Source of the DNA: Mactra quadrangularis
Taxonomy: Eukaryota > Mollusca > Bivalvia > Venerida > Mactridae
DNA: 64,000 nucleotides
Assembly (NCBI GenBank): GCA_025267735.1
Contig: CM046303.1
Coordinates: forward strand, 69,269,034-69,333,033
Reading direction: 5' to 3'
Every line of letters starts with the position of its first letter. Within the stretch, counting starts at the first letter, position 1. Below, piece by piece: positions 1 through 64,000 of the stretch. Under the pieces are notes generated by a model, which was not told the origin of the DNA, searched no databases, and saw only the letters and a list, made by a program, of their open reading frames with translations. The position numbers and the translations under genes were made by a program.

Positions 1-839
1 ACAACAGCAGAAAACATAGCTGGTACAAGTTTAATCCCCAAATAGTCCCCTCAAGCTTGCCAAAAAGCAATGGAGAGAAGGTTTTTATATGATAAAGAGT
101 TTAACATACATTTTCCATCTCAAATACCAATTTTAGATGATATATTTGTATAAAGTAGTATTATTTGTAATTGACCATTTTGACGTTATTTTTCTCTATA
201 AAATCTCTTGCAGTTTCAGTACAGAAATCTAATACAAATTCTTATAAAAACTTTTAGAAACGGTAAAATTTCTTAAATTTTTCATTATATAGGCAGTTAA
301 TACTGCAGAAAATTTTAAAACTAGTTGCATGTGTCTAACTAACTTCTAACTTGAGATATTTGCTTTTAAAGATAGGGTAATTTTTTTTAACATTCTCAAA
401 AACTCGGATTTTTGCTTGGGGGTACATGTATGCAAATCTCTGTATTTTTATATGTATTTGTCCAAAGTGTAACCTGGTTGCTCTGATTTGTCATTACATG
501 ACTGTATAACAAGAAAATGGATTAAAACTTGGAAATAAAACAGCAGAATTTGAAAAAAAAAGTTCTTTCACTTTTTGTCCCAGCACAATTTACGGTCTTT
601 CTGAAAATCAAGGGTCACGTTATAAAAATGCACATAACTTAAGTTACAAACGGTAAATTTCTTTAAAATTTCAGCATTCAATGTCTTTAATAGTATAGAT
701 TCAAGAAACAATATCAGTATAAGAATTGTGGAAGGTCACCATTACAGTTCCAGAACCTTAAGAATAAATTCATAATTTTTGTTTTGTAGCATTAATGAAT
801 AGGTTTTCACAATGCAATTCTCAAAAATCTTCTTGTCTG
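1..839. other. AT-rich sequence, nothing assigned
   Basis: No convincing exon, RNA or repeat border is seen. It has the feel of 3'-UTR or old repeat sequence. Confidence 0.5.
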
Positions 840-1215
840 AAACTACAAGGCCTCGAGCTTTCATATTTGGTATATAACATCATCTAGAGGTCCTCCATCA
901 CAGTTGTTCAAATTATGCCCCTGGGTCAAAATTGACCCCACCCCATGAATCACAATATTACATTGAATTATATAAGGAAAAGTTCAAACAACATCTTCTC
1001 TTGAACCGCTTATGATAATTTGCCCAAACTCAACAGGAAAGGTCCGTGGGTGGTTCCCTACCAAAATTGTTCAAATAGGTCTGATTGGTTGGATAAGTAG
1101 GACACTGGGTCAAAAAATAGGTTTTAACATTAGTGGTCCTCTGTAAATGGCTCTTCTGTGACCTTTGACCTTTTTCTCAGGTGAGCACCCAGGGCCCTTT
1201 GGGCTCTCTTGTTTT
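840..1215 (-). repeat. Dispersed molluscan-type repeat
   Basis: It runs from CGAGCTTTCATATTTGGTAT through ATTATGCCCCTGGGTCAAAA to CAGGTGAGCACCCAGGGCCC and CTCTTGTTTTT. The same family (CAAGAGGGTCCTGAGGACCC, GCTCACCTGAG, CATACTAAATATGAAAGCTTCCGG) occurs at 33220-33480 and 42020-42285. Confidence 0.6.
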
Positions 1216-1245
1216 TAAATCGACGCCGTTTGTCTTTTTTAAAGA

Positions 1246-1865
1246 CATTTCTTGTTTCTTCTAAGGTCTGTTTCTTTTAAACTCTGCTTCTTTTAGTGGA
1301 CTTGCTTCCCAATCAAGTCCATGTTTTCAATGGAAGACTTACTTCCCGAGTAAGTATCCTTTTTATTGGACTTGCTTCCCAAGCAATTCTATTTTTTCTT
1401 CGGGAGACTTACCTCCCAAGTAAGTATCTCTGATTTTCTTTAGCCTCCAAATAAATCATTTCCTTCGGAAGACGTTCTTTTCAAGTAATTAAGTCTTTCT
1501 TTTCGTTGGCGGACATGCTTCCAAAGCAAGTCACTCTTAGATTTGCAGACTTGCTTATTTACTCTCTTTGGTTTTTTTTATCTTTTTTTCTATACTGCTA
1601 ATTTATATTCTTATTTCATTTTAAAATGCAAAACATTTTATACACAATACACGGACCGGTGAGAAAACATGTATTACGACAAAAATGATTATTTTGACTG
1701 CAATACATGTACAAAATTATGCATGCTACTAATGTGTGTGAAGACTGCAGTAACAAAATTACAACAGTACTGATTTTATGTTAAAAGCATATGTGTAAAT
1801 TTACGCACTTCTGAGTCTGTTTTTTTCACATTCTGCATGGTTCGTAAATTTACACACTTTACACA
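1246..1865. repeat. 0.6-kb direct repeat, copy 1
   Basis: It matches 63061-63680 in the same orientation, from CTTCTAAGGTCTGTTTC to GTAAATTTACACACTT. It includes degenerate internal words such as GGACTTGCTTCCCAA and AGACTTACTTCCC every 50-60 bp. Confidence 0.8.
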
Positions 1866-1964
1866 TCTGAACCATTATACAATGATGGTGACACTTTGTT
1901 AATTCTAAAATTTAATTGACCGTGACCACTTAATGCAGGTAAATTGATCAATTTTTAAGGAAAT

Positions 1965-2110
1965 GGGTGACCACTGGCCACAGACAGCAGGTGGCTGCTT
2001 GTAACAGGTGCAAAATAGAGGGATTTTCATTGGGAGGAAGCCAGATTGGCTGCTTACAGCAGGTGACCGCTTATTACAGGTGGCTGTTAATGCAGGTTAT
2101 ACTGTATATC
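1965..2110. repeat. Degenerate CAGGTGGCTGCTTNNNACAGGTG repeats
   Basis: GTGACCACTGGCCA, CAGGTGGCTGCTTGTAACAG, TGGCTGCTTACAGCAGGTG, ACCGCTTATTACAGGTGGC and TGTTAATGCAGGTTATACTG follow each other. Similar words (GGTCTTAATAGCGGGG) recur at 11105-11190 and (GGTCGC) at 59870-60060. They are probably ends of old transposons. Confidence 0.5.
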
Positions 2111-3437
2111 CTAAACAATGATGACTTAATCATGGAGAAAATACAAAATAAAAAGTATAATATATCAATAACTGAATTTATGTTGAGCTTTATGAATTAT
2201 CTTTTAACTTAAAACCGACGAGTGTTACGGTTTGTTATGTTGTTTTATTTAGCATTTAATAGTCCAACTTTCGATTTCAATTTCCATCGATTTCTAAGAG
2301 ACAGTGTTCATTAAGATTCTTATGGAATATTGATCGTGAGTTTAAAAAAAAGAACTTTATACTCTTTTTTGTTGTATTATAAATATTGTACTTCATAATC
2401 AGCTAACGTCACTTGATTTATCGTTAAGAAAAATAGGTCGTCCACTAAACATATTATTCAATACAGAGGTTATGTTATTGTTTCAACAGGTGCGTACTAC
2501 CATAGTGACTTGATGACGTATGAAGCCACACATAAATACTGGGACATTCCCTTAACAACGATGACTTTGCCATGAAGAGGATGAAATAAAACTGTTATAT
2601 ATATCAATTATTGTATTTCATGTCGAGATTCGGTGAGTAAACTGAGATTAATACTCTTTTCACTTAAAACCAGTTATGATAAATTGAGTGATACGGTTTG
2701 TCATATTTTTGTCTAATATTTAATATTCCAACTTTCGATTTCAGTTTTGTTTTTTACAAGAGGCAATATTCAGGAAGACTTCAAATGGACTATTTATTGT
2801 AATTCAATATACGGGCTAAAAATTTCTTTCTTGACCATAAAACTGTTTCAATTAGATTTGTATGTTTTTTTTTATTTTCTCCTTTCGACAAACAATTGTT
2901 ATTTTCGGCTCCATGTATATACCGATATGCACTTGATTTACCTGAAATACATCAGATTTATCGAAATTCATTTAATATATAATTATTCAATTGGTATACA
3001 GCCATTCCCCAGGAATGGGTACCATTTTGGAAAAAAAACGAGTATCCACGTTATATACGACTATATACTTGTTGGTATAATCACTTGGAAATACAAAATA
3101 CGATTGTTGATGCTAAATCAGGGCGGGTAATCCCGTGGTTACGTTTGATTACGATAACATTGTGTCAACTTTGATGGCGGCGCCTATGAATTTAAAGGTA
3201 TATTTGCTATTTTTTCTTCATTTGAATTTTCTATATAGCCCATGTTCCAGCGACATAAAAGCCAATTATAGTGGTGTATAACTTATCAATATGTTTTTTG
3301 TACTTTTCCTGATTACCTTGCAGAAAAAAATGAAGCGGCGATGTTTTTTCGTAAAAATTCGTTGTAAAGTTGGGTCACAAAATATATATTACGTATTTAA
3401 TTAACAACGCAATGAGTCTGTTTTGGAACGAAATTTG

Positions 3438-3828
3438 TGGCGAACTTCTTTAAATTGTAAAAATCCAAACATATCCACCACATCGGAGATTTTTAAATTC
3501 AAGACAAACAAACTTTCCAATTTACTTAATTTTAATTTCATACTTTGTAAATATAATGCATAGTACAACGTACATGTTAACAACACAAAAAACTTAATAA
3601 ATCTGAACCTCTGGCTACAAAAAACCGGAGTTTATATAGTACTTTCAGCTCCGCCGGAGCACGGATTAAAGTAGGCTCCGTCGGAGCCAAGTTAATAGGA
3701 CTCCGCCGGAGCAAATTAAAGGACCCCGCCGGAGCAAAATTAATATATATGTTTATTAGTTATATGAGCTCCGCCATAGGAATAACACAAAGCTCTACCG
3801 GAGCTAAGTTCATCGTGAATACACGACA
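3438..3828. mobile_element. 391-bp insertion with 7-bp duplication, carrying GC palindromes
   Basis: AAATTTG at 3431-3437 and 3829-3835 flanks it. The right-arm homolog at 56301-56307 has one copy. No terminal inverted repeat is seen. At 3648-3805 it contains six variants of GCTCCGCCGGAGC. Confidence 0.65.
3648..3805. repeat. Cluster of GCTCCGCCGGAGC palindromes
   Basis: There are full or near copies at 3648, 3674, 3700, 3722, 3766 and 3791, spaced mostly 22-26 bp. Each folds on itself. They are the only GC-rich words in an AT-rich stretch. Confidence 0.8.
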
Positions 3829-4066
3829 AAATTTGTTAAAACATGTACCGCGATTATCAACTGAGCTAAATATGTAATCCTACATATGTAAATATTAGTT
3901 TTTTTATGATGTTATATGAAAAAATAGGAATGATAACATTAGGTCACCAATCAATGAAATGGTAACATTGTGTTTCTGTTTTCAATAGATCGTCCTAAAT
4001 GTTTATATTTCCAGCCTTTGCTTGTTTATACTTTAGTCAAATAGATGTCATGTATATACAATTTAA

Positions 4067-5056
4067 GGTTTAGGTCCATATTTTTCTGCATAAAATTGCA
4101 AATGACCAAACAAAGCAAAGAAACTTCTGTAGAACTTGAATATAACAGCAATTAAAGAACTTATCCCCCTATGCTTTGATGATATAGCGTTGCATCAAAA
4201 CCCCTTCAACTCTGAATAAGGGACCAGGATAGGGGTCATGTTTCTGGTACGGTTATAATGATGTTAAGTTGACAATAGAGGACGAGATTTAAACGGCTTA
4301 GCTTTTGACACATTGGTAATGAACTCCGAACATCCTTCATAGATTCCACAACATTTCACTTTCGCTTATTTTTGTTCATGAAGTTTGACATTTTTAGGGT
4401 TAATGTATTTACCGAAAAAAACCAGAAAACCCAAGACATTTATTAATAAACGAAATCTTTCTATTGTACTTACAACGATTGTCTGTCGCATCTTAATAAT
4501 TGCATTTTTACTTAATATTGATACTAACACATCAAAATTGTTCAAATGTCATTGGCAACAAGTATTCTAAAACATTTAAACACATATTTTTAAAGTAAAA
4601 CGTGATTTATAAGCTCAAGATACAACTCCAATGAGTGTCTTTCGGGTTTTTTTTCATGAATATTCGGGTTTTCCGTTTTTTTTTCGGTAAATACATTAAC
4701 CCTAAAAATGTCAAACTCCATAAACAAACAATAAGCGAAAGTGAAATGTTGTGGAATCTATGAAGGATGTTGATTTTCGTTGTTTCATTGCTCGGAGTTC
4801 ATTGCAAATGTGTCAAAAGGTAAGCAGTTTAAATCTCGTCCTCTATTGTCAACTTAACATCATTATAACCGTACCAGAAACATGACCCCTATCCCGGTCC
4901 CTAATTCAGAGTTGAAGGGGTTTTGATGCAATGCTATATCATCAAAGCATAGAGGGATAAGTTATAAAATTGCTGTTAAAATTTAAGTTTCTGCAGAAGT
5001 TTCTTTGCTTTGTTTGGTCATTTGCAATTTTATGCAGAAAAATATGGACCTAAACG
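4067..5056. mobile_element. Foldback element at TTAA (990 bp)
   Basis: About 370-bp inverted repeats (4067-4430 and 4680-5056) surround a loop of about 250 bp. TTAA flanks both ends (4063-4066 and 5057-5060). The homologous sequence at 56069-56072 has a single TTAA and no insert. A TTAA target is diagnostic of piggyBac-type integration, although the terminal GGTTTAGGTCC is not the usual CCC start. Confidence 0.75.
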
Positions 5057-5205
5057 TTAACTAGGAATTTATCATTGAAGTCCTATGGAAAGATAACAAA
5101 ATATTTCATCTTATATCAGTCTGGTTAATGAAGATATTAACAGAAATGGTAAATTTAGATAGTTCTTTATCCTAAAAATACTAAGTTTGAATTTCAAACA
5201 AATTA

Positions 5206-6099
5206 TATGATTTACAAAAAAGTTATTTAAGATTAATTTTTGCAAATTGACATTGGAAAGTGAGGGTTAAATCCGAGTAATCCAACTAATTGGACATACC
5301 TATTTGAAGAGTATACAAGGAGAAATTACTAAAGTCCCTAATTCACAGCGACCTGCTCAAATAACAATTTGTCTTTTATCAGTATTCGTCTTTCCTTCTA
5401 TTAATGCGGATAACTTCTCTATAATAAAAGTAGAAATTTTGGTTTCGACCTAGCAGCTTCTTTGTGACTCTATATTCGAAAGCCTAGTTGTTACTACTGC
5501 ACCACTAAGATTTTGTTTCTGAAATAAGCAGTTCAAATATCAGTATTTTGTCGTGCATTTGTACTTTTTTCCATAGAAAACCGCGTAGTTTCTTAAAAAG
5601 CAACGATCGGGAACGGGTTATTAAGTGAAAAACACTTTCATATAGATAAGATTTTTATTAGGTTAGATTATTTATAATACTTAAACATCATGTAAAACTT
5701 ATGTGAAAAAACATATACAGTATGTTTTACATGGCATGACTTTAAACATTAACAAGAGCTTTCCAACAATTGCATTCGAACATTAAATAAAATTGTTTAG
5801 AAGTTTAACAGAGAATAAAATAGGAAGTAAAACATAAAATATTTTAGTTTAATCCTTTCATAGTTAATAGACATGGCACAAATACTATTATAATAAATTT
5901 ACTTAAGTTGGGAAACAAACACGTTTTTTGTTTTTTTGTATTATGCTTGTTGCAGCATATTTTAACTTATATATATACATAATCAGTTTATATGTATAGA
6001 GCAATTTAAAATGATCGTCTGCCATAACGGGTGGCGCATTGATACACTAGTAATCCGAACTATATCTCAAGCGTAAGAATATTCGCTGCTATAATGTGC
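5206..6099. other. AT-rich sequence, nothing assigned
   Basis: No frame of note, and similarity to the right arm ends at about 5,205. Confidence 0.5.
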
Positions 6100-6230
6100 G
6101 CCTCAGTAGGGATGATTACGTTATCTTATGCAATAAAGTGGTATCAACGAATCAGTCACGACCCGTCGTGCTTGTGCTTGTTGTCAGTAGAGATGTTACA
6201 TCATCTTATGTAATAGAATGGTTCTATTGG
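6100..6230. repeat. Imperfect tandem duplication, about 85 bp
   Basis: GTAGGGATGATTACGTTATC and GTAGAGATGTTACATCATC are each followed by TTATG(C/T)AATA(A/G)A(G/A)TGGT. Confidence 0.5.
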
Positions 6231-6516
6231 AAAAGTTTGAAGATCGTCGTAAATGACTACGAATGATGTCTAAATAGTGGACTTCATTTATTTTACATAG
6301 AGATGTAGTAGAATAAATGTGCATTAATGATAACTTTTAAGCGGCAGTTATTGAATTGTTTTAAGAATGACCCCTTTACTTGTGGTGATTGTGAGAAAAA
6401 ATCAGCTGTTTGTTCACCTGTCCGGTTTACCGGTTGTATTTATTGGTTGATTGTATAAAGTGTTTTGAACCGTAACAGTGCTGGTTTACCTATCAAACTT
6501 ATATCACTGAACTACC

Positions 6517-6730
6517 CTGCGTTCAGTAACTACTGTTAGCTAACGTTACGGGTACGGGAGAACTCAACCCGAAGACAACACAACCCGTGCAATACTCAAC
6601 TTAAAGTTGGGACAACTCAATCCGTTAGTAGGAGATTGTGTTGTCTCGGGTTGAGTTGTCTAGGGGTTGAGTTGTTCCGACACTTCCGTTACAGAACTTT
6701 TTTGAACGTTCAAGGTAACTGAACACGCTG
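6517..6730. mobile_element. Short MITE of the CTGCGTTCAG family
   Basis: It begins CTGCGTTCAGTAAC and GCTAACGTTACGG, and ends with CCGTTACAGAAC and GGTAACTGAAC. The middle is an imperfect inverted repeat built from CGGGTTGAGTTGTC-type words. Confidence 0.6.
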
Positions 6731-7677
6731 CTTTTTTGTGAACGAATGTTTTGTTGAAACCGGAAATCTAATTCCCCTTATAAACCCGAACAAATTCAGT
6801 GCCTTCAGCGCTTTGATTTATCACTTCTTTTGTTTAAACTGTAAGTCCAATATTCTTTAGGATTTTAGGTCCTATATTATTGATTAGCGGCGGTTAAACT
6901 GTCTGAGATATGGGTAGTATAAAAACGGTGCATACATTTAATGTTCGGTGTGTCAGCCGCTTATATCCTCGAACATTATAACAGCCATTATTATTTACTT
7001 ACACTACAAGTGCAATAAACTGCAAAACCTGGTGATTTAAATTGTTTGGAGATATCCGCCCAAACAAATATATAAATCTTGATTTTAGACGTTATTAATC
7101 CTTAGATACAAAGTCTGCAAATATTTACTTAAAAACATCTGACAACCGAAATATTTACTGCACATAGATAAATCACCGATAAGCGCAATGAGTTATGGGA
7201 CAAAGTAGGCCTATGAATATGTTTATATTCTCTTGTATAAAATGGTTAAAAGATCGTTTTTTTGAACAGAAAAAATCAGGTTTAGATACATATCATTCCA
7301 TATAATGCTGGTTTGTTTGTTATTTAAACAAGCAAACATGAGAAGAAGAACAAATGTACACGAATTTAAACCTACATTCACTAAATGGAATTAAGAATGA
7401 CATGTATTGTCTCTAGATTAAAGAAAAAAAATAGTCTTATCCTATAATAATGATAATCAAAGCACTGGAGTGCTGGACGAACGATGTCCTGAACTTATTT
7501 ATTAATTAAAGAATATATAATTATGTCAAAATATAAATATTATCTATAAAATAATGTATTAAGTATCAATTAATAGAAACAAAAGCAGTCCAAGGACAGC
7601 ACTAGACTTTTCAAGTGTTCTGCTCATGGAAAGGTTTATCTTACTTTATCAAACAAAAAAAATCAGTCAAAGAATAG
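6731..7677. other. AT-rich sequence, nothing assigned
   Basis: No frame or repeat structure is supported. The last 200 bases may be decayed LINE ORF2. Confidence 0.45.
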
Positions 7678-8430
7678 TTAGGTTCCAAATCATATAGTTA
7701 TATAAAGAGGCATAACTTCTATAACAAGACTTGTATTTTATGGAACATTTCAAATAGCAATTTTTACTTTACTGACATGTGTAAAAAGATTGTACTAATA
7801 ATTGGTAAACTTGTTTCTACAACCTTTATTCAAATATGTCCAAAATGTTCACTTATAACGGAAAACATTGTGACACATTTATTATTGCTTTGTGAAGCCA
7901 ACAATTGTATAAGAAAGTGTATGTTTCTTAACTATATTACAAAGTTTGGATATTCTTACTTCGATATTTTGATTTGTGAAAGTCCACATGATCAATGCAT
8001 CAGCTTGCTTTGGTCAGCCGTTGATATGAATGACAATTTTTAATTAATTGGTGTTTCACTAAATATTTATGTATGTTGTGGTATTAATATATGTGTACAT
8101 GATTCATTAAATTAAATTGCATTATTTAGAACGTGTATTAATACAGAACCCTACATATTCAAGTTAAATTGTAAAGTTCTTGAATTTGTAATTCTTTCTA
8201 TCATTCTCATTCCAAGAGGCTATCAAGATTCTCGATAATAGTGTTCTTGATAACCTCGGGTACGAGAATGTTCTTATTATACGCAAGTATTTTGTGATCT
8301 GATACATTTAGCTATGCATAATGTATAGAAAATGTATTGTGTGATTTAAGTTTAGTTGTATAATTTGTATGTTTATTCAATGTATATGCTCTCCAAATTG
8401 AAGGAGGAAATAAAGATTATTAGACCAGTA
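7678..8430 (+). pseudogene. LINE ORF2 C-terminal remnant and 3' UTR
   Basis: Codons 7678-8043 end with a Cys-rich tail CPKC-x9-HLLLLC, like the CCHC-type end of CR1/L2/Jockey-group reverse transcriptases. The non-coding 3' part runs to AAATAAAGATTATT near 8,410-8,425. The upstream RT is absent, as expected for 5' truncation. Confidence 0.55.
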
Positions 8431-10004
8431 TTTACTCTATTAAATATATTTGGTGGGTGGAGTTTCACTCTGGGCATGTAAGTTGTTAATATTCGCATAC
8501 AGCGATAGTTAGTGAGTCGCTTATATTAATCGTGGAAAAAACTAGGTCAACGTTTTGTTTATCCGAATTAATGTTTGATAAAAACCATCATGGCTTTACC
8601 CAACTCTTTTCTGATCCGCTATCGTAATGTAAAATATATACAATTCTTGAATGTATTAATTTTAAACGCTTTCCGCAATTTATATAATCTTTGAAACGAC
8701 AAGCTCCGTCCTAGACATAAAGGTATTGAAGGCGGAGTCTATGATGGAGCGAGAAGGCAGGTTTTATAGCACCACCTGGTGTTAGGAAAATAAAAACAAT
8801 GTACATTTGTGAATGACTTTAAAGGAGAATATAAGTGGTTTTAAAACGTAAATTTCCTGATTATTTGATTATTAAGATTCATTTGCGCAAATTGTTACAT
8901 TTTTAAACAAAACTGTTATCAAAAATCGTTGGTTAAAAGTCGCTATAATTCAGGTTTAGTAAGCATGGTCACCAGCATTACCTCATTTTGCATTTACTTT
9001 CGGTTCGGTATAAAAACCCGTCGTTCCGGGCCGAATCACGGAATTGTTATACAAATGACACTTTTTAACAATTTATAATAATCTTTTAATACGTTGTTTG
9101 CTCTTGATAAAGTGATTTAAATTATCTTATTGTTACAATAATTAACATCTTTTTAAGATACAATAAGAAAACATTTATTCGTGTCTAATTCTTAACAAAA
9201 ATACTGAAAAAAAATCAATAACCAGAAAATTAAATTAACTATTAAATAAAAAAAGATTGCTTCCAGTTAGCAACCAGACAAAATAACTTTACTATTTGTT
9301 CATCATTTGTGTGGTACATGTATGTGACAAATTCCTTTATAGATAATTAAACTTAGGGTCATAAGCAAGTAATTGATTTCTTGTTAGCATCGCATCAAAG
9401 AACCGATTTCCGGAAACAATAAAATATTATAACACGCCGACAAAGACGACACGCTTGGCGACGTATTGATATTATCTCTGATGGAATTCAGTTGTGTTGA
9501 CAAAACACATGTCACTTAAGGACTATGTAATTTACGAATGTCCTTCATGACTTTAAAATAGGTGTGGTTGCAATAATTGAAATTTACAAATTATTTTCAT
9601 AAATTTCAGTTTTCATTTTAATCCTAATGAAATAAATAAGTAAGTTTAATAGAAAAATATCAAAAAAGAGGTTTAGTAATATTTATTTTTTATGAAAAAA
9701 GTGAGTTTAAACATGTAAACTTTTGTGCAAGTTTACATGAAGTACAGTGAAAACAGTTAAAATAAAATCTTCCAATCAGATTGTGTACACCCCCGTACAG
9801 ATGCACTAAGAGTTAAAAATACAAATTAATTCATACATTGTCTGAAATCAGTATAATAAAATATCTCTATATACTAAAATTTATAAATTTCAACATGTCC
9901 AAAAGATAACTTTACACAAAAGAAGTAGTACAAACAAAAAGTACGGTGTCCAATAATGGACACAGGTAATGAAAGGTACACACTTAAAATAGGTATAATT
10001 CACT
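8431..10004. other. AT-rich sequence, nothing assigned
   Basis: No exon or repeat border is recognised in this 1.6 kb. Confidence 0.5.
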
Positions 10005-10367
10005 AATGTCATTATTGAACGGCCTGTAAGCGGAAAACGTTTCAGGCAAACAGAAAACGGTTTAAGTATATAGTACGCGAGTATGAAACAACCTGAAACA
10101 AAATAGTTCCAGTATATTGTGCAAATTAGTAACTGCCATTACAACGAAGTCGGCGGTGTTACTCCCGTTGATTTATATCAATAAATTTACACACAAAAAA
10201 AACAAGTAAACAAGAAAACAATTCCTCCTCTCCGAATTCTTCTAATCAATTGAAGTAAAGATTCTCTTGTCCGCTATCTTTAAACGTTCGCGCTTCAACG
10301 GATCGTTCAATAAACCGTTCATAACGGTAACGGTGATTGACTAACGTTAAATGCTTACTGAACGCAG
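10005..10367. mobile_element. Partial MITE related to the 23.9-kb element, reversed
   Basis: It shares TTGAACGGCCTGT, AAACGTTT, AGTATATAGTACGCG and the CGGGAGT/GACTTCGT segment with the reverse complement of 23874-24479. It ends in CTGAACGCAG at 10367. The left terminus is lost. Confidence 0.65.
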
Positions 10368-12035
10368 GGCTGATAAAGAACTGGGACTGTTTCATAAGAA
10401 TCCTACGTAAGATAGCAAAATTGCCTAAATAACTTATTTACGTTGGCCTTACGTTTACGATAAGAGAATTTCAAAGACGCACTCAAAACTTAAAATCTTT
10501 GCTTCAATACGATCTGACTTAAGTCAACGTCAAGTAGTGAAGCCCTCAAATTTTGATCACATGACTTGTTGTCAACAATACATTATAAACTACAAAACAT
10601 TTAAAGAATACAATATGTTCCACAAACTTCAACGAACAATTTCACAAACGGAGATGAGAAGCTCTCGAAGAAAATGCACGAGGGCTATACCGAGCCACCA
10701 TACTCTTGATTTTTCAATACACGGCCAATTTAAACAAAGGTGGTATGACACAATAAATGGTCATCTTGCTAACAAAACATCGACCAATTTAAGACGGAAC
10801 CGATGGATGTCAAAATAAAGTAATTAGGCACAAAAAAGTTCCCACGTGACGTTAAATAAATACCTTAAAACAATAAATCATCAAATCTACAGACATATAT
10901 AGTAATAACTTCATAAAAATAAACTATTCTTCAGACATTTCATCGAAATCTTGCAATCTTTAGATAGAAGTTCAGTTCGCGTATGTACACACGTTTTTGT
11001 GATAAGCCCCTGACTTCCGCAAAGATGTGTAATGAATAAGTTTTTAATACACACAAAATGGACGCCAAAATTTTGATTACAGAGTCCACTTATTTGTTTG
11101 TTCATACAGGTGAACCCCGCTATTAAGACCACCATCCGTTCTTTCAGAAAGTGGTCTTAATAGCGGGGTGGTCTTAATAGCGAATTGAGTGGTCTTACTG
11201 AGCTTTGAAGGGAGATAATCATGATAAACATGAGCTATGAAGGGAGATAATCATGATAAACATGTATCATGTGTGTTGCATACTAAGTACATTTGTACTG
11301 ATCTAAGGATTTACTATATAACTGACTTTGCTGAATGTCTGATGAGATTTCAATCAAATTCCAGAGAACAGTTTTCACTGTCAGTTTCAACCAATTCTTT
11401 CTATGCTGTTGTCACCTTGTACAAAATGTGCATTTTCATCAAAAGCTTAGTTTTGTGACCGTTATTCGGTGGAAATAACTTTCCTGGAGAACCAGTACTT
11501 TTGGTTATTTAAAATATTATAAATATATCTCAATTCCAGAGCTGGCAAAATTGTTCTTCGACTGTTTAATTTGTGTAATTGAAAAGAAGACTTTAATAAC
11601 TTTCCTGGAAAACCAGTACTTATTCCTTTAAAAAAGTAACTCTCAGTATGTCAAATATCTATGTTCTTGAAGAATGATGCATCCATCAACCATGTATACA
11701 TGTACATTTTGTACTCCATTTCTTGGACACTATATCCTACTCCATATCTATACATCAATTTCTTGCTCAAATCATAAATGTCATTATTCCTGGATAACCA
11801 GTACTTGCTACAGCATCATAAATAATAATTATAGAAAAATGAATAACAAAACATTTAAATTTTACATTTTATTTCTTTACACATAAGTATATGTATGGTA
11901 TGTTATCATTAAATTCAAATATATTGCAAGCAAATTAAGCAAGAAATCAATACATCATGAGCAAATAAAATACATTTGTAGTGATAACATTTTTGTACCA
12001 TCACAAAACAATTCTGTCCATTACTTTGCATATTT
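10368..12035. other. AT-rich sequence with one hairpin repeat
   Basis: Apart from the GGTCTTAATAGCGGGG repeat, a duplicated GAGCTATGAAGGGAGATAAT at 11200-11260 and recurring CCTGG(A/G)(A/T)AACCAGTACTT words (11480-11810), nothing is recognised. The short open frames have no family features. Confidence 0.5.
11105..11190. repeat. GTGGTCTTAATAGCGGGGT short tandem and inverted repeats
   Basis: CCCCGCTATTAAGACCACC is followed 30 bp later by GTGGTCTTAATAGCGGGGTG and another GTGGTCTTAATAGCG, giving a hairpin plus a tandem copy. Confidence 0.65.
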
Positions 12036-12766
12036 TTACTGCAAGAACTTATCAATAGTGCATTGTTTAGAATTACATTTCATCTTGATACTTATTTTCT
12101 CTAATTGTTCCTGAGCAGTGTCAAAAGTTTGTAAAATATCAGGCAAGTCCTTATGTAAACAATACATTTTTAATTGTGAAATCATTTTCAAAGCTTCCTG
12201 GTGACTAGTAACATTTAACTCTTCAGGTTTATCACTTTCATCATTCTCATCATCATCATCATTTACAACACTATCATTTTCACTGCGCAAATCATCCACC
12301 AGTTCCGCCTCCCAATTGTCTCCTAAATTTTCACACACAGGAATATTACTGTCCGTATTGATCAATTCATTTGGGTTCATGTCCTGTTCAATGTTCAATT
12401 TAGACTTAGCTATTCTCATAATTTCCACTAATTCAGCAATAGGAATATCATCATCATCAAACTCATCACTGGAATCGGTACTCTCAACATTTGATAAACC
12501 ACATTTATTAAAACATTTCCTAACCAACTCCGGCTTAATATCCTTAACAGCAGATGTTACCCACTTAATGGCGTCAAGTACATTAACTCCCTTGGAAACT
12601 GTTTCTGCAGAACCCTTTTCATTGTCATCAATTTTTGTAATCACACTTCTCAATAATTTATATGTAAATTCAGTCAAAGATATAGAAAATGTAAGCCTCA
12701 GTGCATCTAGAGTAATATTAGTGCATTCAATATCTGCATATATATTCTGAACTGTTCTATTGTTCG
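12036..12766 (-). pseudogene. Tigger/pogo transposase C-terminal region (possible last exon)
   Basis: An open frame of about 240 residues on the minus strand. It contains KLLRSVITKID, LDAIKWVTSAVKDIKPELV and RKCFNKCGL, the conserved segment after the DDE core in Tigger/CENP-B-like transposases, then an acidic linker (DEFDDDD, NDDDDENDE) and a C-terminal helix. The catalytic DDE region and the N-terminal helix-turn-helix are not found upstream. The sequence before residue 1 is TTTTTTTCTAG, a good 3' splice site, so this could be the last exon of a spliced TIGD-like gene. More likely it is a truncated copy. Confidence 0.65.
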
Positions 12767-13358
12767 CTAGAAAAAAAGGAAACTTGCACAGAAAATAACG
12801 TATTTATTTCTGTATTCACAGGTGATGTGAAGTACCTACGATAACATTGCCTGGTCCAAAAGATTTCAGGCAAGAGGGATGATTAAACAATATAATATTT
12901 ATAGCACTGCACTCACCCTAACCAACATTTTGAGGGCCGGTACTTAAAGGTACCTTTCTGTAATTTCAACTATTACATAGTCCTTAAATACATTTTGAGG
13001 TATCCCAAATGGACAATATGCTTGTTCTTAATGAATTAAATACCCCGTATTGAACCTCAATTTTAATGATTTTGAAAGATAAAATTTTGTACCACAGGAA
13101 ACAAATTGAGTAAGTGTCTATCATCAAATAATAATTATGTTCATGAGATATGGGTCTGAATTATCATGTCATGAAATAATCGATTGAAATTTCATTGTAA
13201 TAACTGCAAATATAACACATCAAAATATTTTTATTAATTGCATTTTTAACAAAAACATTCCTTCTACAAAGTTATTGTTTGAGAAAGCAAATTAGTGTGG
13301 AAGAAACGTTTCATTGTTTGCTAATTGTAACTTAGTAGATATTAACAATTTAAGATAT
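12767..13358. other. AT-rich sequence between Tigger remnant and MULE-like MITE
   Basis: Nothing recognised. If the Tigger exon is spliced, this would be intron. Confidence 0.45.
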
Positions 13359-13367
13359 GATGCGCGT

Positions 13368-14189
13368 GGGAGCCGGACAAAAGGTCCCATGGACAAAAAG
13401 TCCCATGTCATTTTTGACACGGGTGGACAAAAAGTCCCATGAAGTTTTGCCACCCTGGACAAAAGGTCCCATCTCAGTTTGTCAAGGGTGGACAAAAAGT
13501 TCCATCTCATCTCTGTTTGGTTCCATATTTTATAAGACTTATACAAGTAACAAAGTTATGATTTGTACTCATTGACCACACTATACTTGTTTAACCTTTA
13601 TATTATGCATATTAAATCAATTAAATGTTGCAGTTAAACTGATCACAATAACTATTGAAAATGTTATTGTTTGTCTCAACAAAGGAAAAAAACAAAGCTA
13701 GATGAAAATCAATTAAGATCCATTCAACAAGATAGGTGGTAATTACTAGGAATTGGCAATCATTTATGCTTATTATGATTTAAATAAATTTATCAGCTTT
13801 AAAAAATCATCTGAAGCCATCTGGATAAGATAGAAGTTGTTATTACAACAATTAGAATTAATTGATGGATGGAGACAGTCCACCTATCATTGGGACAAAA
13901 TATAACAATAAAAATGTTTAATTTTAACAGTTTGCATTAAATGATAATATATTCTATTGATCACTTAACAATGGGACTTAAATGAATGAGGATCTTATCA
14001 TCACATTAGTCAAATTGAGATGAGACCAGTTGTTCAGCCTGTAAAATTGACATGGGACTTTTTGTCCACCCCTGTCTAACTTAGATGGGACTTTTTGTCC
14101 AGGATGGCAAAACTACATGGGACTTTTTGTCCACCCCTGTCAAAAATGACATGGGACTTTTTGTCCGTAGGACCTTTTGTCCTACCATC
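13368..14189. mobile_element. MULE-like MITE with 9-bp target duplication and repeated palindromic TIRs
   Basis: The flanks are GATGCGCGT at 13359-13367 and 14190-14198, an exact 9-bp duplication. Both ends carry about 150-bp inverted repeats (13368-13515 and 14040-14189) built from copies of GGACAAAAAGTCCCAT, a unit whose outer GGAC/GTCC is itself palindromic. A 9-bp duplication and long TIRs are typical of Mutator-like elements. No transposase is present. Confidence 0.8.
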
Positions 14190-14198
14190 GATGCGCGT

Positions 14199-15640
14199 AT
14201 TTTCGGTTATTTTTCAATGTTTGAGTAATTGATGTCTCAAGTGTAAGCTTAACGTTAGGTTTGTTTTATTGTTCATGTAAAATTTTTGTTTGTTGCAATC
14301 ATAACCTAGTCTAGTCTGTCCGAAAAGAAATGGCAAATTCTCAAAAAAGTATCGATGACCGCAAGTAATTAAGTTTATGTAATTAATTTTCCGATTGTTT
14401 TAATTGCACTGTACACATTTCTTTTTTAATCTCGCATGTGCATTTTATCAAACTGTTGAATTAAGACATTTAACATTCATCACCATTTGTAAAATCGGCG
14501 ATTTACCAATTTTTATTGACGATGTATTAATAAACTAGTGTTTAAAAATACTAGCAACATGATAGTGAAAGTCCCATCTCGGGGTGTAATAATGCCCTTT
14601 ATGATAATTATTCCCGACTTCCTATTACCACTTTAGGTCCATGACAGACTATGCAATTGTGTAGGCTGTGGTTTTCCTCGCCTTGCATTGTTTTACAGCT
14701 AAAAATGGCAGAGTTTGATAGTTTTACAAAAATTGCTTTCAAGCAATCAAAACAAAGTTTTTTATCAACGCCCCTTATCTATTCCGTAATCTTTTATTTG
14801 AAATTCGAAATCGGTCCAATTTTATAAATGTGCGCCGTTTCACTATGGAACGGACAATTTTATGTGTTTTACAATGTTTACAAAATATTGTTATAACAAA
14901 TGTTGGATTGTGTTGTTATTCGTGCGTGTTTTCTTCTTAATGTGCTTCCAACAGTGAGTAATCTCTTAGCTCAAAATTATCTGAAATAGTGCCTGTGTGT
15001 TAAAATATTTGGTTTCAAAAGTTTGTTAACATTTCAAAACCAAAAGTAGATAAAACAGGACTGTTGCCGCACACTATCAGACTCTGTTTTCTCATATATT
15101 GGGTATTTATTTATATGTTATTGACATTTAAACAGTGTAAATAAGATTATGTTTTGTGCACATATGTCTTCTAATTACTGCATTCATAACTTTTTATCTA
15201 ATATACGGGGAAAACAGTCTTTAATAAGGCCTTGATGGTGAGCGACCTTTGTCCTCTGTTGCTTACTTTCGCTTCTGATATGTAAACAAACTTTGAAATG
15301 TAAGATTTTAACATAAACACTATCTCAGTTTAATGTCTTACTAACATATTGTTCGGACAACATTTAAAGTTGTTGAATATTACTTTTCAAGAAATGACAA
15401 TAGAACGTCTGACCGGATCTTATGGCTAATCACAGGGAACTTTCTATTGGCATAGCTAAGTGATTGATACCTTTGCTCACAAAACAGCGACGTTTTGCGC
15501 TATTTTTTGTTAGAATGTTGAGTAGCATTATTAAATAATATGTTATCATGTTTTATACAATTTTTATTGTTTGTAAATGTGATCATGTTATCGCAGTGTT
15601 ATATTAGGGATTCTACATAACAGGGATTTGTAACGAAATT
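14199..15640. other. AT-rich sequence, nothing assigned
   Basis: No coding frame. ACAGGGATTTGTAACGA near 15,621 is complementary to TCGTTACAAATCCCTGT near 16,440, so the SINE block may sit inside an old TIR element. Confidence 0.45.
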
Positions 15641-15649
15641 TATTTATTT

Positions 15650-16010
15650 ATTTATTGGGGTTAACGCCGTGTTGACAATTTTAGGTCATTTTACGGCGTC
15701 CAGCGCACCTAACCTTGCTTTCCTGGACCATTGTCTATAACCAGTACTCACCTACCCTTCCACAAGGCTGGAAGCTTCTCCTTATTAATGGTGAAAAAAT
15801 TGACATTATTCTCAAATTTTCATGGAGGGGTATAACCTCCCAGGGTGGGATTCGAACCCATACCTACCCTTCCACAAGGCCGGAAACTTCTCCATATTAT
15901 CTAGTGAATGGAGGAAAATCGACATTTTTGTCAAATTGTCATGGAAGGGTATAACCTTCCCGGGTAGGATTCGAACCCGCACCCCCTCAGGCACGAGTAT
16001 CCTAATTCCG
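15650..16010 (-). mobile_element. SINE fragments with two B-box-like blocks
   Basis: GGGATTCGAACCC at 15846 and AGGATTCGAACCCG at 15966 are antisense Pol III B boxes, about 120 bp apart in tandem. The left part shares CCAGCGCACCTAACCT and ACAATTTTAGGTCATTTTAC with molluscan SINE-like repeats. Confidence 0.6.
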
Positions 16011-16585
16011 TTGTAACGAAGTGCTTTCTTTAAATTTTCTCGGTCGTCACTGTCAATTACTGGCTGAAGCAGGCTGTGCAAACTATTCCAGAATTTAAAA
16101 ACTTGATTTATGTTTTTGTTCATGTCTTCCATGCAACTTGTGAATGTTTCTTAGATTTTTGACAAAAAGCAATTGTGATAGAAAATATGACTTTAGGTGA
16201 TGTAAAATAGGGCTAAAAATGGCAGATCGGCGGGAAAATGCATTATTTTGTGAAACAGTCTGTGGGCGTAATTTACCTCAAAATCATCCAGAAACACATT
16301 TTTCCTAACAGTAATGTCATTTTGAATGGTACTGGTAACAAAAATGCATCTGGATATTTTTATTTAAACTTGTTTACCGTATTGGCCGTAATAATAATGA
16401 CGAGAGGGAAATTCGATGAAAATCTATTACATTTACTTATCGTTACAAATCCCTGTTATATAAAATCCCTGGTTATATTCAATTCAAAATGTCCACTTTT
16501 TACTCGTATTTGCCCGTATGAAATTACAGATAGCATTAAAATAGGATTGAACGAAGGGTATTTTTGTTAGCATACAACCGGTGGC
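16011..16585. other. AT-rich sequence, nothing assigned
   Basis: A 110-codon frame lies here but shows no domain and overlaps the inverted repeat at about 16,440. Confidence 0.45.
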
Positions 16586-16588
16586 TTA

Positions 16589-17978
16589 GGGCCCCGTTAC
16601 ACCAAACTAGTTCGCAGAACGTTCGACCCCGTCCTAAAAATATCGCGAAACTGGTTGTGAACGAGCTAGGACGTGCCGTTTAAGTCGAAAAATATCAGCT
16701 TTACGATCATAGTTCGTTCAGAACCAGTTCCCAATACGTGCATTTCGTTTTTATCCCGTCTGTAGTCCGTTTGTATCGGGATCAGATCGGGTAAAATTGC
16801 TCGTTCTCGTCACGAGACACCGTCTCCAACTAGTCCGAACCGTTCGTAGTCCGTTTTAACCCGTTCATAACTAGTTCTTCTAAGCTCTTTTACTATTGAC
16901 CATCCCGTTTAAGACAGAACTACTCGTTCTTAGAACGTTTCCATCTCGTTCTAAGAGCGTACTGAACGTAATAACATCACGTTCTGATCCGATTGCTTTG
17001 AATATCCAGGACGTTTCTACCCGTTGGCATTCTCGTTCCACGGTATAAGCTGTGAGGACACAATTTGTCAAGCATCACTGTGACCACCATGCTTCCAAAA
17101 ACGAGCAGAGCCTGACAGGCGGCGCATGTTAAGACAATCGCTTCCAAAAATCACCTGCTTAGATGAAGCTTTTGAAGACCAGCCTCTAGTTAAGCCTAAG
17201 AATTCTGAGCCTCCTGAGCCAGTCAATGAAAATGAGGGTGTTGTGTCTCCTGCTCCTTCTAATGACTCAGACAGCTAGGTTTCGGGAGAAGATTTTGGGC
17301 AGAGTCAGAAGCCAGAAAAAAGAAGAAAACTAAGACATACACCCATCTCTTGGTGAGAAATGGTCTGTATTTATACCAAACCTTGCCAGATCGTACTGTA
17401 GACGTTATTGTGTTGTACGAACTGCATACGAACGCAATAAACGTATTAAAAACGTGTAGAACGTACCAAAAACCTACTGCGAACTTTAAGAACTACGTGT
17501 AAACGTGTTGCAAACTGGTTCAGAACTTTATAATTTGTTTTCATACATTTAGACGGATAACAACGCATTATGGTCGTAATTAAGACGAGTTAAGTCTTTT
17601 TGCAAACGAAATGAACCGAATTACAAACGGAACAGGTCGGTGTGTAAACGTACTGCAACTTGATGCCCGTTCGAACTACGACAAGTCGCGTCTCGAGTAC
17701 GATGCTAATACGGCAATTTCACTCGCAGTACGTCCATTCCGTTGCCAGTACGTTGTTACTCAGGCTAGTTGCAGAACGAGGTGCCCGCAGAAAATATTTG
17801 AGTCGACTCAAAGTTCTGAAACCCCATTCTCGTTCAACCCCGTCCGAGCTCGTTCATCACGTTCGTACAAAGACTGTAGCAAGTTGCTACTACGTCTATT
17901 CCGTTTTCACACAGTTGGAACTCGTTCGGTCCAATTTTTTCAGAACGTAGTGAGAACGAGTTTGGTGTAACGGGGGTA
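16589..17978. mobile_element. Harbinger-like DNA element (1,390 bp), TTA target
   Basis: The termini are GGGCCCCGTTACACCAAAC and the complement of TACCCCCGTTACACCAAAC. They are flanked by TTA at 16586-16588 and 17979-17981. Subterminal zones are dense in GAACG/CGTTC words. GC-rich ends of this kind with a TTA duplication suggest PIF/Harbinger. No DDE transposase frame survives. Confidence 0.7.
17130..17350 (+). pseudogene. Coding-like scrap inside the Harbinger-like element
   Basis: One frame reads LPKITCLDEAFEDQPLV, then an acidic Pro/Glu/Ser-rich stretch, a TAG, then EDFGQSQKPEKRRKLRH and TGA. Composition differs from the CGTTC-rich surroundings. It could be the remnant of the element's DNA-binding accessory protein or a captured host exon. 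No family was recognised. Confidence 0.45.
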
Positions 17979-18089
17979 TTAAGTATCATCAAAATACACC
18001 TTAGCAAATGTAGCGAATAAACATCGAGGGGTATGCCGTCGACCCACTATTTTGTGCGTAACCTCAAAAACGGCCTATATACGCGCCTT

Positions 18090-18923
18090 GTATGCTTGTT
18101 CTTGAATGTATATCAATAACTGAATTTATGTAACTTAATACTCTTTTTTGATGTATTATAAATATTGTACTTCATAATCAGCTAATGTCACTTGATTTAT
18201 CTTTAAGAAAAATAGGTCGTCCACTAAACATATTTTCAATAAAGAGGTTATGTTATTGTTTCAACAGGTGCGTACTACCATAGTGACTTGATGACGTGTT
18301 TAGCCACACATAAATACTTGTACATTCGCTTAACAACGATTACTTTGCCGTGAAGAGGATAAAATAAAACTGTTTTATATATCAATTATTGAATTTTATG
18401 TCGAGATTCGGTGAGTAAACTGAGATTATTACTCTTTTCACCTAAAACCAGTTATGATAAATTGAGTGATACGGTTTGTCATATTTTTGTCTAATATTTA
18501 ATATTCCAACTTTCGATTTCAGTTTTGTTTTTTACAAAAGGCAATTTTCAGGAAGATTTCAAATGGACTATTTACTGTAATTCAATATACGGGCTAAAAA
18601 TTTCTTTCTTGACCATAAAACTGTTTCAATTAGATTTGTATGTGTTTTTTTTTTATTTTCTCCTTTCGACTAACAATTGTTAGTTTCGGCTCCATGTATA
18701 TACCGATATGCACTTGATTTACCTGAAATACATCAGCTATATCGAAATTCATCTAATATATAATTATTCAATTGGTATACAGCCATTCTCCAGGAATGGG
18801 TACCATTTTGGAAAAAAACGAGTATCCACGTTATAAACGATTATATACTTGTTGGTATAATCACTTGGAAATACAAAATAAGATTGTTGATGCTAAATCA
18901 GGGCGGGTAATCACGTGGTTTTG
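18090..18923. repeat. Outer-arm repeat, second copy
   Basis: It matches 2160-3140 directly and 57195-59686 inverted. It joins the rest of the arm at TTTTGCTTTAGGG, a deletion junction relative to the right arm. Confidence 0.75.
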
Positions 18924-19511
18924 CTTTAGGGAAATGTCTGGTTGACAGTGGCGTTATGTTACACTGTTCATAGAACAAGAATAAAGTGTAGCGGAGGGTT
19001 TTACTTATTCATTATTGTTATTATTTCTCTTTTTGTACAACGCCATTGAATATGTGATATAAAAATAGGCGTTTAATCAAACGAAGAAGTTTAAGTTTTA
19101 GAATTATCATAAATCTACCTAGCTTAAATATTGATTGTAGTTTCTATTCAATGTTTATAAGTTTTTTATGACACCTATAAAACGTCTCTCGATAATACAA
19201 CCAACCACTAAGAAAAATTTTGGGCTTTATGTCTTATCTTTATTGAATTAAGAATATCCCTACAAAACGTTTCATACTTGAAGTATAAAATATATTTAAA
19301 TATTCTCTACTTTGAACGCGTATTTTACACCCTCTGTAGTGGTTATCAGTTGTTACTTCTAAATTTGATGAATATATCGTTTTCCAACTTTTATAATTGC
19401 TTCAGTTGTTTATGTATCTCTATTTACATTTCTGCCCTACTTAATTTAAATCATTGGTAGGAGGGAGAATGACCGTAGAAATAATTTCAAGACCAAGCTC
19501 CACGAAAGTAT

Positions 19512-19583
19512 GCCCCGCCAGGGAATCGAACCTACGTCCCCTCGATCAGTAGACTTGCGTGCTACCAACTGAGCTCGCCGGGC
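19512..19583 (-). tRNA. tRNA-like sequence, probably a SINE head or pseudo-tRNA
   Basis: 72 nt with an A box (GAGCTCAGTTGGTAGCAC) and a B box (GGTTCGATTCC). The acceptor stem GCCCGGC/GCGGGGC pairs at six of seven positions. The D, anticodon and T stems pair poorly, and alignment puts ACT at the anticodon. The right arm keeps only its last bases (about 53,445-53,455). Confidence 0.5.
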
Positions 19584-20501
19584 GGCTTCCAGCCACTTAT
19601 AACTCGAATAATGTAACATATATAATTCTATATATCGTTCTGTTTCACATTGTTACATATTTTGAAAAATATATTTATTCTAGGTTTATAAAAAATATGT
19701 AAATTGTCTTTTCTTTGGGAAGAATTTAAGACATTAGTATAATTCATCTAAACATGTATTATGTGTTAATTGGTTTATTTAAATATTAAGTTCAGACAAG
19801 AAAATTACATAAGTATATACATGTATTACTTAAATCTAATGGAATTTTTGTGTAAATATTCAAAGTTTATTAAAATATATATTTTGATACTCATATATTA
19901 TCCGAATGGTTATGTATCGCCTGAAAAGCGACATGTATGTTTTTCAGCGGTGGCAACGTTTTCTGTAAACTTTTCCGGAGCATTTTCCATGACTATTCAA
20001 TCTACTGACTTGAAATTGCATAGGTAAATAGATCTCATAGTGCACTGCACAATAACAAAATTTATTATACTATAATTTTTGGTTTTCTGCATTTCGATGC
20101 ATTCTTTCTCCAAAACTTTTCAATTTACTGACATGAAATTTGAAAAGGGGAATAGATCTCATTTGTAGAGAGTTGCTTTTATCTGTTTCATTCATTGTCC
20201 ATAGCATCAGCCCAATTCTATTTAAGCTACTGATAATTAACTAACATGTACATAAATTTTATAAAAAAGAAGTGCAGTATACGAGAATAGATTTTTTGTC
20301 TGGCGACTTTTCCGACGTGTGGAGTTGTAGTATTTTTAATCAATATTTAAGATACGAAAGAACACATCTCTAACATTTCGATCTTATTTAAAATGTACTT
20401 TCAGATACCAATGCTAAACAAGTAATAAAATAGTATTATGAATGAAGTCAATACATTGTGACAGAATCATGATGACAAAATACAAGAACATAAACTGTAT
20501 A

Positions 20502-20583
20502 ATGATGAAAACTGTAGGAGTGGTTGTCTTTATACGTCTTTTATTATTGATTGCCGGCATAGAACCAAACCCAGGACCTACTG
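20502..20583 (+). CDS. Receptor exon 1: hydrophobic 2A-like signal peptide (left copy)
   Basis: Tandem ATG codons open a 27-codon exon. It encodes a basic start, a hydrophobic run (V7-I17, rich in Leu and Val) and then AGIEPNPGPT. The ending matches the 2A-like ribosome-skipping consensus E-x-N-P-G-P, with skipping expected between G25 and P26. The usual Asp two residues before Glu is Gly here. The exon ends in phase 1 before GTAAAAC and joins 21427 to make an Asp codon. The start was chosen because both arms keep the two ATGs and the frame. No TATA box is obvious upstream. Confidence 0.85.
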
Positions 20584-21426
20584 GTAAAACTGTATTATGT
20601 AAACAATAAAATTAAACAACAAATGTATGTGCCCTGTCAGTGTATTAAAACTGAAAACCTAGTGATTTTGATAAGTATTTGTTTGGGCTACCAATCTAAA
20701 TAGTATTGCCAATGTTAAAGGCAAGTACTTATATAAGTACAAAGTGTTTAATAAACATGTAACTACAATAAATATAGCTGTTATTTATAAATTAAGATGC
20801 ATGAAGGCATTGGGATCCTTTGCCCCATAGAAGCCTTGCTTCGGAGAGGAGCTTATACTCATTTGCAGTACATGTCCTTTTTCTGTGTTTGCGTCTTAAT
20901 TAAAAAATTTCCATTACCCATTTAATATTGATAATACTTGACACAAACAATCATTATCACGAAACAATATGTCGCGTGCAAGACCAAGACTGGTTACTCA
21001 AAAGTCAAGGTCATATAAAAGTCCAATTGCCTTGATGACGTGTTTGTTTGTGGTGTCGTGTTAAAACAAAATGTTAAAAATTAAAACCTTATCCCCCTCT
21101 TTGTATTACGAATGTGTAATGGGTCTTAATTAATTAATGTAAATAAGGCATTGTTCAAATCTTCACTTTCATCAATCGATATGACACATGCGAGGGCCTG
21201 ACTTGTAGAACCAAAGTCTATGAAAAATTAACGCATAACATAAACTTGTCCATCTTATTTTGTGTCTCTAACTTTTTAAAAGAATTTGAATGCAGCAATG
21301 CATTTACAACGTTTTATTTTGCATTTTGCTGCTTACCTTATTACCATTATGTTGTTTTATGTGATTATCATTGTTATTATGAACCCTAGTTACTATTTAT
21401 GATTTAAGACTTCCTTTATTTTACAG

Positions 21427-21791
21427 ATAAATTGGTATTGATGTTTCGGTATCAATTTCTTTTAATTGAAGTAGGAACAATCCTATTAAGAAAGTTATTT
21501 GATAAAAAAGTAGGTAATGATCTCATGACTTATTTAAAGACATATCCTAAATGTGCAAAAACCCTGAAAGTTCTGCTTGACAAAGACATTATAACCGGTG
21601 ATCAGAAAAAGTTTCTTCCCCCAATAGACAAAAATCCTGATACATCAAACTTCGACATCACCCTCCTAACATGCTTACTGAGGAACATATGTGGGTTGAA
21701 ACAACATCAAGATCCTGTGTGGCAGCAACCAGCCAACGGGGATTTGTCAATAGAAGCTGACATAACTAGGCTAAAAAACTGCAGAAATTAT
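21427..21791 (+). CDS. Receptor exon 2: most of the DZIP3-like HEPN domain (left copy)
   Basis: This 365-nt exon follows a TTTATTTTACAG acceptor and ends at the consensus donor GTGAGTAC. It encodes residues 28-149. It carries family hallmarks of the DZIP3-like HEPN domain: VGTILLRKLF near the start, FDITLLTCLLRNICGL in the middle, and EADITRLKNCRNY at the end. The final RN supplies the Arg of the HEPN R-x4-6-H motif. Reading past the donor gives a spurious 40-residue tail, so splicing is needed to complete the domain. HEPN domains are helical and many are RNases. Activity here is inferred. Confidence 0.85.
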
Positions 21792-22114
21792 GTGAGTACG
21801 ATTTACTTCTTCAGAAGCGCGTTTAACGCTGAGTTTCTAAGTCGTGATTGCCTTCGAAGAGATTTTTCATGGCATATATTACTTCATGGACCAAGTGACC
21901 TTGGTCTGCCTCCAAGGAGTTAGTTCGCCGCGATATAAATACCAACACAAAGTAACATTGTTACATTACTTTACAAAATCTCTACGTGTTTTATAATTTA
22001 TTTCACGGCTGGTGATGTCCAAGTTTTAAATGACAGAAGCAGATGTTTAAAATACAATCTAGTTTTTAGGCTTTCTATAACTAAACTATAGACTTATATT
22101 TTCGTGTTGATTGT

Positions 22115-22370
22115 GTGGTACCCGGGAATGTAGCCAATTTGTAGCTTGATAGGATTTCAAATCTAGTGTCAAAAATTGGTAATGGGTCCAAATCTCTTCA
22201 AATATACATTGCCATTATAACATGACTATAACATGTAAATTTTCCCTGTTATTAAGAAATACGGAAAAGTTGTTATCCTTGTTGAAGGGTATGTGCATGC
22301 TGGTTTATACAAGGTTTTGATTTCCGGGAAAGCTAGGTTAGGTGCGCTGGCCACCGTCAAATAATATAAG
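22115..22370. mobile_element. SINE-like repeat in receptor intron 2 (left copy)
   Basis: AGGTTAGGTGCGCTGG and TTGAAGGGTATGTGCATGC match the 15.7-kb repeat in reverse. The counterpart lies at 50700-50955, so insertion predates the palindrome. Confidence 0.55.
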
Positions 22371-22604
22371 TTGTACAAGACAGCGTCTTACCAAATATCA
22401 AGCGAATGTGTGGTTATGATTTAACTAGAGTTAATTTTTTTACATTAATTTGAATCGACCGTCAAAGTATAATGTATAGACTTTATGTGTACAATGAATG
22501 ATATAATCTGTTTATAGACTTCAGTTCGAATTTTTAATTCATACTTATTGTTGAGCAGAATTTTCTTTAATAATGATCTAATATGATATAATATTTTATT
22601 GTAG

Positions 22605-22673
22605 GTCGTACATAAAGGTACAGTTTATATTTCTGAATCAGACTTTAAACTTAAATGGTCTGAACTTTGCCAG
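22605..22673 (+). CDS. Receptor exon 3: 69-nt exon completing the HEPN catalytic motif (left copy)
   Basis: The exon sits between acceptor TTTTATTGTAG and donor GTAAAATAC. It encodes 23 residues starting VVHKGTVYIS and ending FKLKWSELCQ, the usual end of DZIP3-like HEPN domains (polar helix with a conserved Trp). Its first codons supply the His of the motif, so R-N-Y-V-V-H exists only after splicing. The exon is symmetric (phase 0 at both ends) and could be skipped without a frameshift. The right-arm copy at 50382-50450 has the same length. Confidence 0.8.
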
Positions 22674-23028
22674 GTAAAATACACATCTTTTGTTTTAAAT
22701 TCTTTATAATCTGTAACATACATTAAGTGTATAGAAAATTACCGAAAACTGAAAACATTAAGTTTTTGATTATAAAGTGCTGTGCTGATGTAAATGGAAA
22801 TGTTATTTTGCACGTTTTATGAATATTTCAAAGTTTATGAGTAATGTAATCTTACTTTTTAATTCAAATATATATGCATGTAGATTTTAGTATCATTCAA
22901 ATATATCAGATAGAATGGTAGTCAGAGATTTAATAACTTAACAATCATTGTATTTTCTTTATTGCTATCTCTAGTGGATCATTTAAACTTGCCTGTAGAA
23001 ATTCCTATATGATAATATCTTTCTTTAG

Positions 23029-23464
23029 ATTCTACACAGATTAAATATATTGTGTGGTATTCCTAACTTATCTGAGAGGATTGATGATATTGATATCAAA
23101 CCAATTGATGAACAATTAGAACAACAACATGATGATCTTCTTAAAGCGTGGTATTCAGCAGAAAGTATGTTTGAAAAAGTAATTGTTGACATGGAAATTA
23201 GTCACTCTGAATTAAAGGATAGATTGTCTGGTTTAAAAGAAGGTCAGTCTAAATTGGCGATTGGTCAGTCTGGACTGAAGGATGGTCTGTCTGAATTGAA
23301 GGATGGTCAACTTAAGATAGAAGTTGCAGTGTCTAAAATCGAACAAAGAATGGAAAACAAACAACAAAAAGATCACACTCAACTGGTACAAACCAAAAGA
23401 AGATTAGATGATTCTGAACAGCCTTCTTGTTCAAACAAACGCTCTAAATCCGATACTTATGATG
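23029..23464 (+). CDS. Receptor exon 4: coiled-coil linker with heptad repeats (left copy)
   Basis: This 436-nt exon encodes residues 173-317 and follows a TTTCTTTAG acceptor. The first part is acidic and helical. Residues about 234-275 are six clean 7-residue repeats of the type LKDGxSE, with Leu or Ile at each first position, typical of a coiled coil. A basic tail containing NKRSKSD follows. The exon ends GATG before GTGAGC in phase 1. Retaining intron 4 would add only Gly-Glu-His and a stop, in both copies. The right copy lacks exactly five of the heptads. Confidence 0.8.
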
Positions 23465-23873
23465 GTGAGCATTAAATCAACTTTTTTTATTATTTGCATC
23501 TTAAATACAAGTATATAATGGGAAAATAATTAGTTACTTCACCAAAAATTTGTATCACTGTACTATGAACATTAATTGTTGTTTACGGTACTAAAGTTCA
23601 GCGTTTTGGAAATAACTATTGAAGTTTAAAGTTTTATACACTATAGAGATGTGTTATAAATTTGACTACAACGTGAACTACTTTCTGTTTGAATTTGTAC
23701 TCTTAGCCAATGACCTTATATTAATGTTTTTACATAAGCACATGATTACACTTAACAATCTATATAATATGACCATGACGTTTTTGTTTATAGAACTATA
23801 TAAACATTAGATAAACCTTTCTGTTTAGGGTGTAAGGGGTTTCACTTTCATTGCTATCCAATCTGAATCAGGG

Positions 23874-24479
23874 CTGCGTTCAGTTAGCAGTTAGCGTTAG
23901 CCAAACACAGTTATCGATATGGACGGTTAATTGAACGACCTGTTGAATTGCGAACGTTTAAAGATGGCGGGCAAATGAGTCGTTACTTCTATTTTATTAG
24001 AAGAATTTGGAGAGAATGACTTGTTTACTTGTTTTATGTAAACGTATTGATCTAAATCAACGGGAGTATTAGTGCCGACTTCGTTAGACCTAACCCAGAA
24101 TTTAAATTTATGGGTTTTTTCGTCCGTGCACAGGCGGTACAAACAAAGTTGCCTACACATTATTGCTAAACAGCACGAACTATGGATTTAATACTACTGT
24201 TCTTTTTTACACGCGTTTTCATTGAAACAGTGAAAGTTTGTTTGTACCGGATGGGAAAACCCAAATATTTGAATTTCGGATACAGTCTATTCGCTATGGC
24301 AATTACTATTTTGCAAAATGTACTGGAACTATTTTGTTTCAGGTTGTTTCATATTCGCGTACTATATACTAAAACCGTTAGCTGTTGGCCTTAAACGTTT
24401 TCTGCTAACAGGCCGTTCAATTATTACTGTTAGCGAACGTTACAGAACGTTACAGAACGTTTGCGGTAACTGAACGCAG
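23874..24479. mobile_element. MITE, CTGCGTTCAGTTA family (606 bp), left arm only
   Basis: The termini are CTGCGTTCAGTTA and TAACTGAACGCAG. GAACGTTACAGAACGTT repeats lie just inside. The right arm reads straight through at about 49,290. Open frames inside encode nothing recognisable. Relatives are at 6517-6730, 10005-10367, 60120-60440 and 62697-62803. Confidence 0.8.
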
Positions 24480-26077
24480 GGATGTTGTCAAAACCTTTAC
24501 GTAATTGATTTTGTGGTCTCTGTTGACCTACTTCAAGAAATATGACCGCTTCATTAAAGTGTATACGTCTATAACTGACAGAACAAGTATCATAAATGTT
24601 AAAAAGCATAATTATATATTGGACACATGACTACAGCAAAAATACAATTTGAAAAATACATGTTCGTGAATTAATACTAATAGTTGATCACTAAATTTTT
24701 ATTTATTGTTTGCTTACCGAAAATTAATGTAATTTTCACCGCGGAATTTAACAATATTACGCGTATGCTTTATTTAACACAGGAACGAAATATCCATGAA
24801 AACTATAATTGTCTTCGTGTTATTACTTTGTTAAATTGAAAAGAAATGTGTGGAAACTGCTAATTTGTTCATAATTCGAATAATTTCGTCAATTTCCATA
24901 ATCGTTCGACAATTCTCGTTTTGTTAGTTGCTTACGAATTTAACCATAACAAACGGAATATTTTCTACCAAAATTCAGAGCATTTCTGACAATTTATCTT
25001 ACGATTTAGGTCTTCATGAATTACTGTAACATTATACACATTCAATATGATTGTTATTTTGTCGATTGGATAGTTAAAACATATGGACGTGTACCTTTTA
25101 TTTTTTTTTATTTCATCAAAATGAAAAAAATACTATCTGATAATAGAAATAATATTTAGAAATAATATTGCTCAGATTTGAACGTAAATGGTAGATATAG
25201 TATATCTTTAATGTTCTTAAGCATTTCAAATATGTGCATGTTTTAAGCACTGACTTTACAATTTTCTTACAGAACTTCCTAATCCAACTAAGAAATTCTT
25301 GTCAATTCATTTCCCCATAAAGGACTTAGGCGTAACTATTTTGTTAAGCTTTAAATGGTTGAAATAATTATATATGTCAATATGTATGCATAAAAACAAA
25401 GTAAGATATGAAAAATCACTCTTTTAAGCAGACTAGAACTATTTGGTTGGTATAGCAACGTAAGCAACTTAAAATTACATTTTACCATTGTTTTGTAAAA
25501 TTTAAATTTGCACGTTTATGTATTCATCAAAAAAACCTTTGTTCAATATTGTTCACAAGGATTAGAAAATGCCGTGATAAATTGTCCCATAGATAAAATA
25601 GATTTACTCCATATCTCACGTAACAGTCCTATACAAATATTTATTAATGATTAGATGGTATAGTCCTCTTGCTGTTGGAATTTATTTTGTATAAAAACTC
25701 TGATAAAGTACCAGTAAAATGGAATCAGTTAATGTTGATGTATCTATTAATGCAAATTCATAACATGCTATATTTTAATGTGCATATATGAATAATACCA
25801 TTTGCAATCATTTGTTTGTTTTGGATTTACGGTGCACCAACACAGCAAGGTCATATCGCGCCGAATTTGCAATCAGATGTTTTGTAAATCGTCGATACTC
25901 CTATTGGATATTTGCTGCTTAAATTCTTTATAAAGAAATATATTACATTGTATTACATATTATATAAAATACATTATAGCTCGCTTCAAGATATTTAAAT
26001 TACTTTCACTAGATTTCAATTTAAGATAATGTTTTTAATAGAAGGCTTTGGAAATAGTAAGACTTGGTGTTTATTTA

Positions 26078-27102
26078 CACTAGTGTCCCAGTAAATCGTG
26101 TACTTTGTCCATAACTTTCTTTCCTTACGTCACATGATGATCATAATTTACAAGACTGTTTGTTAGCCTTATTTTGATACAAATTAGGCATTTGACCAAT
26201 AAGAACTTGCATTAAAGACGTCATTTTAATGTTTAACTAATACCAGGTATGTGCATGCGGCGCAACCGCTTTTACACTTGTATATTCGTTCATACTGAGT
26301 TCAAGTGAACAGCAAAATTTACACATAAACTTTTTAATTACATTTTATTTTTACATAGACATTCGCAGAAATTATAAATATATTATCACACCAAAACTCA
26401 TATCATAAAATATATACACTAGAGTACAATACGCATTTGAACTGAAACTAAAAAATGTGACATCAGCAAGATAAGGTGACGTCAGGACAAGATTGAGTCT
26501 TTGTAATTGCAACTCAGTTTCATAATCAGCCTGGCACAACATGGATGGGTATAAATTTGAATTCAAACACATAGACAGATGAAATGAATCATTAAGTATG
26601 CCTTGTGCATACTACATATTGTAGAGAAGTTATTCATAGTGAAATATATTCACTGAATATATCGTACCAAAAACTACTGAAAGTGTTATTCAAAATTAAG
26701 TTGGAAACTTAACCATTGGGCCATTATATCATTGACCATACTAATATTTTAAGACTGATGCAACAATTTTGTATCAAAAGTATGACAAAAACAATTTTTT
26801 AAAGTAAATATGAAGTAAATACATCGTCTGTTTATGTCACTGTTCACAACAAGGCGAACTTGGAGAGTGAATAAAAATGATTTCATAGACGTGACGTCTT
26901 AATATGACGTTGACTTGCGCCGCGTTTCCATACCTAGTGTCTTATAAATTGAAGCAAAACATTTATTTTTTAATTAACCGTCTACAAATTAAGCATACTT
27001 ACTCACAACACAGGCATTTAATGGCAGTTAAAAGTTGGAGCTAAAGTTGCGCGTACTTTTTTCGCAGCAAGCAGAGTCCACGATTTACTGGGACACCCCT
27101 CG
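26078..27102. mobile_element. Mariner-like TIR element (1,025 bp) in receptor intron 4, left arm only
   Basis: The ends share GTGTCCCAGTAAATCGTG as inverted repeats, and the element is flanked by TA (26076-26077 and 27103-27104). The right arm has the uninterrupted site (one TA) at about 47,697. TA duplication and GTGTCCCA-type ends fit Tc1/mariner. No transposase frame is recognisable inside, so it is probably non-autonomous or decayed. Confidence 0.8.
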
Positions 27103-27406
27103 TATATCTTTGTGGCTAATTTTCCATTATTCCGCGGCCAATGCTCTTGAAGTACGTCACAAAAGCCAAGAATATAACTTGAGATCAAGAAAGATTTTAA
27201 TATTAGCTGCAGGATCACTGAGGAATCACTGAGGAAAACCACTTCTTCCCAAAAAGGACCTACTCCATATAAATGATATGCGTCGTAACATATGTATTTG
27301 TTTGCAATGTTTTTTTTTTTGTTAACCTAAAATTATGATAATTGAAAACTATTTCTGTATCGCTCATAATTCCTGAAATTAATTACTCCAGTGTTTTTTT
27401 TTTCAG

Positions 27407-30110
27407 ACATAAAGGAACGTCTAAAGAAGTCATATGAGACTGATTTCAGTTCTGTGTGTGTTACCCCACTTTACAGTGAGGACGATCGTTTGGATATGTT
27501 AACCATTTATACTCGACCCAAAATGGAACATGTACCATATCACAAATCTAAACAAAGTAAAGGTAACTATGAAATATCATCATATGAACAAGTATTTTGT
27601 AAAGACAATACCAAATTCAGAAATGTATTTATTACTGGAGATGCAGGTATGAAAAAACAACTTTCGGTCAGTTTATGTCATTATTATGGAGTAAGAATAT
27701 AGCTGATATTGGCTGCGATGAAGACATTCAAAATGATGCTAAATTTATGACCAACTTTGAGTTTGTATTTTACATTTTACTGAAAGAAACTGATCGTGAA
27801 GATGTTGTTAGTATGATCATTGATAAATACTTTAACACTTCATCTAAAGATGAGTTCGAAGAAAAGATAAAAACCATTGAACAAATTCTTCGAACCAAAA
27901 ACAGTCTTGTAATCTTAGATGGTCTGGATGAATGGAGACCAGACATCAGAGGTCATAGAAAACTCACTTTACCAAGAAAAGTCACATCTGACAGATGTAC
28001 ATTTCTTACAACATGTAGACCCTACAGAATTGAAACTGTCCGTCTGTCAGAAATGGACGTTGATCATCAAGTTAAGATTACAGGGTTTGATGCTGAACAG
28101 TACGTAAGAGAAGTTATAGTTTATATAAATAGATCACAAGACTCAATATATGATCACAATAGATCAATAGATCACACCAAAAAGCTAGCCGATGACTTTT
28201 TTGAACAGATACTAAATTGTGGAATGAATGAACAATTGCAGATTCCATTAATTGCATCTCAATTGATAGTTGTCTGGTTCAAGTATAAGATGGAAAATAT
28301 GAGCAAAGCTATGATATATTGTAGCATTGTAGAAATGTTGTTTGATCGAGCAATTGAAAATGAAATAAAATTTCCTTCAATAGCATCGGCTGAAGTTCAC
28401 TTTCCAGAGTCATTTTCTAAATTTACTTACTTACGACAGTATGGATGTGTATTAGAAAAAGTGTGCTTGTTATCATATCATTTGTTGTTTAACCCAAATT
28501 TCAAGACTCCTAGCCTTGTTTTTACAAAAAAACAACTAATGGCCGAGCCTTTTAACATTAGCCCAGGGGAGCTTGATTTCTTATGTCAGCTAGGCATTAT
28601 ATCAAAGAACAAGGTCATTGGAAATTTTGGTGATCAGGAACTTATGTTATCATTTTTACACATGAGCTACCTTGAATTTCTTGCTGCATTATTTGTAACA
28701 TTATTTGACAAAAATGGCTTATTTCCAGAAGCAGTGAAGAAAATAGCGATTGATGATGTGGATGGGTTTAGATATTTTCTTATCTTACTGTCAGGAATTT
28801 CTCCAAAGATGACAAATTTATTTTTTGATATCATTTACATGGAGAGAAAAGATGAATTTGATTTATTGCGCAGAAAATTAGTCACTCCTGATTTTAAAAG
28901 TAGTACATTAGACAAGATGCAACGTTGCATTATCTTAAGTTTTACAGAGATGGCTGTATCAGTATCAGATAATTCTCAAAAATATATCAGATTAGAGGAT
29001 TTTAACGTTAACAATGACCTTTTACACTTGGGTCATTCTTTAGACATCGATGAACACGCGTGTATGTATGATCATTGTCATAGTAGAGAAACAAAAGCAC
29101 TTCTTGTAATGAACAAAAGTTGTCTAAAAAGTATTTTCACAAATCGATATCTCAATGTGTTTACTAAAATCAAAGGTCTTCAATTCTTGATAATTGACTC
29201 AGTATCTCATACTAGTAAGTATGATGGATTTAATGATGTAATGTTACAAAATAAGTTAACATTGCATAGCATAAAAATGAAAGGTATTTTATTGTCATCA
29301 CAATTACCTTTGAGAAGTTTATCTTATCTGACAACAATTTGTTTTCATAATGTGCGTATGAAACATGACGTGTTTAAAGATCTGTTGTATTATATATCTG
29401 GTAATATTCTACTAGAGAATATATACCTAGATACTGTTATATGCCAGGAACATCGTTTAACACCAGGGCATCAGTATGATAAAAGGTGGCAACTGACATT
29501 AACTCTGTCTGATCATTCTAAGCTTCTTACAGTGACTTTAAAAAAAATAAATGTAATTTGTACAGAAATCAATACATCTTGTTTAAAATCACTATCTATT
29601 GAAGGAAAAACAGATCTTAATGGGTATCGAAATGTTCCTTTTCTAATATATTCAGAAATTAGCATAAAGAACTCCAATTTAAAACATCTTAGAATATACA
29701 GATACTCTGTCCGTTATTCGCATGCCAATGATGTTATAAAGGCCATACAAAGTCTTAGATACCTTGAAGATCTTTCACTAGAAAGGTTTACACTAACAGA
29801 TAATGTATCACTACAGTTACATCCTGATATTGTATGTGATAAACATATAAATGTAAAGTTGGAGCATATAACAATGAGTGATAAATGCTTTCAAGAATTT
29901 ATTGATGGCATTATTAACTGTCAATCTATGGTTAGAGTACGTATGACAAAATGTGAAGTTCGATGTGATATTTCTTCTCATCCATATTTCAAATATGGAT
30001 TTAACTCAATGGCAGGCGTGGAATACTGTATAGAGAACATACCAGGTTTGATAATGAAAGAAGAAAGCTATTGGTTTGATAACTATTTTGAATTTGAAAC
30101 AATGAAATAA
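27407..30110 (+). pseudogene. Receptor exon 5: NACHT ATPase and LRR-like tail (left copy, frameshifted)
   Basis: The exon starts after a long pyrimidine tract ending in CAG. It reads DIKERLKKSYETDF and continues to ITGDAGM, where the Walker A loop loses one base and its second Gly codon. In the +2 frame from 27675 the domain continues: Walker B LVILDGLDEW, sensor-like TTCRPYRIE, the winged-helix signature SFLHMSYLEFLAALF, then about 380 residues of irregular Leu-rich repeats ending at TAA 30108. Compared with the right copy there are several in-frame indels, for example about 11 extra residues near 28140-28175 and 10-11 missing near 29200. These suggest the reading frame was maintained until the recent break. 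Confidence 0.85.
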
Positions 30111-31606
30111 GTTACATGCAAACTATGAAATCAGGAATATTTTGATTAAGGTTTTTTCGAGATATAAAAAGATTTCAGGCCTATAATTCAAATTTAGCCT
30201 TGATTACGGTATACTTTCTTTAAAAGCGCATTAAAATTAATATTTACCCGCAGTCGTGTTGAAAGGATTAGAATGCTCTTCTTGGAATCTATTATTCCGA
30301 GTTCGATTTGCGGTCGTGGCTGATACTTGTCAAAGTCTGAAAGTTCGCCATGCAATTATGATTAACCTTTTTCCTGTGTCCATGTGAATGAAACCCACAG
30401 TGAATTTTTGTTCTTATGGCACTCATACCATTGTGAGACATTTCCTTATAGTTTATCCCATATGATAATTACGAAGCCATTGTCATTATGGCGAATGATT
30501 GTAAGTCGCATAATATCCTTTATCGTACAAGTAGCTATAAGACCGCTTTCGCTTAGTTGATACATTTACAATGGTCATGTTAGGATAAGAATACAGGATT
30601 AACTATTTCTAAAGTATATTTTATCAAAAATTAGTGTTAGAGCGTATTGTATAAAAAATGTCAAGACTTCACTATAGTTCTAGTACCAATCTTATCAATT
30701 ATAGATACGTGATCTTTGGTCAGTAAAGGTAAATGCTGCGTTTGATTTTGATTTGTCATTGCGTAAGTCCCATTGTATATTGTATTGACGTAACATGAAC
30801 TTACTTTTGGCAAAGTATTCAGATATGTGTCTGGTTTAAGTTTATACTTTCACATTATTTGATAATATGTATGTTCATTAAATGTCAATTTTAAAACATT
30901 TCTAAATTGCCTCAGTGACGTGGTGAAATTATAGCACTTTCCTGTCAAATACATAATTTACTCTCTCAATATGTATCGGTATAACAAAAGTTGTATAAAG
31001 TTTTTCTACAATAGATATGATTATACTAAATGAATTTTGAATTGGATTTTTAAATGAGAAACATGATTGCATAGATGGGTTGGGTGTTATGGTTTAAACC
31101 TGCCTGACATTTTAACATAGTAAGAGGCAGAAGGAATTAAGACTATCAACCTTTCTCGAAACTTTAATGACTGTGTGTCTCCATTTATTGAAATAGCTGG
31201 CAATGTTCTAGGGAAATCTCAGTGTGTTCGTGCTGATAAAAACAAAACTTGAAAAGTCCATTAAACTTGGTTTAACTCATTGTTTCAGTAAGAATACTTG
31301 AACATATGATCAGTCAAAAATACAACAAAATTGAAATGATAACAAGCATACTGATATATATGACAAGATATAATTTGTTTTTGTCTTATATTTTCTTGTA
31401 TAATAATATTGTTGTTATTTACATAATATTATAGTTTATTATGATGTTGAAATCTATTTTATATCACAAATGATGTATGTGTGATAGAGATAAATAAAAA
31501 TAGTAACTTAATTAAGTGTATTGTGTTTTATTCTGATTGTGTTTTATTCTGATAAAAATATAAAATGTAATATATGTAAATGTATCAGCAGATGACCAGC
31601 AGATGT
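30111..31606. other. 3' flank of the left receptor copy
   Basis: AT-rich and matched by 43211-44701 inverted. It probably includes the 3' UTR. Candidate AATAAA signals are too common here to choose one. Confidence 0.5.
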
Positions 31607-32281
31607 ACAGGAGAAATCTAAGTTGTCCCGTATAGTGAAGTACTAAGAACATCCACAGTTCAGTTTCTACGACTTTTATTGTATTAAAATAAGTCTAACT
31701 TTCAGTCTGCTGTCCACTACTGTACACACTCTCTCACATTTCCTAAGTCTTATATAGTATTGAGGCTTATGTAAGTATTGAAATTGGTTTATATAAAAGT
31801 CTAGACCTATTAATACCACTAATAAATATTACATGGAAAATTATGTATAATATTATAGTTCTATTACATTAACCTGTCACAACTTGAATAATTACACACT
31901 CACTGAATGTGTTATTATTCAACCTCATTTAAAACATTGAGCCCCAAATCCACAGTAATAATTGATAATCTAACTATACATGCTACGATTTTGAATATCT
32001 GGGAAATAATAAGTTCGAAAGGGTTAAAAATAACAGATTCAGTGACCGTGTAATTATTTAAGTTGTGACAGTTTAATGTAATAGAACTATAACTACATTG
32101 AAGAACATGAATAACAAGTAATTAAGAACAGATGTTTATTGAAAGGTACCCCAATATCTGACAAAATCGTCTATCAACTGTGACACATGAATGAATTGAT
32201 GGCCAATGACCAATGTAATATTATGTAAATAGTCTCATGAAATGTTTCAATCTTTGACAAATATTTGACACTACGCGACAA
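31607..32281. other. 675-bp segment present only in the left arm, containing a MITE
   Basis: The right arm joins directly across this position near 43,211. It contains a hairpin element at about 31853-32092, whose ends ATAGTTCTATTACATTAA and TTAATGTAATAGAACTAT are complementary, followed by CTGTCACAACTT. Confidence 0.65.
31853..32092. mobile_element. 240-bp MITE with about 45-bp TIRs
   Basis: 31855-31897 and 32048-32090 are near-perfect inverted repeats with one or two mismatches. The short interior has no frame. Confidence 0.7.
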
Positions 32282-33219
32282 GGTTCCACCTTACAAGAAC
32301 AATTGCTTTTTGTTCTGAAAGAAATTTACATTTGACCTATATGTAAGTTGGTACTGAGAGGGTCGCATGCTAAGTTATACTCAGAAACTATCAAGAATTA
32401 AAACTTTTTTAGTTTGATACATTCAACCCTGAATTGGGGTAATCAACCTTCTGGTTTGACATCTTCAATCCTGAATTGTTGTTTTATGAAAGTCATTCAG
32501 TCTTTAACCATATCACAAAATTATAAAAAAGAAATATGAATAAAGAAAAAAGTATGATGGTAAAAAAACAAAAAATGTAGTTAGATGATATATAACTAGA
32601 ACTGCCACCAGTGGCGAAAATACCCCCGCAAAGGCAACATTAAATGATGACAGCAAGTCAACATTGTGGAAGTCCAAAAGGATAAATTTAATGTTGTATA
32701 GTTCGTTTTTTCTAAACTGTCGAAGCTTGAATAATTTCACGGTGACTGAATGCATTGTTTTTGTACTGGCGGCCTAATTGTTATTAAATATACTAAATGT
32801 ATGACTAAAACCTAGCATGCCGCTGTGAGACACACTTTTTATTTCACGGATGTTCACAGATATCACGACAATACTTCTAACAAACGCATTCACCGTAAAA
32901 TTATTCATGTTTTGTCAGTTAAGAAAAAACGAACTATAAGAAGCATAAAAACTATAAAAAGAACAGGATGCAACTATTAAATTAAAATTAAACAGCAAAT
33001 TACAGTGTAATTTACTTTAGATAAGAAAAAGCAAAATGAACAGTAGTTGTCATATTCAAATGATTTCTACACACAAATGAACCCCATTTGGTCATTATGG
33101 ATGTAAAATGGAACAACAGACGAAGAGTGATGACATTTAAACTCATCATGATTATGTTGTAACCAGATGACCAAAACAAAGAATGTGTTTGTAATTGTTT
33201 GATAAATAACTAAACAAGA
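32282..33219. other. Arm sequence between receptor 3' flank and dispersed repeat
   Basis: Mirrored at 42286-43210. Both contain an internal hairpin (ATTCACCGT.../CACGGTGACTGAATG and AAAACGAACTATA words), probably a decayed MITE. The frames here are not supported. Confidence 0.5.
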
Positions 33220-33480
33220 GGGTCCTGAGGACCCTGGAACGCTCACCTGAGTATTAGAAGCTTATACATGTAATAGCTGACAGAATTTTAACAGTTTTAG
33301 CTGATGAAAACTGTAATCCCTGGGGCATTTAATTTTGAACCCGGGTCATAATTAGAACAATTTTTGTACAGAAATTTCAAAGTAACATAACATACTAAAT
33401 ATGAAAGCTTCCGGTCGACATTGAACATGTAGAAGGAAAACGGCCCTTTTCAGGGCCAACTTAAGTCCACCATTGTATTT
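33220..33480. repeat. Dispersed molluscan-type repeat (left arm copy)
   Basis: AACAAGAGGGTCCTGAGGAC, CGCTCACCTGAGTA, ACCCGGGTCATAATTAGAAC and ATATGAAAGCTTCCGGTCGA appear in the order seen reversed at 840-1215. Confidence 0.6.
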
Positions 33481-33784
33481 AAAATGAGCTATTTATCCCC
33501 AGTATTTTAACCTATTGCGTGGTTATTAAAAGCCCACACAGAAATGTTGCTTTTCAGTGCGTATTTTAAATGATTTTATACCAGTAATTTGAAATAAAAA
33601 GGGTTATCAAAGTCATCATTTTACGGGCGGCGTTCCGATCTTTAAAACAAAGTCAGTGTCGTGATTAGACATCCTAGAGTTACACGAAGGTTCCAGTCGA
33701 AGCCAGATACAACCCTTTGTTTAGTAATTGTGGCATTTGTAGATTTAACTTTTCTATAATAGTAACCTTGGAAATTGTTTCACA

Positions 33785-34570
33785 ATTATAGGACATTTGC
33801 ACTCGAGACATTTGTCCACTTCTTTTTGCCGAGGTGGACATCCCTCTCCCCTCATGTGTTTTGAAAAGTCGATCATTTGTCACCCTGCTTATTTTGAATA
33901 TGTCTCTGTTCATGTATGGAAAGTAATGTTTTTAAAATAAATGATAAAAAAACAATTTGTTTAAAGAAAGTAATTTGCCCTGAATGTACAAATATAAGAA
34001 AGTCTCAACAAATAATCGTAATCTTTCTTTTTCTCAATACATCACAAAGAAGATTCAATTAAAATCATAATATTATATAATAATTCAGTTTACTGTTGGC
34101 ATGGTTGTTTAACACTTAACAATTAAGCTATGGCTGTGACCCCCAATCAATTGGGAAAACTTTTGTTCTAAATGGGTAACATCCTTCACAGTTTACAAAT
34201 TTAAGTGTTGAATAACACTTGTCAATTAATTTAAGACCCCTTATTAACAGTCAAAACGTTTTTATATAGACTGTACCTTCCTTCACAGTTTGCACACGAA
34301 ATGTCATTTTAATTCTATTTTATTTCGGAACACAATTAATAATTGCCGTTAATTAAAGAACTCAATTCGATCATCAAAGTTTTTATTTGTTCAATCATTT
34401 AAACTAAGAAAGGTCAACAATTAGGACATTAACGTTTTATACTAACCTCTTTTTTGACAGCGCGGACATTTGCCCCCCTCTTTTTTAAGGGCGGACATTT
34501 GCCCCCTCGTGTGTTTTGACAGGACGGACATTTGCCCCCGGCCCCCTAAATGTTTTGGAGGGCGGACATA
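33785..34570. repeat. GGACATTTGCCCCC-type minisatellite, left arm
   Basis: Two blocks (33785-33900 and 34455-34570) share GGACATTTG, TCTTTTTT, CCTCRTGTGTTTTGA and a second GGACATTTG, about 660 bp apart in direct orientation. The 77-codon frame over the first block is not thought real. Confidence 0.7.
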
Positions 34571-35399
34571 TAAGAGCACTGCATATAATCATGACCTTGG
34601 ATAACTTTATTGAGTTTCGATTTCTTCGCCTACCACTCATGGACAAAATGAAGCATACATTGGCGAAATGTAGATTACATTATTTAAATATATAGGCTCT
34701 ACAAACAACTAACTACATCACTAAATTGTCTTTTCCATCGATAGGCCGTGCCTATAATTTTATTTGTGACGTCGTAACAAACGAAGTTAAAAGATCAAAG
34801 ACTTACATTCTGTCATTAGTTATCTCCCCTGATCTAAATGATTTAAATATTTTACTAATGATTTTTTCATCTGTAAACAGATATAATATTCCATTTATTT
34901 CCTATTCACAATAATGTCTTCATATATATTATAATTAAATCTAAAATATTTGATGTTTTGTTAGTATAAAACATTAAAACATTATGTACATGTAAAACGG
35001 TTCTTGCATTCATTAATGATGTATTGAGAATATATTAAATAATAGAAAACCATACTTACTAAAAGATGTAATGATTTGGTTCCTTTGGTTAACGTTTATA
35101 CTCACAATTAAGTTATTATATATCATTATTACATACATCATAAGGCGAATGTCATCTTGTTTAGAATGTTCTTTTAAAAGCAACCCAAGAAGGCAAAGCA
35201 TACCTAAATTTTACTGGTCAAGACAAAACATGAATAAATTTATTGATTGATCTTATATCTTACAAAAACCTATGAGAAATCTGCGTATTTTTATTAATTA
35301 ACAAAACTTTGATGAACGAAACAGTATTTTGTTTAGACACCAATGTTATTTTTGTTAAAGTGTTGTCTAGTATGTCTTACAATGTATTCATGTTCTATA

Positions 35400-35436
35400 T
35401 AAATGATACCGCTAACCCTAACCCTTATTCCCATTC
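35400..35436. repeat. Short telomere-like tract at the inner arm border
   Basis: CTAACCCTAACCCTTATTCC gives two exact TTAGGG units plus a degenerate one. It is mirrored at 40130-40166. It is more likely a SINE tail microsatellite than a telomere. Confidence 0.6.
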
Positions 35437-35502
35437 CGACTTTGGCTCTGCTTATAGCCAGATGTGCGCTCGCTATATATTACTTGTATTGAAGAATTGA
35501 GT

Positions 35503-35773
35503 TATAGCTCGTTTAGGATAACTTGAGACAAACGACTCAGTCTGTTTACATATTTGGGACTCGGGTATTACATAAAACAGGGAGGTCAGCTGATTTTGTG
35601 TAATGAAAGTATCAAACATGTCTTAATTCGTGGAACGTGTGTTCTCGTACTAAATCTAATACATCAAAAACACACTGATAGTACTCGATAATTACGTGTT
35701 CTGAACTTAAATCCACCTGTGTATAAAAATGGAATCGTTGTATTTTGTCTCAAGTTATCCTAAACGAGCTATA
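35503..35773. mobile_element. MITE-like element with perfect 30-bp terminal inverted repeats
   Basis: TATAGCTCGTTTAGGATAAC and the next 10 bases at 35503-35532 are exactly complementary to 35744-35773. The total is 271 bp with no coding content. Outer bases are TA, compatible with a TA target. It lies just inside the palindrome loop. Confidence 0.8.
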
Positions 35774-36479
35774 GTATATCAACGATTGTCTTATTTAATA
35801 CATTGATATATAGCTTGAGTGCGCTAAGTTGTACATGGGATAAAATAGTTTAATCCTCCGAATAAAGAATAATATTGAAGAGAGAAGTTTGAAGAAAGAA
35901 GTTTAAAGTTTATGGTTTTCTTCGTATCAACGCATCACTGATCGCCTAGTTATATGGTTGTTTGGTGTGCAGACGACGGATATCGATTTTCTCCCCCCCC
36001 CTTTCGTGTACTGGTTATGGTATATGGACATTGGATATGGTAGATGGTCTTGGTTTATGGTTACTACACAGACTGGTGTTTACTCGACTTGTGTGAGAAC
36101 TTTATATTATCATTGTCGTCTGCTATTTTATCGATTTTTTGTTAGGTGAAGTTATTTTAAGTTTATATTTTACCAATATTGGTTTTACGCTATACTGTCT
36201 ATACTGTCTTATGTTTATCATTTTAAACCTCGCGGACTGTGATAAGATTATTTTTGTGAATTTAATACATGAGTTTACATATTAAATTTTTTGATAAACT
36301 ACTTAGGTTTATAGCGTTATTTAAAAGTTTATTTCTATACTGTCGGCTGTGTACCCTCCCCCCTATTTTCTTGGTGTAGTTGACTTGTTATACGATTGTA
36401 TAAACCTGATACATATCGGAAGTTTATGTCATATCATTATCGCGTGATTGCTATTGTTTACATAACCCCACCCATATTA

Positions 36480-37060
36480 GTATACCCAATCATTTGTTTG
36501 TACCAAAAGCAAGACGGGCATTACCTCCCCTGGTAAAACGCCAACTATACTTTTGTTTACAAAACCCCACCCCCTGACATTACATATAGATTATGTCCCC
36601 TGAAACTCATTGTGTACTTCTCACAACTGAGTGAGCGTTACTTCCCCTTAGTGATAGCGCCATCTACCCCGTATTGTTTACATTCCCCATCCCATACCTC
36701 AAAAATTAGACGGGCATTACCTCCCTTGGTGAAACGCCACCTACACTTTTGTTTACAATACCCCACCCCCTGATACTACGTATAGATTATGTCCCCTGAA
36801 ACACTTCGTTCACTTCCTGGAACTAAACGGGAGTTACTCCCCCTTAGTGATAGCGCCACCTGTACCTTATTGTTTACATTCCCCCACCCACACTAGTTAT
36901 CGCTGCCTCGGCAGCGATAATATTATATTACGTCCCTTGACCATATTGTAATAGAGTTTGGGCGTTACCTCCCTTTAGTGATAACGCCTCCTTTACTGGT
37001 TAGACAACTATTCACACCCTTCAGAAGTGGTGCACTGATTACGTCCCCTTCTTAATTGTT
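36480..37060 (+). repeat. C-rich tandem repeats upstream of LINE ORF1 (probable LINE 5' UTR)
   Basis: The phrase GACGGGCATTACCTCCC recurs at 36513 and 36709 (196-bp spacing), followed by near-identical text including GATTATGTCCCCTGAAAC and GATAGCGCCA. A third partial unit begins near 36,955. Related half-units (GTTACTTCCCCTTAGTGATAGCGCC type) alternate inside each unit. Tandem 5' monomers with promoter activity are known for several LINE groups. Promoter function here is inferred. Confidence 0.7.
36897..36920. repeat. 11-bp perfect hairpin in the LINE 5' repeats
   Basis: TTATCGCTGCC and its exact complement are separated by only TC. It lies between the second and third repeat units. Confidence 0.75.
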
Positions 37061-37998
37061 TATATTTAGAATCATACTTAGTAATCTCCACCAAACAAAA
37101 ACCTTGTATGTTAATACGAATACTAAACATTTCTAAAACTTATAGATATAAATTTATTATATCGTTCAAGGAAAATTTGTCTATTGATATCTTTTCGTCT
37201 GTACACAATACTGCCTATTGACTACTGTCTGATTGTAACTACCTGAGTGATTGGAGGAATTTAAATTAAAATCAATAATAAAACACTCTGTTCATAAATA
37301 ATAAAACTATAAATTATTAAGGTCTACATACACCCGTTTACGATATACGAAATCCACATCTAGACCTAATTATACTTTTATGTTCAAACAAACTCTATTT
37401 CTTATCTACATTTCTTTATCACTATATAGATTTAGAAATATCCTTATAAATTATAATTGTACCGAATAAAATTAATTTGTTTAATTATTCTGAATACACT
37501 ATAAATAAATATTTATAACACGCTCACGTGTTCTCAAATATTGAAATAAATTTCATTTATATTATAAATTAGAACAGACTCTTAGTCTTCAAACTTTAAT
37601 ACTAACTTGGTAAATTGATACCATACTAAATATAGATTTTAAGGTATTCCTCCACTATCTCGGATAGTTTTAAATCAAACATTTGTTTCAGTTCTATAAT
37701 CAAACCACTGTAGAACTAGCTAGAAACAAATAGATCATTCTAAAAATTGCACTTGGTTTTTACTAGGGTTAAGGAAAAGTACCAGAGCTGTTTAAAAAGA
37801 TACATAATAAATCAATTTTGAAAACACTCTGGATACCTATCCTATTATTTACATTCCCACTGGTCTTACTTAATCTGGCCACTTGATAGCAGTTACTAAA
37901 AAAGAATATTATAATAAACAACCAAGTAACTTGCTACAATTGTTTGTTAATTGAAAGCAATTAGACATACGTCTTCTTGTTAATAATTACTGTTAGCC

Positions 37999-39276
37999 AT
38001 GCCTGGAAGTTCGTCTCCAGGAATGGCTAGCAGTTCAACTTATAGGCCGACAAGATTTGTCAGAACACCCCTTCTTCTGACGCCAGGGAGACACCCCCTA
38101 GATATCAGTAAATATGTGGGAACTCCACTTCATGAAGCTGATAATCACCGGATAAAACATCCGGACCCATTTATAGCTGTTTTGAAATCGAGAGGACCTA
38201 ATCCCCTCCTCAAAACCTTAAACATTATAAAACTGGGAAAACTTATAAACGTTAAATTTCCCAAAGTCAAGAGGGTGACCCCCCTGGCGTCTGGCTCGGT
38301 AGTGCTTGAGTTTCCTGGGGCCGAGCCGATGACACACCTATTAAACAATAAGAATCTGTGGCTGGGTGACTGCCCTGTGGAGGCTTCCCTCCCCAGGGGG
38401 CAACCAGTCACTGACCTTCTTATCCAAGGAGTTCCTTTAGATCTTGATATCAAAGAATTTCATAACAGTATTACTTTTGAAGCCAGTAAAGGGGTCGAGT
38501 TGATTTGCGCTGAACGAATCACCAACAAAAATGGTCCAACAGGCGCCCTCAAACTCACCTTTAGGGGGGGAACTCCGTTATTTGTTACTATTGAAGGAAA
38601 AAATATCACATTTCTAACAGAGAAATACATTCATCCACCCATGAGGTGTAATAGGTGTCAAAGGTTCGGCCATAGGGCCCATACATGCAAAAAAGACCAA
38701 GTATGTCCTAGGTGCTCTGGTGACCACAGGCCGGAAACCTGCAGGAGGGGTGACTATAATTGCCCTAACTGTAGGGGACCCCACCCGGCCTGGTTCCCGG
38801 GATGCCCCCAATATCTCAGGGCCCAGTGCATCACTGCGGTCCTGAAGAGGGATGGCATCTCGTGGACCAGGGCGGGGGCCATAGTGGACGATGAGGCAAC
38901 AAAACTAAGGTTGACTCGTCAAGGAAAACCCTGCAGCGCTGGTAATAAGAGTCAGGCTACATCCATAAAAAGTGTCCTCAGTGAAAAAGGCAATAATAAC
39001 AGCCATTTCACACCTGCCAACTCCCCTAAAAAGGAAGAAGCAGGTAACATACTATCCACTGATATAAATGTCAGTGGATGTAAAATCATGGAACCTGACA
39101 CTCTAAATAGCCCAAATCAACCTACCAATGCTGATGGTCCAACCTCATCAACACCTCTGGGGACCCCTGATAATTCACCAGTTGGAGCCACTTGTGCGTC
39201 GCTGACTCAGGTGACTGAACTTAGTTCTTCATGGTTTCGAAACACGTTGCGAAACACGTTGCCTCTTACTGTTTGA
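37999..39276 (+). CDS. LINE ORF1: zinc-knuckle nucleic-acid-binding protein (Jockey-like)
   Basis: A 425-residue ORF that starts in a good context (GTTAGCCATGC). Residues about 55-205 look like the RRM-like part of Jockey-group ORF1, including NKNGPTGALKLTF and the PPMRCNRCQRFGH entry. Three Cys-His knuckles follow at about 213-267: CX2CX4HX4C, CX2CX3HX4C and CX2CX3HX6C. The rest is a polar, Ser/Asn/Thr-rich tail. Such proteins bind element RNA and help target-primed reverse transcription. Codon composition is far more GC-rich than the surroundings, which suggests a younger arrival. No ORF2 (endonuclease or reverse transcriptase) follows, and the last residues after 39,240 contain a small duplication (FRNTL RNTL) and may come from a deletion join. 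A domesticated Gag-like gene is the alternative. Confidence 0.85.
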   Translation: MPGSSSPGMASSSTYRPTRFVRTPLLLTPGRHPLDISKYVGTPLHEADNHRIKHPDPFIAVLKSRGPNPLLKTLNIIKLGKLINVKFPKVKRVTPLASGSVVLEFPGAEPMTHLLNNKNLWLGDCPVEASLPRGQPVTDLLIQGVPLDLDIKEFHNSITFEASKGVELICAERITNKNGPTGALKLTFRGGTPLFVTIEGKNITFLTEKYIHPPMRCNRCQRFGHRAHTCKKDQVCPRCSGDHRPETCRRGDYNCPNCRGPHPAWFPGCPQYLRAQCITAVLKRDGISWTRAGAIVDDEATKLRLTRQGKPCSAGNKSQATSIKSVLSEKGNNNSHFTPANSPKKEEAGNILSTDINVSGCKIMEPDTLNSPNQPTNADGPTSSTPLGTPDNSPVGATCASLTQVTELSSSWFRNTLRNTLPLTV

Positions 39277-39985
39277 ATTAATTAATTCTATCGTCTCTCC
39301 AGGTGTTTTCCCAAGCTCCATGCAAAATTTTACTGTCACATGATGCTTCGCTCAAACGTCTGATGTCGTCATTTTTGGCGTGTTTTCCTCCATGATTAAT
39401 TGACAATAGTTCTGCTACTTTTTTATTTCTAAAGCATAACGTTCAATTCATAACAATAATTATTATGATGTCAGCGTGTAACGTCTCGTCATGGGGTGTT
39501 TCTCATCACTTTAACCGTTGTTAATTTTATCTAAATGTGAGTGGTACATACATTAATTTTCACTGATTTAAATACTCACAGCAATATATCTGCATTTACT
39601 ATCGATAAAAGTAGTTATCCGTATTTATGTAGGAGGGTACCAAACAATTGTCTACTATTTAAATCAATGGGGTAAATGTATGCGCAACTGACAGTTGAAT
39701 AACATTTAACAATAACATGTAGAAATATAAAGTACAACACTAAATAAAACTTTCATCACATTAATATCTTGCCTAAATAAAGAGTTGAGGTAAATCACAA
39801 ATCTGTCAAAATCTTGTTTAATAATTTCCTAGACGAGTTTTTATTTGCAGGAAGTTTTCTATTTAAATACTGAATTGAATACCTTGTCATCTGTACTATG
39901 TATAAATAAACAGCTATATAATTGTTCTCAGACAGTGTTATATTTTATGATAATTTTCAAGAAGATATAGTTCCGTTATATGAAT
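39277..39985. other. AT-rich stretch between LINE ORF1 and SINE remnant
   Basis: No reading frame, no poly(A) and no RT motif is seen. This is where ORF2 would be expected if the LINE were complete. Confidence 0.6.
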
Positions 39986-39989
39986 GTTG

Positions 39990-40165
39990 GAGCAGAGTTC
40001 TATTTAAAAGAAGCGTGTTTAGTGTTTGAAATGTCCCAGGTTCGAATCCTACTTGGTGCATAGCTAAGAAATTTACCTTCAATTATTTTACTCCACCCAA
40101 GTGTAAATGTGTACTGTGAGAGTCACCTTGAATGGGAATAAGGGTTAGGGTTAGCGGTATCATTT
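39990..40165 (+). mobile_element. tRNA-derived SINE remnant at the loop/right-arm border
   Basis: A B-box-like CAGGTTCGAATCCTAC occurs near 40,030. It is followed by CTCCACCCAAGTGTAAATG, the tail text common in tRNA-type SINEs, then a short AGGGTT-rich tail. The A box is degraded. Confidence 0.55.
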
Positions 40166-40924
40166 ATATAAAACAAGAATACAGTGTAAGACATACTTGA
40201 CAATATTTAAACAAAAATAACATTAGTGTCTAATACTGTCTGTTTTTTGTAAGATATAAGATCGATCAATAAATTTATTCATGTTTTGTCTTGACCAGTA
40301 AAATTTAGGTATGCTTTGCCTTCTTTGGTTGCTTTTTAAATAACATTCTAAACAAAATGACATTCGCCTTATGATGTATGTAATAATGATATATAATAAC
40401 TTAATTGTGAGTATAAACGTTAACCAAAGGAACCAAATCATTACATCTTTTAGTACGTATGGTTTTCTATTATTTAATATATTCATTAATACATCATTAC
40501 TGAATGCAAGAACCGTTTGACATGTACATAATGTTTAATGTTTTATACAAACAAAACATCAAATATCTTAGATATAATTATAATATATATGAAGGCATTA
40601 TTGTGAATAGGAAATAAATGGAATATTGTAACTGTTTACAGATGAAAAAATCATTAGTAAAATATTTAAATCATTTAGATCAGGGGAGATAACTAATGAC
40701 AGAATGTAAGTCTTTGATATTTTAACTTCGTTTGTTACCACGTTACAAATAGGCACGGCCTATCGATGGAAAAGACAGGCAATTTAATGATGTAGTTAGT
40801 TGTTTGTAGAGCCTATATATTTAAATGATGTAATCTCCATTTCGCCAATGTATGCTTCATTTTGTCCATGAGTGGTAGGCGAAGAAATCGAAACTCAATA
40901 AAGTTATCCAATGTCATGATTACA

Positions 40925-41715
40925 TGCAGTGCTCTTAAATGTCCGCCCTCCAAAACATTAAGGGGGCCGGGGGCAAATGTCCGTCCTGTCAAAACACACG
41001 AGGGGGCAAATGTCCGCCCTTAAAAAAGAGGGGGGCAAATGTCCGCGCTGTCAAAAAAGAGGTTAGTATAAAACGTTTATGTCCTAATTGTTGACCTTTC
41101 TTAGTTTAAACGATCGAACAAATAAAAACTTTGATGATTGAATTAAGTTCTTTAATTAACGGCAATTATTAATTGTGTTCCGAAATAAAATAGAATTAAA
41201 ATGACATTTCGTGTGCAAACTGTGAAGGAAGGTACAGTCTATATAAAAACGTTTTGACTGTTAATAAGGGGTCTTAAATTAATTTACAAGTGTTATTCAA
41301 CACTTAAATTTGTAAACTGTGAAGGATGTTACCCATTTAGAACAAAAGTTTTCCCAATTGATTGGGGTCACAGCCATAACTTAATTGTTAAGTGTTAAAC
41401 AACCATGCCAACAGTAAACTGAATTATTATATAATATTATGATTTTAATTGAATCTTCTTTGTGATGTATTGAGAAAAAAGAAAGATTACGATTATTTGT
41501 TGAGAATTTCTTATATTTGTACATTCAGGGCAAATTACTTTCTTTAAACAAATTATTTTTTTATCATTTATTTTAAAAACATTACTTTACATACATGAAC
41601 AGAGACATATTCAAAATAAGCAGGGTGACAAATGATCGACTTTTCAAAACACATGAGGGGAGAGGGATGTCCACCTCGGCAAAAAGAAGTGGACAAATGT
41701 CTCGAGTGCAAATGT
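40925..41715. repeat. GGACATTTGCCCCC-type minisatellite, right arm
   Basis: This is the inverted counterpart of 33785-34570, reading GGGGGCAAATGTCCGTCC and CAAAACACACGAGGGGGC. Confidence 0.7.
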
Positions 41716-42019
41716 CCTATAATTGTGAAACAATTTCCAAGGTTACTTTTATAGAAAAGATAAATCTACAAATGCCACAATTACTAAACAAAGGGTTGCA
41801 TCAGGCTTCGACTGGAACCTTCGTGTAACTCTAGGATGTCTAATCACGACACTGACTTTGTTTTAAAGATCGGAACGCCGCCCGTAAAATGATGACTTTG
41901 ATAACCCTTTTTATTTCAAATTACTGGTATAAAATCATTTAAAATACGCACTGAAAAGCAACATTTCTGAGTGGGCTTTTAAGAACCTCGCAATAGGTTA
42001 AAATACTGGGGATAAATAG

Positions 42020-42285
42020 CTCATTTTAAATACAATGGTGGACTTAAGTTTGCCCTGAAAAGGGCCGTTTTCCTTCTACATGTTCAATGTCGACCGGAAG
42101 CTTTCATATTTAGTATGTTATGTCACTTTGAAATTTCTGTACAAAAATTGTTCTAATTATGACCCGGGTTCAAAATTAAATGCCCCAGAGATCACAGTTT
42201 TCATCAGCTAAAACTGTTAAAATTCTGTCAGCTATTATAAGCTTCTAATACTCAGGTGAGCGTTCCAGGGTCCTCAGGACCCTCT
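42020..42285. repeat. Dispersed molluscan-type repeat (right arm copy)
   Basis: Inverted counterpart of 33220-33480, ending CAGGGTCCTCAGGACCCTCT. Confidence 0.6.
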
Positions 42286-44701
42286 TCTTTATTTATTCAT
42301 CAGAAAATACAAACACATTCTTTGTTTTGGTCATCTGGTTACAACATACTCATGATGAGTTTAAATGTGATCACTCTTCGTCTGTTGTTCTATTTTACAT
42401 TCATAATGACCAAATGGGGTTCATTTGTGTGTAAAAATCATTTGACATATGACAACTACTGTTCATTTTGCTTTTTCTTATCTATAGTAAATTACACTGT
42501 AATTTGCTGTTTAATTTTAATTTAATAGTTGCATCCTGTTCTTTTTATAGTTTTTATGCTTCTTATAGTTCGTTTTTCTTAACTGACAAAACATGAATAA
42601 TTTCACGGTGAATGCGTTTGTTAGAATTATCGTCGTGATATCTGTGAACATCCGTGAATTAAAAAGTGTGTCTCACAGCGGTATGCTAGGTTTTAGTCAA
42701 GATATATTTAATAACAATTAGGCCGCCAGTACAAAAACAATGCATTCAGTCACCGTGAAATTATTCAAGCTTCGACAGTTTAGAAAAAACGAACTATACA
42801 ACATTAAATTTATCCTTTTGGACTTCCACAATGTTGACTTGCTGTCATCATTTAATGTTGCCTTTGCGGGGGTATTTTCGCCACTGGTGGCAGTTCTAGT
42901 TATATATCATTTAACTACATTTTTTGTTTCTTTATTATCATACTTTTTTCTTTATTCATATTTCTTTTATAATTTTGTGATGTGGTTAAAGACTGAATGA
43001 CTTTCATAAAACACCAATTCAGGATTGAAGATGTCAAACCAGAAGGTTGATTACCTCAATTCAGGGTTGAATGTATCAAACTAGAAAAGTTTTAATTCTT
43101 GATAGTTTCTGAGTATAACTTAGCATGCGACCCTCTCAGTACCAACTTACATATGGGTCAAATGTAAATTTCTTTCAGAACAAAAAGCAATTGTTCTTGT
43201 AAGGTGGAACCTATGATTTCTCCTGTACATCTGCTGGTCATCTGCTGATATATTTACATATATAACATAATATATTTTTATCAGAATAAAACACAATCAG
43301 AATAAAACACAATACACTTAATTAAGTTACTATTTTTATTTATCTCTATCACACATACATCCTTTGTGATACAAAATAGATTTCAACATCATAATAAACT
43401 ATAACATTATGTAAATAACAACAATATTATACAAGAAAATATAAGACAAAAATAAATTATATCTTGTCATATATATCAGTATGCTTGTTATCATTTCTTT
43501 TTTGCTGTATTTTTGACTGATCATATGTTCAAGTATTCTTACTGCAACAACGGGTTAAACCAAGTTTAATGGACTTTTCAAGTTTTGTTTTTATCAGCAC
43601 GAACACACTGAGATTTCCCAAAAAAATTGCCAGCTATTTCAGTAAATGGAGACACACAGTCAAAGGTTGATAGTCTTAAGACATTTCGCCTCTTACTATG
43701 TTAAAATGTCAGGCAGGTTTAAACCATTACACCTAACCCATCTATGCAATCATGTTACTCATTAAAAATCCAATTCAAAATTCATTTAGTATAATTATAT
43801 TTATTGTAGGAAAACTTTATACAACTTTTGTTTCACCGATACATATTGAGAGAGTTAATTATGTATTTGACAGGAAAGTGCTATAATTTCACCACGTCAC
43901 TGAGGCAATTAAGAAATGTTTTAAAATTGATATTTAATGAACATACAAATTATCAAATAATGTGAAAGTATAAAATTAAACCAGACACATAACTGAATAC
44001 TTTGCCAAAAGTAAGTTCATGTTACGTCAATACAATATACAATGGGACTAACGCAATGACAAATCAAAATTAAACGCAGCATTTACCTCCACTGACCAAA
44101 GATCAAGTATCTATAATTGATAAGATTGGTACAAAACTATAGTGAAGTCTTGACATTTTTATACAATACGCTCTAACACTAATTTTTGATAAAACATACT
44201 TTAAAAATAGTTAATCCTGTATTCTTATCCTAACATGACCATTGTAAATGTATTAACTAAGCGAAAGCGGTCTTATAGCTACTTGTACGATAAAGGATAT
44301 TATGCGACTTACAATCATTCGCCATAATGACTATGGCTTCGTAATTATCATATGGGATAAACTATAAGGAAATGTCACTCAATGGTATGAGTGCTATAAG
44401 AACAAAAATTCACTGTGGGTTTCACATGGACACAGGAAAAAAGGTTAATCATAATTGCATGGCGAACTTTCAGACTTTGACAAGTATCAGCCACGACCGC
44501 AAATCGAACTCGGAATAATAGATTCCAAGAAGAGCATTCTAATCCCTTCAACACGACCGCGGTTAAATATTAATTCTAATCGCTTTTTAAGTAAAGTATA
44601 CCGTACATCAAGGCTAAATTTGAATTATAGGCCTGAAATCTTTTTATATCTCAAAAAATACCTTGATCAAAATATTCCTGCTTTCATAGTTTGCATGTAC
44701 A
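42286..44701. other. 3' flank of the right receptor copy
   Basis: Inverted counterpart of 30111-33219 without the 675-bp segment. No gene recognised. Confidence 0.5.
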
Positions 44702-47400
44702 TTATTTCATTGTTTCAAACACATAATTATACCTGTCTTCTATCACTCTCAAACCTGGCATATTCTTTATATATTGTTCTATGTTATCCATATCGTTCAA
44801 TCCATATTCGAAATATGGATGAGAAGAAAAATCACATCTAACTTCACAATCTTCCATTTTTACTTTAACTATAGATTGACAGTTAATAATGCCATCAATA
44901 AATTCTTGAAAGCATTTATCACTCATTGTGACTTTTTTCAACTTTACATTTATATTTTTATCACATACAATATCTCGATGTAACTGTAGTGATACACTAT
45001 CTGTTATTGTAAACGATTTTAGCGTAAGATCTTCAATGTATCTAAGACTTTCTATGGCTTTTATAACATCATTGACCTGCGAATGACGAACAGAGTTTCC
45101 GTCTATTTTAAGATGTTTTAAATTGGAGTTCTTTATGCTTTTTTCTAAATCTATTAGAATAGGAATCTCTAGATAAAAAAAAACAAATGTGCATCCTGCA
45201 ATAGATAGTGATTTTAAACAAGATGTATTGATTTTTGTACAAATTATTTTTATTTTTTTTAAAATCACGGTAAGAAGCTTAGAATGACCAGAAAGATTTA
45301 ATGTCAGTTGACACCTTTTACCATACCGATGCCATGGTGTTAAACGATGTTCCTGGCATTCAACACAATCTAGGTATATATTCTCTAGTAGAAGATTACC
45401 AGATATAGAATTCAACAGATCTTGTAACACGTCATGTTTCATACCCACATTATCAAAGCAAATTGTTGTCAGATAAGATAAACTTCTCAAAGGTAATTGT
45501 GATGACAATAAAATACCTTTCATTCTTATGCTATGCAATGTTAACTTATTTTGTAACATTACATCATTAAATCCATCATACTTACTAGTATGAAATACTG
45601 GGTCGTCCGTTAATCTATACGGGTAATAGCCCGAGTCAATTATCAAGAATTGAAGACCTTTGATTTCAATAAACACATTTAGATATCGATCTGTGATAAG
45701 ACTTTTTAGACAACTTTTGTTCATAACAAGAAGTGCTTTTGTTTCTCTATAAAGACAATCATTGATACACGCGTATTCATCGATGTCTAAAGAATCACAC
45801 AAGTGTACAAGATAATTGTTAACGTTAAAATCCTCTAATCTGATATTTTTTTGAGAATTATCTGATACTGATACAACCATCTCTCTAAAATTTAAGAGAA
45901 TGCAAATTTGTATTATGTCTAATGTATTATGTCTACTTTCAAAACCAGGAGTGACTAATTTTCTGCGCAATAAATCAAATTCATCTTTTCTTACCAAGTA
46001 AAATGTTTCAAAAAATAAATTTGTCATCTTAGGAGAAATTCCTGACAGTAAGATGAGAAAATTTCTAAACCCATCCATATCATCAATCGCTATTTTCTTC
46101 ACTGCTTCAGGAAATAAGCCATTTTTGTCAAATAATGTTACAAATAATGCAGCAAGAAATTCAAGGTAGCTCATGTGTAAAAATGATAACATAAGTTCCT
46201 GATCACCAAAATTTCCAATGACCTTGTTCTTTGATATAATGCCTAGCTGACATAAGAAATCAAGCTCCCCTGGGCTAATGTTAAAAGGCTCGGCCATTAG
46301 TTGTTTTTTTGTAAAAACAAGGCTAGGAGTCTTGAAATTTGGGTTAAACAACAACTGATATGATAACAAGCACACTTTTTCTAATGCACATCCATACTGT
46401 CGTAAGTAAGTAAATTTAGAAAATGACTCTGGAAAGTGTACTTCAGCCGATGCTATTGAAGGAAATTTTATTTCTTTTTCAATTGCTCGATCAAACAACA
46501 TTTCTACAATGCTACCATATAGCATAGCTTCGCTCATATTTTCCATCTCATACTTGAACCAGACGACTATCAATTGAGATGCAATTAATGGAATCTGCAA
46601 TTGTTCTTTCATTCCACAATCTAGTATCTGTTTAAAAAAATCACCGGCTAGCTTATTGGTGTTTTGTGATCTATTTATATAACCTATAACTTCTTGTACG
46701 TACTTTTCATTATCAACAAACCCTGTTATCTTAACGTTATGATCAATGTCCTCTTCTGACAGACGGACAGTTTCAATTCTGTAGGGTCTACATGTTGTAA
46801 GAAATGTACATCTGTCAGATGTGACTTTTCTTGGTAAAGTGAGTTTTCTATGACCTCTGATGTCTGGTCTCCATTCATCCAAACCATCTAAGATTACAAG
46901 ACTGTTTTTGGTTCGAAGAATTTGTTCAATGGTTTTTATCTTTTCTTCGAACTCATCTTTAGATGAAGTGTTAAAGTATTTATCAATGATCATACTAACA
47001 ACATCTTCACGATCAGTTTCTTTCAGTAAAATGTAAAATACAAACTCAAAGTTGGTCATGAATTTAGCATCATTTTGAATATCTTCATCGCTGCCAATAT
47101 CAGCTATATTCTTACTCCATAATAATGACATAAACTGACCAAAAGTTGTTTTTCCCATACCTGCATCTCCAGTAACAAATACATTTCTGAATTTGGTATT
47201 TTCTTTACAAAATACTTGTTCACACGATAATATTTTATAGTTACCTTTACTTTGTTTAGATTTGTGATACGGCACATGTTCCATTTCAGGTCGAGAATAA
47301 ATGGTCAACATATCCATACGATCGTCCTCACTGTAAAGTGGGGTAACACACACAGAACTGAAAGCAGTCTGATATGACTTCTTTAGACGTTCCTTTATGT
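44702..47400 (-). CDS. Receptor exon 5: intact NACHT ATPase and LRR-like tail (right copy)
   Basis: 2,699 nt open to TAA at 44704-44702, preceded by a TTTTCAG acceptor. Walker A is GDAGMGKTT and Walker B is LVILDGLDEW. The TTCRP sensor-like strand and the FLHMSYLEFLAA winged-helix motif are all present. The last third has Leu-rich segments such as LKSLSIAGC and LRYIEDLTLKSF, spaced irregularly, so the LRR call is tentative. The 3' end lies in palindromic sequence and the gene points toward the loop. Confidence 0.88.
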
Positions 47401-50400
47401 CTGAAAATAAACACTGGAGTAATTAATTTCTGGAATTATGAGCGATACAGAAATAGTTTTAAATAATCATAATTTTAGGTTAACAAAAAAAACATTGCAA
47501 ACAAATACATATGTTACGACGTATATCATTTATATGGAGTAGGTCCTTTTTGGGAAGAAGTGGTTTTCCTCAGTGATTCCTCAGTGATCCTGCAGCTAAT
47601 ATTAAAATCTTTCTTGATCTCAAGTTATATTCTTGGCTTTTGTGACGTACTTCAAGAGCATTGGCCGCGGAATAATGGAAAATTAGCCACAAAGATATAA
47701 ATAAACACAAAGTCTTACTATTTCCAAAGCCTTCTATTAAAATAATTATCTTAAATTGAAATTTAGTTAAAGTAATTTAAATATCTTGAAGCGAGCTATA
47801 ATGTATTTTATATAATATGTAATACAATGTAATATATATTTTTTATAAAGAATTTAAGCAGCAAATATCCAATAGGAGTATCGACGATTTACAAAACATC
47901 TGATTGCAAATTCGGCGCGATATGACCTTGCTGTGTTGGTGCACCGTAAAACCAAAACAAACAAATGATTGCAAATGGTATTATTCATATATGCACATTA
48001 AAATATAGCATGTTATGAATTTGCATCAATAGATACATCAACATTAACTGATTCCATTTTACTGGTACTTTATCAGAGTTTTTATACAAAATAAATTCCA
48101 ACTGCAAGAGGACTATACCATCTAATCATTATTAAATATTTGTATAGGACTGTTACGTGAGATATGGAGTAAATCTATTTTATCTATGGGACAATTTATC
48201 ACGACATTTTCTAATCCTTGTTAACAATATTGAACAAAGGTTTTTTTGATAAATACATAAACGTGCAAATTTAAATTTTACAAAACAATGGTAAAATGTT
48301 ATTTTAAGTTGCTTACGTTGCTATACCAACCAAATAGTTCTAGTCTGCTTAAAAGAGTGAATTTTCATATCTTACTTCGTTTTTATGCATACATATTGAC
48401 ATATATAATTATTTCAACCATTTAAAGCGTAACAAAATAGTTACGTCTAAATTCTTTATGGGGAAATGAATTGACAAGAATTTCTTGGTTGGATTAGGAA
48501 GTTCTGTAAGAAAATTGTAAAGTCAGTGCTTAAAACATATTTGAAATGCTTAAGAACATTAAAGATATACTAGATCTACCATTTACGTTAAAATCTGAGC
48601 AATATTATTTCTAAATATTATTTCTATTATCAGATAGTATTTTTTTCATTTTGCTAAAATAATAAAATAAAAGGTACACGTCTATATGTTTTAATTATCC
48701 AATTGACAAAACAACAATTACATGTATATTGAATGTATATAATGTTGCAGTAATTCATGTAGACCTAAATCGTAAGATAAATTGTCAGAAATGCTCTGAA
48801 TTTTGGTAGAAAATATTCCGTTTCTAATGGTCAAATTCATAAGCAACTAACAAAACGAAAATTGGCGAACGATTATGGACATTGACGAAATTATTCGAAT
48901 TATGAACAAATTAGCAGTTTCCACACATTTCTTTTCAATTTAACACAGTAATAATACAAGGACAATTATAGTTTTCAAGGATAGTTCGTGCCTGTGTTAA
49001 ATAAAGCATACGCGTACTATTGTTAAATTCCGCGGTGGAAATCACATAAATCTTCGGTTAGCAAACAATAAATAAAAATTTGGTGATCAACTATAAATAT
49101 TAATTCACAAACATGTGTTTTTCAAATTGTATTTGTGCTCTAGTCATGTGTCCAATATATAATTATGCTTTTTAACATTTATGATACTTGTTTTGTCAGT
49201 TACAGACGTATACCCTTTAATAAAGTGATCATATTTCTTGAGGGAGGTCAACAGAGGCCACAAAAACAATTAAGTAAAGGTTTTGACAACTGATTCAGAT
49301 TGGATAGCAATGAAAGTGAAACCCCTTACACCCTAAACAGAAAGGTTTATCTAATGTTTATATAGTTCTACAAACAAAAACGTCATGGTCATGTTAAATA
49401 TATTGTTAAGTGTAATCATGTATACCACTTATGTAAAAACATTTATATAAGGTCGTTTGCTAAGAGTACAAATTCAAACAGAAAGTAGTTCACGCTGTAT
49501 TCAAATGTATAACACATCTCTATAGTGTATAAAACTTTAACAGTTATTTCCAAAACGCTGAACTTTAGTACTGTAAACAACAATTAATGTTCATAGTACA
49601 GTGATATAAATTCTTGGTGAAGTGACTAATTATTTTCCCATTATATACTAGTATTTAAGATGCAAATAAATAAAAAAGTTAGTTTAATGCTCACCATCAT
49701 AAGTATCAGATTTAGAGCGTTTGTTTGAACAAGAAGGCTGTTCAGAATCATCTAATCTTCTTTTGGTTTGTACCAGTTGAGTGTGATCTTTTTGTTGTTT
49801 GTTTTCCATTCTTTGTTCGATTTTAGACAGTCTATCATTTAATTCAGAGTGACTCATTTCCATGTCAACAATTACTTTTTCAAACATACTTTCTGCTGAA
49901 TACCACGCTTTAAGAAGATCATCATGTTGTTGTTCTAATTGTTCATCAATTGGTTTGATATCAATATCATCAATCATCTCAGATAAGTTAGGAATACCAC
50001 ACAATTTATTTAATCTGTGTAGGATCTGAAGAAAGATATTATTATATAGGAATTTCTACAGGCAAGTTTAAATGATCCACTAGAAATAGGAATAAAGAAA
50101 ATACAATGTTTGTTAAGATATTAAATCTCTGACTACCATTCTATCTGAAATATTTGAATGATACTAAAGATCTACATGTATATATATTTAAAATAATAAG
50201 TAAATTTACATTACTCATAAACTTTAAAATATTCATATAACGAGCAAAACAACATTTCCATTTACATCAGCACAGCACTTTATAATCAAAAACTTAATGT
50301 TTTCAGTTTTCGGTAATTTTCTATACACTTAATGTCTGTTACAGATTATAAAGAATTTAAAACAATAGATGTATATATTACCTGGCAAAGTTCAGACCAT

Positions 50401-52558
50401 TTAAGTTTAAAGTCTGATTTAGAAATATAAACTGTACCTTTATGTACGACCTACAATAAAATATTATATTATATTAGTCCATTATTAAAGAAAAATCTGC
50501 TTAACAATAAGTATAATTTTAAAATTCGAACTAAAGTCAATAAACACATTTTATCATTCATTGTACACGTAAAGTCTATACATTATACTTCGACGGTGGA
50601 TTCAAATTAATGTAAATAATTTAACTCGATTTTAGACTTTCTTAAAAAGTTAAATCATAACCACACATTCGCTTGATATTTGGTAAGACGCTGTCTTGTA
50701 CAACTTATATTATTTGACGGTGGCCAGCGCACCTAACCTAGCTTTCCCGGAAATCAAAACCTTGTATAAACCAGCATGCACATACCCTTCAACAAGGATA
50801 ACAACTTTTCCGTATTTCTTAATAAAAGGGAAAATTTACATGTTACAGTCATGTTATAATGGCAATGTATATTTGAAGAGATTTGGACCCATTATCAATT
50901 TTTGACACTAGATTTGAAATCCTGCCAAGCTACAAATTGGCTATATTCCCGGGTACCACACAATCGACACGAAAATATAATTCTATAGTGTGGTTATAGA
51001 AAGCCTAAAAACTAGATTATATTTTAAACATCTGCTTCTGTCATTTAAAACTTGGACATCACCAGCTGTGAAATAAATAATAAAGCACGTAGAGATTTTG
51101 TAAAGTAATGTAACAATGTTACTTTGTGTTGGTATCTATATCGCGGCGTACTAATTCTCTGAAGGCAGACCTAGGTCACTTGGCCCATGAAGTAAAATAT
51201 GCCATGAAAAATCTCTTCGAAGGCAATCACGACTTAGGAACTCAGCGTTAAACGCGCTTCTGAAGAAGTAAATCGTACTCACATAATTTCTGCAGTTTTT
51301 TAGCCTGGTTATGTCAGCTTCTATTGACAAATCCCCGTTGACTGGGTTTTGCCACACAGGATCTTGATGTTGTTTCAACCCACATATGTTCCTCAGTAAA
51401 CATGTTAGGAGGGTGATGTCGAAGTTTGATGTATCAGGATTTTTGTCTTCTGGGGGAAGAAACTTTTTCTGATCACCGGTTATAATGTCTTTGTCAAGCA
51501 GAACTTTCAGGGTTTTTGCACATTTAGGATATGTCTTTAAATAAGTCATGAGATCATTACCTACTTTATTATCAAATAACTTTCTTAATAGGATTGTTCC
51601 TACTTCAATTAAAAGAAATTGATACCGAAACATCAATACCAATTTATCTGTAAAATAAAGGAAGTCTTAAATCATAAATAGTAACTAGGGTTCATAATAA
51701 CAATGATAATCACATAAAACAACATAATGGTAATAAGGTAAGCAACAAAATGCAAAATAAATCGTTGTAAATGCATTGCTGCATTCAAATTCTCTTAAAA
51801 GATCAGAGACACAAAATAAGATGGACAAATTTATGTTTTTCATAGACCTTGGTTCTACAGGTCAGGCCCTCGCATGTGTCATATCGATTGATAAAAGTGA
51901 AGATTTGAACAATGCCTTATTTACATTAATTAATTAAGACCCATTACACATTCGTAATATAAAGAGGGGGATAAGGTTTTAATTTTTAACATTTTGTTTT
52001 AGCACGACACTACAAACAAACACGTCATCCAGGCAATTGGACTTTTATATGACCTTTAGTTTTGAGTAACCAGTCTTGGTCTTACACGCGACATATTGTT
52101 TCGTGCTAATGATTGTTTGTGTCAAGTATTATCAATTTCAATGGGTAATGGGAATTGTTTAGTTAAGACGCAAACACAGAAAAAGGACATGTACTGCAAA
52201 TGAGTATAAGCTCCTCTCCGAAGCAAGGCTTCTATGGGGCAAAGGAACCCAATGCCTTCATGCATCTTAATTTATAAATAACAGCTATATTTATTATAGT
52301 TACATGTTAATTAAACACTTTGTACTTATATAAGAACTTGCCTTTAACATTGGCAATACTATTTAGATTGGTAACCCAAACAAATACTTCAAAATCACTG
52401 GGTTTTCAGTTTTAATACACTAACAGGGCACATACATTTGTTGTTTAATTTTATTGTTTACATAATACAGTTTTACCAATAGGTCCTGGGTTTGGTTCTA
52501 CACCGGCAATCAATAATAAAAGACGTATAAAGACAACCACTCCAACAGTTTCCATCAT
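44702..52558 (-). CDS. HEPN-NACHT NOD-like receptor with 2A-like N terminus, right copy, intact
   Basis: The exons on the minus strand are 52558-52477, 51647-51283, 50450-50382, 50025-49695 and 47400-44702. They sum to 3,546 nt, or 1,181 residues plus a stop, with no internal stop. The domains are: 2A-like peptide 1-27, DZIP3-like HEPN 28-172, coiled coil about 173-282, NACHT from about 345 with Walker A GDAGMGKTT at 360-368 and Walker B LVILDGLDE at about 450-458, winged helix with HMSYLEFLAA, and LRR-like repeats to the end. The family acts in cytosolic innate sensing by ATP-driven oligomerisation; the ligand is unknown. This is the functional member of a convergent, palindromic pair. All splice sites match the left copy. 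No promoter motif or poly(A) signal was confidently placed. Cell location could be altered by the N-terminal peptide. Confidence 0.88.
47401..49694 (-). other. Receptor intron 4, right copy
   Basis: 2.3 kb, free of the two transposons in the left copy. No additional exon. Confidence 0.7.
49695..50025 (-). CDS. Receptor exon 4: shortened coiled-coil linker (right copy)
   Basis: 331 nt, exactly 105 nt (35 codons, five heptads) shorter than the left exon. It reads SELNDRLSKIEQRM where the left copy has six heptads. The acceptor is TTTCTTCAG and the donor is GTGAGC in phase 1. The flanking acidic and basic segments are nearly identical to the left copy. Confidence 0.8.
50382..50450 (-). CDS. Receptor exon 3: completes HEPN R-x4-H (right copy)
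   Basis: A 69-nt exon in phase 0-0 that begins GTCGTACAT (Val-Val-His). It ends CTTTGCCAG before GTAATAT. It has a Glu-to-Lys change relative to the left copy (ISK for ISE). The motif His is conserved. Confidence 0.8.
50700..50955. mobile_element. SINE-like repeat in receptor intron 2 (right copy)
   Basis: This is the inverted counterpart of 22115-22370 with CCAGCGCACCTAACCTAGC and CATACCCTTCAACAAGG. Confidence 0.55.
51283..51647 (-). CDS. Receptor exon 2: DZIP3-like HEPN domain (right copy)
   Basis: The length is 365 nt, as on the left. It encodes the same HEPN core with a few substitutions (for example K to N in FDNKVGN, PPEDK for PPIDK, WQNPVN for WQQPAN). It ends EADITRLKNCRNY at a GTGAGTAC donor. 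Arg and Asn of the HEPN motif are kept. Confidence 0.85.
52477..52558 (-). CDS. Receptor exon 1: hydrophobic 2A-like signal peptide (right copy)
   Basis: This is the counterpart of the left exon 1 with the same 82-nt length, two ATGs and phase-1 donor. It differs at Lys3 to Glu, Ile20 to Val and Thr27 to Ile. The AG(V)EPNPGP core and the hydrophobic run are unchanged. The only change in the core is a conservative one at the variable Val/Ile position, which fits selection on the motif. Confidence 0.85.
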
Positions 52559-54254
52559 TATACAGTTTATGTTCTTGTATTTTGTCATCATGATTCTGTC
52601 ACAATGTATTGACTTCATTCATAATACTATTTTATTACTTGTTTAACATTGCTATCTGAAAAAACATTTTAAATAAGACCGAAATGTTAGAGATGTGTTC
52701 TTTCGTATCTTAAATATTGATTAAAAATACCACAACTCCGCACGTCGGAAAAGTCGCCAGACAAAAAACTATATTCGTATACTGCATTTCTTTTTTATGA
52801 AATTTATGTGCACGTTAGTTACTTATCAGTAGCTTAAATAGAATTGGGCTGATGCTATGGACAATGAATGAAACAGATAAAAGCAACTCTCTACAATGAG
52901 ATCTTTTCCCCTTTTCAAATTTCATGTCAGTAAATTGAAAAGTTTTAGAGAAAGAATGCATCGAAATGCAGAAAACCCAAAATTATAGTATAATGAATTT
53001 TGTTATTGTGCAGTGCACTATGAGATCTATCTACCTATGCAATTTCAAGTCAGTAGATTAAATAGTCATGGAAAATGCTCCGGAAAATATTACAGAAAAC
53101 GTCGCCACCGCTGAAAAACATACATGTTGCTTTCCAGGCGATACCAAACCATTCGGATATAAATGAGTATCAAAAATATATTTTTAATAAACTTTAAATA
53201 TTTACACAAAAAATCCATAAGATTTAAGTAATACATGTATATACTTATGTAATTTTCTTGTCTGAACTTAAAATTTAAATAAACAAATTAACACATGATA
53301 CGTGTTTAGATGAATTATACTAATGTCTTAAATTCTTCCCAAAGAAAAGACAATTTACATATTTTTCTATAAACCTAAAATAAATTGATTTTTCAAAATA
53401 TGTAATCAATGTGAAACAGAACGATATATATAGAATTATATCTGTCCCTGGCGGGGCATACTTTCGTGGAGTTTGGTCTTGAAATTATTTCTACGGTCAT
53501 TCTCCCTTCTACCAATGATTTTAAATTAAGTAGGGCAGAAATGTAAATAGAGATACATAAACAACTGAAGCAATTATAAAAGTTCGAAAACGATATATTC
53601 ATCAAATTTAGAAGTAACAACTGATAACCACTACAGAGGGCGTAAAATACGCGTTCAAAGTAGAGAATAGTTAAATATATTTTATACTTCAAGTATATAA
53701 CGTTTTGTAGGGATATTCTTAATTCAATAAAGATAAGACACTAAGCGCAAAATTTTTCTTAGTGGTTGGTCGTATTATCATGAGTTTATAGGTGTCATAA
53801 AGAAACTTTTAAACATTGAATAGAAACTACAATCAATATTTAAGCTAGGTAGATTTATGATAATTCTAAAACTTAAACGTCTTCGTTTGATTAAACGCAT
53901 ATTTTTATTTCACAAATTCAATGGCGTTGTACAAAAAGAGAAATATTAACAATAATGAATAAGTAAAACCCTCCGCCTTAAATACATGTTGTATGTACAC
54001 TTCATTCTTGTTCTATGAACAGTGTAACATAACGCCAATGTAAACCAGACATTTCCCTAAAGGTGTCGAAACATCACCTTTAAAGGGCTCTTAATACACC
54101 CCCAAGGGTGTCGAAACATCACCTTTAAATGATCCATATTTTTAAGCAGTAATGCCGTCGGGACTCACTGTACTAAACCTTCTGTCACTGATTTTTTTTC
54201 TTATTTATTGGTGCCACAAAATTGAGGTCTTTGGATTTTGATGATCTTAGACCA

Positions 54255-54891
54255 GGGCCCGTATTACAGAAACATCTTAAGATTTTTTTTATCTTTTCCT
54301 TATCCTTAAATTTTCACCTAAGCCAAGGAAAAGGATAAGGAAAATCGTAAGTGTTATCACAGAAACATCTTAAGGAATTCCTTTACTAAAGTCATTCTTA
54401 TCCTTATCAGACTTGTGTGCTATCAATTAAGCAGGGGACTTACTAATTTAACTTACTATTTGAGCTTGATTGTAAGACAAAGAGGAGTAGAAGAGGCATG
54501 ATAGTTTCAACAAGGGTAAATTAAACTGTAAATTATGGAGTATTCAAACCTATAATGTGGTAAATTCAGAATGTTTCTTATAGTGTTCAGACACCAATAT
54601 AATCATTATTAAAGCAGAAAAACAACATAAATAGATAAATATATACAAGAAATGTTGTTTCCTACACTATAAAACCTTCATTTGATGGTTAGGAAAAAGT
54701 TAAGGTAGGTTATTAGATTCCTTAGATAGTTAGGAGAAAATTGGGCTATTTAAGGAAAATCTTAAGAAAAGAAGTTTCTGTTATACAATTTATCTTTAGC
54801 CTTAGAATTGAAGATTTTTCTATACTTTTAAGGGGAAAACATACACCTTAAGGAAAGAAATAAGGATAAGATGTTTCTGTAATACGGGCCC
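54255..54891. mobile_element. DNA transposon/MITE with GGGCCCGTATTACAGAAAC ends (637 bp)
   Basis: GGGCCCGTATTACAGAAACA at 54255 is the exact complement of the sequence ending at 54891. Subterminal TCCTTATCCTTA words and an internal second CACAGAAACATCTTAAGG are present. It abuts the LINE relic. Confidence 0.75.
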
Positions 54892-55357
54892 AGTTCTACT
54901 TTGTGCAGGCTTTTGGAGAATTTCCTTCAGATATGCCGGTGCAGTTCCAGTAAAACAGCTGTAAATGAAAGTGTATATCTTAAAGTTGATTCTTGCTTTG
55001 ACTGGTAACCAGTGCAGTGTGTACAAAGCATTTTTTGAACTGTCTGATTGTTTAGCCTTGATACTAGTTTGGCACACATGTTTTGAATTCTCTGAAATTT
55101 GCATAGATCACATTTTGAGATTCCATACAAGATCAGATTACAGTAATCAATGTGGGACATAACCAAAGATAGGACTAGTGTTTCTGTTGCATCTTTATCC
55201 AAATATTGTCTTATACTATTGATACGTAAATAATTGAATATGGCAGTTCTACTTTTTGTTTTGATGTGATCTTTACAGCTTGAAATTTCATCAAGAAAGC
55301 TAAATTGCGAATAGTCTTCACAGATTTTACAATTTTACCAGCAATATTGATTGACAT
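54892..55357 (-). pseudogene. LINE reverse transcriptase C-terminal relic, frameshifted
   Basis: In successive frames on the minus strand the text reads IAGKIVKSVKTIRNLAF, KSRTAIFNYLRINSIRQYLD, DATETLVLSLVMSHIDYCN, LILYGISK and, in another frame, LHWLPVKARINFK and GTAPAYLKEIL. This is the conserved thumb/post-RT region of CR1/L2-like LINEs. At least two frameshifts are present. The 3' side is cut by the TIR element at 54255-54891. Confidence 0.75.
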
Positions 55358-56368
55358 ACATAATTTGTTTGAAATTCAAACTTAGTATTTTTAGGGTAAA
55401 GAACTATCTAAATTTCACCATTTCTGTAAATATCTTCATTAACCAGACTGATATCCTTACATAGGACTTCAATGATAAATCCCAGGATTCCAACTGTAAG
55501 GACCTATTTACCAATTGGGTTGCTTCAGATTTTATCAGGGAAAGATAACTGACTAAAGTTATTGGTCACTTTTATGTATGTACGACTTGAAACCCAATCA
55601 ATCGAACTGGATGTAAAAAACATACATACAAAACAGTTAAAAATGAAACAAGTCAAATATACTATTTACTTTGTAATTTGTCACAGTGTTACTTTGGCTA
55701 AATGCTTTATAAATCTGATATCAATATAATCTTGTTGAAAAGAAAAAGTTGTGTCAAGTCATCTTGACAATATAAACGTTATTATTCTACAGCTATCATT
55801 TTGGTAAGAAACATTTTGCTGTATTTCGTTCGAGCATTCTCCCATCGAACACCAAGTGAACATTTCTGTTTTCCATTTCTGTCCATAGGCACTAGGTTCA
55901 TTTTTAATCAGCCGAGAAATCTACTTCGCTCGGGTATTTCAAACCCTTGTTGAAAATAAAATGTAATCATATATATAACAGAGAAATCTTACTGAAAATG
56001 TAGAAATCAATATTGTACAGTGATAACAAAATGTGTACGAGACAAAATCTTCATAAATTTAACACTAGTTAAATTGTATATACATGACATCTATTTGACT
56101 AAAGTCTAAACAAGCAAAGGCTGGAAATATAAACATTTAGGACAATCTATTGAGAACAGAAACACAATGTTACCATTTCATTGATTGGTGACCTAATGTT
56201 ATCATTTTTATTTTGTTTCATATAACATCATAAAAAGCTAATATTTACATATGTAGGATTACATATTTAGCTCCGCTGATAATCGCGGTACATGTTTTAA
56301 CAAATTTCGTTCCAAAACAGACTCATTGCGTTGTTAATTAAATACGTAAGTATATATTTTGTGACCTA

Positions 56369-56976
56369 CTGGTTGGCGACCTACAAACTCGGACGTCCTA
56401 CCAATCCGGACACCCGCGTAGACGCTTTATTTTGCTGATTACTTTGATTATTTGTTGTCGATCACTCGAGTGCTCGGTTTTGTAACAGCCCGTACCAACA
56501 GAGTCACCACTATGTACGTATGATTGTTGAAAATACAATATTTACATTTGTGTGTCATTAGACCTGTTTACTGTTCGCGGGGAAGTTAGATGTAATGTAT
56601 CGCGCATGCGCAATTATTTTGCAGAGGCCCGGACAATTAAAAAGGGGTCAAGTGCAAAAACATTTAAGTAAAGTGTTTAATAAATTGATGTTTGACAGTA
56701 AAATATCAAATACAACTTATAAATTTCAACTGAAATGAATGTTGGCGGAACGTCCGGAATCATGGTACAGTTTGGTGCGAAATTTACACAATTCATTGAC
56801 CCTCTGCCAGGGCCTCAAAACATGTGTTCTATTTTTAGAAAGTAGAAAACCCGAAAGCATTAGAGAGACCTTGAACCTAACTCCTTCCAGGTAAAAAATC
56901 TAGCGTGTAGTATAAACAGTTTTAAAGTTATTGTAAAAAAAGTTCTAAAAACGTCCGGTTGTAGGACGCCAACCAG
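56369..56976. mobile_element. MITE at a TA site (608 bp) in the right arm
   Basis: The ends are CTGGTTGGCG and CGCCAACCAG, extended by CCTACAA/TTGTAGG and GGACGT/ACGTCC, and flanked by TA. The related block at 3,340-3,385 lacks it, although the bases at the join differ slightly. Confidence 0.7.
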
Positions 56977-57316
56977 TAATGTTTTCACGAATTTTTACAA
57001 AAAAACATCGCCGCTTCATTTTTTTCTGCAAGGTAATCAGGAAAAGTACAAAAAACTTATTGATAAGTTATACACCACTATAATTGGCTTTTATGTCGCT
57101 GGAACATGGGCTATATAGAAAATTCAAATGAAGAAAAAATAGCAAATATACCTTTAAATTCATAGGCGCCGCCATTAAAGTTGACACAATGTTATCGTAA
57201 GCAAAACCACGTGATTACCCGCCCTGATTTAGCATCAACAATCTTATTTTGTATTTCCAAGTGATTATACCAACAAGTATATAATCGTTTATAACGTGGA
57301 TACTCGTTTTTTTCCA

Positions 57317-58826
57317 ACATGTCCAACTTTTAGACCCATACATTATCCCAAGTCGATATTCGATTTTCAATTGAAAAGTATAGGGGAAAATTCTTTGAAC
57401 GGTCATAACTCTTTTATTTTTAAAGATATCAATTTTGTGCAAATGATGCAAAAAAGTTTAAACTTTCTTCTTTCATTTGATTGTTTTTATTTTTTTGTAA
57501 AATTGTAAAGTTTTGGTCCCTTTTAAGGTTTTATCTGATTACTCACGTTACTATAAACGAAGAAGGGAAATAAATACCCATGCTGATATAAGTTGAAAAA
57601 TGAAGCCTTTCCGGTTCTTTGATCAAATTTGTGCAAATGACATGAAAAAGCCGTATGTTTCTAGTTTTCGGAGCACTTTTTATATTTAAAATATCTTAAT
57701 GAAGTTTTGGTCCCATTTGCACTTTTTTCCAAAAGTTTTGCATTTTTTAAAGTATTTTTTTTATAAATTTATAGAGTGCGCTATCAGATTTATGGACCCC
57801 TGGTGTGATTGTATAATACACTGTGCATAGCAAGGCACAGCGGGTACACTTTTATGACAGGATTACCTTCCTGTGTCAGTTTTATTGATAACTATTTGTA
57901 TATATACATGCAGTTGTATCTGTCAAATGATGTTGTAATAAAGGTTTGAAATAATTATAATGATAGTGTTAAGATTCTAAGCAGGTTAGAAAATACATAC
58001 ATGTAATTTATCTATTTATTCAAAGAATTTTTGTTCGGGAAGATTTACTCGACTATACGTATTACTGAAACAGTATCATAAACATATTACTTTATTCTTG
58101 CGGCATTAGGATGAATGAAAGACATCAATTGTTGTTAGTTTACCTCTACCACTATATTAATTAAAAGGTTAATAGATTGAAAACTAGTTATTTACTAGTT
58201 TACAAATCATTGTAGAACGATTGTATTAAAAAGGTGAAATATTTTAAAAAACAACAACAACAAAAACCAGTTATACAAATTAATGCATGGGCATTTAGTC
58301 CAAGTAAAATAAAGCGGCAGACGAAACAAAAGAATAGTTATTGGCGGCTTAACGATAACGATGAGGTTTGAATATTGTTTTAAAACTATTCATTTAAATT
58401 TAAAGCTATTAAAACAAAAAATATAAGGCATATCTAAATTAACTGATGGGCAATTAATGAATTCAAATGGTAGATGAGTAACAAATTTCTAACATAATTT
58501 GACCATCAAAAAATTATTTCAATCATCATTCTTGTTTTATCTGACTGTATTGTATACAAAATGTCACCTTAAAAGTTGTGAAACATTTATCTGTTAATTT
58601 ACACTTGTTGCACAATGGACAATATAAAACATTTGTCTACAACGGGTTTAATTAATCCCCTGATATTGCTTGCAATCGTGACCTATGATCCTTATCTTAT
58701 CTCATCGATCACAACATGGGGTCATGACTTGTAGATTATATCATCGCAAAACAGACGTATCTACAATCAGAGCTATATGGCTGTATCATAAAGCGAAAAT
58801 CTTGATGGGTCTAAAAGTTGGGTATG
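57317..58826. mobile_element. 1.5-kb insertion with CCAACTTTTAGACCCAT ends
   Basis: It is absent from the matching places at about 3,030 and 18,810. The ends are inverted copies of CCAACTTTTAGACCCAT. The interior is AT-rich with no recognisable gene. Confidence 0.65.
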
Positions 58827-59686
58827 AATGGTACCCATTCCCGGAGAATGGCTGTATATCAATTGAATAATTATATATTAGATGAATTTCGATATAGCTG
58901 ATGTATTTCAGGTAAATCAAGTGCATATCGGTATATACATGGAGCCGAAAATAACAATTGTTTGTCGAAAGGAGAAAATAAAAAAAAACATACAAATCTA
59001 ATTGAAACAGTTTTATGGTCAAGAAAGAAATTTTAAGCCCGTATATTGAATTACAATAAATAGTCCATTTGAAATCTTCCTGAACATTGAGTCTTTGTAA
59101 AAAAACAAAACTGAAATCGAAAGTTGGAATATTAAATATTAAACAAAAATATGACAAACTGTATCACTCAATTTATCATAACTGGTTTTAAGTGAAAAAA
59201 GTATTAATCTCAGTTTACTCACCGAATCGCGACATAAAATTCAATAATTGATATGTAAAACAGTTTTATTTTATCCTCTTCACGGCAAAGTCATCGTTGT
59301 TAAGGGAATGTCCAAGTATTTATGTGTGGCTTAACACGTCATCAAGTCACTATGGTAGTACGCACCTGTTGAAACAATGACATTTTTGTCTTAACGATAA
59401 AAAAGTGACGTTAGCTGATTATGAAGAGCAACATTTACAACAAAAATAGTATAAAGTTCACCTTTGTTTTTAAAACTCACGATCAATATTCCATTAAGAA
59501 TCTTAATGAACACTGTCTCTTCGAAATCGATAGAAATTGAAATCGAAAGTTGGAATATTAAATGCTAAATAAAACATTATAACAAACCGTAACACTCAAA
59601 CTATCATCGTCGGTTTTAAGTTAAAAGATAATTCATAAAGCTCAACATAAATTCAGTTATTGATATACATTCAAGAACAAGCATAC

Positions 59687-60119
59687 GGTTTTCAAGATTT
59701 AAAACATTTTAGACATTTTTACAAACTGTGTGTATCACTAACTGAGATAATCGAGTACACACACAATTTAAATCTAAAAATAGACCACACTAACAGGTTT
59801 ACAATACCAGGTATGTTTACGCCTCAGGGGGAATATCGATAAAGTGTTTAAATTTGAACAGGTGCGTATGAGGTTGGTCGCATACATAGAGGTTTAACGA
59901 CCTCTTTGGAAGTAATTAACATGATCGCTGGTCGCGTCAGACAGGGGATCGCTTAAGGGAGTTAAATTATAGAGTAAATTCTCTCGGAAGGAGCGGAGAG
60001 CGGTCGTTGACGACAGGGGTCGCTAAATTAAGGTGGTCGGAAGGGCAGGTTGGACTGTATTATACATTTTATTTTGTATTCTCTTCATGATTAAGTCACC
60101 ATTGTTTAGGGTATATCTG
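59687..60119. other. Right flank of the palindrome
   Basis: Unmatched to the left flank. It contains GGTCGC-rich degenerate repeats at 59870-60060 and nothing coding. Confidence 0.5.
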
Positions 60120-60440
60120 TAGCGTGTTCAATTACACAAAACGTTACAGAACGTTACATAACTATTCAGACGGAACTCCTCGGCCATTCGCTGCGAATAA
60201 CCTAATCTAATACACAAATATGAGATCGTTAAGGCAATGGGGATGTTTCAAAATTTACGGACTAAAAACGAAACATCACTCAATGCCAAAAATATCATAT
60301 ATTTGTTTACTTTAACACCGGTGGTTTCAAAAAAGCGTCTAAATATGTCCGAGATTATTCGCAGCGAATGGCCGAGGCGTTCCAAATGTATCGTTACGGA
60401 ACGTTATGTAACGTTCGCGGTAACTGAACGCATGGCTGGT
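60120..60440. mobile_element. GAACGTTAC-ended MITE with internal inverted repeat
   Basis: AACGTTACAGAACGTTAC and CCTCGGCCATTCGCTGCGAA near 60,140-60,200 mirror TTCGCAGCGAATGGCCGAGG and CGTTATGTAACGTTCGCGG near 60,355-60,425. It ends GTAACTGAACGCAT. Confidence 0.65.
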
Positions 60441-60474
60441 TAGTTGCACGTCATCAAGTTACTATGGTAGTACG

Positions 60475-60872
60475 TATAGTCCAACAGAATTAACCTGAGC
60501 TTGAACTACCTAATTATAATAATTACACACTTCACTTACATAAAATCGTGAGTTTCCGTACGCGTGTATACGGTTATACACGTGTTTATAACAACCGATG
60601 TGACTATAAATCAATTTATTAAAAGTGGCATGTTATTGTACTTTTCTTTTGGACAAATTAGTTTTTGGGTTAACAAGTAAGTCAGCAGTATTATGGCACA
60701 GTTTCAAAGTATTTATTCTTATGAAAACAACATTACTTGTTCAGTTCGTGTATTTCGCCGAAAGCTTCCGATATAGCGCGATTTACAAACGAAGACAAAA
60801 ATAGACTGTAAATACTGAGTTTAATATATTCTTGCATAAAGGTCAAGCTCAGGTTAATTCTGTTGGACTATA
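60475..60872. mobile_element. MITE with perfect 30-bp TIRs (398 bp)
   Basis: TATAGTCCAACAGAATTAAC plus ten further bases at 60475-60504 is exactly complementary to 60843-60872. No coding content. The unmutated ends imply a young insertion. Confidence 0.8.
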
Positions 60873-61144
60873 CATGTCTAAACAAGAACATTGAAAACAA
60901 TGTTAAGTGGATAAGGATATTAAATCAAGTGAAGACGACAGGTCATAAAGTACTGTATGTATAAATTATACGTTCAAAACAAATCAATAATGTGTAAAGT
61001 TTACATACGGCTTAAAAACTTTTGAAAAAGCTGTCACTGACGATTCCAATGCATGAAATCCTATAAAACGGTAAAATTCTTATTTGTTTAAGAATATTTT
61101 TAGTGCACTAGTCGCATGTGTATGTGACAACAGTAACAAACATA

Positions 61145-61505
61145 CAGCAGTACAACAGTAAACCCTTACTGTTAGAATTTTCATCAGTTCAGCAGTACAA
61201 CAGTAAACCCTTACTGTTAGAATTTTCATCAGTTCAGCAGTACAACAGTTAATCCTTACTGTTAGAATTTTCATCAGTTCAGCAGTACAACAGTTAATCC
61301 TTACTGTTAGAATTTTCATCAGTTCAGCAGTACAACAGTTAATCCTTACTGTTAGAATTTACATCAGTTCAGCAGTACAACAGTTAATCCTTACTGTTAG
61401 AATTTTCATCAGTTCAGCAGTGCAACAGTAAACCTTTACTGCTAGAATTTCGGCAGTAAACAGTAACAACAGAAAACCCTTACTGTTAGAATTTTTGACA
61501 GTACA
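61145..61505. repeat. 45-bp minisatellite, about 7.5 units
   Basis: Unit starts occur at 61145, 61190, 61235, 61280, 61325, 61370 and 61415. Each contains CAGCAGTACAACAGT and CCTTACTGTTAGAATTTTC. Because 45 is divisible by three, it makes an artificial 15-residue repeat on the minus strand. Confidence 0.9.
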
Positions 61506-62099
61506 GCAGATTGTTGTATTATTCTTGCAATTTTTATATATAAATCGACTTTGATGTAATAATAATAGCAGATTGTTAATGCTCAGAACTGTTCACAGTG
61601 TTGTTGCCGACATCACCTTAGTTAAATATTGTGTAAAATGATAATGCGTTAATGAGAGTGAAGTTAAAACATGAAATTACACATTTTACTGACAATTAAC
61701 AGGCAGACCTAGGATGTTTGTGAGTTTACTGAGAAGTTGAATGTTTGAATTCTCCAAATTAAAAGTACAGATAGAGCCAATCTATGGTACAGATAGAGCC
61801 AGATAGAATCCAGCAGAGTGGTTTCATTTTAATGATTGGACGAATACGTGGATATAGAATTAGTTGTAAACATTGATACAAAAAGTCACAAAAAGGTTTA
61901 TTCATTGTAAAGATTTTTAGACTTTTATGTTGACAGAGCGCAAGAACATTGTATAATTTGAAGCAGAGTATTTTAATTATCTGGGCTAAGGAAATAGTCA
62001 TTTCTCTTTCATTACATAATTATAATATTCAGAAGTGAAAAGTGAATGTGTTGTATTGTACCTATGAAATCAATAAGTCTCGTAATCGAAAATTTTCAT
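61506..62099. other. AT-rich sequence between minisatellites
   Basis: Only a short duplication (GTACAGATAGAGCCA twice near 61,765-61,800). No gene is supported. Confidence 0.5.
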
Positions 62100-62640
62100 A
62101 CGTTTAATACGTAAAGTACGTTAATTTACGCACTAGCTAAAAGGATAACATCATAAATTCTGAAGTGCATAAGTTTTGCACTAGGCAAAAAGTAAAAAAC
62201 CCATATTATGAAGTGCGTAAATTTACGTACTTGCCAAAAGGAGAAAATCACAAATTCTGAAGTGCGTAAATTTACGCACGAGGCAGAATTTGAAAAATCG
62301 ATATTCTAAAGTGTGTAAATCTACACACATGCCAATTTACGCACATTCAAAAAGGAGAAAAAAATTATAGAGTACGTTAATTTACGCACAAGCAATTTGT
62401 GAAAAATCCAAATTCTGAAGTGCGTAAATTTACGCACATGCAAAAGGATAAAATCATAAATTCTGAAGTGCATAAATTTTGCACTAGGCAAAAAGTAAAA
62501 AAGCCATATCTGAAGTGCGTAAATTTACGCTTAAGCCAAAGGGAGAAACTCTTAAGTTCTACAGTGTGTAAATTTACGCACTAGGCAGAATGTGAAAAAT
62601 CCATATTCTGAAGTGCGTAAATTTACGAACATGCCAAAAG
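62100..62640. repeat. Minisatellite with palindromic core GTGCGTAAATTTACGCAC, forward array
   Basis: About nine units of 45-65 bp share TTCTGAAGTGCGTAAATTTACGCAC then GCCAAAAGGAGAAAAT or GGCAGAATTTGAAAAATC (each half alternating). The 18-bp core is a perfect palindrome. Confidence 0.8.
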
Positions 62641-62696
62641 GAGAACAATCTTTAAATTAAAACCCGATCTAAAATTTAGGTAGTTTTTAGGTAGTT

Positions 62697-62803
62697 TCAA
62701 AATAGCGTCTAAATATGTTCGAGATTTTTCGCAGCAAATGGCCGAGGAGTTCCGAATGTATCGTTACGGAACGTTCTGTAACGTTCGCGGTAACTGAACT
62801 CAC
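62697..62803. mobile_element. Half copy of the 60.1-kb MITE
   Basis: AGCGTCTAAATATGTTCGAG, CGCAGCAAATGGCCGAGGAG and CGTTCGCGGTAACTGAAC match 60335-60435. The other half is absent. Confidence 0.6.
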
Positions 62804-63060
62804 TACTGGATAAATGTACAAATGAACATGTTAGGTACAGAAAGAAGTTATAAATTGGATCGTTATGTGTACATTTATAAATCCACTGTAGAGATAAACT
62901 GATAATGATATTCAAAATGTCAACAACGCTGTGAAAATGTGCTATGCAATTGTCAAGATTAAGTGGGTTTACTTATAAAGTTATTGGCATATTGAACAAA
63001 ATGTATCTTTTCATGACTTGCATTTTTTTAACGTTTGGCTCTTTTAAGGTTTGATTCTTT

Positions 63061-63680
63061 TAGGTCTGCTTCTTCTAAGGTCTGTTTCTCTTAAACTCTG
63101 CTTCTTTTAGTGGACTTGCTTCCCAATCAAGTCCCTGTTTTCAATGGAAGACTTACTTCCCGAGTAAGTATCCTTTTTATTGGACTTGCTTCCCAAGCAA
63201 TTCCATTTTTTCTTCGGGAGACTTACCTCCCAAGTAAGTATCTCTGATTTTCTTTGGTTGATTTGCCTCCAAATAAATCATTTCCTTTGGAAGACGTTCT
63301 TTCCAAGTAATTAAGTTTTTCTTTTCGTTGGCGGACATGCTTCCAAAGCAAGTCACTCTTAGAAATGCAGTCTTGCTTATTTACTCTCTTTGGGTTTTTT
63401 TTTTTTTTTTTCTATACTGCTAATTTATATTCTTATTTCATTTTAAAATGCAAAACATTTTATACACAATACACGGACCGGTGAGAAAACATGTATTACG
63501 ACAAAAATGATTATTTTGACTGCAATACATGTACAAAATTATGCATGCTACCAATGTATGTGAAGACAGCAGTAACAACATTACAACAGAAAAGATTTTA
63601 TGTTAAAAGCATATGTGTAAATTTACGCACTTCAGAGTCTGTTTTTTCACATTCTGCCTTGTTCGTAAATTTACACACTT
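63061..63680. repeat. 0.6-kb direct repeat, copy 2
   Basis: This is the same sequence as 1246-1865 with few changes. It continues directly into the palindromic minisatellite at the window end. Confidence 0.8.
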
Positions 63681-64000
63681 AGAAATGTATGATTTTCACC
63701 TTATGACAGGTGCGTAAATTTACGCACTCCAGAATATAGATTTTTCAAATTCTGCCTAGTGCGTAAATTTAAACACTCTAAAATGTATGATTTTCTTCTT
63801 TTGGCATGTGCGTACATTTACGCACTTCAGAGTATGGATTTTATGCGTACATTTACACTCTGTAGAAGTTATGATTTTCTCCTTTTTGTCTAGTGCAAAA
63901 TTAACTCACTTTAGAATATATGATTTTCTCCTTTTAGCATGTGTTTAGATTTGCGCACTTCAGAATTTGGATTTTTCACAAATTGCTTGTGCGTAAATTA
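63614..64000. repeat. Minisatellite with the same palindromic core, reversed array
   Basis: Units read GTGCGTAAATTTACGCACTTCAG followed by ATTTTTCACATTCTGCC or TTTTCTCCTTTTGGCATG, the reverse complement of the 62.1-kb array. The array runs off the window edge. Confidence 0.8.

Follow-up and report, generated by a model that had tools for sequence, protein, structure and literature searches.

A StopGo-type leader exon ahead of HEPN-NACHT receptors in the clam Mactra quadrangularis

INTRODUCTION

The 64,000-nucleotide stretch of Mactra quadrangularis DNA analysed here (the window, used throughout for this whole stretch) holds two receptor genes whose first exon encodes a hydrophobic leader with a 2A-like peptide at its end, which raises the question of whether ribosomes skip at this peptide and thereby part the HEPN-NACHT receptor from its leader, or whether the motif is incidental. 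2A-like, or StopGo, peptides are defined by the core (D/G/C/N)(V/I)ExNPGP, and the account of them that we draw on describes StopGo in cellular genes as very rare, the cellular example it discusses being the NOD-like receptors (NLRs) of sea urchins (PMC12846837). In Strongylocentrotus purpuratus, N-terminal 2A-like signal sequences were reported on 85 of 241 NLRs, with 14 NCBI entries for a 26-aa N-terminal form (Roulston 2016, PMC4981915). Skipping there was put at about 80% by a qualitative estimate, a skip-dead version sent the reporter mainly to the Golgi, and dual targeting was followed with reporters in HeLa and plant cells (PMC4981915).

RESULTS

Two receptor genes in an inverted duplication

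The window contains an inverted duplication with one receptor gene per arm and a spacer of about 4.7 kb. The arms are 91-95% identical by segment and 94.6% identical around the leader; they are a single duplication, so agreement between arm A and arm B alone is weak evidence. The features are as follows.

18924..35436, + strand: left arm of the inverted duplication
20469..20583, + strand: arm A exon 1, encoding the 37-residue leader MMTKYKNINCIMMKTVGVVVFIRLLLLIAGIEPNPGP, with 4 further nt before a phase-1 donor
20556..20579, + strand: arm A StopGo core octapeptide GIEPNPGP, predicted skip between the final Gly and Pro
21427..21791, + strand: arm A exon 2, DZIP3-like HEPN
22605..22673, + strand: arm A exon 3, remainder of HEPN; RNYVVH (Rx4H) crosses the exon 2/3 junction
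23029..23464, + strand: arm A exon 4, coiled coil, exceeding its arm B counterpart by 105 bp
27407..30110, + strand: arm A exon 5, NACHT and LRR-like part; P-loop frame broken at 27650
40130..54062, - strand: right arm of the inverted duplication
52477..52591, - strand: arm B exon 1, leader with GVEPNPGP end
52481..52504, - strand: arm B StopGo core octapeptide GVEPNPGP
51283..51647, - strand: arm B exon 2, HEPN
50382..50450, - strand: arm B exon 3
49695..50025, - strand: arm B exon 4, coiled coil
44702..47400, - strand: arm B exon 5, NACHT and LRR-like part, intact

The arm B gene model has five exons and 1192 aa with no interruption. Arm A has a one-base gap relative to arm B at 27650, inside the P-loop, which shifts the frame. 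The remaining length differences of exon 5 between the arms are all divisible by three, which points to a recent or artefactual loss of frame; the arm A gene is a pseudogene of recent date, unless the gap is an assembly error. Two other open frames were seen in the window: one of 429 residues in the spacer (37987-39276), with CCHC-like zinc knuckles, gag-like by eye and without a Pfam match, and one of 255 residues (12036-12803) with weak DDE_1 similarity (E 0.015, below the cut-off).

The leader exon and its predicted splicing

The exon 1 product of both arms reads MMTKYKNINCIMM(K/E)TVGVVVFIRLLLLIAG(I/V)EPNPGP, that is, a hydrophobic leader with AG(I/V)EPNPGP at its end. In the six-frame translation of the window the StopGo core occurs exactly twice, as GIEPNPGP at 20556 (+) and GVEPNPGP at 52504 (-); about 8e-5 occurrences were expected, which rules out a chance motif. 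By the core octapeptide definition of PMC12846837 both copies belong to the StopGo/2A class. The leader ORF starts in frame at ATG 20469 in arm A and at 52591 in arm B, an additional in-frame ATG lies 27 nt further upstream, right after a stop, and the MM with which the window leader starts is also found in two Mactra antiquata homologues (P0001 and P0002). Four nt past the Pro codon, exon 1 gives way to a phase-1 GT donor (GTAAAA), and the exon 2 acceptor, TTTTACAG, matches that phase. The original prediction of a 2A-like motif in exon 1 of both arms, spliced in phase to the HEPN exon, is thus borne out; its placement of that exon at 20502-20583 and 52477-52558 gave the exon end correctly and the start too late.

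Counting the final Pro of the core as residue 1, both window copies have a Met at residue 8, so that a start within exon 2 is possible. The arms differ at 5 of the 115 sites of exon 1 (4.3%, two synonymous and three non-synonymous changes) and at 3.5-5.9% of intron sites, and arm-to-arm conservation of the exon, with no excess over the introns, is a weak sign of selection. Over 12 leaders (the two of the window and 10 of M. antiquata), the maximum 11-residue Kyte-Doolittle mean lies between 2.5 and 3.2. An Arg interrupts the hydrophobic run of the window leader, and several M. antiquata leaders have no charge there, for example MVGALWFIGVLLVMSG.

The same prediction described an Asp-to-Gly change at the start of the core, correctly, and took it as a possible cause of lowered efficiency. 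That second part is not supported: Gly belongs to the current StopGo core as a standard functional variant, it is as common as Asp at position 12 in RNA viruses (PMC12846837), and a duck virus GxExNPGP skips (PMC6249498); on this literature we reject Asp-to-Gly as a defect. The residues before the core Gly are LLLLIA. Judged by eye, the AG, whose Gly is at position 12, and the Pro at 15 agree with the description of motif 5, which ends (A/G/S)G, pairs Gly at 12 with Pro at 15, and lies outside the set assayed in that account; the L-rich run resembles motifs 2 and 6, in which Asp is found at position 12 (PMC12846837). Activity of an L-rich run together with Gly is therefore a prediction, which counts against the StopGo reading.

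Homologues in M. antiquata and in venerids

A whole-protein similarity search with the window receptor gave 104 proteins, the nearest 13 of which are all from M. antiquata (best match 51% identical over 99% of the query). Ten of these 13 begin with a leader ending in G(V/I)ExNPGP directly ahead of HEPN, and the FRYQ-like start of HEPN follows the motif after 6-7 residues in these carriers and 8 in the window. The other three have N termini that look like decayed relics of the leader motif, namely MAGIASNPGT in P0003 and P0011 and MAGVSPT in P0013. None of the 10 M. antiquata carriers has a Met between the motif and the start of HEPN; the first one past the skip site comes at residue 34 to 190 (Pro = 1), inside or past HEPN, so that an intact HEPN requires translation through the leader.

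Across the 11 aligned carriers the first core position is always Gly, and the residue before it is Ala or Ser in 10. Six of the eight core columns are invariant; among 784 ungapped 8-column windows only the Walker A and Walker B stretches rank equally high, and this ranking is partly circular in that the 11 carriers were picked by the motif. The two variable columns are V/I and x, the columns that are also free in known 2As; position 15 takes P, S, R, Q, K or E.

The motif was sought in 120 homologues, listed from 197 matches. A tree of 37 proteins places the window receptor and the 13 M. antiquata rows on one side of a branch with 100/100 support, and none of the 22 venerid homologues in it has the core motif. 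The presence of the leader requires three changes on this tree, fitted by one gain and two losses; rows P0092, P0008 and P0013 are long-branched and their placement is unsure. The expectation of an NPGP exon in orthologues therefore held within the clade of the window and M. antiquata and failed for the 22 venerid homologues. A search with the leader alone, too insensitive to reach further, gave six candidates with P0001 as the sole homologue. Among the matches P0078-P0103 (mostly on ENA contigs that are perhaps microbial, P0092 being from Nematostella), many pair a DZIP3-type HEPN with NACHT or TPR domains.

Linkage of the motif and HEPN exons across the genome

In the 979-Mb assembly from which the window comes, the Gly-form DNA pattern was found at 178 places (reversed control 0), and the V form, I form and Asp form at 104, 69 and 153 places, respectively (reversed control 0 for each). 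HEPN exons were collected with the window HEPN exon as query, and 150 of 208 candidates were scored, one of which contains a stop. The linkage count used all 69 I-form places and 100 of the 104 V-form places, which end at C19:5.34 Mb as listed, so that the remaining four may be on C19. For at least 87 of the 150 scored HEPN exons a same-strand Gly-form motif lies no more than 10 kb upstream (median distance 1292 bp); the loci are paralogues, often clustered, and the counts are not independent events. Among the listed places, pairs within 10 kb numbered 0 for each control orientation (downstream on the same strand, upstream on the opposite strand, downstream on the opposite strand), and chance does not explain this sense-only arrangement. 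What was originally proposed for the two window genes, a HEPN-NACHT receptor whose first coding exon is a 2A-type leader, is supported well beyond them.

The leader itself was read at 20 of the 87 pairs (the two of the window, 16 more, L002 and L012); the remaining pairs are known by motif only. Most V-form places listed (79 of 100) sit ahead of a listed HEPN exon, against only 8 of 69 I-form places. Of the first 20 V-form places listed, 19 hold a short leader reading frame whose GT(A/G)A donor follows the Pro codon by 1 or 4 nt, phase 1 in either case. With a HEPN profile built from 14 rows, arm B among them, a same-strand HEPN was found downstream at 16 of these 20 places; one is a retroelement-like ORF, and within 9.4 kb two had NACHT only and one had neither. 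From these last three places it is 14-20 kb to the following HEPN exon listed. At all 16 loci with HEPN, and likewise at L002 and L012 (18 of 18), the pyrimidine-tract acceptor closest to HEPN on its upstream side has the phase that matches the phase-1 donor.

Beyond 14 Mb on C19, 29 HEPN exons have no Gly-form motif upstream among the listed places, and excluding them the count becomes 87 of 121; these exons may be a subfamily that never had the leader or one that lost it. The venerid homologues, the three M. antiquata homologues with relics, and these 29 exons without a listed motif together indicate that the leader is dispensable to some receptors. No Asp-form place was found within 20 kb of HEPN exons thought leaderless (54 of the 153 places compared with 25 HEPN exons, although an I-form leader was afterwards recognised at two of these exons).

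Other occurrences of the motif were noted along the way. Seven tandem GVE(P/L)NPGP motifs, spaced by about 201-205 bp, lie at C5:30692285-30693528. Three places at C1:27.68-27.92 Mb (L005, L006 and L007) show a different leader-like frame, with up to 81 residues before the core, FLSLLLLVQGIEPNPGP at its end and then a possible GTAAGT donor. Asp-type places are mostly dispersed, 10 of the 100 listed (153 in total) lying within 200 kb of another; five DVESNPGP places on one strand within 0.6 Mb (C13:47271588-47856453) are perhaps another leader family. Retroelement-like ORFs with a Gly-type 2A near the N terminus were seen at L025, L009 and L010; that of L025 runs into an APE endonuclease (Exo_endo_phos 7e-12), and the other two are ORF1-like by eye. 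A retroelement origin of the window motif was considered and rejected, the window having no other NPGP and the V-form places mostly preceding HEPN exons, as counted above.

Domains of the receptor downstream of the leader

Exon 2 of arm A matches Pfam HEPN_DZIP3 (8.2e-19), and all 14 rows compared (window B and 13 M. antiquata) retain the R, N and H of the Rx4H motif; by Pfam match and Rx4-6H the domain is a DZIP3-like HEPN, which likely cuts RNA. NACHT is matched at 1.6e-9 in arm B and at 1.2e-4, below the Pfam cut-off, in the arm A frame. Arm B has NACHT with Walker A and B and an LRR-like C terminus; in arm A the P-loop is frameshifted. The LRR-like assignment rests on the predicted structure of a homologue (P0012, mean pLDDT 79), which has a low-confidence leader helix at residues 3-15, HEPN helices starting at residue 31 and strand-helix repeats towards the C terminus; in the PDB it matches NLRC4 best (E 1.8e-23, with a TM of only 0.32 when normalised by query length).

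Between the arms, exon 5 is more divergent (7.6%) than the introns. As point values without a significance test, exons 2-4 have a dN/dS of 0.46, residues 374-594 one of 0.69 and residues 594-774 one of 0.43; in the LRR-like C-terminal part (44702-45960) the values are 2.0 for 774-994 and 1.3 for 994 to the end. Values above 1 in the LRR-like part and below 1 in HEPN and NACHT place the change mainly in the presumed sensor.

DISCUSSION

Exon 1 is probably a working StopGo leader of a large HEPN-NACHT receptor family, with skipping likely and a cytosolic receptor starting at Pro as the main product. In its favour are the core in 10 of 13 M. antiquata homologues, the sense-only linkage to HEPN exons, the matching splice phases, the lack of a Met between motif and HEPN in the M. 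antiquata carriers, and the tree; Gly-type cores work elsewhere, as in the duck virus GxExNPGP (PMC6249498), and sea urchin NLRs have a functional leader of comparable design (PMC4981915). Against it are the receptors that do without the leader, the ordinary conservation of exon 1 between the arms and the Met at residue 8 of both window copies. As the ribosome makes the leader, the Leu-rich run and (A/S)G(V/I)ExNPG would act in the exit tunnel, and the leader peptide would be released after Gly. Translation would then resume at Pro to give a cytosolic receptor, with HEPN beginning 6-8 residues later; ribosomes that fail to skip would yield a product with a hydrophobic N terminus that could be taken into the ER or held in a membrane. 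We infer skipping, its efficiency and these two locations from the motif and its gene context, which are themselves observed in the gene structure, the phase, a second species and the family-wide sense-strand linkage.

Within the StopGo reading, dual targeting may be the selected function, a set fraction of ribosomes skipping to give a cytosolic sensor and the rest sending the receptor through the ER, at a ratio tuned by the sequence. The sea urchin reporters are a precedent (PMC4981915), and hydrophobic runs occur in all 12 leaders examined, several M. antiquata leaders being uncharged in the run; the Arg in the window leader's run counts against it, as do the three motif-less M. antiquata proteins, which in the existing gene models start at the relic without a hydrophobic leader. 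That those proteins lack motif and hydrophobic leader alike suggests that the cytosolic, leaderless form is the needed one, and we regard dual targeting as possible, at somewhat less than even chances. A leader that acts chiefly as a translational brake, ending in release without resumption so that receptor output follows the state of the elongation machinery, for example in stress or infection, would draw on one of the three proposed 2A outcomes, for which a link to eEF2 has been postulated (PMC4981915); we think it unlikely.

It is quite unlikely that the leader is a plain signal peptide or membrane anchor with an incidental NPGP and no skipping. The run is hydrophobic, as such a peptide demands, but a signal sequence has no need of ExNPGP, which has been kept between homologues that are mostly 31-65% identical overall, and we know of no obvious place for a HEPN-NACHT protein in the secretory pathway. 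An accidental exon, or a retroelement remnant next to the receptor, could point to the retroelement-like ORFs with Gly-type 2A in the same genome (the APE ORF of L025) and to the 153 mostly dispersed Asp-type places. It would have to account for all 87 listed motif-HEPN pairs within 10 kb being in sense order, for matched phase at every one of the 18 loci tested and for the leader in a second species, and we consider it extremely improbable.

A larger scenario, which we think unlikely, is that a StopGo leader, perhaps derived from retroelements in the same genome, was acquired in the clam lineage and set ahead of much of a family of HEPN RNase receptors. Production of the leaderless cytosolic receptor would in that case hinge on something ribosomes do for RNA viruses as well, and receptor location or amount could be switched by the ratio of skipped to fused product, following the translational state of the infected cell. 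A second, distant animal group with a StopGo-type motif ahead of at least 87 of 150 scored HEPN exons would make StopGo recurrent in animal immune receptor biology, and one gene family with apparent natural losses offers a setting in which to test the leader's purpose. Bivalve HEPN-NACHT gene models may also mis-assign the mature N terminus.

Among known systems, viral StopGo with Gly at position 12 (PMC12846837, PMC6249498, PMC11512398) shares with the clam receptors the core G(V/I)ExNPGP and, as in motif 5, an Ala or Ser before the Gly; the clam L-rich run resembles the Asp-linked motifs 2 and 6 (PMC12846837). Viral StopGo splits long polyproteins, whereas the upstream product in the clam would be a short leader only. 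The pearl oyster DZIP3-like HEPN-NACHT family, in which Rx4H is taken as a sign of RNase activity, likewise combines an N-terminal HEPN with Rx4H and a NACHT in a large lineage-specific family; unlike for the clam receptors, its description, as far as available, mentions no 2A or leader (PMC9646362).

The Gly-type core also has copies in retroelement ORFs of the window's own genome (L025), a likeness to the 2A-like sequences that a 2013 study by Odon reportedly described in non-LTR retrotransposon ORFs. At L025 the frame continues straight into the APE domain, with no splice donor needed after NPGP, whereas the receptor leader is predicted to be spliced. A literature search returned no HEPN-NACHT protein with a 2A; the systematic eukaryotic 2A survey (Rao 2025) and the 2013 study were outside its reach and may list bivalve cellular 2As.

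The closest likeness of design is to the sea urchin NLRs, where a 2A-like peptide stands at the very N terminus of a NACHT receptor, as a short hydrophobic leader with an ExNPGP end, in many paralogues (PMC4981915). The clam is a mollusc and the urchin an echinoderm; the clam effector is HEPN and the urchin effector of DEATH type, and the clam core is Gly-type where the urchin core is D(V/I)ExNPGP, with skipping assayed in the urchin and predicted from sequence in the clam (PMC4981915). The clam receptors thus share with the sea urchin type an N-terminal 2A on a NACHT-LRR protein, and lack its Asp-type core and its DEATH effector. N-terminal 2A on NLRs is already known from sea urchins; what is new, relative to the literature that our search returned, is the mollusc, the HEPN effector, the Gly-type core and the use of the motif across much of a receptor family.
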